Assembly: GCA_963920525.1 (NCBI GenBank)
Contig: OY986435.1
Span: forward strand, 103,522,615 to 103,586,614
Source of the DNA: Dichetophora obliterata
Taxonomy: Eukaryota; Arthropoda; Insecta; Diptera; Sciomyzidae
Direction: 5' to 3'
Length of the DNA: 64,000 nucleotides
Shown: positions 1-64,000 of the stretch, one piece after another
Layout: every line of letters begins with the position of its first letter
Numbering within the stretch: position 1 is the stretch's first letter
Made by a program: the position numbers and the translations under genes
Notes under the pieces: model-generated
The model's database searches: none
Seen by the model: only the letters and a program-made list of their open reading frames with translations
What the model was told of the DNA's origin: nothing

Positions 1-1189
1 TTTATAATTGTTTATTTTTACACTGCTGTTTGTTTATTAATTTAGTTTCAATTTTATTTAAATTGTTTGAAATAAAACACATAACATTTAATTTTTACAC
101 TATCGCGGTGTATATTTAGACACGAAACACGACAAAACATTTAAGAAACGGGACAAACAACTAGCTTTAAAAAAATTAAATCTATGACGAGGACGGACGG
201 ACGCACGTCTATGCCCAACGAGATCACGAACGCAACATGTTTCGTTTATTAACATGTAAGCCATGTATTCTAATTTTTTTTTAAGAAATCAACTTTGGTG
301 CCTTCTAGCATAGAAAACCAATAATACAATATAGTTTCTTCATATTGACTTCTAACTAAATTGTGTTAAAATAAACCCGACTACGTTATATAATAAAATG
401 GCTTGAAAATAAATCCTTAAATATTTAAATTTTTTTCCGCTTGAGGATCTAGAAACCTACTTTAAGCGCAATTTTTAAACGCGTTTTTCTTGGAAAGTTA
501 TTTTTCACGCGACGTGCAATGTAATTCAGCTCTTTGCAAATTGGACTAGATCTTTTTATAGAATGCTGTTTTTAACCGTTTTTTTATATCTAGAAAAATA
601 AGTTGGTTTTTTTTTTTAAAGTGGTCTTACTTAAATGTATTGTTTTATTTTTGGTTTCTCTTTGTCAAACTAATATTTACTAAATCGAACGAAAAAAGTT
701 CCATTTTTGACTTAAGTAGAGATTTGTGACTTGAAGGCTGTATGACATTATTTTTTCCAACTTCCAACATACAGAGTAAATGGAGCTATAGTATTTACTC
801 CAGCTTTGTTGAAATCCTTTCAATGATGCAAATTCAGTCGCTAGAGCTGTTAAACATAAAAAAGCATTTACAAAAATTTAGTAACTGAAATTGAAAAGAT
901 TCATCAGAAATAGTGTCTTATTTTGGGATACCTTTTTTACTCTCTATGCACTGCTACTTCTTGAAAATCGAGTGACCACCAAACGGAAATTGGCAAGCTT
1001 CATATTCTCTTTAACAAATGGCTCCAGCAGCACGTAGAAATTCCACATTGTGAACTGATGCAAAAATTTAGGTACCGACTACTCATAATTGTGCACATAA
1101 TAACAACACTTTAATTTTACTGCGCATCGAAGTTTTTTTGGCCAACTAATGATTGTAATCTTTGGAGCTGATATCGATCAGCAGAAATT
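1..1189. other. AT-rich stretch, no gene recognised
   Basis: Only short chance open frames are present. I see no transposase, reverse transcriptase or conserved motif, and no clear inverted ends. There is a small GC-rich patch with repeated GGAC near 190-205. Confidence 0.5.
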
Positions 1190-1510
1190 AAAACAGGTCA
1201 TTATGGATATAAAGTGCAATTCCAGCCCTTGCAAGGACTTTGATCGATCCTCTTTTCATTGTGTTGTGCGTGTTATTAAATGTTGGAACACAAATGATCG
1301 AGAACTAGATATACAAGTAATGCCGACTCCAAACGGCTAGTGTTCTCGAGAAGCTCTACTTGGCAGGTATTACTCTCTGAGGTTTATTTTATAATAAATA
1401 TTGATTGAATAGAATAAACATTCTGTCTCAGAAGTGAATTAAACCCCTGCCACCACTGTTCTTAGACTACCGACCACGCACTGTAATCAGTATGCCACGG
1501 ATGCTATAAC
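1190..1510 (-). mobile_element. Old, diverged tRNA-like SINE copy
   Basis: Read on the minus strand, this matches the SINE found at 9327, 19328 and 60335. It shares the body segments around the GATCAAT, TGCCGACTCC and CTGAGACAG motifs, and a weakened tRNA-like head near 1440-1500 with a degraded B box (GGGGTTTAATTC). Many substitutions mark it as an older member. No target duplication was found. A small open frame at 1149-1340 lies inside it and is not a gene. Confidence 0.55.
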
Positions 1511-2619
1511 ATTTTTAACGGTTAGCGGAACCTAAATCTTTAATATTGTGCATAAAAAAGTTCAACTGAACTGTATTGGTTCTAGTCAGAGAAAATAATA
1601 CGTGCTTCAAATGTTTTTATAGTAACAATTTTGTTGTCACAGCACAAGCTCAGTACCAATTAAACTGTGAATGAAGCGAAAATCACAAGTTACACCAAAT
1701 ATCCCAAGTAAAAATTTATAACTGGTTTCATATTTGGAAGTTAGAGATATCACAAGTTGACAAAAGTTATCAAACGAAAGTTATATCAAATCTTCAATAT
1801 GTCAAAATATTTTTGAGAAATTCAAGTGAATAAAATGGAATAACTTTTGAAATTGAATAAATCCCAAAGTTATTCCAACTTCTCAAGTTAAAAAAGTGAA
1901 TAAAACGGCCCTAAGCAGCTCAACTCGTTTTATTTTTTATTGGAGAGTTTTGTTCGAATATTATTACAAATATAACCTGCTGATGAGAAGCACCGTTCTG
2001 ATTCTATGCTAGTTGGAGAAATAGTTGTACAATAGTCGTAAGCAATTTGTAAGTTTCGAACACGATTGCCTTCACAATAAAACAAAATTATTTTCTAAGT
2101 CAGAATACCTGGCAATTTTTAAATACATAGCTGACTTCCCGATGTTGTAAATTCTTCTAAGACTTTGCAAAGTCTTTGCTCCAGTCATTCACACTCATTG
2201 TCCTAACAATCTTTTTCAGCCTCAATAAAAGTTTTTTCTAATTTTATATTCATATCAACTTAAAATGAAATTTTTGCCTTTACATGAATATTTTTAATAG
2301 AAATTTTTATTTAAAAATCCCGGGATCCAGGAAAGACCGGGATTCCGGGATTGACTTCCCTAATCAATACAGTTAAAATACTAGTTAAATAACATAAATA
2401 AATTAAGCTTAAAGTTATTTTCAGTTAAATTGAAATCTGGAGCATAAGCATAGCTGTTACATAAATTAATACACCTGTTAGGTTCGTTCAATGCATAATT
2501 TGTTCTATAAAGGCTCACTTTTAATATTTCTAATATCTATTATTTCTCAGATACCTTTGAGGTTCATACAAAACAAAAAATTTGATAATTCGGCAGATAT
2601 AATTTTACTGAATTAAATA
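1511..2619. other. Non-coding stretch with a possible hAT-like end
   Basis: No gene is visible. The GC-rich patch at about 2318-2361 ends in ATTGACTTCCCTA. Read in reverse this is TAGGGAAGTCAAT, which looks like a hAT-type terminus. I could not find a matching opposite end, so this is only a hint. Confidence 0.35.
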
Positions 2620-3830
2620 TGGTAAACTAATAAAAGTGAAGAGGTTAGTGTTCTATCTTTTAAAGATTGTAAACCAAGAAGTTTACGTCGAATATCATAA
2701 GATGGAAGACCATCAGGCCATTGCAACTTTTTGAGAGAAATCTTGTAATAATTCTTTGGTCTCGTTCTATACGATTTGAATACTGGACATAATTAAAAGG
2801 ATTTCAAATAATTAAACAGTACTCAATCTTATTACGTACAAGTGACACATAAAGTGCTTTTATTGTATGCGGATCCCTAAAATTTTGGGTATTCCGCTTA
2901 ATGAAACCAACCATTAAATTAGATTTTGCAACAATACAGTCGCAATAAGAATTAAAACCGAAGTTCAAATCGAATATAACACCCAAATCTTGTATCTCTT
3001 GTTTACGTGTTAAAATTATACTATTTAATGAATAATTATATGAAATTGTGTTCAAAGTTTTGGCATAAGTAACCACCCAACACTTATTTACATTTAAATT
3101 TAAATTGTTTGTAGCACACCAATTGTGGAAGCGTACTACATCACTTTGAAGCTTTTGACAATCAGAAAGTTGCGAAATCTTTAGAAAAAGTTTAACGTCA
3201 TCTGCAAACATTAAGCATTTAGAAAACTCGAAATACTGAGGTAAATCATTAATAAAAATTAAAAACAATAAAGGACCACAGTGGGTCCCTTGCGAAATAC
3301 CAGAAGAAGCTGTTATTTGGGTTTCAGAATATGTATCTCCAATTTTAACAAGTAGTTTTCTATCCTTTAAGAAACTGGTAACAAATTTTATTATTCCTTC
3401 TGACAAACCAAATTTCCTTAACGTATACAGTAAAATGTTGTGGTCAACTTTATCGAAAGCTTTTGCAAAATCAGTACAACCTACATCTAATTGATTTCGA
3501 AACTCTAAAGTGTCAACTATTTTTCTTGAGATGAGTGCCAAATTTGAACAAGTCGATCTACCAGGCATTAAACCATGTTGGCAATCACTTATTGCATTTT
3601 TCACGTGATATAATAATTTTTTTTTCAGAATGTGATCAAAAAGTTTTGCAAAGGTGTTTTGATTAACAATAGCTCTATAATTATTATTATTTCTGCGATC
3701 TAAAAATTGGAACAATAAAACATATTTTCCATGAGTCTAAGAAAATACCAGTTTTCAAACAGATATTTAAATAGTATAGAAATGGGCTCAGCAATACTGT
3801 CTATAAAAATTTGAAGGAACATTTATACAT
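2620..3830 (-). pseudogene. LINE reverse transcriptase fragment (CR1/Jockey-type)
   Basis: An open frame of about 303 codons (3715-2804) carries the reverse transcriptase core of a non-LTR retrotransposon. In order it has a finger region with NYRAIVNQNTFAKLFD, motif A DFAKAFDKVDH, the motif B region SSGISQGTHCGPLLF, the catalytic box FADDVKLF, and the thumb motif LGVIFD. Frame-shifted continuations lie on both sides. Upstream to about 3830 there is SIAEPISILFKYLFENW. Downstream to about 2620 there is LPSYDIRRKLLGLQSLKDRT. The first catalytic Asp and the paired Asp are kept, but the frame is broken at both ends and no endonuclease is attached. It is therefore a dead fragment. The FADD box and LGVIFD fit CR1/Jockey-like LINEs; the exact clade needs a tree. 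Confidence 0.85.
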
Positions 3831-4390
3831 ACATCATATAGAACATACATTTATTTAATATTCAGCATTTCTCAGCCACGTTTGGGAAAAAAAATTGAGA
3901 TCGGTATCGCAATCGCGACAAAAAAGAGTGATATGAACACGGCCAAATAAGTTACGATACCATTTCATTTAAATTTGTTTCACAAAAACTTTTCAATACG
4001 TATTCTTAAATTGAAAAATTTTTTCTACGAATTTTATTCGTAATTTTCAGACACGAATAGAATTCGTAGAATGGACGTCGTTTGGTACACATTAGAGCCC
4101 TGCGTAGGTGCACTTAAAACCGGCTTCAAAAAATTTGTTCATTTCACACTACACTGCACTGTCCTGCTTGCTCATGTGTGTGATTGCAGCGAAGACGAAC
4201 AAAACACGATAGAGCAATAAAAACAGATCATTGATATTGTTGATCTAAGATATCGTTGTCAGAGAGCTCACTGCAGTCAATGCAACGAAAGCTTGTTGAC
4301 TGGCAATAGATGATTTATATCAGACAACGAATACGGTGCTGGCGCGAACACTAGGTAAAAATGGGTCACGCATCATTATTTAACAGTGCT
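3831..4390. other. Non-coding stretch, nothing recognised
   Basis: This lies between the reverse transcriptase fragment and a tandem repeat block. I found no coding or inverted-end signal. Confidence 0.4.
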
Positions 4391-4700
4391 AGGAGGTTGC
4401 TGAATTCGAATCTGAAGTCAGAATTTTAAAAATAAAAATGGGTAATAGGGCTGCCACCTATTTTTTATTTTTACATATGCGATGCTGGTGCCAACATCAG
4501 GTAAAAATGGGTCGCTGAATCCGAATCCGTTGTCAGAATTTCAAAATTATAAAATTTTGAAATAATAGGGTTGCCACCTAATATGTATTTTTAAGAGTTT
4601 AAACATCATTTATCAGTGTTAGGAGGTCGCTGATATCGAATATGAAGTCAGAATTTTAAAATTCAAGATGGTGGATAGGGTTGCCACCTTCATTTTTTGC
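4391..4700. repeat. Three imperfect 115-base tandem repeats
   Basis: The core GCTGAATTCGAATCTGAAG recurs in degraded form at 4399, 4514 and 4629, exactly 115 bases apart. Each copy is followed by TCAGAATTTYAAAA and then by ATAGGGYTGCCACCT. The copies differ by substitutions and small gaps, so the array is old. The GGGYTGCCACCT box at the unit boundary resembles DNA transposon ends, but no target duplication was seen. Confidence 0.75.
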
Positions 4701-5076
4701 ATTTTTATGAATCATCATAACAAGACAGCAATTTTACATAGATTTCAGCAACATATTTTTGAATCGCTTCAGGCTCAGTTTGAATGCTGAATTTTGATAA
4801 GTGTATAAACTTCACAGAGTGCACTACATCGAAAGACTCGTATACAGTTGCAGTTCCTATGACATCGTTGCTTTTGTTATTATTTCTTGTGCGATTTTTT
4901 GGGTTTTTTTCTTTTTACTGTAACCCAATCATCCCAGCAACAATTTCGTCAATTTTATCATCAAATCTCTCACATATATTTCCCGAGAGGGCAGGAGAAA
5001 GAGTCGGAGTCAATAAGTTCGATTCCTTGGCTATAGAGACAATCAGCATAACGTTCTTGTCAGCTTTGCGGTGCTC
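4701..5076. other. Non-coding spacer
   Basis: A 98-codon open frame on the plus strand (4784-5080) has a hydrophobic run but no recognisable family. I treat it as chance. The stretch may be a decayed link between the LINE ORF1 on its right and the reverse transcriptase on its left. Confidence 0.35.
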
Positions 5077-5421
5077 TTAATTGGATTTAGTTACCGCAGT
5101 GGAGTTCGTTGACTTCTGGATCCACGACGCGACATTAAAGAGCTTGCCGTCGAAATCATCAAATTTATTTTGCATTTCTGTGAGTTGCGAAGAAAGAAGG
5201 TCAAATCTTTTTGTATTAAAGTCTGACGACGCGAGACACAAATTGCATTGCCATATCAAGTTTGGCGATTTTAATAAAATATCAAAAATAGTGTCTATTA
5301 AACCAGCACATTGAAAATGAAATGAACGACCGCAAAATGATGCACATTTAACGCAGTCAAGCTTTTTTGAATTAGCCTTAAATACGGCTATACATTCATC
5401 ACAATTTAAATTATTATGCAT
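5077..5421 (-). CDS. LINE ORF1 remnant with PHD-type zinc finger
   Basis: This is a 114-residue frame starting at the ATG at 5421; an upstream GTG in frame is less likely to be the start. The first 60 residues place metal ligands in PHD-finger order: a CDEC pair, a CVKC pair, HFQC (His then Cys) and a CNLC pair after a Trp (LIWQCNLC). The rest is polar with a coiled-coil-like stretch (LSSQLTEMQNKFDDF). PHD fingers of this kind are known in ORF1 proteins of CR1-like LINEs, where they are thought to help nucleic acid or protein binding. The reverse transcriptase fragment on the same strand 1.2 kb downstream supports a LINE origin. At 114 residues it is shorter than a normal ORF1. A host PHD protein exon is the alternative. 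Confidence 0.6.
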   Translation of the reverse strand: MHNNLNCDECIAVFKANSKKLDCVKCASFCGRSFHFQCAGLIDTIFDILLKSPNLIWQCNLCLASSDFNTKRFDLLSSQLTEMQNKFDDFDGKLFNVASWIQKSTNSTAVTKSN

Positions 5422-5445
5422 AGTGCACGCGAGACAGAAAAGCAC

Positions 5446-5789
5446 GTCCGAGCGAAAGCACAGTTAAAGTAGTTCAAATTAATTTGCACAATAGACACAA
5501 AATACTTGGCGTCCATGGTTTATAAATATCCGCAATACCAAAATAATGAAGATATGACGTTTGCAGTAAATTCGTAAAATTGATTAGATTCTTTTCGAAA
5601 GTAAATTTAACTTTACACGAAGCAGAAAATATGTGGATCTTTTACTCATTTTATTTTGTAGTATATTTTAATTTTTATTTTCATTCTTTGGTAACAAATT
5701 GTGCGCTTCTTTTGTTTGCTACATTTTTTTATAGAACGCTAGAATGTTCTTGCTTCTATTTCGTTTAGACAACTTGCCAGCGTTGCAGA
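5446..5789. other. Probable LINE leader or spacer, no gene
   Basis: This AT-rich sequence lies upstream of the PHD-type ORF1 on the minus strand. No motif was recognised. Confidence 0.35.
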
Positions 5790-6065
5790 CATGGTACAAT
5801 AAAAACAGGTAGGGTCACGACTGACTCTGCTCTCTTTCTCATAGCCATTAGTGTAAAAATATGGCGTTTCGGCGGTCGCGCTCTCAGTCATGATTCTACC
5901 TGGTTTTATTGTAGCATGCAAACAAATGAATTCCGTTTCGTTTGACAGTATCGGCGGTTGCACTCTGAGTCATGAGCCCGTCGGGTTTTATTGTACCATG
6001 CAAACTAATGTATTTCGTTTTGGCGGTCACGCTCTCAGACGTGAACATGGTTTAATTGTAGCATA
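5790..6065. repeat. CATGG-ended element with internal 70-80-base repeats
   Basis: It starts with CATGGTACAATAAAAAC at 5790 and has an inverted match, TTTTATTGTACCATG, ending at 6000. A unit starting GGCGGTCGCGCTCTCAGTC recurs in degraded form near 5871, 5953 and 6022. The ends resemble those of the P-like MITEs at 29879 and 47263. No matching 8-base flank was found. Open frames of 74-76 codons here just reflect the repeats. Confidence 0.5.
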
Positions 6066-6120
6066 TTTGTATCTTTTGTGTTCTTTCTCTGATTTGACAC
6101 TTATGCCTTATGAACAATAA

Positions 6121-6365
6121 TATTTGAAAAAAAAATTATTTTACCTACGACAACCCTCACTTGTTATCTATACATATAATAAAACTGTAAAAAAAATCTG
6201 TAGGCACAATGAATATTTTTTCGAAATTCGAATGTGGTTTCCAAAAATGTTGTCTGTCTGTCTGTCCGAACGTGCATCACGTGAAAACTACTAGATGGGT
6301 TTTCTTCAAACTTGACATGTAGATTCCTTACGTTCCTGATTGGGACATAGGCTGCTTTTTATCAC
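6121..6365 (+). other. Transposon-like segment with TCTG microsatellite
   Basis: It begins ATCTATACATATAATAAAA, then has TGTCTGTCTGTCTGTC and a segment around GTGAAAACTACTAGATGG. This combination is common at the left end of Helitron-like and related dispersed repeats in insects. It leads straight into the giant inverted repeat at 6366 and is not present beyond the other arm. The family assignment is a guess. Confidence 0.3.
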
Positions 6366-9326
6366 AAAAAAAGGACTCTCTTCAAAATAACGGTTTTTTC
6401 GCAAAATAATGAAAATTAAAAACACTGAAACGTGAGTTTAAAATTACAGATACGTTTGAATAACCTATGAAAGAGTTTTTGGTAATTAAAAGGGTTATAA
6501 ACACCACCTGGACGTTTTCGTTTATCTCTAATGAAGTACCCTACAAAATGCATTTTTTAACCAATATATGTTAATGTATACTAACTTATTCCATTTTCTT
6601 AAGTATAATAAAGTAAAAAATATTTCCGTTTGTTTGAAACCAGTAACATTCTCATATGGGTGAAAACAAAACAAAACAAAACAGCAAATCGGTGTACTCG
6701 ACCTTTTTTAAAAATTCTGTAAAAATTATCAACATTTTAGTTGGGTCTGTAGATACTGGAAATGGCATTTTTTTATTTACTCGCTAATTTATTTTGCAAG
6801 TAAGATGGGTTCAAAAATGATGAAAATAATGAAAAATATGCATATTTTTGATGATTTATTTCTTGAAAACCAATAGAGATAAAATCTTTCAACTTTTTTA
6901 TTTCAATGTAAAAATATAAGATTTTAATATGTGTATCCAAACTTTTTCAAAATTACAGTTTAAAAAAAAAGCTCTATTGAAGATATATTTTTTTTTTCAT
7001 CAATTTTATAGTTTTCAACCCTTCTCAAAATTTTTTTTCTCAGACAGTATTTTTGGGACTTATATGGTATACAGACGTGCTCATAGACTTTACTAAGAGT
7101 GATTCCATTGCTTTTCGACAAAAAAATTAAATTCTCAACCTGACCCTCTCCGATTTGGTTTAAAGTTTGCATACACGTAGTGTTGGCTACAATTTAGAAA
7201 ATCTATTTGTAATTTTTATTTTTTTCTAGTGGTTACTGAGTTACGGGTACTCAAAAATTGAAAAAAGGACTTTTTTTCTTGGGGACTGATTTTCATTTGA
7301 TCATAACTTCGGTTAAGTTTGAGATAGAGCAACGATTTTAGGTTCATATTAAAGATATTTTCCAAAGGCTTTTTTTGTATAACAAAACTTTACAATTTCT
7401 CAAAGATTTACTTTTTTTTTTTGCATAAAAGTTTAAAAACAAAATATTTTGATGAAAGTCAATTTAAAAAATTTTGAAAAAAATATATATTAATTAACGA
7501 TAGTTTATCTAAGTTCTCTGAAAATTTCGGCCTGAGACGACAAGGGGAGCACTAATAAAATAATTTTGAAGTAAACTTACTTTAAAATTTATGCTCAACA
7601 CAGCAGCTTGCGAGAAAGCTAAAAGAACTGAACACACTAAAGAAGACCATGTGTGTGTGTGCACAGTGCGATATCTGTTTTTTTGTCTCACAGTGATGTC
7701 TACCAAAATTGTTAAGTGTTAAACTTTATGTCTAATGTTTAATATGAAAGTTTTTTCAGTTGGCTTTTTCATAATGTTAAAAATTGTTATATATGTTATA
7801 CATATACATATTATGCATGTATATATGCATTTCGGCAGAGTTCGAAATATTGGACGCAATAAAACCAAGACTAAAAAACAAATATAAGATTGTTTTCTTA
7901 TTTAAAAAGTGAACTTGAGCCCGAAATAAACTCAAAATCATAAATTAAGAGGTCAAAGAATAAATCATATTCGGCCTTATTCTTGAATATTCGCTCTCAA
8001 AAGGACGTCGAAGCAAAATTGCCATATTTTTGAAACTTTCAATTTCGACTTTGAGATCTGCAGTGATTTTTTACTCAATTATTGAGCAAACGTCGTCAAA
8101 TAAATATTTAAATTTTTCTTAATCAGTTCTTGCTTTTTGTTTCTTGTCCTCAAAAATATAAATCGTTTTCTGATTTTTATGTAATAAAAATTGTTTTTCG
8201 ATTGTAATTTTTTTGCTCATAATAAAAATCGTTTAATGATTTTTATTATTCAGCTCAAAAATTAAAAACATTTTTTGATTTAATTTTTTTTTTCTCTAAA
8301 ATAAAAATCGTTCTATGATTCCTAATTAATTGCTCTGAAATATTGTTTTGTGATTTTAATGTTTGTGCTCAGATATAAAAATGTGCATTTAAAAATCAAT
8401 ATATAATTTTTTTTTAAAATGATTCCAAATAATGCTTCCAAATAATTAATATTCTTATTAATTTTAATGTTATTTTTTTCTTATATATATATATTAAATG
8501 AGTTTTTAATAAAGTTGAGTAATACGGAGCATTAAAAGTATTAGAATAAAATAATTGAAGTCGACTTATTACCAAATAGAATGATATTAACGCAACCGTG
8601 TGCATTTTTCGCTCAAATGCTCTCATTCTCTCACCCTGCTTTTACTTCAAAATAAGCATAACTGTTTATTAATGAATCTTGGTTTTAACAAGAGAAAAAG
8701 CAGTGTACGCATGTCAAGTCTTTTAATGACATAAAGGGATAAGCTCTACTGTACTCATCCTTTTCAAGCATGTCATACAGATAACAAAGTACCATTATCC
8801 AAATAGCATATAATACATTGTTAAGTGATCAGCGGTGTGATCAAAATTAAGGCTTTTGACGAAGTGTCCGAAAAAACTGTTAAATATCTTTTGAATTTGC
8901 TTCTAAAATTTTTTAAACACGATATTGTACTAAAAGTATTTTATCACATTGAGTGAAAAAACTTAGCTAGCATAATAATTGTTTATCTGAATCCGGTTTA
9001 GTTGTCATTTTTAGACTTATGATACCCTTTATTACATCTTCAACAGATACATGTAAAGAAACTAACGAAAGCGATGAGTTAAGAAAAGGTAGTAGGTGGA
9101 TTAAAATTTGATTCAAAGAAATCAGCGAAAAGGTTTGCATTTTCAATAGCACTTTCAGAGCTTATATTTCTTAAAAACATGCATGTGGGAACTTACGAAC
9201 TTTTTTCTTCGAATTAACAACATAACTCCAAAAAGCTTTCGGGTTTGATTTTATGTTTGTTTCAATATTTTGAACATACTGTTTATTTAAATATTTATCC
9301 AGAAAATTAAGCTCCCTCATATAATG

Positions 9327-9843
9327 TGGCGACCGTAGCCTAGTGGGTAGAGTGCGTGGCCCCTAAGCTAAAGAACTGCGGTAGCCCGGGTTCAATTCCA
9401 GCTCAGACAGAAAGTTTTTTCAATTGAATTAATTTTTCTGTTCGGTCGTCACCTCTCTGCAGACAATGGCAAAACTCAGAGAGTAAAATTTGCCATGTAA
9501 GGCTTCTTGAGAACATAAGGCGTTCGGAGTCGGCATAAAACACGTAGGTCCAGTTCTCGGTCATTTGTGATCAAACATTAATAACACGCACAACACAATT
9601 GATCAATAGAAGCTAGGTCAAAGTCACCTCTCTGCAGACAATGGCAAAACTCAGAGAGTAAAATTTGCCATGTAAGGCTTCTTGAGAACATAAGGCGTTC
9701 GGAGTCGGCATAAAACACGTAGGTCCAGTTCTCGGTCATTTGTGATCAAACATTAATAACACGCACAACACAATTGATCAATAGAAGCTAGGTCAAAGTC
9801 CTTCCAAGGGCTGAAATGTCCAGTTTATTTTATTTTTTTTTTT
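9327..9843 (+). mobile_element. tRNA-derived SINE with internal duplication
   Basis: The head contains a pol III A box (TAGCCTAGTGGG) and B box (GGGTTCAATTCC) in a tRNA-like layout. The target duplication CATATAATG is at 9318-9326 and 9844-9852, so it inserted into the LINE linker. The sense-strand 3' end is T-rich (TTTATTTTATTTTTT), not A-rich. Without the extra 175-base unit the element would be about 342 bases, equal to the other copies. Confidence 0.85.
9449..9798 (+). repeat. Exact-looking 175-base tandem duplication in the SINE
   Basis: Two units, 9449-9623 and 9624-9798, both start TCACCTCTCTGCAG and end just before the final tail. The mirrored SINE in the right arm has one unit, so the duplication arose after the arms separated. 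Confidence 0.85.
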
Positions 9844-10525
9844 CATATAATGTCTATGCTTTTTAAAGTAATCTATATTTTTAGATGCAGCCCATTTTTT
9901 ATAAAATTTATTGCGAAGACTTTTTAATTTTACTAGACCCACCCCGGTGGGTACCATGGCATTTTATATCTTTGCTCGCGTTTTTTAGGAACGTGCTCCC
10001 AAAAATTTTTTAAAAGGATAGATTTAAATATCATACAAGAGTCAGAAACATTACAGCAAGTTTGTTCATTATGCCGATTTTCGCTGTGCAAAATATTATT
10101 CTACAGATTAAAATTACAATTATTAAAGTTAAAATTATATTCATTATTAATTTTCGTATCACAACTAAGGAAAATATAAAAGTCTAAATCTATAGACAAA
10201 GGAATGTGATGCATATTAGGTGGTGACATAGGGAAAACAGCTTCACTTAGAGTGAAGTTAATATTATAATTTATGAAAGCAAGATCCAATATTTTATTTA
10301 ATTTATTTCTGCTACCGTTAATCTGTAATAAATCCAGTTCCAAGAAATTGTCAATAACAAGTACCTCGAGGTCACTATTACCATTTAAAGGTACTAAGCT
10401 TTCACCTACAGATACTTGAGACCAATTAATTTTACTTAAGTTGAAATCTCCAAGAATGCATAATTGATGATTATTGCTACAATTAAGTGCAAGATGCTTT
10501 ACATTTTCCATGTGAGCTTTATATA

Positions 10526-10748
10526 GGCCCCTATTATGTATTACAACTCAACTTAAGTTGACTAGATTCAACTAATTTTTTTTCTCATAATTTATTACAT
10601 ACAGTCCAGTTGAACTATGTTGTTTGAAAATTCTTAAAAGATTAAGGCAAACTACATGGTTCAACTAAAATAAATGTAATACGTTATATGAAAAAAATTT
10701 AGTTGAATCTAGTCAACTTAAGTTGAGTTATTTTACATAATAGGGGCC
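10526..10748. mobile_element. 223-base near-palindromic MITE (left arm)
   Basis: The inverted ends are GGCCCCTATTATGTA, followed by long inner inverted segments including CAACTTAAGTTGACTAG. It interrupts the LINE endonuclease frame between SPNSALEF and MENVKHLALN. No clear target duplication was seen. The mirror copy is at 17134-17356. Confidence 0.75.
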
Positions 10749-11479
10749 AAAATTCCAATGCACTATTTGGTGAAATATAGAAGACACAGACAAACAACAC
10801 ATCAGATGAGCCCTGAACAGCAACACATAGTTGATCCAACATCGAGTCTACACTTTTTAAGATGCAAGATGATGCTTGTAACGTAGAATTTACAGCAATG
10901 AGAACTCCTCCACCACGGCTATATCCAGTTTTAAGAACATCCCGGTCTTTCCGAAAGACATGATAAATATTAGGGTCAAAAAACTCTTCAACAAAAAAGT
11001 TGGATTTTAGCCAAGTCTCTGTAATAACATATACATCATATTCAATCTGCCAAAAACATTGAGTGTGATTTCGTTCGCATGCCGGATACATTTTGATAAA
11101 AATTTTTTAGTTTATTTGAATCGTTTTTTTCTATGACTTTTCCCCTTGGACCCTTGCTCTTCGAAAAAATTTGAAAGAGCTAACCTTTACGTCTGCAGGC
11201 CAAAGAGATGCATTAAAAACCAAAGAGAAGCAGAAACATCTAGTTTAAAACTAATACTTTTTATCGTGTCTATCGGTGCCGATTTTTTTAAAAGCTTGTG
11301 ACACAGCAAATTATGCCTCTCAGCATTAGCATGTTTTATAACATACACTCTAAAAACGGATTGAAAAATTTCTACAATAAATGTTATGAAATTTCACGAC
11401 ATTTATTTTCGATTTTGTAAAAAAAACCACGCAAAAAAAACCAGCGAGTTTTCCAATTTTGTCTGAAAATCAGCGTCTT

Positions 11480-11735
11480 TTCCAAAATATGTATATTTAC
11501 TCTATTTGAGCGTGTTTTCGCTCAGAGAGCCCTAAAATGTATAAATTCTCTACTTTTCACGCTATTCCAACGTGTTTTCGCTCAGAGAATTCTAAAATAT
11601 GTATATTTTCTACTTTTCACGCTATTTCAGCATGTTTTCGCTCAGAGAGTCTTAAAATATGTATATTTTCCCTACTTTTCACACTATTTCAGCGTGTTCT
11701 CGCTCAGATAGTCCTAAAAACGCTCCAGCAGCGGT
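11480..11735. repeat. About four 62-base tandem repeats (left arm)
   Basis: The unit contains GTGTTTTCGCTCAGAGAG, then CTAAAATATGTATATTTTC, then CTACTTTTCACGCTATT. The copies are slightly diverged and mirrored at 16146-16395. The 73-codon open frame here is a by-product. Confidence 0.85.
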
Positions 11736-11929
11736 ATTTTACGCTTGTCCTTAAATAAACACATCTGCTTTAACGTCATATGATTTCAAAGAGTTTATTC
11801 GAACAAGTGTCAAATTATATACAACCAAAGAGAATAAATTATATCAAGAGGAGCAGAAACTCAATGTTCGCTCTTGAGAATTATTTCAAGACTACAAAGA
11901 TTGGGTTCTGCCGTCGCGCTGCTAATGTT

Positions 11930-12480
11930 GTTCTGCCGACGTTCTTGCTGACTGTTTCGGGCAGAGATATTTTTAAAATTATGTGTGCACAAGCGAGCTG
12001 GGAATACGTTTGTTCTTTTTAGATTGCTTTGGCCTTTTTCTTCCTATTAGAATTGCGATCGTTTTGAATATTTTATTGAAATTAGGAAATTGCAAAAAAT
12101 TGTCAGCTTTGTTTTGGCTGAGCTTTGTTTACATTTTTTTGTCCTATATTTTTAAAGGAAAGATTTCTGTGCAAAAGCAAGCGGCAACAAGTTTTGTTCT
12201 TTTTACCTTTTTCTTCTTACTAGAATTGCGATCATTTGGTACATTTAAGGAATTATGAATGAAATGAAGCAGAACAAGATTTCCTTGAATTTACCAATTT
12301 GTCGATATTCTAATGTTTTGATTCTAAACTTTTTTTGGCTGAGTTGTATTTACATTTTTTTGCTACATTTATAGCAAGGAAGTTTTTCATGCAATTGCAA
12401 ATATTTTATATGAATATATTTTAATTATATTTTATTACAGAATTTTAGCTTTCTATATCGATCATTTGGTACATTGAAAG
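11930..12480. repeat. Degenerate 170-225-base repeats (left arm)
   Basis: Segments around TTGTTCTTTTTA and TAGAATTGCGATCRTTT recur at about 12010/12045, 12200/12217 and again weakly near 12440. Periods are unequal, which indicates old duplications. Mirrored near 15400-15950. Confidence 0.6.
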
Positions 12481-13430
12481 AAATATTGGTGAAATAAACT
12501 AAAATGCCTTTCTTTCAATTTACCAATATCGAACATATTATTGTATTTTTTATTTATATTTATTTATAAAATACTACTCAACTATAACATTTAAATTACA
12601 ATTTCAGAAAATATTAAATTGCAATTCCAAGGTACTTTAATTCAAATTCATTTATTTATTATTATTTCATTTTTTATTTTTAAAAAAGTTCAAAGTTGCC
12701 AATATAATTGGACACTTTTTGTACCTGTACTTCAAGAAATAGTTGAAGAAAATATTTCCACAACATTTCATAGAAATTTGATACAATTGGGATTTTTGCG
12801 ATTTTGTTTTTTAATCTGATAAAACATGCGATATTTCAAATTATCGGACAATTATTAATAAATTATGGTTAAATAATTGCAATTTTCTTAAAAAATATTC
12901 TGAAATAGATTTGAACAATGCAGAAAAGTAAGATTTGAGCAACACAGTAGAGTAACAATTTAGTTGAAGTGTTTGCAGGAATGTATTATAAATAAATTTA
13001 TTTATTTTAATTTGATGTGTCGCTTGTTTTATCAGATTATATAAAACTATTTTAAAATAATTAATGCAATAAAACAAAATATTTTGAGTAATTGAATTAA
13101 AATACTGGGAGGTAAATACTTACTAATTCTATTTGCACTGAAAACCTTATCTTTCCACTACTAAAATTAAAACTTCCAAACAAATTAGTATTTAGCTTAT
13201 TATTTAAAATAATACTTACGAACTACATGACTTATTATATAATATAAGAACTTACAAACTAAAATGTACTCTTAACTGAGATCTTATTACATAATGTACT
13301 CTTATTATATAATATAATAATATACAAAATAACTACTGACTAACTTAAAAACTAAGGAGCGGCAAACATTTCCAAGTAATTTTATTCTTAACTAATCCTA
13401 ACTAATCCTAATTCTTAACCTATCCTTATA

Positions 13431-14455
13431 CAGTGAAAGCTCCCATAAGCGGACACCGATGGTTACCTACTTTTTGTCCGCATATGAGAGATGTCCGCTT
13501 ATGAGAATAACGTAAAAAATAATATTAAAATTCAAATTAAAAAATGAGCATTGCGATATTGTAATTTTAAATAATTTTAATTCTTCAATAGACAAAAACA
13601 ACACTAGTACAAAATAAATTAAAATTTAAATATGTACATTAGAGTGGTCCTTTTCTTTATAAAGTAACGAATTAATTACAGGGGATTTGTTCCTTAACAA
13701 AACAGAAGTAAACTGCAAAATTTTTTAAAAAAACCTGACATTTAAACGTGCCGCTTACAGGTCTTAAGTCTTTGTTCTTAAGTTCTTAGTTCTTTAAGAA
13801 AAAAGGTATTTAGTTGAAAATCAAATTTATATGGGGAAAAAGTGCTTTTTCAAAAAAATCCCATTAAGAGTTTTTTAAGTGAAAATTTAAAAAAAACCGG
13901 TACGCGACCAATTTTTTATTGAATTTTTCTTATAAATGAGAAATGCTGTTGTGATTTTTTACTTTTCGAAAAAAATCTAAATTTTTTCCTTGTTGTACTA
14001 AAAAAAAATCGCAAAACTGCAAATTTGCAAAAAAAAAATTATTGAAATGTTATAGAAATATTTTATTAAACTATGTTTAAAACATATACAAAAAAACTAA
14101 GAACTTAAGAACAAAGACTTAAGACCTGTAAGCGGCACGTTTAAATGTCAGGTTTTTTTAAAAAATTTTGCAGTTTACTTCTGTTTTGTTAAGGAACAAA
14201 TCCCCTGTAATTAATTCGTTACTTTATAAAGAAAAGGACCACTCTAATGTACATATTTAAATTTTAATTTATTTTGTACTAGTGTTGTTTTTGTCTATTG
14301 AAGAATTAAAATTATTTTAAATTACAATATCGCAATGCTCATTTTTTAATTTGAATTTTAATATTATTTTTTACGTTATTCTCATAAGCGGACATCTCTC
14401 ATATGCGGACAAAAAGTAGGTAACCATCGGTGTCCGCTTATGGGAGCTTTCACTG
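13431..14455. mobile_element. Tc1/pogo-like element with 360-base inverted ends
   Basis: It starts CAGTGAAAGCTCCCATAAG and ends with the reverse complement, flanked by TA on both sides (13429-13430 and 14456-14457). The inverted ends run about 360 bases and enclose the 302-base loop. Within each end GTCCGCATATGAG and GTCCGCTTATGAG repeat the AAGCGGAC theme, which resembles pogo/Tigger-type termini. It encodes nothing and sits exactly at the symmetry centre of the giant inverted repeat. Confidence 0.75.
13793..14094. other. Loop of the giant inverted repeat
   Basis: These 302 bases are unpaired by the arms. They are AT-rich with many A and T runs and no open frame. They are also the internal part of the transposon-like element at 13431-14455. 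Confidence 0.85.
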
Positions 14456-16145
14456 TATAAGGATAGGTTAAGAATTAGGATTAGTTAGGATTAGTTAAGA
14501 ATAAAATTACTTGGAAATGTTTGCCGCTCCTTAGTTTTTAAGTCAGTCAGTAGTTATTTTGTATATTATTATATTATATAATAAGAGTAGATTATGTAAT
14601 AAGATCTCAGTTAAGAGTACATTTTAGTTTGTAAGTTCTTATATTATATAATAAGTCATGTAGTTCGTAAGTATTATATTAAATAATAAGCTAAATACTA
14701 ATTTGTTTGGAATTTTAATTTTAGTAGTGGAAAGATAAGGTTTTCAGTGCAAATAGAATTAGTAAGTATTTACCTCCCAATATTTTAATTCAATTACTCA
14801 AAATATTTTGTTTTATTGCATTAATTATTTTAAAATAGTTTTATATAATCTGATAAAACAAGCGACACATCAAATTAAAATAAATAAATTTATTTATAAT
14901 ACATTCCTGCAAACACTTCAACTAAATTGTTACTCTACTGTGTTGCTCAAATCTTACTTTTCTGCATTGTTCAAATCTATTTCAGAATATTTTTTAAGAA
15001 AATTGCAATTATTTAAGCATAATTTATTAATAATTGTCCGATAATTTGAAATATCGCATGTTTTATCAGATTAAAAAACAAAATCGCAAAAATCCCAATT
15101 GTATCAAATTTCTATGAAATGTTGTGGAAATATTTTCTTCAACTATTTCTTGAAGTACAGGTACAAAAAGTGTCCAATTATATTGGCAACTTTGAACTTT
15201 TTTAAAAATAAAAAATGAAATAATAAATAAATGAATTTGAATTAAAGTACCTTGGAATTGCAATTTAATATTTTCTGAAATTGTAATTTAAATATTATAG
15301 TTGAGTAGTATTTGATAAATAAATATAAATAAAAAATACAATAATATGTTCGATATTGGTAAATTGAAAGAAAGGCATTTTAGTTTATTTCACCAATATT
15401 TCTTTCAATGTACCAAATGATCGATATAGAAAGCTAAAATTCTGTAATAAAATATAATTAAAATATATTCATATAAAATATTTGCAATTGCATGAAAAAC
15501 TTCCTTGCTATAAATGTAGCAAAAAAATGTAAATACAACTCAGCCAAAAAAAGTTTAGAATCAAAACATTAGAATATCGACAAATTGGTAAATTCAAGGA
15601 AATCTTGTTCTGCTTCATTTCATTCATAATTCCTTAAATGTACCAAATGATCGCAATTCTAGTAAGAAGAAAAAGGTAAAAAGAACAAAACTTGTTGCCG
15701 CTTGCTTTTGCACAGAAATCTTTCCTTTAAAAATATAGGACAAAAAAATGTAAACAAAGCTCAGCCAAAACAAAGCTGACAATTTTTTGCAATTTCCTAA
15801 TTTCAATAAAATATTCAAAACGATCGCAATTCTAATAGGAAGAAAAAGGCCAAAGCAATCTAAAAAGAACAAACGTATTCCCAGCTCGCTTGTGCACACA
15901 TAATTTTAAAAATATCTCTGCCCGAAACAGTCAGCAAGAACGTCGGCAGAACAACATTAGCAGCGCGACGGCAGAACCCAATCTTTGTAGTCTTGAAATA
16001 ATTCTCAAGAGCGAACATTGAGTTTCTGCTCCTCTTGATATAATTTATTCTCTTTGGTTGTATATAATTTGACACTTGTTCGAATAAACTCTTTGAAATC
16101 ATATGACGTTAAAGCAGATGTGTTTATTTAAGGACAAGCGTAAAA

Positions 16146-16395
16146 TACCGCTGTTGGAGCGTTTTTAGGACTATCTGAGCGAGAACACGCTGAAATAGTG
16201 TGAAAAGTAGGGAAAATATACATATTTTAAGACTCTCTGAGCGAAAACATGCTGAAATAGCGTGAAAAGTAGAAAATATACATATTTTAGAATTCTCTGA
16301 GCGAAAACACGTTGGAATAGCGTGAAAAGTAGAGAATTTATACATTTTAGGGCTCTCTGAGCGAAAACACGCTCAAATAGAGTAAATATACATAT
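16146..16395. repeat. About four 62-base tandem repeats (right arm mirror)
   Basis: This is the reverse complement of the array at 11480-11735, with the same number and order of units. Confidence 0.85.
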
Positions 16396-17133
16396 TTTGG
16401 AAAAGACGCTGATTTTCAGACAAAATTGGAAAACTCGCTGGTTTTTTTTGCGTGGTTTTTTTTACAAAATCGAAAATAAATGTCGTGAAATTTCATAACA
16501 TTTATTGTAGAAATTTTTCAATCCGTTTTTAGAGTGTATGTTATAAAACATGCTAATGCTGAGAGGCATAATTTGCTGTGTCACAAGCTTTTAAAAAAAT
16601 CGGCACCGATAGACACGATAAAAAGTATTAGTTTTAAACTAGATGTTTCTGCTTCTCTTTGGTTTTTAATGCATCTCTTTGGCCTGCAGACGTAAAGGTT
16701 AGCTCTTTCAAATTTTTTCGAAGAGCAAGGGTCCAAGGGGAAAAGTCATAGAAAAAAACGATTCAAATAAACTAAAAAATTTTTATCAAAATGTATCCGG
16801 CATGCGAACGAAATCACACTCAATGTTTTTGGCAGATTGAATATGATGTATATGTTATTACAGAGACTTGGCTAAAATCCAACTTTTTTGTTGAAGAGTT
16901 TTTTGACCCTAATATTTATCATGTCTTTCGGAAAGACCGGGATGTTCTTAAAACTGGATATAGCAGTGGTGGAGGAGTTCTCATTGCTGTAAATTCTACG
17001 TTACAAGCATCATCTTGCATCTTAAAAAGTGTAGACTCGATGTTGGATCAACTATGTGTTGCTGTTCAGGGCTCATCTGATGTGTTGTTTGTCTGTGTCT
17101 TCTATATTTCACCAAATAGTGCATTGGAATTTT

Positions 17134-17356
17134 GGCCCCTATTATGTAAAATAACTCAACTTAAGTTGACTAGATTCAACTAAATTTTTTTCATATAACG
17201 TATTACATTTATTTTAGTTGAACCATGTACTTTGCCTTAATCTTTTAAGAATTTTCAAACAACATAGTTCAACTGGAATGTATGTAATAAATTATGAGAA
17301 AAAAAATTAGTTGAATCTAGTCAACTTAAGTTGAGTTGTAATACATAATAGGGGCC
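17134..17356. mobile_element. 223-base near-palindromic MITE (right arm)
   Basis: This is the mirror of the element at 10526-10748. It has the same length and the same LINE junctions, so it was present before the inverted duplication formed. Confidence 0.75.
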
Positions 17357-17445
17357 TATATAAAGCTCACATGGAAAATGTAAAGCATCTTGCACTTAAT
17401 TGTAGCAATAATCAGCAATTATGCATTCTTGGAGATTTCAACTTA

Positions 17446-18732
17446 TTGGGGGTTGGAATTAGTTTTAAAGGTTTTCTAAGAGATGGCGTAACTATCAATA
17501 GATCGCATCGGGCACACCTGTGACTATATTCATTTCAAAGCACATTGTCTAAGCTTCATTTTTCAGTATGTGTCATTCCACTGAAGTGTAAACAACATAT
17601 ATTTTTTTCTCTGTGAACATGTCGACTTTCGTTCCAACAAAACGCAATTTGCGGGAAGGTTTACTTTTGTGCTTCCATTTGAAGAAAAAAGCGGTTGAAG
17701 CACAACGCACGCTTACTGAGGCTTACGGGGACTATGCTCCATCGATTTCTACTTGTGAGTACTGGTTCCGTCGGTTTAAAAGTGATGATTTTGATACGGA
17801 AGACAAAGAGCGTCCGGGCCAGCCGAAAAAGTTTGAAGATGAGGAATTGGAGGCTTTGATCGATGAAGACCCGTGTCAAACCCTTCAAGAATTGTCAGAA
17901 TCATTGGGAGTCGACTTATCAACGGTCGGCAAACGCTTGAAGGCCATGGGAATGATTCAAAAGCAAGGAAATTGGGTGCCGTACCAGTTGAAGCCGAGAG
18001 ACGTTGAACGGCGATTTTGCATGTGCGAACAACTGCTTCAACGGCATAAAACGAAGAGTTTTTGCATCGTATTGTCACTGGCGATGAAAAATGGATCCAT
18101 TACGATAATCCTAAGCGAAAAAAATCGTGGGGACCACCCGGCCATGCATCAACATCGAGGGCCAAGCCGAATATTCATGGCGCCAAGCTTATGCTGTGTA
18201 TTTGGTGGGATCAGAAGGGTGTCGTGTACTATGAGCTGCTAAAACCTAACGAAACCATCACTGGGGAACGCTACCAACAACAATTGATGCAATTGAGCCG
18301 AGCATTAAAGGTTAAACGGCCGGAATATGCCAAAAGACACGACAAAGTGGTTTTTCAACATGACAACGCACGGCCACATGTTGCAAGAACCGTCAAGGAA
18401 ACGTTGGAGGCGCTGAATTGGGATGTGCTACCCCACCCGCCTTATAGCCCAGACATAGCCCCTTCCGACTACCACCTATTCAGATCGATGACGCATGGCT
18501 TGGCTGAGCAGCGCTTCACTTCTTACGAGGATACCAAAAAATGGGTCGATTCGTGGATTGCCTCAAAAGACGAATCGTTCTTCCGGCGCGGAATCCATAT
18601 GCTGCCAGAAAGATGGGAAAATATTGTAGCTAACGATGGACAATACTTTGAATAATATACATTGTACCGTTTTTTCTAAATAAATGCTCAAAAACCGAAA
18701 AAAAAACCTTTAAAATTAATTCCAACCCCCAA
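17446..18732 (+). mobile_element. Mariner element, copy A
   Basis: The element is 1,287 bases with inverted ends TTGGGGGTTGGAATTA, flanked by TA at 17444-17445 and 18733-18734. The uninterrupted target (TTTCAACTTAAGTAAAATT) survives in the left arm near 10430, showing that this insertion came after the inverted duplication or exists on only one haplotype. Confidence 0.95.
17619..18655 (+). pseudogene. Mariner transposase A, single frameshift
   Basis: The transposase is of the Mos1/mauritiana type and nearly identical to the intact copy at 34758-35795. It reads from the ATG at 17619. Near 18058-18063 a T run is one base shorter than in copy B (5 instead of 6), which shifts the frame after KSF. 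The second half (from about 18070) continues in another frame to the normal end DGQYFE. The helix-turn-helix region, the WVPYQL linker and the catalytic Asp residues in TGDEKW, FQHDNARPH and PYSPDIAPSDYH are all encoded, but in two frames. It is a very recent loss of function. Confidence 0.93.
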
Positions 18733-19327
18733 TAAGTAAAATTAATTGGTCTCAAGTATCTGTAGGTGAAAGCTTAGTACCTTTAAATGGTAATAGTGAC
18801 CTCGAGGTACTTGTTATTGACAATTTCTTGGAACTGGATTTATTACAGATTAACGGTAGCAGAAATAAATTAAATAAAATATTGGATCTTGCTTTCATAA
18901 ATTATAATATTAACTTCACTCTAAGTGAAGCTGTTTTCCCTATGTCACCACCTAATATGCATCACATTCCTTTGTCTATAGATTTAGACTTTTATATTTT
19001 CCTTAGTTGTGATACGAAAATTAATAATGAATATAATTTTAACTTTAATAATTGTAATTTTAATCTGTAGAATAATATTTTGCACAGCGTAAATCGGCAT
19101 AATGAACAAACTTGCTGTAATGTTTCTGACTCTTGTATGATATTTAAATCTATCCTTTTAAAAAATTTTTGGGAGCACGTTCCTAAAAAACGCGAGCAAA
19201 GATATAAAATGCCATGGTACCCACCGGGGTGGGTCTAGTAAAATTAAAAAGTCTTCGCAATAAATTTTATAAAAAATGGGCTGCATCTAAAAATATAGAT
19301 TACTTTAAAAAGCATAGACATTATATG

Positions 19328-19668
19328 AAAAAAAAAATAAAATAAACTGGACATTTCAGCCCTTGGAAGGACTTTGACCTAGCTTCTATTGATCAATTGT
19401 GTTGTGCGTGTTATTAATGTTTGATCACAAATGACCGAGAACTGGACCTACGTGTTTTATGCCGACTCCGAACGCCTTATGTTCTCAAGAAGCCTTACAT
19501 GGCAAATTTTACTCTCTGAGTTTTGCCATTGTCTGCAGAGAGGTGACGACCGAACAGAAAAATTAATTCAATTGAAAAAACTTTCTGTCTGAGCTGGAAT
19601 TGAACCCGGGCTACCGCAGTTCTTTAGCTTAGGGGCCACGCACTCTACCCACTAGGCTACGGTCGCCA
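19328..19668 (-). mobile_element. tRNA-derived SINE (right arm)
   Basis: The element is 341 bases, reverse complement of the left-arm copy but without the 175-base duplication. The target duplication CATTATATG is at 19319-19327 and 19669-19677. A and B boxes are intact near 19653-19642 and 19607-19596. Confidence 0.85.
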
Positions 19669-21196
19669 CATTATATGAGGGAGCTTAATTTTCTGGATAA
19701 ATATTTAAATAAACAGTATGTTCAAAATATTGAAACAAACATAAAATCAAACCCGAAAGCTTTTTGGAGTTATGTTGTTAATTCGAAGAAAAAAGTTCGT
19801 AAGTTCCCACATGCATGTTTTTAAGAAATATAAGCTCTCAAAGTGCTATTGAAAATGCAAACCTTTTCGCTGATTTCTTTGAATCAAATTTTAATCCACC
19901 TACTACCTTTTCTTAACTCATCGCTTTCGTTAGTTTCTTTACATGTATCTGTTGAAGATGTAATAAAGGGTATCATAAGTCTAAAAATGACAACTAAACC
20001 GGATTCAGATAAACAATTATTATGCTAGCTAAGTTTTTTCACTCAATGTGATAAAATACTTTTAGTACAATATCGTGTTTAAAAAATTTTAGAAGCAAAT
20101 TCAAAAGATATTTAACAGTTTTTTCGGACACTTCGTCAAAAGCCTTAATTTTGATCACACCGCTGATCACTTAACAATGTATTATATGCTATTTGGATAA
20201 TGGTACTTTGTTATCTGTATGACATGCTTGAAAAGGATGAGTACAGTAGAGCTTATCCCTTTATGTCATTAAAAGACTTGACATGCGTACACTGCTTTTT
20301 CTCTTGTTAAAACCAAGATTCATTAATATACAGTTATGCTTATTTTGAAGTAAAAGCAGGGTGAGAGAATGAGAGCATTTGAGCGAAAAATGCACACGGT
20401 TGCGTTAATATCATTCTATTTGGTAATAAGTCGACTTCAATTATTTTATTCTAATACTTTTAATGCTCCGTATTACTCAACTTTATTAAAAACTCATTTA
20501 ATATATATATATAAGAAAAAAAATAATAACATTAAAATTAATAAGAATATTAATTATTTGGAAGCATTATTTGGAACCATTTAAAAAAAAAATTATATAT
20601 TGATTTTTAAATGCACATTTTTATATCTGAGCACAAACATTAAAATCACAAAACAATATTTCAGAGCAATTAATTAGGAATCATAGAACGATTTTTATTT
20701 TAGAGAAAAAAAAAATTAAATCAAAAAATGTTTTTAATTTTTGAGCTGAATAATAAAAATCATTAAACGATTTTTATTATGAGCAAAAAAATTACAATCG
20801 AAAAACAATTTTTATTACATAAAAATCAGAAAACGATTTATATTTTTGAGGACAAGAAACAAAAAGCAAGAACTGATTAAGAAAAATTTAAATATTTATT
20901 TGACGACGTTTGCTCAATAATTGAGTAAAAAATCACTGCAGATCTCAAAGTCGAAATTGAAAGTTTCAAAAATATGGCAATTTTGCTTCGACGTCCTTTT
21001 GAGAGCGAATATTCAAGAATAAGGCCGAATATGATTTATTCTTTGACCTCTTAATTTATGATTTTGAGTTTATTTCGGGCTCAAGTTCACTTTTTAAATA
21101 AGAAAACAATCTTATATTTGTTTTTTAGTCTTGGTTTTATTGCGTCCAATATTTCGAACTCTGCCGAAATGCATATATACATGCATAATATGTATA

Positions 21197-22822
21197 CAGT
21201 GACACATATTCGTATAAACGCACTCTTAATTTTAAATTTGCTACCTTCTCTCTCTTTTATTAATGCATTACTCAAAACAAATTCCAACTCATATTGTTTA
21301 CTAAACTAACGGAAATTTGTACTGAGTGCAAAAACCTGTTTTCGTTTTTGTTGTTTTATATAAATCATTTCAGTTTAAATATTTTACTTAAAACAAGTAC
21401 ATATTCGTTTAAACGCATCAACTTAATTTTCAATAGGAATGGGTATTTATTTAATTTTCAATAATTAATTGGTCCACCATTTTTATTTATAACTTCAAAT
21501 ATACGATTCGGCATCGACTTCACTAAATTTTCCAGCAACTGACGATCTAAATCTTCCCAAGCTTCCTTAATGGCCAACTTGAGCTCTAGTACGGTTTTGT
21601 AAAGGTGTCCTTGGGCTTTTTGTCCATAGATTTTGCGTGATATGCATCCCCAAAGATTCTCCACCGGATTCAAATCGGGACTGCATGCAGGCCATTTCAC
21701 AAGTGGGATGTTGTGCTCTTCAAACCACTTTAATGCCTCTTTAGAAACGTGAATGGCAGCATTATCCTGTTGAAAAAATACTGTCTTCATCCATTTTATC
21801 ATCCAAAAATTAAATGAGAGCATCATCCAACAATTCCGTGTATTTTTTAGAATTCATTTTGGGCGGCACAAAGCAGATATTTGCTTTACCTCTAGATGAA
21901 AATGCCGCCCACACCATAACGCTGCCACCACCAAAGTTTCTTTTTGACATACGTGCGTCATTGTTTCGCAAATCATGCCAATAACAGCTGTAAGAGTCTG
22001 GGCCATCTAAGTTAAATTTTTTTCATCGGAAAACACAACATTGTCCCACTCAGTTGACCATTGCATGTGTTTTTGGGCGAAGTCTAAGCGCGCCTTTTTG
22101 TGATGCGGCTTCAACACAGGCTTGCTCACCGGTTTTTTCCATTTAACGTTATCTGAGTCACGTAAAATGTGTGCAATGTGCCTCGTTGTCACTGGAAGAT
22201 CTAATTTTTCTTTTGTTTGAGTTGAGTTCAAAAAACTTGTGGTGGCTTCCTTCCTAATTTGATTAACTTGGCGAATACTCAGTTTTCGATTGCCTTTCGT
22301 GGATTTTTTTACTCCATAATTAACATCGTTTTTTAAAAAAGAGCGGACGACTGCTTCTGATCTTCCTAGTCTCCGCCCAATTTCCCGATTTGAATAACCC
22401 TCTTTATGTTACAGGTTGATTTGAACTTTTTCTGTGTCATTGAGGTATTTTCCCTTTGGCATTTTGATAAAATCTTAAAAAAATATCATTAAGAAAATAT
22501 TTTTACATTTAAATTAAATAAAACTTACCAATTGTTAATTAAATACAAGCAAATACTTATTTCTTTAAACCACTAATATATTTTCGACCTCCTTATTCAG
22601 GTGCGTTTAAAGGAATGTGTACTTGTTTTTAGTAAAATATTTAAACTGAACTGATTTATATAAAACAACAACAACGAAAACAGCTTTTTGCACTCAGTAC
22701 AAATTTCCGTTAGTTTAGTGAACAATATGAGTTTGAATTTGTTTTGAATAATGCATTAATAAAAAAAAGAGAAGGTAGCAAATTTAAAATTAAGAGTGCG
22801 TTTATACGAATATGTGTCACTG
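21197..22822 (-). mobile_element. Tc1-like element with about 220-base inverted ends
   Basis: The element is 1,626 bases. Both ends read inward as CAGTGACACATATTCG, with inverted similarity continuing for about 220 bases. TA lies on each side (21195-21196 and 22823-22824). The empty site (CATAATATGTATATGTATAAC) is preserved in reverse complement in the left arm near 7790-7815. Long inverted ends are seen in some Tc1-family groups. Confidence 0.93.
21458..22462 (-). pseudogene. Tc1-like transposase (DD34E), broken
   Basis: The frame starts with MPKGKYLNDTEKVQINL, but codon 18 is a stop. It then continues with a helix-turn-helix region (GYSNREIGRRLGRSEAVVR) and IRQVNQIRKEATTSF. The catalytic residues are visible: Asp in VVFSDEK, Asp in FFQQDNAAIH, and Glu in SPDLNPVENLWG, 34 residues after the second Asp. 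Frameshifts near 22013 and 21800 split the catalytic domain. The C-terminus ends MPNRIFEVINKNGG. The total would be about 335 residues, normal for the family. At least three lesions make it non-functional. Confidence 0.9.
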
Positions 22823-24261
22823 TATGTATAACATATATAACAATTTTTAACATTATGAAAAAACCAACTGAAAAAACTTTCATATTAAACATTAGACATA
22901 AAGTTTAACACTTAACAATTTTGGTAGACATCACTGTGAGACAAAAAAACAGATATCGCACTGTGCACACACACACATGGTCTTCTTTAGTGTGTTCAGT
23001 TCTTGTAGCTTTCTCGCAAGCTGCTGTGTTGAGCATAAATTTTAGAGTAAGTTTACTTCAAAATTATTTTATTAGTGCTCCCCTTGTCGTCTCAGGCCGA
23101 AATTTTCAGAGAACTTAGATAAACTATCGTTAATTAATATATATTTTTTTCAAAATTTTTTAAATTGACTTTCATCAAAATATTTTGTTTTTAAACTTTT
23201 ATGCAAAAAAAAAAGTAAATCTTTGAGAAATTGTAAAGTTTTGTTATACAAAATAAGCCTTTGGAAAATATCTTTAATATGAACCTAAAATCGTTGCTCT
23301 ATCTCAAACTTAACCGAAGTTATGATCAAATGAAAATCAGTCCCCAAGAAAAAAAGTCCTTTTTTCAATTTTTTAGTACCCGTAACTCAGTAACCACTAG
23401 AAAAAAATAAAAATTACAAATAGATTTTCTAAATTGTAGCCAACACTACGTGTATGCAAAGTTTAAACCAAATCGGAGAGGGTCAGGTTGAGAATTTAAT
23501 TTTTTTTGTCGAAAAGCAATGGAATCACTCTTAGTAAAGTCTATGAGCACGTCTGTATACCATATAAGTCCCAAAAATACTGTCTGAGAAAAAAAATCTT
23601 GAGAAGGGTTGAAAACTATAAAATTGATGAAAAAAAATATATCTTCAATAGAGCTTTTTTTTTAAACTGTAATTTTGAAAAAGTTTGGATACACATATTA
23701 AAATCTTATATTTTTACATTGAAATAAAAAAGTTGAAAGATTTTATCTCTATTGGTTTTCAAGAAATAAATCATTAAAAATATGCAAATTTTTTATTATT
23801 TTCATCATTTTTTAACCCATCTTACTTGCAAAATAAATTAGCGAGTAAATAAAAAAATGCCATTTCCAGTATCTACAGACCCAACTAAAATGTTGATAAT
23901 TTTTACAGAATTTTTAAAAAAGGTCGAGTACACCGATTTGCTGTTTTGTTTTGTTTTGTTTTCACCCATATGAGAATGTTACTGGTTTCAAACAAACGGA
24001 AATATTTTTTACTTTATTATACTTAAGAAAATGGAATAAGTTAGTATACATTAACATATATTGGTTAAAAAATGCATTTTGTAGGGTACTTCATTAGAGA
24101 TAAACGAAAACGTCTAGGTGGTGTTTATAACCCTTTTAATTACCAAAAACTCTTTCATAGGTTATTCAAACGCATCTGTAATTTTAAACTCACGTTTCAG
24201 TGTTTTTAATTTTCATTATTTTGCAAAAAAACCGTTATTTTGAAGAGAGTCCTTTTTTTCG

Positions 24262-25577
24262 TTTACGTATAAAACGACTTTTTCGACTGCAGAGGAACGA
24301 GAATGGGCATTCCTGAAAATTATTGAAATTATTTAGAGACATGAATTTTCTGATGAAATGCATAAGTTAATAAGTCCCAGGTACTTACCTCCCAGTATTC
24401 AAAAACTGACTCCATTCATCCACGAATTTAGAGATGGAAATCGAATCTTTAATCTTCTTCATGTCGGCGGTCGTCTTCATAATGCACAAATTTCATACGA
24501 ATCCAAGTTTCCACTACTTATGCCTAAAAAATCGCACTTCGTCGAAATATACCTACGGTATCTACACATAACTAATTTTGATGTTGGTCAAAAAGCATTA
24601 GTTACTCTTCTTCGTCAGAAAATCTGGTTAATAAATGCACCAAAAGTCTGTAGCAGAACCTGCATACACTGCTTCCGTTATAAGCCTAAACTCCAGACTC
24701 AGATTATGGGAAATTTACCTTCTGATCGTTTGAGAGCACTACGTCTGTTTTTATTTAGCAGCATGGTCCCGTATACGCGACCCATAAAATTCCCGTCCCG
24801 TATACACGACCATCTGACTGTTTCATTCTCTCTTAAAAGGTTCATCGGACGCCGTGGGCCTCCTTTAGAAGATGCACTGCGACAATGCGACGAACTTCGG
24901 AGGAGTGAGTCGGAAGTTACGAGAGCTGCAAGAGGCGTTCGAGAAAGGGAAGGACAGGCTCGTCTCATACGCCGCAGAAGTAGGAACCGAATTTGTGTAC
25001 ATACCTCCAGGGCACCATACTTCGGAGGGCTGTGGAAAGCAGCTGTTAAGTCCGTCAAGCACCTGTTTCTGCGAACAGGTGACTCGGCAGCGCTCTGCTC
25101 ACCACCGAAGAACTGAACACGGTGATCGTAGAGGCCGTAATAAATTCTCGACCAATCGCACCACTGAGATAAGATCCCAACGACATCGAAGACCTGACCC
25201 CAGCGCATCTAATAATCGGGAGTTCTCTGCGCACGTTGCAGCCCGTATCCGTGCTCGCCATGCCCGACAGCAAGCTGGCGTGTTTTAAGAGGTGGCGACT
25301 CTTATGCAAGCTCAAACGCAGATTCTGGCACTCTTGGTCGAGAGAGTACGTGCCTGCAGTCCCGCAACAAATAGGTGACCGAGCGGTCTAACATCGCAGT
25401 GGACTAGTTTTTCGTGGTGAACGAAGACCACGTTCCTCTACAACAATGATCGGCAGAGTGGTTGCCGTAATCGCCGGACAAGACGGCAAGGTTCGTGTTG
25501 CGGACATCAAAACCAGTGCCGGAAGTTTTAGGAGGCCTATCCATAAATTGGCCGTACTGACGTTGGAGAATGTTTGA
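24262..25577 (+). pseudogene. BEL/Pao retrotransposon pol fragment (integrase)
   Basis: The recognisable order is a zinc-binding region (LLHVGGRLHNAQISYESK, CSRTCIHCFRYKP), MGNLPSDRLRAL, an integrase core remnant (ALRRFIGRRG-like, CDNATNFGGVSRKLREL, PPGHHTSEGCGKQL), and a C-terminal region near 25300-25570 (RWRLLCKLKRRFWHSW, GRVVAVIAGQDGKVRVAD, RRPIHKLAVLTLE). Several frameshifts and stops interrupt it. Integrase inserts retroelement cDNA into the genome. The 5' side is cut exactly at the end of the inverted-repeat arm, so protease and reverse transcriptase are missing. The region is GC-richer than its surroundings. Confidence 0.85.
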
Positions 25578-25633
25578 AGCCATTACAGCCCTTCAACAGC
25601 CCTTCAGATCATCGTTAGTTTAAGTTATTTTAA

Positions 25634-25921
25634 CCCGGGATAACCAATCATATTTCTAAAACGTTATAACCAATGTTAGTCAATTCGACTAACACGCTCC
25701 AAAACTTGTTTTTGAGGAGCTGTTGGTACATTAAATACATTAAAAGCTATTGAAAATAGAAGAACTATAATTAATTTTGCTACAAATCAAAAAACATATG
25801 ATCAAACACATTGGTATTTGTTTTTATTTTTATTTTTGACATATTGTTATAAGCTGCTTATTTCATCAGTTCGAAAAAGAGAGAAGTGTTAGTCTAAACG
25901 ACTAACATTGGTTATCGAGGG
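25634..25921. mobile_element. piggyBac-like MITE
   Basis: The element is 288 bases between two TTAA sites (25630-25633 and 25922-25925). The ends read CCCGGGATAACCAAT and, inverted, CCCTCGATAACCAAT. A small palindrome GTTAGTCnnnnnGACTAAC lies inside each end (near 25676 and 25888). No coding. The TTAA target and CCC start fit the piggyBac superfamily. Confidence 0.75.
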
Positions 25922-25925
25922 TTAA

Positions 25926-26623
25926 GAAAAATAAGTTTTTAGTACTAAGCTTCACTTTTCTGCGTCTCAGCAACCCTTTCTTCGTTAAGTTCTCTCTCTT
26001 TTGTTTTACCTTTTACTTTTCTACCTTCGAAACTTTTACTGTATAATTTTAAGCTTTGAATTGTTAAATTAAAGAACACTTGAAATGGAACATTAAGCGT
26101 ACGGTCTATTTATTCTCGGAGCTCACATAACCGCTATTCAAATAAGTGCCCAAAATCATATAAGTAAAATAAGAACATTGAAAACAGTTTCACCAACGTT
26201 TATAAATAAAAGAAACAATTCGATTTAGTAAATCATAAAAACTATTAACATTTTTCACCTATTTTTTCGGGAGGAACAAAACCCTTGCTGTCCTCCAGGC
26301 CACAGGTACATACATAGTTTAGCCTGATACATCCGTTAAATATATAAGCTGTAAGTCAATAAATAAGCACTATTTTTACCGATTTTATTTCGATCAAAGA
26401 TAAAAGTTAACATTTTACTTTTATTTTTTCGACCAAAAGTAGAAGTCCAATTTGTATTGCTGCTGCTTGCAGTCACTGTCTCAGTCGTTTGAAATGAATT
26501 AAAACAGAATGTTCAATAAGCAAATAAGCGATGCAATGTAACAACTTAAAGATCGATAGAAATTTTTTTTTCTTTGTGCAAAAAGTTATAAATAGTTGTA
26601 AAATACAAAAATGTGCTCTATTG
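25926..26623. other. Non-coding; possible BEL LTR 3' part
   Basis: The region near 26070-26130 (AATTAAAGAACACTTG, CTCGGAGCTCACA) has the look of an LTR polyadenylation end that could belong to the BEL/Pao element. No matching 5' LTR is in the window. Otherwise nothing was recognised. Confidence 0.3.
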
Positions 26624-27250
26624 AGGGGACAGTACACTCCTGAAAAATCGATTTTTTTATTATTGATTTTGGTTCAAAAGACCTCAAAGAATCTATTTTT
26701 AATGATATAAAATTCGAAATTAATTTTTATGTTAAATGGTGAAGGTTTTAAACGCAGAGCGTCAAGGCCGTATAATCGGTGTTAAAAACTTTAAAGCGCT
26801 TTTTCTAGAAATCACATTTAAGCTATAAATCATATAAATCTATAGATTGAACTACGCATAGATTTATCGGTAAAGTATTTTTTGGTTTTGAAGTGATTAT
26901 TCAAAAATCGGCTAATTTCAAAAAAAACGCCACCTTTTTGTCAATTTTGGCCAACAAAATTTTCATTTAGTTCATCATTCAGCGGCTTCGTTGCTGATTA
27001 AAATCCCGTTCTCATTTTTTTTTCAGACGTTCCAGTAAGCCAAAATCACGCCTGCTGTGATTTTTTGATGTTATTTTCAAAAACCTGCAGCAGCCAAAAA
27101 ACACGCTGGAAAAATCCAAAAAATGTTTTGTATACTCTTTTTACATAAAAATAAATAGGCAAAGTTTCAATAAGATATCTCTTTCTTTTATAAAAAAAAT
27201 TTGCATTTTAAAAATTTCATTTTTTTAATCCAGGGGTGTACTGTCCCCTT
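26624..27250. mobile_element. 627-base inverted-end element, family unknown
   Basis: The ends read AGGGGACAGTACACTCCT and, inverted, AAGGGGACAGTACACCCCT. The 5-base repeat TATTG lies on each side (26619-26623 and 27251-27255) and may be the target duplication. No coding frame. A 5-base duplication does not fit Tc1, hAT or piggyBac. Confidence 0.65.
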
Positions 27251-27255
27251 TATTG

Positions 27256-27859
27256 TTTTTAAAATTTAAACTAATGTGCCTATCACCGTCCACGAATCGA
27301 ACAAAAATTAAGACGAATTCGCCGAGTTAGTATCACCGTCATAAACGTCATCCACATAAACGTCAAAAAAAGTCGAAGTTCGCGAATTTCGCAAATGTTA
27401 TTCGACTAAAACGTCAAAAACAGACGACTCTTAATATTTTATGAGAAGCCGGTGAGGTGAATGTAGTTAATTTATTTCTATTTTGACAAAAATAGATGTT
27501 TAATAATAGAAAAAAGTTAGTAACTTGCAATCCTTCTCAACTTGAGTCATGCTGCGGTCTCAAGTTAACAAAGTTTTGGCGTCAACTCAGTCGTCCAAAA
27601 TGCAAAAGTTCTTGATTCAATGTCGCAAGACTATGGCGAGCTATCGTGCCTAACGAAGAGGAGGATGAGGAGGAAGTGAACAATGAACACTCCGCCTTTG
27701 AGAAGATCAAATAGATTGGAATGAATCCCTCTGTATTTTATAGCAAAAGTAAGAATGCTTCTTTTTTTAACCTTAAATTGACTGAAATTTAAACGAAAAC
27801 TTTTATTTCACTAAAGATTAACAGGGAACATGAAAATTATCACAGGTGGTCGAAAAGCA
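27256..27859. other. Non-coding stretch
   Basis: AAACGTCA-type words recur at 27340-27410. A short acidic frame near 27650-27710 (EEEDEEEV) is too short to assign. Nothing else was recognised. Confidence 0.35.
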
Positions 27860-29490
27860 AATGCGATTTTTTGGATGTTTGAGTATCTATGAGTCTACTA
27901 TGGATGTTTATACCACGCTTTTCTTGCCTTATTAGGTACATATGAAAAGAGACATTCTTCAATAACCTTTTTAAAAGAACAGTGCATGTTGTATAAATCC
28001 TTGGATTCAAATAAAAAGTTCCAATTTATCGAACCAAAAAAAATTTTCAGAGCTTAATAGTTTGCTTTCCCGAAGTCGTATGAGAATTCGTGGTTATTGA
28101 AAATATAAAAATTGAATTTCTGAAGAAGTGCCTTATGATGAAAAGAGTCATTTACTAAATGCATATCACATTTAATAATCTCATATTTAAATTCATTGTT
28201 AATAAAAATAAGAACTAAAATTCGATGAATGAATGTCATTAAAAATATTGGTTATTTGACAAAGGCTAAAAGCGTATAACGTGTCGCATAATATGGATTC
28301 TATGACTCCTTTCACTTCAAATGGAATTAATGTATTTTCTTCGATACGGAATTTCAAATCAATAATGCCAAAGTTAAAGTCACCGAGAACACAAGGAGTC
28401 TGATTTTCGTTTAAAGAATTTAGTACAAAATCAATATTAAAGATCTGATCACAATATATATTCAAGCTACTTAAATTAGGAATATAACTAAATATAAAAA
28501 CTTTTAATGAATTGTAATTATTAAAAAAATCATTGAAAGCTACTACAATACACATTTGTCCAATATGGCAAAAAGTAGACCGCCATCTCTTGATGCACCA
28601 TGCTTCAACACTCTATCTCTAAGGTATAGAGTGTCAAAGAGTTCGCTAGATGTGAAGTGTGACGTCATCCAGATTTCAACGAGCAATTGAGGAGTTAGAT
28701 GCAATAAGGGCACTTATGCTAAAACTGCGTTCTGAGATATTCGCGTTTTAAGTTTTTGATGTGTGATAATTTTGTTGTAGTATACAATAAAAGGTTTTAA
28801 TATTTATTTTTACTCATATATTGTCATTCAAATTTGTAGATAAAAAAATCTGTTTTCCATATTATTGTTCAAAATCTGTAAAAAAGTCAACAGGAGATGT
28901 GCCCTTTTTGCATAAAACAAAGAAGTTAAAGAAAAATCTCACGTTTTCATTTCACAAAAACATGTTTAATTAAAATATTTAGCTTTTTTATTCCAAAGTA
29001 GGTTTTGTTACATAAGGTGGCATATTTTCGGATTTTAAAAGCATTATGAATCTAATGATTCTTAAGAGTTGTTTTTGAATTAATCATTGTTATAATAACA
29101 CGAAATTTTTTTTAGCCAAAAAAAATTGGTTTTTATCTTCGATATTTGCAAAATAAGGAAAGAAAAATAAGTCAAATCAAAGAACAAAACAATATTTTAG
29201 TTATTGCACTGATTAAACAAAATGCCGATGTTGTTACTTCTACCGTTCCATGCGAGAAGGGCACATACAGAATTGCACATTTTTTATGTTAAGAAGTCTG
29301 TTTAAGAGATATCAACCTCAATATTTTGAGGGAACATAAAGGTGGAACTGTTCTTTCTATAGAGCCATTTCACGCAGAAAGGGCACATCTCTCCTTGTGC
29401 CTTATTGCATCTACCTCCTCAATTATGTCGTAGTCGTGTGAGGGCAATGAATTATAAGGCGTGCATGTTTTAGTGCAAAGTCCACCCGCG
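27860..29490 (-). pseudogene. LINE endonuclease and linker, split by an insertion
   Basis: On the minus strand the endonuclease starts near 29490 with GGLCTKTCTPYNSLPSHDYD. It is interrupted by the 732-base element at 28689-29420, then resumes with VEIWMTSHFTSSELFD and RDGGLLFAI. Next come the catalytic segment CVLGDFNFGIIDLKF (about 28385), ILVLIFINNEFKYE, SFHHKALLQKF and, near 27990, a linker with FKKVIEECLFSYVPNKA. Frameshifts are frequent and no reverse transcriptase follows. It is a Jockey/CR1-group fragment, as judged by motif order. Confidence 0.8.
28689..29420. mobile_element. 732-base inverted-end element, family unknown
   Basis: The ends read GAGGAGTTAGATGCAATAAG and, inverted, GAGGAGGTAGATGCAATAAG, followed by GGCAC. 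AATT flanks both sides (28685-28688 and 29421-29424). Joining the flanks restores the LINE endonuclease reading around DYDII. The word AGGGCACAT or its complement recurs near 28895, 29257 and 29379. No coding. Confidence 0.75.
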
Positions 29491-30678
29491 CATGGTGTAA
29501 AAAATAGAGGCCTTAGTGAGTTTGACACTTCTCTCTCAAAATGATAAAAATATGTTTCCCCGCTCTTGTCAAAAACAGCTGATGGCGAATTGCAATGATA
29601 ACAAATTTTATTAAATTCGTGTCTTTCTGCAAGTTTATAAGATTTTTAGTGAGATTAAAGTGAGAATATGTTCTTCGATATGTTCTTGAAGCAGACGATG
29701 TGATACGCACGTTTCTGATAAAATGGCCAAAACATTCAATGACGAACTTGGCAAATCGGTGAAGACAACTGCAATAACTGTTTGTCAATACAAGACGGCA
29801 CAATTAATTGCATTAAATATTTATTTATATTTAATTCACACAATAAACTATAAAAACTATAGCACGTCATCTAGCAACCATGGCAGAATAACCAGGAGAG
29901 CAAAAAACGAGAGAACAAAAAATTGGCGTAGCTTTAATGTCACTATTGACAATTTATGTTTATTCGTTCAGCCATAGAAATGTATAATCTACTTGTAACC
30001 GTATAAATCAATTGAGTACCCAGATTTTATATATGAACATGTAAAAAAACTAAACAAAAATCTTAAGAACTCCATAAAATGAGCCTTGATTTAAGATATA
30101 ATACATAATAATTTGTAGTTTGGCCTTAAATGAAGCAAATGACTGTTTACTTTTAATATAATTTTCATTCGACTACTTATTTCGATTGGGTAGTAACCGA
30201 TTTATTTGTGTAGCTATGTACGGCTGATTTAAACTGTCAAAATATATTTTGACAAGTGAAATTGCTATTGGAAAACATAAAATTTATTTAATGAAATCGA
30301 CGATTGTTTGCTAATTTTATCGTGCTGAAACGGAAGCTTACAATTATTGAGCTGTTTTCAAATTATCTCGACGGGAGAAAGTTATAGGCAGTCCAGAAAA
30401 TCCATTGTCAAAACTGAATAAATAAGTAAGTAAAAATTTATAACATTTTCAAAACAGCCCATTTTGACGTTATAATTACGCCTTTAATATTGTTTTGTTG
30501 TTGGAGAGAGCGTATTTATAGTGCATCTACCTGGTTATTCTGCCATGCTAGCAACTCAAACAAATAACACAATTTGACAACTATCAACAGTTCCGCTCTT
30601 TCGCTCACAATTTTTTTACAGAAGCAAAGAAATTCATGATGTCAAAAACTCACTAACAGCTCTATTTCTTACACCATG
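29491..30678. mobile_element. P-like MITE, outer copy with nested insertion
   Basis: It starts CATGGTGTAAAAAATAGAGG and ends TTTCTTACACCATG. The sequence is closely similar to the 591-base element at 47263-47853. A second element (29879-30547) sits inside. The flanks CACCCGCG and CACAAGGC do not match, so one end may have been rearranged. Without the nested insertion it is about 511 bases. The 84-96-codon frames here are not genes. Confidence 0.7.
29879..30547. mobile_element. P-like MITE, inner copy with 8-base duplication
   Basis: The element is 669 bases with ends CATGGCAGAATAACCAGG on both sides. The 8-base target duplication CTAGCAAC is at 29871-29878 and 30548-30555. The paralogue at 47.7 kb has a single CTAGCAAC, the empty site. 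An 8-base duplication with CATG-starting ends is the pattern of the P superfamily. No coding frame. Confidence 0.85.
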
Positions 30679-31184
30679 CACAAGGCTCATTTATAAGGTT
30701 ATGGCACTTGAGAGCGAGTTCGGTCAAACTGTCAGAATGGATGAAAAGAAATCAAGAAAATGAATGCATAGAACAAAGAAAAGCACAGTGACAGTTCAAG
30801 CAATGGCGGAAAAAGACCGCATTTCTCTCAACCTTATAAATGAGCTTTGACCCGGGTTTTAAAAATAAAATGAGCAGCAACGGCGAGAGTCCCCAACTTG
30901 CAGTGAGGCTGAATTTTGCACGTCAATATGCATTGAATAGTTTGAAGAGAGCTTAAGATGATCGTTGCTACCAAGACTCAATTATGAGGTTGTGGCCCTT
31001 GAGAGGTTGTGGTCAAAAACTCACTAACAGCTCTATTTCTTACACCATGCACAAGGCTCATTTATAAGGTTATGGCACTTGAGAGCGAGTTCGGTCAAAC
31101 TGTCAGAATGGATGAAAAGAAATCACGAAAATGAATACATAGAACAAAGAAAAGCACAGTGACAGTTTAAGCAAAGGCGGAAAA
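30641..31184. repeat. Two direct repeats of about 173 bases, 371 apart
   Basis: 30641-30814 and 31012-31184 both start GTCAAAAACTCACTAACAGC, pass TTACACCATGCACAAGG and end near GGCGGAAAAAGA. Each includes the right end of the outer P-like MITE plus about 135 bases beyond it, so the duplication came after that junction formed. Inverted words TTTATAAGGTTATGGCAC and CAACCTTATAAATGAGC lie around the first copy. Confidence 0.75.
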
Positions 31185-31239
31185 AGAGCTCATGTCTTTC
31201 AAGTGCCCGTTTAGCACTTGAGAGAAATGCGATACAAGC

Positions 31240-32697
31240 GTTTGTTTCTGGATTTTGAAAATTGCTCAGCTACCTTATATCAAAATTATTTAGACAATAT
31301 TAAGCTGAGAATATTGTCTGATCCAAACAAATTCTGGGGTTCCATACACACAAAAAAAATTTGATGTGATGGATTCCCTTCATCATTTAAAACTTCTGAC
31401 GGATTTACTGACGATCCCGTCGTAATTTGTGGTCTATTTGCCAATCTCTTAAAAGAGTTATTTTGTTCAGACTCTTTTAATCCTGATGAAGAGTACTTTG
31501 AATATATGAATTCTACACCCAGGGTTTCGTTGGATAATATCCTTTACTTCAGAGGATATTTTAAAATATATTGGATCGATCGATGAGGATTCTAATGCTG
31601 GACCTGACGGAATTCCTGCCGCAGTGTTAACACGATGCGGTTCCGTTTTAAGCCAACCACTGTCCATGTTATTCAAGAAATCAATTAGTGAAAGTATTTT
31701 TCCACTTTTTTGGAAAAAATCTTTCATAAGTCCTATTTATAAAAAGGTTGTAAGAACGATATAAACAACTACAGGCCTATCGCGAAACTCTCGTCAATTC
31801 CAAAACTTTTTGAGCGGCTCGTGTATGATTGTGTGAAAATTCACTGTGGGAAGGTCATAACTCGTCAGCATGGATTTGTTACTGGCAGATCCACTGTGTC
31901 TAATCTCCTCGATTTTACAACGTTTTGCTTAAATTCATTTTATTCAGGTAGTCTGAATTCCAGTCTGATTTGAAATAATATGTTTCTAAATCCAGATAAA
32001 TGCCAAACTATGACTTTTTCGCGAAAAAGGAATAATTTAATTTTTGATTTTAAGATAAAATATACTGCTTTAAGTCGTGTAGATGCTGTCAAAGATCTTA
32101 GTATTTGCATGAATTCTAAGCTATCGTTTAACGTTCATATTGATTACATTTGTAAAAAAGCATCTTCTATGCTCGGGTTTATAAAACGCTGGGCCAAAGA
32201 ATTTAATAGTATGATTACAACTACAACGCTGTATTATGCAATTGTGCGACCTCACTTGGAGTATGCAAGTCAAGTTTGGTCCCCAAGTTACAATGTACAT
32301 GTTGAACGTATAGAGAGAATCCAAAAACGTTTTATTCGGTTTGCTCTAAGGGGCTTAAGTGGAATTGACACTTTAAACCTTCCTCCTTATGAGGATCGTT
32401 TAAAACTATTAAAAATGCAATCTTTAAATGAGCGAAGGAAATCTGCGGATATCGTCTATTTACACCTACTCATAACTGGTGTGTTCGATTCACCAGAACA
32501 CCTAACTCTTATTAACTTAACACTAACCGTAGAAGCAGAAGAAACTCTAACAATTTAATTTACTTATTTTTTAGTAGAACAAATTATATGGCTACTGCTC
32601 CCTTAAATCGCATGAGTACCTTTGTTAACAACTGTAGCTTTTTTGATGTTAACTTATCGAAAGGTCAACTCAAAAGTAGATTGAAAACTAATGTATG
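31240..32697 (+). pseudogene. LINE fragment with reverse transcriptase core deleted
   Basis: The linker and finger region reads NKFWGSIH, DSNAGPDGIPAAVL, FWKKSFISPIYKK and RQHGFVTGRSTVSNL in broken frames up to about 31945. It then jumps directly to the thumb region at 31980 (FLNPDKCQTMTFSRK), followed by SSMLGFIKRWAKEF, YAIVRPHLEYASQVWSP and VERIERIQKRFIRFAL. The segment that should hold the FADD box is absent, an internal deletion. The C-terminal frame of 192 codons is open, but the element is plainly dead. A GCCCAACCCACATGGTGGG hairpin follows in the 3' region near 32750. Confidence 0.85.
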
Positions 32698-32829
32698 ATT
32701 AGATCTTTGTAAAAGCATGGTTAGTTGTTTGTCTTGTGTTGTCCCTGAGCCCAACCCACATGGTGGGTAAATTTTTCTCACTTTAGATTGTTTTGGACCA
32801 CTCTTATCGATATCGTTGAGATACCTCAG

Positions 32830-34135
32830 TAAAATAATTATATGTGCAACACTTCAAATGCAATTCTAAGCAAACATAACTTCATATGTTTCTATATTAT
32901 TTTTTTATTGAAATAGTATTAAGGACTTATATGTTGAACAAGATATAGCTTATTTAAAAAACTTGTTGTTATTAAAGAAATTATAAAGTATTTAAAAAGT
33001 TCATAGAAAATATTTATATGTGCAAAACCTATTTTTATTGATTTTATGGAATAAAATAGAAATATATAGATTTAATAAAAGAATATGTCTTCCTTTCTTA
33101 TATATGACTTGGTTAAGCGTGAAAGGCATGAAGTACATCAACGATCTGAGGATGGAGCCATCGATTATCTGTCATTCATCTTAAAGAACTCTTTTCAGAT
33201 GCTTCATCAACTCGAACTGGCGCCCGTTTTTATAAACATGGACCGAAAGAATGCCCCACAGGTTTTCGATAGGTTTCAAGTCATGACTAACAGTAGGTCA
33301 CTACAGTAGGGGTATATTTCAGATTTATTGAAAGCCATTTGTGGCTCGGGAAAAATTTGTTGGTGCGTTAACCTGCTGAAAAGTTCAGTTTTTTTGGTAT
33401 TTATAGCATGTGAACTCAATAAACACATCATCTTATAACTCAATATACATTTGTGCATTTGATTTGGTGCATCTGAAACAGGCTGAAATCATCAATGATT
33501 CCAGCTCATTGTTACGCGTATACCTAATTTATCGTGGCTATCGCAAATTGTTCCGGTATTTCTGGCAACCGTTTTCATCACTTAATATGAAATTCCCTAA
33601 TCCTTTCTCACAAAATTTTTATTTTTCGGCATATGCTGGACTGGCCGCAATGTGTCATGGTAGAAGCCTGGTTTCATCCAAAATTTGTTGAATTCTGCTT
33701 CTGGTAACCCTTAGATCCAAATGCGCAGCAATTTCACCACAACTCATCCCTTTTCCACTGCACGACGTCGAATTCGTCTTTTGTGCGGTTGGTCAATCAC
33801 GGATTTTCTTTCACTACACTTGATTATAGCATAGTTGCCAGGGTCTTTTAAAAAATTTGGAATGGTTTTTCGGTGACGATTTGTCTTAGCAGCTTTAGCA
33901 CCTACTTTTACACCGGCTTCATTTAAGGCTTTTATATTTCAACGATCTTCTTCAGATTGTTCCCCGTGGCATTTTTATTGGAAAAATACGATAACTTTAA
34001 AATATGCTCATATTTTGGGCCAAAAATGTATTACCGTTATGTTTATGGGTTTTCTTACTAAGGTTATCAACAAAATTTTGTAATTTTTACGTTATAGCAG
34101 TTAAAACACAAAAAAAAGAATTGTGCACATATAAA
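32830..34135 (-). mobile_element. Remnant Tc1-like element
   Basis: Weak inverted ends are suggested by TTATATGTGCAACAC near 32840 and, inverted, TTATATGTGCACAATTC near 34120. Boundaries are uncertain. It encloses the dead transposase described separately. Confidence 0.5.
33085..33972 (-). pseudogene. Tc1-like transposase, heavily decayed
   Basis: The minus strand from the ATG at 33972 begins MPRGT, then in changing frames AGVKVGAKAAKTNRHRK, HKRRIRRRAVEKGMSCGEIA and IAAHLDLRVTRSRIQQIL. A gap follows, then FQQ, APTNFSRAT and, near 33250, DLKPIENLWG, the final catalytic segment with Glu. Frameshifts and stops are numerous and the middle of the catalytic domain is lost. It is recognisable only as a Tc1/mariner-family relic. 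Confidence 0.75.
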
Positions 34136-34548
34136 CATTTTCTATTGCACACGCGAGATTCCACACTATTTTCGATTAACGGTACTACGAATACGAGTAG
34201 GAATAGAATTCTATGTTCGACTAATAAACTCCATACTTTAAAAAATTTTTCGGCAAACTCAAAAAAATTGTATTGATATAAAAGAAAGAAAAAATAAATA
34301 AATATGTTGTGCACATATGATTGTGCACTAAGATGACCTAATGCGGAGAAAGTGCGAAAAAGCTGTAGTAGCTGAACTGTTTTGTATTTGCATGTTAAGT
34401 GCCACAACCTTATAAAAGAACCTTGGTTGCTACGATATTGAGATGGTAACAATGGAAGTTGCGCTTCTGCATCGTATGGCAAGAGCTCTAGAGTTGGTAA
34501 AGAGCGTATGGACTGCGTTGAAAAAGTTGAAGCTGCACTTAAGACATT
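34136..34548. other. Non-coding flank with P-like repeat trace
   Basis: GTGCCACAACCTTATAAAAG near 34400 matches, inverted, the TTTATAAGGTTATGGCAC word at 30.7 kb. The last ten bases (TTAAGACATT) are one copy of a target duplication. Confidence 0.4.
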
Positions 34549-34681
34549 GGCCCGTATGCATAAAAAAGAGTGAACTCTGCAAAGTAGTGCTTGCTACTAA
34601 GTAGTGAAAGGTTAGTAGTGAACACTACTTTTGGTATGAATAAAAATTTTAAGCAAGCTCTATTTTTAAATTTCGAACTTA

Positions 34682-35968
34682 TTGGGGGTTGGAATTAATT
34701 TTAAAGGTTTTTTTTCGGTTTTTGAGCATTTATTTAGAAAAAACGGTACAATGTATATTATTCAAAGTATTGTCCATCGTTAGCTACAGCATTTTCCCAT
34801 CTTTCTGGCAGCATATGGATTCCGCGCCGGAAGAACGATTCGTCTTTTGAGGCAATCCACGAATCGACCCATTTTTTGGTATCCTCGTAAGAAGTGAAGC
34901 GCTGCTCAGCCAAGCCATGCGTCATCGATCTGAATAGGTGGTAGTCGGAAGGGGCTATGTCTGGGCTATAAGGCGGGTGGGGTAGCACATCCCAATTCAG
35001 CGCCTCCAACATTTCCTTGACGATTCTTGCAACATGTGGCCGTGCGTTGTCATGTTGAAAAACCACTTTGTCGTGTCTTTTGGAATATTCCGGCCGTTTA
35101 ACCTTTAATGCTCGGCTCAATTGCATCAATTGTTGTTGGTAGCGTTCCCCAGTGATGGTTTCGTTAGGTTTTAGCAGCTCATAGTACACGACACCCTTCT
35201 GATCCCACCAAATACACAGCATAAGCTTGGCGCCATGAATATTCGGCTTGGCCCTCGATGCTGATGCATGGCCGGGTGGTCCCCACGATTTTTTTCGCTT
35301 AGGATTATCGTAATGGATCCACTTTTCATCGCCAGTGACAATACGATGCAAAAAACTCTTCCTTTTATGCCTTTGAAGCAGTTGTTCGCACATGCAAAAT
35401 CTCCGTTCAACGTCTCTCGGCTTCAACTGGTACGGCACCCAATTTCCTTGCTTTTGAATCATTCCCATGGCCTTCAAGCGTTTGCCGACCGTTGATAAGT
35501 CGACTCCCAATGATTCTGACAATTCTTGAAGGGTTTGACACGGGTCTTCATCGAGCAAAGCCTCCAATTCCTCATCTTCAAACTTTTTCGGCTGGCCCGG
35601 ACGCTCTTTGTCTTCCGTATCAAAATCACCACTTTTAAACCGACGGAACCAGTACTCACAAGTAGAAATCGATGGAGCATAGTCTCCGTAAGCCTCAGTA
35701 AGCGTGCGTTGTGCTTCAACCGCTTTTTTCTTCAAATGGAAGCACAAAAGTAAACCTTCCCGCAAATTGCGTTTTGTTGGAACGAAAGTCGACATGTTCA
35801 CAGAGAAAAAAATATATGTTGTTTACACTTCAGTGGAATGACACATACTGAAAAATGAAGCTCAGACAATGTGCTTTGAAATGAATATAGTCACAGGTGT
35901 GCCCGATGCGATCTATTGATAGTTACGTCATCTCTTAGAAAACCTTTAAAACTAATTCCAACCCCCAA
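34682..35968 (-). mobile_element. Mariner element, copy B (apparently complete)
   Basis: The element is 1,287 bases, the same as copy A, with TTGGGGGTTGGAATTA ends and TA at 34680-34681 and 35969-35970. It holds an uninterrupted transposase gene and is potentially autonomous. Confidence 0.96.
34758..35795 (-). CDS. Mariner transposase, intact (Mos1-like)
   Basis: This is a DDD transposase of 345 residues from the ATG at 35795; a GTG two codons upstream is in frame but unlikely to be used. The family length is about 345. The N-terminal 110 residues hold two helix-turn-helix regions that bind the inverted ends. The linker WVPYQL is at about 119-124. Catalytic Asp156 lies in TGDEKW, Asp249 in FQHDNARPH and Asp284 in YSPDIAPSDYH, giving the DD34D spacing of mariners. 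The C-terminus is DGQYFE. It cuts and pastes its own element at TA sites in the nucleus. It looks most like the mauritiana subfamily. No lesion was seen. Activity is inferred, not shown. Confidence 0.95.
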   Translation of the reverse strand: MSTFVPTKRNLREGLLLCFHLKKKAVEAQRTLTEAYGDYAPSISTCEYWFRRFKSGDFDTEDKERPGQPKKFEDEELEALLDEDPCQTLQELSESLGVDLSTVGKRLKAMGMIQKQGNWVPYQLKPRDVERRFCMCEQLLQRHKRKSFLHRIVTGDEKWIHYDNPKRKKSWGPPGHASASRAKPNIHGAKLMLCIWWDQKGVVYYELLKPNETITGERYQQQLMQLSRALKVKRPEYSKRHDKVVFQHDNARPHVARIVKEMLEALNWDVLPHPPYSPDIAPSDYHLFRSMTHGLAEQRFTSYEDTKKWVDSWIASKDESFFRRGIHMLPERWENAVANDGQYFE

Positions 35969-36480
35969 TAAGTGTCCACTTCTCTTTTATTTCTGATAAA
36001 AATAAAACTTTTGAGGCACGATTACGATGTCTTGGGCTCCACGATTTAAAAATGTTTTCTGGAGGAGAAAAACATTTTTTTTACCAAATGAAAAATTGAT
36101 AACTCAACTACTTATCGAGTTATCGATTTTTTAAATTTTTTTCGTACCAAAAGTTGTGTTTAAAAAAACATTTATGTATTTGCCATTATTCAATAGATTC
36201 ATAAGATTGAAACGTCATTTGAGAGATAATTAAATGACCTTTTAAATGATGTACAATACAAATATCATTGCAAAAATATTTTAAATTGTTTAAGCAAATT
36301 TATATTATATTTTAATTTTTAAATTGAAAGAACCGTTATTATCTACTTAATTTGCGTTATTAAGGTACTACAAACATATTGTATTCTTAAAGCTTAAACA
36401 TTGGCTTTTCATTTGATACATTAAAATATATATGTTTTGTATATTAAAAAAAATTCTTTAGAAGAAAAGCAAAACAACTA

Positions 36481-37545
36481 AGGTAAAAATGCTTGAAAAG
36501 TCAACTTTTCTTACAAAGAGACAAATCATTTGATGACAATAAATACCATAAAACATAGTGTAAAGCATAAATATTATATACAAAATGAAAGATACATTTT
36601 TAAGCTTCAATAATTGGTTTTCTATAATACATAGTAGCAACGGTAGTTTTTGAGAGAATAACGGTTTTATGCAAGCAAATATTTTACTTTTACATACGAA
36701 TATCTATAAAATATGAATTTATTTATTTCAACTTGATGGATTTTAAAACGACGGATTTTATTTATTTAAACTTTATGTTAAAGCTTTATATATTACCTTT
36801 TAAATAATACCTTATATATCAATTTCAGTTAAACGCTGTGAAAAATATAGCTAGTTTTCTTAAAAGATACTTATTAAAAAAAATTTCATAAAAAATCGGT
36901 AACTTGAAAACAAATCGGTAAATCGAGTTTTTCTTCGGCCATTCTTCTTTTTATTTAAAGTATTTCACGAATCAAATTTCAAATCGCGGTGACCCGATAA
37001 TGTAGTCTCCTTAGAGAGTAGACCAACTGAGGTAAATATGCTTGAAATAACAACTTTCCGTTCAAGAGCAAATCATATCATCACAAAAAAACACCATGAA
37101 ACATCAAATAAATTATTAATATTATATACCAAATGAAAGATAAATTTGTAAGCTTTTTACTTTCCATAAGTCATAATAATAACAGTAGTTTTTGAGAAAA
37201 TAACTGCTTAATATAAGCAAATATTTTACTTTTACATTCGAATAGCTATAAAATGTGAAATCCTCAACGGATTTGATTAATTTAACACTGTTATGAAAGC
37301 GTATTACGTTCTTTTTAAAATAATACCTCAACTATCTCAATCGGTAATATAATAAGGAAAATATATCAGGTTTTCTAAGACGATCACCAAAGAAAAAGAT
37401 TCTTTTCAAAAATCGATAACTCAAAAACCAATCGATAAATCGATTTTTTCTTCGGCAATTCCTATTTTTATTGAAAGTATTTTACGAATCCATTGTCAAA
37501 TCGCGGCTACCACGAAATCGTAATCTCCCCACTTTTGAGAATCGA
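36481..37545. repeat. Two degraded repeats of about 530 bases
   Basis: AGGTAAAAATGCTTG at 36481 matches AGGTAAATATGCTTG at 37030. AAATCGCGG at 36981 matches 37498. Order is kept between these landmarks (GCAAATATTTTACTTTTACAT in both), with indels making the spacing 549 at one end and 517 at the other. Satellite-like, inside the 2-kb element. Confidence 0.75.
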
Positions 37546-37883
37546 TAAAGTGACCGAAAATTATTTTCATGGCCAAATCTTCTTAATTTGTAACATTTTT
37601 TTCGCGATTACAATATACAAACATTACCATTCTGAAACAAATTTATATAAACAAGCTAATCAAAAGCACACTGCAGAAATGTAATAGTGATCACTTATTT
37701 TTAAGTAGTAAACACTTATTTTATGCATATCAAATACAAGCAAGTAGTTTTTCGAAAATAGTGTAGTCAAAAAAGGAAGTGAGCACTATATAGAGTTTTC
37801 TTTTTATGCATATCAAAAGTGAAAAATCAAGTGTTCACTACTTAGTCTAGTGTTTACTTTTTTATGCATAACATTAAGACATT

Positions 37884-38325
37884 TTCCTTAGAGTAAATGT
37901 ATTTTTTTCTAACTCTGCTTTCTTTTTAACGTCTACTTTTCTTATTCCAAAAAGGTCAGGTAAAGCCGTTTCAAATGATTTTTATGACTAGTGATTTTTT
38001 ATCAAATGTAAGAGAAAAAGGTAAAGAAAAAATTTATTGAAGAGTATGCCATTGATGAAAGTAAATTTGAGAGAGCTGTCAAAAAGAATAAAATATTAAA
38101 CTTTGCGAGCGAGTCTTTAAAAAAATCTCACAATACAAGTGATGGCAAACGTACCACATTCGAATGGAAGCACGCTGAAAACAGCCCAGTGGTAAATGGA
38201 CCCATGACGTAACCAAGTATTTCTTAAATACAACAATGTAGCTGCGTGGCCTCCAATAACTGTGCACACTTTGAATTACATTTGTTCGGGCATGGCCGCT
38301 AAACCACTGATGACATCTACCTTAC
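37884..38325 (+). other. Spacer with one unassigned 66-codon open frame
   Basis: From 38012 to 38212 the plus strand is open. It is charged and lysine-rich, with segments FIEEYAIDESKFERAVKK and RTTFEWKHAENSPVVNG. There is no in-frame ATG near its start, and I recognise no family. It could be a decayed exon or chance. Confidence 0.3.
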
Positions 38326-38848
38326 ACAGTAAACCGCTTTTGAAAAAAAAGCAGAAAAATGAATTTTTCGCAGTAAATTTTTGTTTTTGTTTTTATTTAC
38401 AATCATGTATGTACATTTACTACTAATGTATTATGTACATTTTATACTAATAACATAATATACACACAAATATATACTTAACTATAAACTATATATTTGC
38501 ATATTTCTTAATGATTCAAAATATATTTGCTGTAGACAATTTCAATCACGGTCTTTAAAAGGTCGGTAAAACTTCGATAACTTTCTTTTGTTTCAACGCT
38601 AAGACCACAGTATATAGATATAATGGGCCCTGAACCTAAATTTTTATAATCAATCAATAGCAATGCTTAAGGGAGAGTTGTCCATAGTGGAACCAGTTTT
38701 GTTTTTCACAATGAGAATATTTTCGAGCACCAAATATATCATTGGATTGGTATTTTTAGATCTCAATAGAGTTTATAGATTTTTTGGACAATTTCATTGT
38801 ATTTTTTCAAAAATCTTAAAATCGGCTCAAACAATTGTTATTTCTTAA
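38326..38848. mobile_element. hAT-like element copy 2, left part
   Basis: This matches 50800-51374 with many substitutions (shared TTTACTACTAATGTAT, TTCAATCACGGTCTTTAAAA and GGGAGAGTTGTC). It stops at TTAA (38845-38848), where a piggyBac element is inserted. The original left end is lost. Confidence 0.7.
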
Positions 38849-39281
38849 CCCTACACTGCATAGCGTATCACCAGTGATACATAATTGTTTAATTGAATTT
38901 ATATAAGCACCGCTGTAAATTTCGCTGAAGTTTTTGTTTTTTCGCATTATTACAGTTCTTTAAGCAAAAAAAAATAAAGTCCCGTTAAAATTATTTATTG
39001 ATGCAGCTGCGGGAGGTCACAAAACAATAAATGTTTTAGTGACGATAAAAGTGTTGAAAGTTCAAAAACTTAATTAATCTTAAAGTTAAATTCTGAATAT
39101 AAATAAATGGTAAGTCAGATTTACTTTATTCAAAAAGTGCTGTTTTGATAAGAACACAACATTTTATTGCATGAGTTTAGTATTTTCATTGTAACTCGTT
39201 TAAAAGATTATGTATCACAGTTGATACACCATGCAGTGTGTTGTCAAATAATAAATTAATTCTATTCCGCTTTTCAGTACA

Positions 39282-39908
39282 ATGCGTAAGATGAATGATA
39301 AAGATATTGAAGCTATTTTGGCAAGATGGGACGGAAGTGAAGATGAGTTCGATGATTTGGACTCGGAATGTGAACTGGATGTGGATGCTCAAATTTTGTC
39401 ACCGATCGCAGATGATACGATGAAAATTGTATGGAAGCGCAAAGATTTTTCCAATAAAACGAATGAGCTAGCTTTCAAAGGAAATTCTACTCTTCCACCT
39501 AAAACAATAAATAAATTTAGAAAAGTCATATCATTTTTTTCAAGTATTTATGGACCAACGAATTTATAGAAAGTATTGTCGAACAATCTATGTTATATTC
39601 ATCACAAGTGGATCCAGCACATCCCTTCAATATAACAAAAACTGAAATAAGTCAGTGCGTTGGCATTTGTGTGCTCATGTCTGTTACCCACATTTCAATA
39701 CTAAGAAATATTTTTTGCCAGTCATCGGTAACGATTTGATAAAAGAATCAAAGACTGTTAACCGATTTGAAAAAATTAGAAAATTTATCCATTTCAACAA
39801 TAATACTAAAATGATTCATGCAAATCATTCAGAACATGATCGATTATATAAAATACGACCTCTTGTAACGTCGCTAATAAATGCATTTCAAAGCGTGCCA
39901 TATGAAGG
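39282..39908 (+). pseudogene. piggyBac transposase, N-terminal part only
   Basis: An acidic N-terminus (ILARWDGSEDEFDDLDSE), typical of the family, is followed by KGNSTLPPKT. After a frameshift near 39545 comes the start of the DDE domain (NDLIKESKTVNRFEKIRKF, HDRLYKIRPLVTSLINAF, VPYEGYT). It ends where a Tc1-like MITE inserted, just before the expected first catalytic Asp segment. No downstream half was found in the window. Non-functional. Confidence 0.85.
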
Positions 39909-39916
39909 GTATACAG

Positions 39917-42136
39917 TAGGGCGTTTCACAAAAGACGTTTTTTCTGATTTTTCCAACTCTTGAAGCGGAATATTGAAGTTTGTGATTTAAGAGAATTTTG
40001 AAATTTTTTTTGGATTTTTTGAAGATGGGTACGGGGTCGCTGAAATCGATTTTATCAAAAAAATGAGGTTATGGAGAAAAAAATTTTAATATTAATTTTT
40101 GCTGGTGCATTTTCTTCATAAAACTAAACAATTCTCTTCTTAATGATCCGACCCCACGACAAAAAAATGATTGATGTGAAAAATTATTATATTAAGGACC
40201 ACTTTGATAGTCTTAAAAGTACAAAATTATGTTTTTATAGATTTCAAACCTCAATAACTTTAAAAGTATTCAACATTTTTTCAAAATGAAAAATGCGTTA
40301 GAAAGGTCTTTAAATTACCTTTCATTCGGTATATAGGTTTCTTTTCACTTGCGGGAGAAATATAAGAAAAAAATTTAAGTTTGAGAAAATTTTTTTTTTA
40401 TTTTTCAAATTTTATAAAAATTAAAAGAATTTCATTAAGTTTCGTTCTTGGTTAAGTAAAAAAAAAACATTTAATATACATTGTTTTAATAAAAATATAA
40501 AAAATTCAATTCATCAATATATTTTTATTTCCATACAAAATCAAAAGATATTAAAAAAACAAATTCATGTTATTTAATGAACAAATTAAAATTAAAAATT
40601 AAATTTGTATCTAAAATCACAATATATAAAACATTAAATGTGGAAGAAAACATGTATCAACAAAAAATTCCATTTTTATTTTATACAAAATCGAGAAAAG
40701 TATGGTTACAGTTTTACGCCGCAAAAAATGCAATACTAAAAGACAAAGCTCCCTAAAAATACAACACAACACGTCGAATGTGTAAATGTCATTGGCGATT
40801 GCTTATTCATTTTCTTTTTCCTATTCTATAAAAAAAAATAAAATACAAGTGTCAGAAGTATTAAGTCTTGAATTGTATTTCTTATTAAATAAATAAAATT
40901 GCAGATTCAGCTGCTTGAAATACGGTTTCTTTAATTAAAACAACCAAGTGAACGAAGTATAAAGAAAATAATCAAAGAATGGGTAAGTAAAATATTTATA
41001 AAACTGTTTTCTAAATTTAAGCAACAATTCTCCTCTACAAATTTCTACAGATGTTAAAAAAACACAGTACCGCAAACAGTTTTGGCTGCTTGGTAAAAGT
41101 ACTGAAAAAATTCCGGATCATGAGTTACCTTAAAAAAAAATAGTGCTTATAAGGCTAATAAGACGAGTTTGGATCCAAAAAATAGCGTTCAAATGAGAGC
41201 TGCATCAGTGGCAGATGAAATAAAACAAATTACAAAAAATGAGGATGATTTTCAAAACTTGTTGATTAGCGTTGATAAAAATCACAAAAATATACCTAAT
41301 GTAAACAAAAATGTTATTGAAAAAGCTCTTAAGAAACTGTAACTTTAGAAAACTGTAACCATACTTTTCTCGATTTTGTATAAAATAAAAATGGAATTTT
41401 TGTTGATACATGTTTTCTTCCACATTTAATGTTTTATATATTGTGATTTTAGATACAAATTTAATTTTTAATTTTAATTTGTTCATTAAATAACATGAAT
41501 TTGTTTTTTTAATATCTTTTGATTTTGTATGGAAATAAAAATATATTGATGAATTGAATTTTTGATATTTTTATTAAAACAATGTATATTAAATGTTTTT
41601 TTTTTACTTAACCAAGAACGAAACTTAATGAAATTCTTTTAATTTTTATAAAATTTGAAAAATAAAAAAAAATTTTCTCAAACTTAAATTTTTTTCTTAT
41701 ATTTCTCCCGCAAGTGAAAAGAAACCTATATACCGAATGAAAGGTAATTTAAAGACCTTTCTAACGCATTTTTCATCTTGAAAAAATGTTGAAAACTTTT
41801 AAAGTTATTGAGGTTTGAAATCTATAAAAACATAATTTTGTATTTTTAAGACTATCAAAGTGGTCCTTAATATAATAATTTTTCACATCAATCATTTTTT
41901 TGTCGTGGGATCGGATCATTAAGAAGAGAATTGTTTAGTTTTATGAAGAAAAAGCACCAGCAAAAATTAATATTAAAAATTTTTCTCCATAACCTCATTT
42001 TTTTGATAAAATCGATTTCAGCGACCACGTACCCATCTTCAAAAAATCCAAAAAAATTTTCGAAATTCTCTTAAATCACAAACTTTAATATTCCGCTTCA
42101 AGAGTTGGAAATTTTTTTTTTTTTTGAAACGCCCTA
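39917..42136. mobile_element. 2.2-kb hAT-like element with about 790-base inverted arms
   Basis: The ends read TAGGGCGTTTCA and its inverse. The 8-base target duplication GTATACAG is at 39909-39916 and 42137-42144. The arms are 39917-40714 and 41349-42136, closely similar throughout. The central 634 bases hold a small interrupted frame. An 8-base duplication and a TAGGG start fit the hAT superfamily. The inserted-into sequence is the first bases of a Tc1-like MITE. Confidence 0.85.
40979..41342 (+). pseudogene. Small spliced-looking frame inside the long-arm element
   Basis: ATGG at 40979 is followed by a consensus donor GTAAGT, and TTTCTACAG ends at 41050. This gives a 68-base intron, a normal size for flies. 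Splicing gives MDVKKTQYRKQFWLLGKSTE and then IPDHELP before a stop in an A9 run at 41133. One base removed from that run would keep the frame open to 41342, giving a further lysine-rich tail ending VIEKALKKL. I do not recognise the protein. It lacks a DDE triad and is too short to be a hAT transposase. It may be a remnant of an accessory or DNA-binding protein. The reading is inferred. Confidence 0.45.
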
Positions 42137-42144
42137 GTATACAG

Positions 42145-42630
42145 CTACGAACGAAATAATAGCAGTACTTTTATATTAAGACACGTTTGGATAAATACTA
42201 ATCTACAATTTTCTTATCCGATAAACCCATAATCTTTCCTATATGTACTTTCAACGCTGGTTCCAAATCTGTACTCAGTTTCCTCCAATAATGTCAATGT
42301 ACAGGGTGTTGTACGTTGTTGGCACGTGTTTAGAATTATTGATCTAGAATCTTAACTACTCACCATAAAATAAAAAATATTTAGTATTTTAGAAAAAATA
42401 TCAGCTTTTCAATCAATATATCAACCACTATCGTGTCATGCACGGTAGCACATGACACGAGAAATATCAACAAATTTTGTATCTTTTGTTTTAGTGGAGC
42501 TGTAATCGTCCAAATTGAAAATGTCTGTTTTTCATGTAAAAATAGACTTAATCAACAGTTTTATTTCAAATTCGAACTTTAGACGATTACTAATCTAATC
42601 ACCACAAACACTTATCAAATTTTATACATA
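42145..42630. mobile_element. Tc1-like MITE, truncated
   Basis: Together with CAG at 39914-39916 this gives CAGCTACGAACGAAATAA, matching the left end of the element at 48705 (shared GTACTCAGTTTCCTCC and GGCACGTGTTTAG). It is split by the hAT-like element. The right end is missing; another Tc1-like element begins at 42631. Confidence 0.7.
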
Positions 42631-44276
42631 CAGCTATGGACATATAAATGGCACATATTGCTATGAGTTCTTTCTTATGCTATTATATTGCAAATAGCAT
42701 TAAGAAAAATTTTATTTTTTTTTTCAAAGGTTTGTTATTAATATATATGATATATTGATAAAAACTCAAGTTATTTATAATTCATTTTATAAAATAAAAA
42801 ATATTATTAAGAAAAACACCTCCTGACTGAGCTGGACACATAAATGGCACAATCTCTAAATAAGAAAAAAATAGATGTAGTACTGCATTTGATACCTTTT
42901 TTTACTATGTAAAAACCTTTTAACATTAATATTTAGTGCTATGGCCTTTGTTTTTGATAACAGCCTCACACCTGCGACCCATACTTTCCACGAGTTTCTG
43001 GCATTTTGTTTTGGGTATAGCATGCCAGGCTGCCTGTGCCGCCGCCCATAAATCGTCCATATTTTTAAAATTTTTTTTGGAAATGTCAACCTTAACATCG
43101 TTCCACAGATTTTCTATTGGATTTAAGTCAGGGCTCTGTGCTGGCCAATCCAAAACGTCGATCTTTTCCGAACAAAACCAATTTTTCACTAGTCTTGAGG
43201 AGTGTTTCGGGTCATTATCTTGCATAAATTTGCACTTAACTGGCATGTAACTGAAAGCATACGGTTCCATATGATTCTTCAAAATATCCAAGTACTGGAA
43301 TTGATCCATTTTTCCATTAATTTTTACAAGGGGACCAACGCCATGCCAAGAAAAGGCACCCCAAACCATGATGCTGCCACCACCGTGTTTTACTGTCTTC
43401 TGGGTGAACCGAGGATTATACTCTTGGCCTTTAGGACGATGAACGAAGATTCTGCCATCCGGTCCAATCCTATTTATCTTCGTTTCATCACTCCATAAGA
43501 CGTTTTTCCAAAAATTTATGGGATCATCTTTATGGGTTCTGCAGAAAACTAATCGTTTTAAAATATTTTTTTTTTGGATAGGAGTGGTTTTTTTCTGGAT
43601 AAGCGCCCAAACAAATTTGCCTCATTTAACCTTCTTCGGACAAGCCTGCTAGATAATTCCAAGCCCAAGGTTTCATTGATTTCTGCTGTTATCTGCCGAG
43701 ATGACTTGAATGGATCAGCTTTAACCATTTTCACAATAGCTGAATCTGTACGCATGTCAGTTTTTGGGGGCTTTTGCTTACGAATTTTGCCACTACTCAA
43801 TACCTCTGGATTTTCTTCAATTGACTTAATGGCATTGTATATTTTTTTCCGAGAAACTTTCAATAATTCAGCAATTTCCGAAACTTTTTTCCCATCCTGA
43901 TGCATTCTCCATATAATCCACCTTTCATCAATAGTGGTGTGTTTGCTTGATCCCATTTTAAATAATTTTTCACTCTGTTTGTTTTTTTTTTATGTATGCA
44001 AAATATCAACCGATTACACCGAAATCCACGCAAGTTCTGTCCAACTAAAGTTTTTTGTGCCATTTACATGTCCACTTCTAATCAGCATTGTTTACAAAAA
44101 AATTATAACTCGACGTGTGTAGCAGGTCGTGCCGGGGCCTGTTGAGACTATTTTGGAGAACAACAATCAGAAGTTCTAAAACATGCATGATCAAAACATG
44201 TAAGTAGCTAACGACTTCGGGTTTTTAGCAATTAAGTGAACAATTCAGGTGTGTGCCATTTATATGTCCATAGCTG
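42631..44276 (-). mobile_element. Tc1-like element
   Basis: The element is 1,646 bases with 25-base inverted ends starting CAGCTATGGACATATAAATG, and TA on both sides (42629-42630 and 44277-44278). Confidence 0.93.
42926..43956 (-). pseudogene. Tc1-like transposase (DD34E), one frameshift
   Basis: From the ATG at 43956 comes a helix-turn-helix region (GKKVSEIAELLKVSRKKI) and a second DNA-binding region (SSRQITAEINETLGLE). In the catalytic domain the first Asp is in LWSDETK, the second in FMQDNDPKHSSR, and Glu in SPDLNPIENLWN, 34 residues after the second Asp. The only clear lesion is in a ten-base T run at 43566-43575, where one extra base shifts the frame after PLLSKK; nine would restore it. 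Total length about 343 residues, normal for Tc1. The C-terminus is RRCEAVIKNKG. Recently dead, or an assembly error in a homopolymer. Confidence 0.92.
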
Positions 44277-44278
44277 TA

Positions 44279-44680
44279 TATTGAGTTTATTTTTAACAAA
44301 TACATACTTAAACGAAGAAGAAAAAATATCTTTGCAAGAGCTCTTATTTGGGTTTGGCAGGAACTCTTAAAAGCTGACAGCTACTTCAACGCTTTATATG
44401 AAGCAAAAACAGTGCTTTTAAACTCAAGAAAGTAGCCTTATATATTCTCTGAAAGAGCTTTAGTAGCGCGACTAAAGCTATAGTTGAAGCTTGCTGCCAG
44501 TGTTGCCGCGACGATTAAAAAAAAAAAGTATCAAGGAAAAAGTCTAAAAAGTATCCAAAAGTATCCACTTTTGAAAAAAAACGTATCCACGTATCAAAAT
44601 CCAAAAATAATACTTTATTCTTTTTTTTAACATAACAATATAACTTTTATATTTTTAAATAACATATTTTTATTAAAATA
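44279..44680. other. Non-coding, with a possible hAT-like end
   Basis: CAGTGTTGCCGCGACG begins near 44506 and is followed by A runs and repeated AAGTATCCA words, like the left end of a hAT element. It is cut off by mariner C at 44681, and no partner end was found. Confidence 0.35.
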
Positions 44681-45927
44681 TTAGGTTTTGGAATTAATTT
44701 TAAAGGTTTTTTTTCGGTTTTTGAGCATTTATTTAGAAACAACGGTACAATGTATATTATTCAAAGTATTGTCCATCGTTAGCTACAACATTTTCCCATC
44801 TTTCTGGCAGCATATGGATTCCGCGCCGGAAGAACGCGGTATCCTTGTAAGAAGTGAAGCGCTGCTCAGCCAAGCCATGCGTCATCGATCTGAATAGGTG
44901 GTAGTCGGAAGGGGCTATGTCTGGGCTATAAGGCGGGTGGGGTAGCACATCCCAATTCAGCGCCTCCAACGTTTCCTTGACGGTTCTTGCAACATGTGGC
45001 CGTGCGTTGTCATGTTGAAAAACCACTTTGTCGTGTCTTTTGGCATATTCCGGCCGTTTAACCTTTAATGCTCGGCTCAATTGCATCAATTGTTATTGGT
45101 AGCGTTCCCCAGTGATGGTTTCGTTAGGTTTTAGCAGCTCATAGTACACGACACCCTTCTGATCCCACCAAATACACAGCATAAGCTCGGCGCCATGAAT
45201 ATTCGGCTTGGCCCTCGATGTTGATGCATGGCCGGGTGGTCCCCACGATTTTTTTCGCTTAGGATTATCGTAATGGATCCACTTTTCATCGCCAGTGACA
45301 ATACGATGCAAAAAACTCTTCCTTTTATGCCGTTGAAGCAGTTGTTCGCACATGCAAAATCGCCGTTCAACGTCTCTCGGCTTCAACTGGTACGGCACCC
45401 AATTTCCTTGCTTTTGAATCATTCCCATGGCCTTCAAGCGTTTGCCGACCGTTGATAAGTCGACTCCCAATGATTCTGACAATTCTTGAAGGGTTTGACA
45501 CGGGTCTTCATCGAGCAAAGCCTCCAATTCCTCATCTTCAAACTTTTTCGGCTGGCCCGGACGCTCTTTGTCTTCCGTATCAAAATCACCACTTTTAAAC
45601 CGACGGAACCAGTACTCACAAGTAGAAATCGATGGAGCATAGTCCCCGTAAGCCTCAGTAAGCGTGCGTTGTGCTTCAACCGCTTTTTTCTTCAAATGGA
45701 AGCACAAAAGTAAACCTTCCCGCAAATTGCGTTTTGTTGGAACGAAAGTCGACACGTTCACAGAGAAAAAAATATATGTTGTTTACACTTCAGTAGAATG
45801 ACACATACTGAAAAATGAAGCTTAGACAATGTGCTTTGAAATGAATATAGTCACAGGTGTGCCCGATGCGATCTATTGATAGTTACGCCATCTCTTAGAA
45901 AACCTTTAAAACTAATTCCAACCCCAA
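44681..45927 (-). mobile_element. Mariner element, copy C (decayed)
   Basis: The element is 1,247 bases. The left end has mutated to TTAGGTTTTGGAATTA and the right end has lost one C. TA at 44679-44680 and 45928-45929. It is 40 bases shorter than copies A and B because of a 39-base coding deletion and the lost C. Confidence 0.93.
44757..45755 (-). pseudogene. Mariner transposase C, several lesions
   Basis: Same protein as copy B but with three defects. The start ATG has become GTG at 45755. Codon 221 (Gln in RYQQQL) is a stop, TAA at 45090-45092. An in-frame 39-base deletion removes 13 residues between SYKDT and FFRRG near 44837. The three catalytic Asp residues are still encoded. No frameshift. 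Compared with copies A and B it is the oldest of the three or the least constrained. Confidence 0.93.
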
Positions 45928-45929
45928 TA

Positions 45930-46464
45930 AAAAGAAATAAAACATGTATAATAATAATATTAAAAAGGAACATTAATTTCAGTACTTCAGTCTTTTATAT
46001 GTGTGGCTATTGACCTTTAATTACATTAATTTTATAAGTACAATATTTACAGAAAAGCAATATGTAAAACAATATATAATTGCATAAAAAAGGAACACAA
46101 AATTATGTAACTTATTCAGTTTAGTGTAAAATTAATCATATGGGTTGCTATTGCCCTTTAAATTTATTAAGCTTACATTGCACGTTGAAAAGAAAATAAA
46201 AAGATTCAAATAGAAACATTTATTGTGAAAAGACTATAAGAGATAAAGACTTGAAATTTATTTTTCGTATATAATACAAAAAACTAATATTACAAAAAAG
46301 ATATTTTTTTAATGCGTTTCCTTCTCGCTGGGAGTCGTAAAAAAGTAGTCGTATTCAGCCAGGGTCAAGATATTTTGGTCTCAATTTATCGGAAACAAAA
46401 AAATCAGAGCTCATATTAATAAAGGTACTTGTTAGTACAACCTATACTAGAATTATTAAGTTTT
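45930..46464. other. Non-coding piggyBac interior
   Basis: Nothing coding is recognised, including no C-terminal piggyBac transposase. Confidence 0.4.
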
Positions 46465-46693
46465 GGGTCTGTTCGGAAATGCATCACGACTTGCAGTATG
46501 TGCATAACTGGCATTTATCAAGCGTCCAAATTGCAGCGTGAATTTTTTGATGCGAATGATGAGTGACGCTTGATAGAAAAATTACATTTTGGAATGTTTG
46601 ACGTTTGCAGTGCTGCAAAATTTTCCTTTTTCGAACATTTTGCTTGTGTAGCAAAAGCAATTTGCGCATCATGATGCATTTTCGAACAGACCC
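46465..46693. mobile_element. 229-base Harbinger-like MITE
   Basis: The ends read GGGTCTGTTCGGAAATGCAT and, inverted, GGGTCTGTTCGAAAATGCAT. TTT lies on each side and could be a 3-base duplication. Short length, GGG-starting ends with CTGTTCG and a 3-base duplication resemble PIF/Harbinger MITEs. The 74-codon frame inside is not a gene. Confidence 0.6.
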
Positions 46694-46892
46694 TTTGTTA
46701 CAATTCACAATCGCTACAGGGATCTTAAGGGTTAAAAATTACAGATTTTTTTAAAAATTCGCACTCACAACAAATGCCTTAAATTGAGTGTTTTTAATAT
46801 TTTTTTACAACGTGCAATGTCACCTTAAATTTAGAAGTTTAATCAAATCAAATCTATTTAAGAATCAAAATAAAAAATCATGCAGTGCAGGA

Positions 46893-46985
46893 TTAATGTT
46901 GGACTCTATCATCATTCAATAAAACCACAAAAGCGTTAATTAAAGTGAAAACCTCAAAGTATGATTTTTTATTTATTCAAAGAAC
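46893..46985. mobile_element. hAT-like element copy 2, right part
   Basis: After TTAA the sequence resumes the match to 51375-51470 (GACTCTATCAT, ATTCAATAAAA). It breaks off near 46985. Confidence 0.6.
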
Positions 46986-47254
46986 AGAATAAATACTAAA
47001 CCTCTGCACGAGTGCGCTTGAAAAACATTTCAGAACACTGATTTGTGGAGCAAGCGTTGGTTATGTTCGGCTTCATTAATTAGAACAAACGTAACACTAC
47101 AGAGAGCACTCGTCGCGTGAGCAGAACAAAAACAAAAGAAAACCGAATTAATGTTATGCTTGAGTCGACAGAGAAGAGCGCAACAGAACGAAATGACTTG
47201 AATGTGATCAACAGCAGAACGCTTGGAGTTAGGATGTGTTGTTTAGGTTTCATA
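46986..47254. other. Non-coding dispersed repeat
   Basis: AAACCTCTGCAC and AGAACATAA-type words also occur inverted near 51900-52010, so this is part of a diverged repeat. No gene. Confidence 0.4.
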
Positions 47255-47262
47255 GTTTCTGC

Positions 47263-47853
47263 CATGGTGTAAGAAATAGAGGTGTTAGTGAGTTTGACAC
47301 TTCTCTCTCAAAATGATAAAATTATGTTTCCCCGCTCTTGTCAAAAACAGCTGATGGTGAATTGCAATGAAAAAAAAATTTTGTTAAATTCGTGTCTTTC
47401 TGCAAGTTTATAAGATTTTTACTGAGACTAAAGTGAGAATAAAGTGATATGGAAAACTATAAAAAATATATGAGACGCTGTGCGTTATGCAAAAAAACAA
47501 CGATGTGAATGCAAGACAATTTGCATGCTGGCCAAAGCTTTATGTCGGCGGCACCTTCCAGCGCATGTTTCTGATAAAATGGCCAAAACATTCAACGACA
47601 AACTTGGCAAATCGGTGAAGACAACTGCAATAACTTTTTGTCAACACAACACGGCACAATTAATTGCATTTTATATTTCTTTATACTTAATTCGCACAAT
47701 AAAAACTAAAGCACATCATCTAGCAACTCAAACAAATAACACAATTTGACAACTATTAACAGTTCCGCTCCTTCGCTCACAATATTTTGACAGAAGCAAA
47801 GAAATTAATGGTGTTGTCAAAAACTCACTAACACCTGGTTATCTTACACCATG
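47263..47853. mobile_element. P-like MITE, complete copy
   Basis: The element is 591 bases. The ends read CATGGTGTAAGAAATAGAGG and, inverted, CATGGTGTAAGATAACCAGG. The 8-base target duplication GTTTCTGC is at 47255-47262 and 47854-47861. The inner end segment TTAGTGAGTTT is also inverted. No coding. Confidence 0.88.
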
Positions 47854-47861
47854 GTTTCTGC

Positions 47862-48176
47862 ATTTCCTTCTAAAGTAAAAATTATCTAAAACGCCAAAAA
47901 AAGGGATTTTCTTATTATTTATTGAAATTATATAATTGAAATTTTTACAATATTTAATTTAATAAAAGTTATTAAAGAATTAAAAATAAATATATTTTTA
48001 AGTAACAACAAAAAAATTAATTAAATTTTATTGTGTTGCTAATGGGGATATTTTCTTGTTGTTTTTACTTTTACTATTGGTGGTGGTTTTGTTGATTATT
48101 ATTTTTTGCATTCTTATGATGTTGGATTGTTATTGTTATTTTTTCTGTTGATGATTATAATGATGATTAATTTGTA
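47862..48176. other. AT-rich, TTG-rich low-complexity stretch
   Basis: Runs of TTG and TTAT words, no coding signal. Confidence 0.5.
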
Positions 48177-48446
48177 AATATGATTACTAGTAATGATGTG
48201 ATTACGTTTGTTGTTGGCGTTGTTGTTTATGATAGTACTGGTGTTGTTGTTGGTCTATTGCGATGATGTTTATGTTTTTCATTGTTATTATTTTGTGGTA
48301 GATCTTAGTAAAATATGATTACTAGTAATGATGTGATTACGTTTGTTGTTGGCGTTGTTGTTTATGATAGTACTGGTGTTGTTGTTGGTCTATTGCGATG
48401 ATGTTTATGTTTTTCATTGTTATTATTTTGTGGTAGATCTTAGTAA
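48177..48446. repeat. 135-base tandem duplication
   Basis: AATATGATTACTAGTAATG begins both units, 135 bases apart, and the rest is almost identical. It is followed by a short (GATCT)n run at 48465-48485. Confidence 0.85.
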
Positions 48447-48487
48447 AACTGAATCTACTAGATCTGATCTGATCTGATCTACTAGAA

Positions 48488-49642
48488 AAATGTGATTTCG
48501 GAGGGTATTTTTCAATCATTTCAAATCTAATTTTGTAGAAATATTTAAGGTAATTGAAAAATAACGCCAGTATTTTATGGCAGGGCCGTAGTCAGGATTT
48601 ACCCATGGGAGGGGGGTCTTGATGAAATTTTTTTCAAAATTATAATATAGGTACAATTATTTGTTTCATTTCAATTTTACGTTGAGTGTTTTATATATTA
48701 TATACAGTAGCGAACAAAATAAATATTCAGATATGTTTAGATAATTAATACTAGTTTACAAATTTCGTATCCGGTAAACCCATTCTTATTCCTATATGTA
48801 CGTTTAACCCTGGTTTCATATCTGTACTCAGTTTCCTCCTATATTGTAACATTTTCAATTTACAGGGTGTTTAACGTTCTTGGCACGTGTTTAGTATAAC
48901 TGATCTAGAATCTGAACTAATCACCATAAAATAAAACATATCCTTTAGTATTTTAGAGAAAATATCAGCTTTTCAATCCATACATCAACACTATCGTGTC
49001 ATGTGCGGTAGCGGAGCAAACATTTTGAGATTATCCAACGAAATATTAACAAATTTTGTACCTTTTCAACAAATCTTTTGTATCCTGAATATTGAAAATT
49101 TTACAATATAGGATGAAACTAAGTACAGATTTGACACCAGCGTTGAAACTACAGATAGGAATGATATTGGGTTTATCGGATACGAAATTTGTAGACTTGT
49201 ATTATTTATCCAAACATATTTAAAAGGAGACTGCTATTTTTTCGCTCGCAGCTGTATGTATATAAAGGTGCCTCGACTTGTATGGGGTAAAAAGTTATAT
49301 TTTAACCCCTCTAAAAATTACCCTTATTCTCTTTTATAACAATTCCCAAAATATTTTAGCTGTTACGATAATCGCCAGTGATATCCAAAATTCATGTTTT
49401 CCGTAAATATATTGGCTGGTGTAATAGTTTTTGCAAACTTAAAGTAAAAATTATATGAAACAAATAATTGTACCTATATTTTAATTTTGAAAAAAAATTT
49501 CATCAAAATCCCCCTCCCATTGGTAAATCCTGACTACGGCCCTGGCATAAAATACTGGCGTTATTTTTCATCTATCTTAATTATTTCTAAAAAATTCGAG
49601 TTAAAATTATTTAAAAAATACCCTCCAAAATCACATAAAATA
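48488..49642. repeat. Inverted repeat pair around a Tc1-like MITE
   Basis: The left arm (about 48488-48690) and right arm (about 49440-49642) are imperfect inverses, sharing TAACGCCAGTATTTTATG, GGCCGTAGTCAGGATTTAC and AGGGTATTTTT. The arms enclose the MITE at 48705-49254. The parent family and target duplication are unclear. Confidence 0.7.
48705..49254. mobile_element. 550-base Tc1-like MITE
   Basis: The ends read CAGTAGCGAACAAAAT and, inverted, CAGCTGCGAGCGAAAAAAT. TA lies on each side. Inverted similarity continues for about 150 bases (AAATTTCGTATCCGGTAAAC near each end). No transposase. Confidence 0.8.
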
Positions 49643-49767
49643 ATACTTAAATTTGCAAAATACAATATAATATGCATTTAAAACTCTAAAATATGCGCTA
49701 AAAAAAGGTAAAATATGCAATAAAAAATATTTTAATTAGTTTTTATGATCTATGAAATTATTACATG

Positions 49768-50149
49768 AACTAAATTGTGAGCTTTAGATCAAGTAAGTTT
49801 TTAAGAAGGTAACAACAACAACAACAACTCTGTATAGAGTCAATCACTCAGCTGACCAGACAGTCTGTTTCGGAAATCGCTACATTTTTCTCTTCAGTAG
49901 TCTTTGAGTGATTAAGCTGTCATCAACTCACTGTTTTAAACCACTATATGAGTGCGCAGATTTTGCAATTCATTCTTTTAAATTGTATGTCTGCTAATCA
50001 TATGACATTTCAAAGAGAAGCAACTAGAACAGTTGGCAACCCTTGATAGAGTTGATGCAGACTGTCTGGTCAGCTGAGTGATTGACAGAGTTGTTGTTGT
50101 TGTTGTTGCCTCCTAAAAACTTACATGATCTAAAGCTCACAATTTAGTT
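49768..50149. mobile_element. 382-base fold-back element with CAA microsatellite
   Basis: Inverted arms of about 100 bases start AACTAAATTGTGAGCTTTAG and contain (AAC)n and ATCACTCAGCTGACCAGAC. The unpaired middle is about 170 bases. No clear target duplication. Confidence 0.7.
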
Positions 50150-50736
50150 AAAAAAATATTTTTCTTATATTTTATTATCGGTTAAAAAAATATTGCATTT
50201 AATTAACAAAAAAAACAATTCATTTTTAATTTTAAATACATATAAAATTAATTTATCAAAAAAAAATAAAGTGCATTTAAAGTACCTTATAATTCTAAGT
50301 TATCTTTTTCCGTATGTCTTATTAAATTTTAATGGTTGCAAATCAAAAAAAAGCAAAATATGCAAAAACCACATGAATTTATTGTTAAAAAATATACGCA
50401 ATTAATATGCAAAAATAAGCATTTTTTGTAAAATATGCAAAACCATGCATTTATTGCAAAATATTTAAAAATATGCACTAACTATTGAATGCCATTTAGA
50501 AGGAATTACTTAACCATTACGCAGATATACAAAGGATAACTTAACCATTTACGCTTTAAGATACCCAGTAAAAACTTGCATTTGCATGAAATTTCTAGCC
50601 CTTAATCTCTTTGCCAATGTTCTGCTGCGTTAGGTGTGATCGATGCTTTTCTCGCTGTTATCAATCAATTTTGTTTTATAGAACGAATAACATCGTGTTC
50701 TGGTAAAGCAAGCGGCGAACAAGTTCTGCTTTGAAG
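50150..50736. other. AT-rich non-coding stretch
   Basis: Repeated AAAATATGCAAAA words at 50340-50480. No gene recognised. Confidence 0.45.
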
Positions 50737-50744
50737 CTTACGAG

Positions 50745-51861
50745 CAGGGTTCGGACTTGGAAATTCGTAAATCGCAGTAAATTTTGAAAAAAAAACGCAG
50801 TAAAACGAACTTTTTCGCAGTAGTTTTTTGTTTTTTTTTATTTACAACCATGTACGTACATTTACTACTAATGTATGAACATTTTATACTAATAACGTAA
50901 TATACACTTAACTATATACTTTGTATTTGCATGTTGCAGAAACATATTTCTTACTGATTCAAAATATATTTGCCGTAGACAAATTCAATCACGGTCTTTA
51001 AAAGGTCGCAAAAACTTATGTAGAACTTTAAAATAATTGTTTTTATTGCAATGACAGCTTCATCTGACAAATTACTTTCTTCTGTTTTAAAGCTTAGACC
51101 ACAGTATATAGATGTAATGTACAGATGGGCCCTTGAAACTGCATTTTCATAATCAACATCAATGCTCAAGGGAGAGTTGTCTAAAGTGGGACCGGTTTTG
51201 TTTTTTCATCATAATTTTTCACAATGAAATTATTGGAGCCAAATATATCAATGGATTGGCTTATAAAATGACTATCTTTTTGCTAAATACAGTTTTTAGT
51301 TTTGTTGGAAAGTTTCATTACATTTTTCCAAAAATCTAAAAGGCTTAAGATCGGCTCCAGAAATTGTTGTCTTTTAACGTGAGACTCTATCATACATTCA
51401 ATAAAATCACAGAAAGCGTAAAGTAATTGAAATGAAAACTCCAAATAATGAATATTTTTTTATTCAAAGAATTTTTTTTTTCTGCATTTGAACAGAAATC
51501 ACTTTGAAATCGTGATAAACCAAAAAAATAATGACAAAATTCACTGCCAAAAATGTTGCAAAAATTTTTTTTCTGAAATTTTGTTTCTCCAAGTCCATTT
51601 GAAAAGTTATGGCGCTTCAAAGCTACACTGTCATTGTCAAAACATTGGTGATGCCTGTGGAAAATATCGGAGAGAAGTTCGAGTCTCACTTTAGACAACT
51701 CTCCCTTAAATATTTTTAAAATATCACAAAAATAACCATTTAAATGTTTGTGGCTAATAAATCGCAGTAGATTTAGAAAAAACGCAGTGACGCAGTAAAA
51801 CCATAAATTTTGCTAAAAAGCGCAGTAGATCTACTGCAATTGCAGTAAAGTCCGAACACTG
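50745..51861. mobile_element. hAT-like element, complete copy
   Basis: The element is 1,117 bases. The ends read CAGGGTTCGGACTT and, inverted, CAGTGTTCGGACTT. The 8-base target duplication CTTACGAG is at 50737-50744 and 51862-51869. CGCAGTAAA words recur near both ends. A short plus-strand frame near 51490-51695 contains HCQKCCKNF, then VHLKSYGASKLH, a possible C2H2 zinc finger, but there is no transposase. It contains the undisturbed TTAA that carries a piggyBac in copy 2. Confidence 0.82.
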
Positions 51862-51869
51862 CTTACGAG

Positions 51870-52004
51870 TGCTCTGCACTGCTCGGTTCCTGTCGTTTAA
51901 TGAATTGGTTATGTTCTGCTTGACTTAACAGAGTTATGTTATGTTCTGAACTCGGCACTGTTGGCTCTACTGTTTTAGAAAAAACGAGTGCATTTGTGCA
52001 GAGG
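51870..52004. other. Short spacer between hAT-like copies
   Basis: It continues the repeat sequence that flanks the complete hAT-like copy. No gene. Confidence 0.4.
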
Positions 52005-52518
52005 TTTAATAAATACAGAATATTCTGCGTTTGAACAGGAATCACTTTGAAATCGTAAAGATAAATGAAAAACAAACATTTGAGTATATATAGCATAAAA
52101 AAGAAAGACAAAATTATCACTGCCTAAAATGATGAAAAAACTTTGTTCTGATATTTTTTCACTATTAGGCCTATTACGGTTCACAACACAACAGTAATTT
52201 GGCATGAATATAAGCGTCGCGTATTTTTTCTTCAAGTAAACATGAAAATCATGGCGCATCGAAGCTACACTGTCAATGTCAAAACATTGGTGATGCCTGT
52301 GGAAAATATTGAAGAAAAGTTCGAGTCCCACATCAGAAGTGGTCGCACTTTAGACAAATCTCCCTTACATATTCCAAAAATATGACAAAAATAACCATAA
52401 AAATGTTTGTGGAGAACAAATCGCAGTAGATTTGGAAAAACCGCAGTGACGCAGTAGAACAACAAATTTTGCTAAAAACCGCAGTAGATCTACTGCAATT
52501 GCAGTAAAGTCCGAACAC
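52005..52518. mobile_element. hAT-like element copy 3, 5'-truncated
   Basis: This matches the right half of 51460-51861 (shared TGTCAAAACATTGGTGATG, CGCAGTAGATCTACTGC) and ends AAGTCCGAACACT with the last G lost. The left half is missing. Confidence 0.7.
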
Positions 52519-52937
52519 TTGGATGGTGCTTACATTCAACAAGCAGCACAACACAACAGCAAACCAAGGTTTCCTCTTTTTGTCGCGAGAGATTCTCTCA
52601 ATATAACACGGCAGCAGAGTTGCCATAAAAGGGAATTTTCAAACTTTTTACGGGAATTATCAGCCTAAAAGGAAAAACGGGAATATCACTCTTAAAAACG
52701 GGGAAAATGAGGTTGACCGTTTTTTTGTGAAAAAAGTGTAATTTTTTTTTTAAAACATAACATTAACATTTTGTATTCAAATACATTTTAAAATTATCTG
52801 AGTTCATCTTGGGTTTTAATTTAATTTTAATTATCTTAATTAGCATGTGTGCTTCATTAAAGTTCATTTGGAATGTTATATAGCTGTAAACTCAAACATA
52901 ATTTGTTCACCTTAATTTGAAAAATTGGTAAGTAAGA
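52519..52937. other. Non-coding, possible hAT-like start
   Basis: CAGAGTTGCCATAAAAGG at 52615 looks like a hAT terminus. No partner was found. Confidence 0.3.
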
Positions 52938-53351
52938 CAGATAGTGGAACAATTGAAGATGAACGGAAACTAGTTTTTTTTTTCGTTTTTTTTTTAATCT
53001 TATGTATTAAGGCCTTCTAAGTTTAATTCCGTAAAAATTTCAGGCCGCTCTCAAGTCGTTTAGAAGTTATAGGGGTCCAAAGTTGTAAAAATTACTCTGA
53101 AAAACTTGTGATTTTTTTTTTATTTTCCTACAAAAGTAAGAATTATGGGTATCAAAAGAAAGGTAATGCTGTCACCTTTTTAACGAGTCTTCAATCCTAA
53201 AAATCCATGCATTACTTTTGAAGATATAACATTTTACGTATTGATTTTGAATTTTTACGGAAATGAACTTAAAAGGCCTTAATACATACGATTAAAAAAA
53301 AACAAATGTAAATTTTGAGTTTCCGTTCATTTTCAATTATGCCCAGATAGT
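52938..53351. mobile_element. 414-base inverted-repeat element
   Basis: Arms of about 100 bases share ATGAACGGAAACT, TATGTATTAAGGCCTT and TTTCCGTAAAAAT (left 52940-53045, right 53245-53350). No coding. The target duplication is unclear. Confidence 0.65.
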
Positions 53352-55449
53352 TTTTAAAAGATAGTTTTTCTCGGACGTAGGCGAAGCATTCAGACTTTTG
53401 GCATTTGATATTCCTATCGTTTTGAAATATAAAACGTATTCTTCATTAATTCCATTGTGTTCCTATTTTCCTCATTTATTTAAAAATTTTGAATTAATTG
53501 ATCTCGACTAAGAATATAGATCACTAAGAAATATCGATTATGTATTGAACACAAAATGCGCCAAATTTTTGGCATCATGTTTTAAATATGAAATTTGCAG
53601 ATACAAGTGAAATGTTCCCCAAAATTAAAGAAACTCTTTTCATTACATTTACATTACATTTTTTCATTTTTCTCTTCCGCATAGCAGAAATTAAATAGAA
53701 ATATTATAAGAAATCAGTTAGGCAACCGTACTGTAAATGGTATTTTACACACCAAAATGCTTATGAAAATTCAAAACTGCATAGGATTTTAAATCAAAAA
53801 GAAGTGTTTGCAGTTACACTCAAGTAATTGTACGAATAATAAATGTGATGTATTGCTTAAGGTATCCTTTTAATTACATTACTAAGGTTTGTATTGTTAT
53901 GGTTTCTATTTAAAATAAGACACTGAAGCAAGAAGAAAAAGTCGACAATTTTCCTTTAAAATACTTTAAAAGAGGGTGAAAAACGGAAAAATGTTAAGGA
54001 AAGAACGGCAAAAACTTCTGAAAGACCGCCTGAACGAACGAAAGAAACCTCGTTCGTTCGCTCGGTTTAAACACTTTGCCCGAACAAACAGTGTTCACTA
54101 TAAATTTATCGCGAACGATGTTTGCCCGGTGTAAACAGTAAATTAGGGCGAAAATACCAAAATATGTAGTAATTTAAGTTTTATGTTTTTTAAAGTGTTC
54201 TGTTAATTTTCGCTGCAATATAATTGTGTTGTGTAAAGGGCCAATTAGAGTTTTTTTAAGCGAAAAACCCTATATTTAAAGTTTCATTTTAAAGCGCCTG
54301 TTTATTTGAGGTAATTTTTTTTAAATAATAACTATATAACTTTTAATGAAAATTTTCGAGTTAATGGAAATCAAATATTATTTAATATAGCAGGAATTCG
54401 AAATAGAGCTTGTTGAACTAAAATAAAAAATGAAACTTTTTGAGTTTTTAATCGAAGATTTTGGAAAAATGTGGATGTTAGTTGAAACTCGATTTTAAAG
54501 TTATACAATAAAAAGTATTTCTCTAAAATAAAAATCGAACGATTAAAAGTACCAATTGTATTACCTTAACAAGTACATACAATTTGGTAGCGATCCTTGG
54601 CTAGTTTTCGAGCAATGCTGTCCATCGGTTTCTTCTTGCTTCTTAAGTTTGTGCTTAAACCTACAATTTTTTTAATTGACTTAAAAAATTCTGAGAATAT
54701 GTTAAAAAAAATCTGAACATTCTGAGAATGTTAGACATGCGTAAAATGTGAAAAAATTGATTTTTGGTCGTCGAAATGGGCCCAAAACTTAAATGGGCCC
54801 TTAAGTTATTAAATATCTAATACAAGTTTTTTTTATATAATAACTAATACGAGTAATATATCGTTATAGAGTGGCAAACCATTTGTTGTTGAGAAACGGA
54901 ATACAAGTTTTAGTACTAATATAAAAATAAGGTGCTATCAACCCTGCAAGAATAGAATTTATTGCAATAAATTGTTCGCGAAGAAATTTACGTTTTTTCA
55001 GGCGGTCGTAACCCACAGTAACACATTTTTCTTTTGTAACAGCCGTTTTTCATTTTTCAATTTTTCCCATGAAATTAGTGCTGCCAGATGTAAAAATAAG
55101 TAATTCTTATTGTGGGCATTCATAGATTTTAATTTTATCGTTATATTGGGAATTTTAGGTTTCGCACCTATTTTATTGCCCACATGTGTATATACATACG
55201 TATCAATTCCTATGAACCCCTCTGAATATTTAAGATTTTGATTGAAAATGTATTACTTGGAGCTTGAAATTTTGATTGATGTTTCTGTTTTAAACTTGTT
55301 ATTTATTGAATCTGACTTAAGGAGATCGATTTTTTAGACCCTTTTCAAAGATCTAAATTTAAAATACTTGGGATATCAAAAATATCTTAACACTTGAAAT
55401 TACACTTTTAACACATTAAAACTTCAAGTTTATAGAATATTAAAGAATA
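53352..55449. other. About 2.1 kb with no recognised feature
   Basis: AT-rich with short chance frames only. A small GC-richer patch at 54020-54140 (CGTTCGTTCGCTCGG, TTTGCCCGGTGTAAACAG) has no assignable role. Confidence 0.4.
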
Positions 55450-55998
55450 CAGTGGTGGTTGGTTACGATTTTAGCACACTTTACATGTTTTGTTTTCAAG
55501 AGCAATTAATATTTCTGATAATCATAAATGAGGGATACATTTGTTGTTAAGTGTTGACCATGATTAGTATGTTGTTACTGATTCTTTTGTGCCCGGGACA
55601 TCCCGTCTGGGATGGACACAAATTAGCACATCTAATAAATGCTGTTATTTTCCGTTTTTTTCCTGCTTGGTAAGTTTTAAAAATATTTTGTTAAATTTAA
55701 GCTGTTGTTATTTAACATATATTGTTAATTACACATGGCTAAAGGAAAATGGTGCACTAGAAGAACCGTTGGACAGATGGCAAACATTTTAAATTGCTCC
55801 AGAAAGATGTTGTGCAACGCACTAAGCTATTTTCAAACCAACGATACCATCACAAATGTTAAACAGTGTCTATGGCCGAGAAAAATACGTAAATATGACG
55901 CATTAACCTTTCTATACTCGCGCATTGGTCTCTCAGACCGACAAATCAATAATTCTGTTTTTTTCAAAAATTAAAGTCACTGGGACTTTACGGTATTT
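55450..55998 (+). pseudogene. Tc1-like element, 5' part only
   Basis: A terminus CAGTGGTGGTTGGTTACG follows TA at 55448-55449. The transposase N-terminus starts at the ATG at 55735: a helix-turn-helix region GQMANILNCSRKMLCNALSY, then NVKQCLWPRKIRKYD, the family's basic link. After about 75 residues the frame shifts (IKVTGTLRYLV) and the element ends near 55998 without a catalytic domain. Confidence 0.65.
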
Positions 55999-56333
55999 AG
56001 TAGCTTCTTCTTTTTTTTTTTTTTGTTACGCATTGAGGCCTTTTTTATTAGGCAATAATTGCCTTCACCGCAAGCAGTTCGTCGATTATTCGCAAGCATG
56101 AGGGGTTGACAAAAGTCCCCTTTCAGCCTTAATGCTTGCGAATAATATGTGTAATGCCGTTGGGCGCAAGTATAGGAATGTTAAAACAGCTCAATTGTAG
56201 TTTAAAGATATCTTTCGGAAAAATTTGCCACAAAATTAAATCAAAAGATGAAGTCAAAACAGAGTGTATCTAACTGCTAAAAGAGAGGTTCAAGTTAAAT
56301 TTGGCCCGTAATTTTAAAATTGTTTTAACTTAA
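55999..56333. other. Spacer with a perfect-looking hairpin
   Basis: ATTATTCGCAAGCATGAGG near 56077 and its near-inverse CCTTAATGCTTGCGAATAAT ending near 56148 form a stem with a loop of about 34 bases. It may be the end of a retroelement. No gene. Confidence 0.45.
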
Positions 56334-56766
56334 ATGGTTGATGCCAGTAAAGCAATTGAATTACAGAAAACATTACATTTCAGGTCCGTAGACATTTGTT
56401 TTCTTCAGGAAACACATTTATCTAGGTCCAAGTATGTGCGGCTCAACAATTTCATACGAGACTATAGGTCGCAGGGAGTAGCCATCGCTCTGAGATCTAA
56501 ATTCAAATATTCTATTGTAACATTTTCGAATGTATGTTTTTCACATATTTTCATCGACTTTTGTAACGGTGTTAATAAAAATTTATTAGTAGATTCTATT
56601 TACATTCCTTGTAACTTTGTACCTGATCATTTTTATGATGGATTGGGTTACATAGCTAACTGTGCTTCAAAATTTGATGGACTGATTATCGGCGGTGACT
56701 TTAATTCAAAACATATTTCATGGAATGGATTGGAGTTTACTCATAATTTTTTAAATGGATTAAGTC
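56334..56766 (+). pseudogene. LINE endonuclease N-terminal part
   Basis: The plus-strand frame carries AP-endonuclease-like motifs: VDICFLQETHLSRSKY, GVAIALRSKF, then GGDFNSKHISWNG. It breaks off near 56766, where a different LINE begins. The rest of the domain may be at 57850 (SLDYVRICD and SDHLPLLFKLDL), meaning one Jockey-type LINE interrupted by another. This join is inferred. Confidence 0.75.
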
Positions 56767-56779
56767 CTAATTGTACTCT

Positions 56780-57845
56780 CGCTCTTGCTACGTCTCTATA
56801 AACAATGTTAATTCACTAACATTTACTGCGACGTCTGGGGTTCCACAAGGGAGTATTCTTAGGCTTTTATTTTTTATTTTATATAATAATGACATTTGCA
56901 AATGTTTTAAATATTCAAAATTTCTAGAGTATGCCGATGATCTCAAACTTTTTAAAGAAGTTTGTAGTTTGGCTGTTATAGGACCGCAATCTGATCTTGA
57001 TAATGTTTTTAGCTGGTGCACTATCAATGGTTTACCTTTAAACATACAAAAATGTTTTCATATGTCCTTCTTTAAGGTTTTGAATGTTTTCAGTTCAAGT
57101 TATTTTCTGGGTGAGCCACCTTTGAAAACTGTAAATACCATTCGTGATCTGGGAGTTATCTTTGACTCAAAGCTCTCGTTTATTGATCATCTTAATTTTG
57201 TTATTCCTAAAGCGTACTCTATGCTTGCGTTTATTCGCAGAAATAGTTCTGATTTTGAGGATCCTCATACTTTCAAATGTCTCTACAATGCATTTGTAAG
57301 ATCTAGATTAGAGTATGCAGCAATAATTTGAAACCCATATTCTCTACGCACTCTTCTCGCTTGGAAAGAATTAAACATTAAACATTAAATATAATGAAAA
57401 TTTGCATTACGCCCTGTATTTACATATTTTATGCCCTCATATAATGCTAGATGTATGTTATTGGGTCTTAAAACTCTTGAAACAAGAAGAAAAATAAGTG
57501 CTTTCATTTTCATATACGATATTATATCTGGTAATATTGATTGCCCGGCTCTTCTTGAACTAACTACTTTCAACGTTCCTTCAAGGCAGCTGCGATGTTT
57601 TAAACTATTTTATACTAAACCATCCAGGACTAATTATTAAAAAAATTAACCAATAATAAGGGCTTAATTTTATATAATGATTTATCTGTTAATAATTTAT
57701 TTGAATTTTGCGTTTTTAAAGATATATTTAAAAATTTTGTGAATAATTTATTCTTACTGTAGTTTTAAGTATCAATTTGACTGTTATTGTATAGTTATCT
57801 AGTCTGTAAGGAATTTATCCAAAGACTTAATAAAGTATAAAGGAA
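56780..57845 (+). pseudogene. 5'-truncated LINE: reverse transcriptase C-terminal half
   Basis: Starting abruptly in the palm: YVSINNVNSLTFTATSGVPQ (motif B), EYADDLKLF (catalytic Asp pair), FSWCTINGLPLNIQKC, and IRDLGVIFDSKLSF (thumb). Then LAFIRRNSSDFEDPHTFKCL and RSRLEYAAII before a stop at 57329-57331. The tail continues in another frame (LLGLKTLETRRKISAF) to a 3' end with AATAAAGTATAAAGG near 57840. It resembles the family at 2620-3830. The truncated 5' end is typical of target-primed insertion. Confidence 0.82.
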
Positions 57846-57849
57846 TGAT

Positions 57850-60120
57850 AATTTCAATAATCTTAATGGGAAAACTTTCTTCTGTTGGTTACAAAACAAT
57901 TCTCTTGATTATGTCAGAATTTGTGACATATTTCCGTCCTTTCCAAATGATGCTTCTTTTCTTGACCACTTCGTAGTTTCGATAAATCTAATAAACAGTA
58001 TAGATTTAAATTATCATGTTTCAAGTCTTTCATCCTTTTCAGACCATCTTCCACTTCTTTTCAAGCTCGATTTAAAAGATATAACTTTTATTTTAAATCA
58101 GCCGCGCTTTTACAATACGTTCAAAAACACCCATTGGGATAATTTTCGTGTTCAGTTGACCACCTTAGTCGAAGATAATTCTCCACATAGTAGTGTTAAC
58201 TTGGAAAATTCTGCAATTGACTCCTATATCATTCTACATTGTGTGAAAGAGTTGTCTGCATCCTCTAATTGCGGATTCTCAAACCAACAGAGCAAACAAA
58301 AAATTATAAAGTTTTTAACGATAGCCATTAATACAACTTCAGATTCTTTCTCTGAAAAGATTGAAGTTAAAAGAAGGTATTCCACATTTCTTCCAGATTT
58401 CATCAACAATTTATTTAAAATAAAAAAAATAGCTGGCAAAGAAGATTGAGGAAAATGTTAATTTCTGGCTTCAACAGGGCACCTCCAGAGTACAAACTTC
58501 TGAATAAACAAATTTATCTTTTAAAGATCATTATTAAAGAACAAGTGAAACTACAATGCCATGAGCTTGGTGAAAAGTTGAAATTAATTAAACATGACCC
58601 TGCAGCCTAAATTTTTTTAGTTTAATTAAAAAAAAAGGATTTTCTTTTGATAATGCTATTTTTACTGATGATATTGAGAAGGCTGAAATTTTTAGAAGCC
58701 ATTTTGAACATGTTTATGAAAAATCAGTCCCTTCTAGGTTAGATATTAGAGAAATAGAATCCCACATCAGTAATAAACTTAGCTCTTATCCGTCCACGAT
58801 TTACAACTTCAGTGAAGATTTTGATTATTCATCAATTTCAGATACTTCACATTTTATTAATTCTGACATTTTATGTTCATATATCCAGGGCTTTAATGCA
58901 AAAAAAAAAAATTAGCTGGACTTGATAACATTTCTAATTTTATTATTAAGAAATTGCCTCAAGAGGTCTTTAACTTTTTATTGTCATAATTGCATAACAA
59001 CAAGTATTTTCCTAGCTCCTGGAAAGTGTCAAAAATTATTCCAATTAAAAAAAAAAACTAAAATTTTTTGAAGTGAACAACTTTAGACCAATTTCTCTGT
59101 TGTCACATCTTGGCAAGCTTTTGGAACATGTTATTATGGGAAAAATGGATTTTGGAATAGATGCTCAGTATATTTCTGATTTTCACTTTGGCTTTAGAAA
59201 ACAGCATTCCACGGTGCATGCTCTGTTGAAATTTCAAAATGACTTGGTTCTGCGAGAACGACGATGCACTGTGGCTGTATCTCTGGATGTTGAAAAAAGC
59301 TTTTAACAAGGCTTATCATGATGGAATTGTGTATAAACTTATGCAGATTGGTTTTAATCCCCCTTTTATTAAAATACTGCATAATTTTCTCAATAATCGG
59401 AAGTTTTTATTTTAATATTAACAATGTTTCCTATGAATATGGTCTTGTTGGAAGCGGTGTTCCGCAAAGAGCTATATTGGCTCCCCATCTTTATAGTATT
59501 TTCGTTGATGATTTTCCGCATTTGTACAATGGTTCGACAGGCATACTTTACGCAGATGATTCACTTGCATATGCTCATGGAAACACTCCCTTGGAGGCTC
59601 TTAGTCTTGTTAAGGCTCATTTGGAAAAAATTAATACATATTATATTCATTGGAGTATTAAAATAAACGCAGCCAAATCGGAAGCCATATGTATAAGAAA
59701 TCCTTCTGGTAAATGTCATAGATACACTGTTCCGCAAAATAAAATTATTAACATTGTCTCTCAATAATACGAACATACCATTTAAAAATATAATGAAATA
59801 TTTAGGAATTTCTTTTTATAATCGTTTAAAATTTAATATACATACGAATATAGTTTAAAAAAAGGCTAGAAAGATTCTGGGTATTATTTCCAACCTTTTA
59901 AGAAATAAATATCTGCCAAAAAATACTAAATTTCTCATTTACAAAATTAGTATTCGTTCGGTAATTATGTATAGATTCCCGATTTGGTTTACAATTTCAC
60001 TAATAGGAGGTTTTCTAATATTTATGTTTATATGTGTTACAAACATAGTTTTGTAGAAAATGTTTTAATGCACTTCGTTTATGGTTCTCAAAAAGATCAT
60101 ATTCACCAGTTGGTATTATA
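57850..60120 (+). pseudogene. Jockey-type LINE: endonuclease end and reverse transcriptase
   Basis: Parts in order are the endonuclease end (SDHLPLLFKLDL near 58040), a long linker frame (58156-58449), NNFRPISLLSHLGKLLEHV, FHFGFRKQHSTVHALLKFQ, and motif A AVSLDVEKSF followed by a frameshift near 59306. Then come SGVPQRAILAPHLYSIFVDD, the catalytic ILYADDSLAYAH and WSIKINAAKSEAI. It decays after 59767, with ending motifs to about 60120. At least four frameshifts or stops. The YADD box and NxRPISLLS motif fit Jockey-type LINEs rather than the FADD family at 2620. Confidence 0.82.
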
Positions 60121-60334
60121 AATAAAAATTTAAATTTGGACACAGATATTACTTAAGTATCTGTGATACTAGTATCTAGCCCGGGTATTTATAGAGGCTA
60201 ATTAACTATTAATGTAATATATTAATTAAGTGTGTATATATGTATAAATGTAAATATTTTTTTCTTATATATTAGTTCTTAATCTTTTTGATAATTCATC
60301 AAAGTAATTTTTTATAATGCCATGAGCAAGCATT

Positions 60335-60672
60335 GTGGCGACCGCAGTCCAGTGGGTAGAGTGCATGGCCCCTTAGCTAAAGAACCGCGGTAGCCCGGGT
60401 TCAATTCCAGCTCAGACAGAAAGTTATTCAATTGAATTAATTTTTCTGTTCGGTCGTCACCACTCTGCAAACAATGGCAAACCTTAGAGAGTAAAAATTG
60501 CCATGTAAAGCTTCCTGAGAACATAAGCCGTTCGGAGTCGGCATAAAACACGTTGGTCCAGTTCTCGGTAATTTTTGATCAAACATTTAATAACATGTAC
60601 AACACAATTGATCAATAGAAGCTAGGTCAAAGTCCTTCCAAAGGCTGAAATGGCCAGTTTATTTTTTTTTAT
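60335..60672 (+). mobile_element. tRNA-derived SINE
   Basis: The element is 338 bases, the same family as 9327 and 19328, with A box CAGTCCAGTGGG and B box GGGTTCAATTCC. Imperfect target duplication: ATGAGCAAGCATT at 60322-60334 and ATGAGAAGCATT at 60673-60684. T-rich 3' end. Confidence 0.85.
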
Positions 60673-60684
60673 ATGAGAAGCATT

Positions 60685-61337
60685 TGTTATTTCTTTAATT
60701 AACTGATTAGTTGCTATTTGCACATTCTCATATTTATTGTAATATAATACTTATTGTAATAAAATAATAGATTGAAGTCCCTTAAACAATGTCGTTTTGA
60801 TAAATTTACGAATGATAAGCGATCCAAATATTTGTACAACACGATAAGAGACAACTATTGATGTAATATTTGCCAGAAATATCGATGACATTGCATCTAT
60901 ATTCAATTCAAATTTATTAATCATTAATCCTTGGCTTAAGTCTAATAAGATAATATATATTAAATATATTAAATTTAAAAATGTCTTAAAAATCAATAAA
61001 TAAAATTTAAAACATTATTAAAATTATTTATCTTAAAATCATAACGCAATTAAGGATGATTAATATCAATATGCTCTGTAGTTGTAAAAGAACTAGTATC
61101 GAGCATATATCCTCATACTAAAAATCAAAAAATATAAAGAAAGTTCATTGAGCCTCTTAGAAAAAAAAAGAAAAACCTAAAATTTTTACAATAACAAAAT
61201 TAAATTCATTAAATTTATAAAAAACAGTAAGTTATAAAAGTGACTTCTGATTAAAAGTTATATAAATAAATGATTAAAATTAATAATTAAGAATAATAAG
61301 TATACTTAAATATTATGGGAATATTTGTTTTTTTTTT
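60685..61337. other. Very AT-rich stretch, no feature
   Basis: No recognised element. An 81-codon frame on the minus strand (60751-60996) is hydrophobic but matches no family I know. Confidence 0.4.
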
Positions 61338-61560
61338 ATAATCAGCCCAATTCTAAATTATTTTTAAGGGGAATCGGAAAAGGGAGTTTTAATTTTTAAG
61401 ATAGCCGATAAAGATATCACATTTATTTTTTTTACACTCATGAATATTGACGGTTGATGAACAAATTGGCATTAAAAATTTTCAAAACGTTTTTATACTT
61501 TATCTTAAAAATAGAAACTCCCTTTTCCAATTAAGAGGGAAAAATCATTTAGGATTGGGG
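61338..61560. repeat. Hairpin element, copy 1
   Basis: Inverted ends ATCAGCCCAATTCTAAAT, then GGAAAAGGGAGTTT. Almost the whole length pairs with itself. Adjacent to a second member of the same family. Confidence 0.7.
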
Positions 61561-61790
61561 TAAATCAGCCCTATCGCGAATAATTTTTCAAGCAGATTCG
61601 GAAAAGGGTGTTTTCACTTTTAAGATAATGCTTAAGAACATTTTGAAAATTTTAAATGCAATTTGTTCATCTACGGTTGATAAACATATTTGCATTAAAA
61701 ATTTTTAAAATGTTCTTAAGCTTTATCTTAAGAGTGAAAACTTCCTTTTCCGAATCCGCGTGAAAAAGTATTCCCGATAGGGCTGATTAT
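61561..61790. repeat. Hairpin element, copy 2
   Basis: Ends ATCAGCCCTATCGCGAAT with inner TTCGGAAAAGGGTGTTTTC pairing to its inverse, and GCTTAAGAACATTTTG pairing to CAAAATGTTC-like sequence. It is better preserved than copy 1 and shares its end and inner motifs. Confidence 0.75.
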
Positions 61791-62505
61791 TTGAATATAG
61801 AAGTTGAAATATGAGAATAGAGGTATGACACAAAAAATTAAAAGAAAAGATAAATTAACATGTATAGAGTGATAATGGATGGTTATATTGGAAGTTTATA
61901 GTTATTACACTTGCGTACCATAAAGCATAATATTTATATCGCAGTAGATTAAGTTAAATAGCCAAGATTTTACATCTGTAAGGAAACGAGATTAAAATTA
62001 AGGCAAAATTGCCTTAAGTGATAAAACTGCCTTATAACAACCATCAAATATTTTTTTAATTGCAGTAGTGTGATCAAGCTAGCTCATTTTGGAGTAAAGT
62101 AAGAGTCCCAAATATTTAAAATAATTAACACATGAATTTTAATATACATTTGCTATTTTAGATATTAAAAACCAATAATTTCATTAATAAATGTCCATTA
62201 TAATAATTGAAAATATTTACAAAAATAGTTCAAAATGAATGTAAAATAATAATGCAAGGTAATAAAATTTACTGGTGGGAATATTATTTTTTTTAGTTAA
62301 CTTTATGGTATTAAAAATTTTTTAATTTAAAAATTCTTTAATTAAAAAACCATTAAATTATCAAACTTATGAAACTGCAAAAAGCTTCGGTTCTTTCGTG
62401 TGTCCAACGACGCATCTGTTTGTTTTTTATGATAATTTTGTTATTAAACAAAACGAAATTTGTGACGAAATGATATTTTTTTATCGTTTTTAGAAAAACG
62501 AAATA
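61791..62505. other. AT-rich non-coding stretch
   Basis: Nothing recognised. Confidence 0.4.
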
Positions 62506-63366
62506 CTGTGATGTGAAAAAAAATAGGGACACATGTATTTTTATACTTAAAGCTGTATGAGTTATATACAAAGTGCCCCAGATATAGCATTAATACCCTC
62601 GGGTGGCGATTCTCCTTGATTAGGAGAGTAAAAAATGCAAGGATGAGATTCACCCCTCCCTCCTTTGGGAGCTAGAGAGGAAAAACTTGGAAATATATGT
62701 CATTACATTTTACTCCATATTTAATGTATTTTATACCCGATTTCCACAGTTTGACTTGTTGAGAAGAAAATCAAACTGACATAAAGTTGTTTATAAAACA
62801 TTTTACACAAAGTCACACTAAATAAAGTTATAAGCAACTAAATTCTAAAAAAATTTTAAATTCAACTTTGATAATAAATATCTCAAATACTATTAAATAA
62901 ATGTTTTGATAATTTTTATAATGTAATTTTTTTTATGATAAAGTTTTCTATTGACTTGGTTTTTGGACTTGCCATAGTACTTGAGTACTCAATACAAACA
63001 TAACTACTTTTTCTTTTTAAATTGCCACTCATAAAACAGTTAGCTTTTAGTATGGTAAGATTAGAAAGCGGCTTTTGTATCATTGGTTGGAAATTCATGG
63101 AGTCTCTTTTTCAAGATGCTATTGACTTTTGAGATTAGTTAAGCGATAAATAAAATATAGATTAAGAAGTAATGACACATATTTTTAAGATTTTACTTGT
63201 TCCGAAGAGGGCTAGGTGTGATCTTTACCCATAAAGTTTTATACTCGCTTAATCAAGCAGAATCACCACCCGAGAGAATTAATGCTAAATCTGGGGCACC
63301 TTGTGTATAATTCATACAGCTTTAAATATAAAAATACAGGTTTACCTATTTCTTTGAACTTCACTG
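62506..63366. mobile_element. 861-base Tc1-like MITE
   Basis: Inverted ends of about 125 bases: the right end inverted starts CAGTGAAGTTCAAAGAAATA, the left is degraded (CTGTGATGTGAAAAAAAATA). Inside each lie GTGCCCCAGATWTAGCATTA and CTCGGGTGGYGATTCT. TA is at 62504-62505 and 63367-63368. No coding. Confidence 0.72.
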
Positions 63367-63530
63367 TAGTTCAGATAATTTATTTTCCTTGCTAAACGAA
63401 ACAAAATTTTTTTTTTATTTTTTTGTGCATGTCTGCTTAATACGATAATATATTAAATTGATTAAATACTAGAAAAGAATTATCTTCGACTGAGTCGAAG
63501 TTACAGTATCCTTACAGCCATATTAGTTGC

Positions 63531-64000
63531 ACATCGAAAGCCGGTGCATCGGGCATTGGACCCTCTAGTTCCTCGAACACTAGTGGTAATCGACGCGCAA
63601 ACGCGGGTTCCTCTAGTGGATCGGGGGCTTAGGTAATCCCAATGGTCAGTGCTAGGGCGTTCGATTATGAAAGGGATCCTCTTAAAGCAGGTTACGCAGA
63701 CCGCAAAAAGGCATCCCGAATTCTTCGACGTCTGGCCACTGACCCTATTAAGGAGGATCAGGTCACGAAGAGCGACATACAAAAAATTAAGGAGGATATT
63801 GAGTGGGCAAAAAAGGTCTTACCGGACTTCACGCTAGAGCCTCCCCGGCAAATTTCAGCCGCAAAAAGAAATCGATCTGTGGAGGAACCTACCCAGAACC
63901 CTATGGGCGGTCCATTGTGTAGGGGCAAGATCCTTCGCAGAGGTTGCTAAGAACAGCACAATTGTAGGGGTGATAGACCAGAACAGCGAGGATGGTAAGA
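63531..64000 (+). pseudogene. LINE ORF1 start (DUF4780-like), runs off the edge
   Basis: A GC-richer reading frame with a Ser/Gly-rich start (GASGIGPSSSSNTSGNRR), an in-frame TAG at 63630-63632, then the ATG at 63642. A charged helical stretch follows (KKASRILRRLATDPIKEDQ). After a frameshift around 63905-63932 comes ARSFAEVAKNSTIVGVIDQ. The last motif matches the start of the DUF4780 domain as I know it, found in gag-like proteins of insect LINEs. The window ends before the domain is complete. One stop and one frameshift make it a probable dead copy. Confidence 0.65.

What the first reader, a model, noticed from the sequence alone, without database searches (positions are those of the whole stretch)
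6366..24259. A 17.9-kb near-perfect giant palindrome
Two arms of about 7.25 kb of shared sequence face each other around a 302-base loop. Mirror landmarks stay aligned over the whole length. The left flank (TCTG-rich repeat) and right flank (BEL/Pao integrase) differ, so the arm ends look like breakpoints. Such long palindromes are unstable and rare in assembled genomes.
Basis: seen in the sequence. Interest (0 to 1): 0.9.

Follow-up and report, generated by a model that had tools for sequence, protein, structure and literature searches.

The report
Foldback transposon with duplicated inverted flank
The giant palindrome is really in the assembly: a 4.2-kb hairpin-shaped transposon sits at its centre, and about 5.4 kb of the DNA on its left has been copied backwards onto its right side, the trace of a repair or replication accident of a kind known from yeast and from human disease.

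Summary
The palindrome is present: arms 6366-13795 and 14091-24259, 295-bp loop, 33 substitutions over ~7.25 kb (0.46%), two DNA-transposon insertions in the right arm only, an extra 175-bp tandem copy in the left. It is two nested things. The middle, 11826-16056 (4231 bp), belongs to a dispersed foldback-transposon family: 99 termini in the 1.31-Gb assembly, 64 of which pair into 32 candidate two-ended copies; exact 7-bp target duplications in 3 of 10 other two-ended copies read. Outside it, 5.46 kb of left flank recurs, inverted, on the right; first 100 bp outside the element 99% mirrored here, 22-41% in the 10 others. Dispersed repeats orient the event: one runs across the left arm end in 38 of 38 main places elsewhere, so that end is native; 0 of 43 non-window matches cross the right arm end, the breakpoint. 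The element interrupts another repeat whose other half, present in 3 of 3 copies fetched, is missing on its right. Best explanation: inverted-repeat-primed copying of the left flank, then non-homologous joining with loss of the original right flank. Known mechanism, neat natural example. Assembly artefact is unlikely but untested: no reads.

The parts
6366..13795 (+). left arm of the palindrome (original side), 7430 bp
   Evidence: which side is original
14091..24259 (-). right arm of the palindrome, 10,169 bp including two later transposon insertions
13796..14090 (.). 295-bp loop; identical over 295 bp, same orientation, to the loop of the next family copy upstream (L002, L004)
11826..16056 (.). 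foldback transposon, 4231 bp: two inverted arms of 1970 bp (99.34%) plus the loop; both ends begin CAAAGAGAATAAATTATATCAAGAGGAGCAGAAACTC; imperfect direct repeats about 170-230 bp apart inside the arms
6366..11825 (+). left flank X of the element, original, 5460 bp (repeat-rich; a LINE-type endonuclease fragment by a weak Pfam match; a tRNA-like SINE stretch by eye)
16057..24259 (-). X', inverted copy of X on the right of the element (about 5.3 kb shared with X plus the two insertions)
6166..6676 (.). dispersed repeat that runs across the left arm end (6365/6366) in 38 of 38 main places elsewhere: left arm end is native
11344..11825 (+). left part of a dispersed repeat interrupted by the element; in three other copies it continues after ...ATATACAAC with sequence missing to the right of the element here
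24259..24260 (.). rearrangement breakpoint at the end of X'; the next ~17-26 bp (to about 24276-24285) are not covered by either neighbour's repeat family
17446..18734 (+). mariner insertion in the right arm (Transposase_1 match; reading frame split in this copy); empty TA site in the left arm
21197..22824 (-). Tc1-like insertion in the right arm (HTH_Tnp_Tc3_2 and DDE_3 matches); empty TA site in the left arm
9448..9800 (+). 175-bp unit in two tandem copies in the left arm, one copy in the right arm

Best explanation
A foldback transposon (11826-16056) had inserted into a dispersed repeat. Later the chromosome broke, or a replication fork stalled, in or just to the right of the element. The strand carrying the right arm annealed to the left arm (in cis as a fold-back, or on the sister) and primed synthesis outwards, copying about 5.3-5.5 kb of the left flank X in inverted orientation. 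The new end let go and was joined without homology to sequence further right, so the original right flank, including the rest of the target repeat, was lost. Result: X - element - X' - new flank, an inverted duplication with adjacent deletion centred on the transposon. Afterwards the arms diverged by 0.46% and the right arm received a mariner and a Tc1-like insertion. Shown: nested structure, native left end, non-homologous right end, which side is the copy, absence of the rest of the target repeat. Inferred: the break or stall, priming by the transposon arms, a single event.
For: The symmetry centre is the element, and the mirrored flanks begin at its termini: first 100 bp outside are 99% mirrored here against 22-41% in 10 other two-ended copies. 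The left arm end lies inside a repeat that is continuous elsewhere, 38 of 38 main places. The right arm end is crossed by 0 of 43 non-window matches: arm-side matches stop at 24255-24262, right-flank matches start at 24277-24285 or later. The target repeat's continuation, seen in 3 of 3 other copies fetched, is absent to the right of the element in the window. Two searched parts of X (6366-6966, 10950-11825) have near-identical full matches only in the two arms, among 40 places scored each; 6967-10949 was not searched. Element family: 99 termini, 0 for the reversed control pattern. Inverted-repeat-primed inverted duplication is established in yeast (PMC10164571, abstract and discussion; PMC10622511, abstract and section 11); inverted duplication with deletion by one inverted-repeat junction and one junction of little homology is described for human Factor 8 (PMC10766186, abstract and sections 6-7).
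Against: 0 of 10 other two-ended copies read show a mirrored flank, so the family does not do this often. No reads, so the join at the centre is not checked physically. The break and the priming leave no direct trace. The outermost 1.44 kb of the arms is more diverged (14 in ~1435) than the rest of X (10 in ~3846; Fisher P 0.0017), which one event does not explain by itself.
Confidence: 0.76

Rival explanations
1. Assembly artefact: two haplotypes of the X region were joined head to head through the palindromic element, so the arms are alleles, not a duplication.
For: Arm differences (0.46% substitutions, two insertion differences, one tandem-copy difference) would also suit two haplotypes; a 4.2-kb element with 99.3% arms invites wrong joins; no reads could be checked.
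Against: The right arm does not run on into the left flank as an allele would: it stops in the middle of a repeat and passes into an unrelated repeat, which needs a second, independent false join. A missed-adapter read would give near-identical arms with the same insertions, which these are not.
Confidence: 0.12
2. A special case of the best explanation (its odds are part of that 0.76): cut-and-paste excision of the element left a gap; repair copied the element back from the sister, switched arms inside the palindrome, ran outwards through X and was end-joined.
For: 7-bp target duplications in 3 of 10 copies imply a transposase that cuts at the ends; gap repair finished by end joining is known for P elements in flies (recalled, not looked up). 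Window copy and upstream copy have crosswise-matching arms at 743, 831-833 and 1043 but same-side match at 1967 and in the loop: arms have been exchanged in the family.
Against: No element terminus or target duplication remains at the right junction; not separable from other forms of inverted-repeat priming by sequence.
Confidence: 0.2
3. The whole 17.9 kb is one transposon with 7.4-kb inverted arms that inserted as a unit.
For: One Galileo copy with arms of 4.2 and 4.7 kb is described (PMC4168063, section 6).
Against: 25 of 25 termini printed, 23 of them outside the window, lie at the 11826 equivalent, none at 6366; the searched parts of X have no third near-identical copy; the left end is native and the outer ends carry no target duplication.
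Confidence: 0.03

Closest known systems
Galileo, foldback-like element of the P superfamily (Drosophila)
   Same: Long, internally repetitive inverted arms with a short middle; 7-bp target duplications; arms on average more alike within a copy (mean 99.3%, 97.4-99.9) than between copies (mean 97.2%, though up to 100% between some copies on C7); copies bounded by non-matching 7-bp sequences (Galileo: PMC3573991 and PMC2775673 passages).
   Different: Arms ~2 kb in this copy; no transposase found: five frames of 80-148 codons from the middles of two longer copies have no Pfam match, and none of 128 P-element C-terminal matches lies within 165 kb of any of 99 termini. Superfamily unproven.
Foldback-type elements such as Tetris (Drosophila virilis)
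   Same: Architecture: inverted arms with internal direct repeats, no coding capacity seen.
   Different: Tetris has 8-10-bp target duplications (PMC4079207, passages); here 7 bp.
Inverted-repeat-induced inverted duplication with deletion (yeast fold-back; human Factor 8 type)
   Same: Inverted repeat at the centre, inverted copy of one flank, second junction without homology, loss of the other flank.
   Different: Here interstitial, ~5.4 kb, old enough to have gathered 0.46% divergence and two insertions, and the inverted repeat is a single foldback transposon.
Galileo-made chromosomal inversions
   Same: Foldback-like transposon as agent of rearrangement (PMC2775673, passages).
   Different: Those come from exchange between two distant copies; this is a local inverted duplication at one copy.

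Membership tests
Foldback-type DNA transposon | long inverted arms around a short middle, at many places, with fixed ends | tested here: met
   99 termini at up to 3 mismatches, 64 of them forming 32 + then - pairs within 15 kb (0.6-12 kb, median 4.2 kb), 35 unpaired; 25 of 25 termini printed start CAAAGAGAATA (place C1_104435, without a clear end, was not among them); of 8 further places read, 3 gave 4 termini by the scan used
Foldback-type DNA transposon | target-site duplication of fixed length | tested here: met
   exact 7 bp in 3 of 10 other two-ended copies (chance about 4e-10 for a fixed length of 7), non-matching in 7 of 10; not testable in the window copy, whose flank is mirrored
Galileo / P superfamily | P-type transposase in a longer copy with the same ends | tested here: not met
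   two longer copies, 0 of 5 frames with a Pfam match; nearest of 128 PF12596 matches 165 kb from a terminus; 150 of 302 candidates scored. Not every copy was read; THAP and RNase H-type families were not searched.
Galileo / P superfamily | 7-bp target duplication | tested here: met
Inverted duplication with adjacent deletion at an inverted repeat | one junction at the inverted repeat, one of little or no homology | tested here: met
Inverted duplication with adjacent deletion at an inverted repeat | loss of sequence next to the inverted repeat on the side of the copy | tested here: met
   rest of the target repeat missing to the right of the element in the window, present in 3 of 3 other copies fetched; beyond the window not examined
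Inverted duplication with adjacent deletion at an inverted repeat | physical presence in the organism (reads, map) | not testable with these tools
   no reads held

The most novel reading that the evidence does not exclude
Foldback transposons of this kind turn their own flanks into long palindromes as a recurrent by-product of transposition or gap repair: the polymerase switches arms inside the element and copies the flank back. The non-matching target duplications in 7 of 10 other copies would then partly be outcomes of such repair, since eroded, rather than of exchange between copies.
Probability: 0.15. Interest if true: 0.6.

Novelty: new member of a known kind. Interest (0 to 1): 0.42.

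Why it matters
It is a natural instance of the inverted duplication with deletion that inverted repeats cause in yeast and in human disease, in which the original side, the native end, the breakpoint and the lost sequence can all be read from dispersed repeats. It shows a single foldback transposon at the centre of such an event, and a 17.9-kb palindrome that, if real, lasted long enough to gather 0.46% divergence and two insertions. It also warns that long palindromes in assemblies need not be artefacts.

Tried and rejected
A single 17.9-kb transposon was rejected because the 25 termini printed lie at the 11826 equivalent and the searched parts of X have no third near-identical copy. A missed-adapter read was rejected because the arms differ by insertions and substitutions. 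Exchange between the window copy and the copy 19 kb upstream would invert, not duplicate, the interval (reasoning only). Aberrant transposition ending at a transposon end was disfavoured: no element terminus at the right junction. A template for the bases just after the breakpoint was sought in the window and not found (longest shared word 10 bases). A transposase was sought in the middles of two longer copies: no frame above 148 codons and no Pfam match in the five frames of 80 codons or more; many offset matches between the two middles suggest tandem repeats. Rfam at gathering scores and ARAGORN gave nothing in the window. The mariner protein search found many relatives but did not name the host, which stays unknown; the transposons look insect-like (recalled).

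Literature: searches answered were made; searches failed. I make no claim that this is absent from print. PMC12368964 was seen as abstract only and is not used.

Full report
Observation. The window is G000:C1:103522615-103586614 of a 1.31-Gb eukaryote assembly in 76 contigs. The palindrome is there: left arm 6366-13795, right arm 14091-24259, loop 295 bp. Over ~7.25 kb of shared sequence there are 33 substitutions (0.455%), 7 small indels and 3 large differences: a Tc1-like and a mariner insertion in the right arm, each with a single TA at the empty site in the left arm, and a 175-bp unit that is double in the left arm.

The centre is a transposon. A 501-bp query from the right arm gave 41 matches (829 candidates, 40 places scored), nine close pairs of them inverted in minus-then-plus order, the window's own pair included. 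In the fetched copies homology to the window's centre ends at the equivalents of 11826 and 16056 wherever an end is in hand: 25 of 25 termini printed, 2 of them the window's, begin CAAAGAGAATA. One fetched place, C1_104435, had no clear end and is not among them; of 8 further places, 3 gave 4 termini by the scan used. The element is 4231 bp, two arms of 1970 bp at 99.34% and the loop. A pattern search found 99 termini at up to 3 mismatches, with 0 for the reversed control; 64 form 32 candidate two-ended copies (0.6-12 kb, median 4.2 kb), 35 stay unpaired. Of 10 other two-ended copies with both flanks in hand, 3 have an exact 7-bp target duplication and 7 do not. Over the outer 1.1 kb, arms inside a copy are 97.4-99.9% alike (10 copies, mean 99.3%) against a mean of 97.2% between copies; between copies values reach 100% for copies on C7 and 99.6% for the window copy and its upstream neighbour. 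That neighbour, 19 kb upstream, has a loop identical over 295 bp in the same orientation, yet its arms match the window's crosswise at three diagnostic places in the outer part of the arm and same-side at the inner end: evidence of exchange between arms.

The flank is a copy. The first 100 bp outside the element are 99% mirrored in the window and 22-41% in the 10 other copies. In BLAST of up to 6 kb of each flank, 0 of 9 others show a mirrored flank; two show only short inverted matches (up to 173 bp, 75-85%) away from the termini, and the tenth (L034, 343 and 910 bp of flank) shows none. Three tests orient the duplication. First, a dispersed repeat spanning 6166-6676 is continuous across the left arm end in 38 of 38 main places elsewhere (79-87%; 11 further short rows set aside, one of which also spans it). 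So X belongs to the left flank. Second, with a query across the right arm end, 0 of 43 non-window matches cross it: 31 arm-side matches stop at 24255-24262 and 12 right-flank matches begin at 24277-24285 or later. In 3 of 4 copies of the right-flank repeat looked at, the sequence upstream is shared among them and absent from the window. So the right end is the breakpoint, followed by about 17-26 bp of unassigned sequence, either filler or a diverged edge of the flank repeat. Third, the element interrupts a repeat (11344-11825; 38 other main places, 87-90%). In 3 of 3 other copies fetched the repeat goes on after ...ATATACAAC with sequence not found to the right of the element; the best window match to it is 70% alike over 149 bp and about 34 kb away. 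The original right flank has therefore been replaced by the inverted copy of the left one. The two parts of X that were searched (6366-6966 and 10950-11825) have no third near-identical copy among the places scored; 6967-10949 was not searched.

Mechanism. Inverted repeats that meet in single-stranded DNA fold back, prime synthesis and yield inverted duplications in yeast (PMC10164571, abstract and discussion; PMC10622511, abstract and section 11). PMC10766186 describes inverted duplication with deletion having one junction at long inverted repeats and a second of little or no homology, and argues for a replication origin of such events (abstract, sections 6 and 7). The anatomy here is that pattern with a foldback transposon as the inverted repeat. 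Whether the start was a nuclease cut, a stalled fork, a fold-back in cis, invasion of the sister, or gap repair after excision cannot be told from sequence.

Family. By architecture it works like Galileo or other foldback elements. Galileo has 7-bp duplications, non-matching flanks in chimeric copies, parental copies with arms more than 99% alike, and one copy with arms above 4 kb (PMC3573991 passages; PMC2775673 passages; PMC4168063 passages and section 6). Membership of the P superfamily is not shown: 128 matches to the P-element C-terminal family were listed in the genome (150 of 302 candidates scored; 0 of 14 control genomes), the nearest 165 kb from any terminus, and five frames from the middles of two longer copies have no Pfam match.

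Against. No reads could be examined. The arm differences alone would fit two haplotypes; what speaks against a false join is the second, non-homologous junction. The outermost 1.44 kb is 0.98% diverged against 0.26% in the rest of X (Fisher P 0.0017); mutagenic repair synthesis, later conversion of the inner arms, or chance are possible and untested. Substitution density in X (24 in ~5281) equals that in the element arms (9 in ~1966; P = 1), though three arm differences in the element are shared crosswise with the upstream copy and so predate the split of those two copies. No age was computed.

Verdict. A real feature of the assembly, explained by known processes: a foldback transposon plus an inverted duplication of its left flank with loss of the right one. 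Interest is moderate.

Noticed in passing
window 39950-42111: Another inverted repeat: arms of about 766 bp, 98.2% alike, 633 bp apart; possibly a second foldback-like element.
   Followed up: no
window 34677-35973 and 44679-45930: Two more copies of the mariner found in the right arm (98.7-99.0% over the aligned parts); the first has one open frame of 354 codons with Transposase_1, HTH_48 and DDE_3 matches.
   Followed up: partly
window 6366-7803 against 22825-24259: Arm divergence is 0.98% here against 0.26% in the rest of the duplicated flank.
   Followed up: partly
window 9320-9840 and 60334-60670: tRNA-like SINE (by eye) with a 175-bp tail unit in tandem; a 93% copy at 60334.
   Followed up: no
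window 10526-10748: Quasi-palindrome of 223 bp (81%) lying between two frames that look like one LINE endonuclease fragment, perhaps a nested miniature inverted-repeat element.
   Followed up: no
L017-L018 (G000:C7:9853051-9873050): Two foldback copies lie 126 bp apart, with 2.69 kb of one the inverse of the other at 99.8%; a third copy with identical outer arms lies 44 kb further on.
   Followed up: no
L021, L015, L024, L026: Other inverted repeats with arms of about 0.5-1.5 kb (95-99%) in stretches not matched by the studied element: the genome may be rich in foldback structures.
   Followed up: no
window 2804-3736 (-), 56334-57331 (+), 31974-32558 (+): Non-LTR retrotransposon remains; reverse transcriptase or endonuclease matches for the first two, no Pfam match for the third.
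   Followed up: partly
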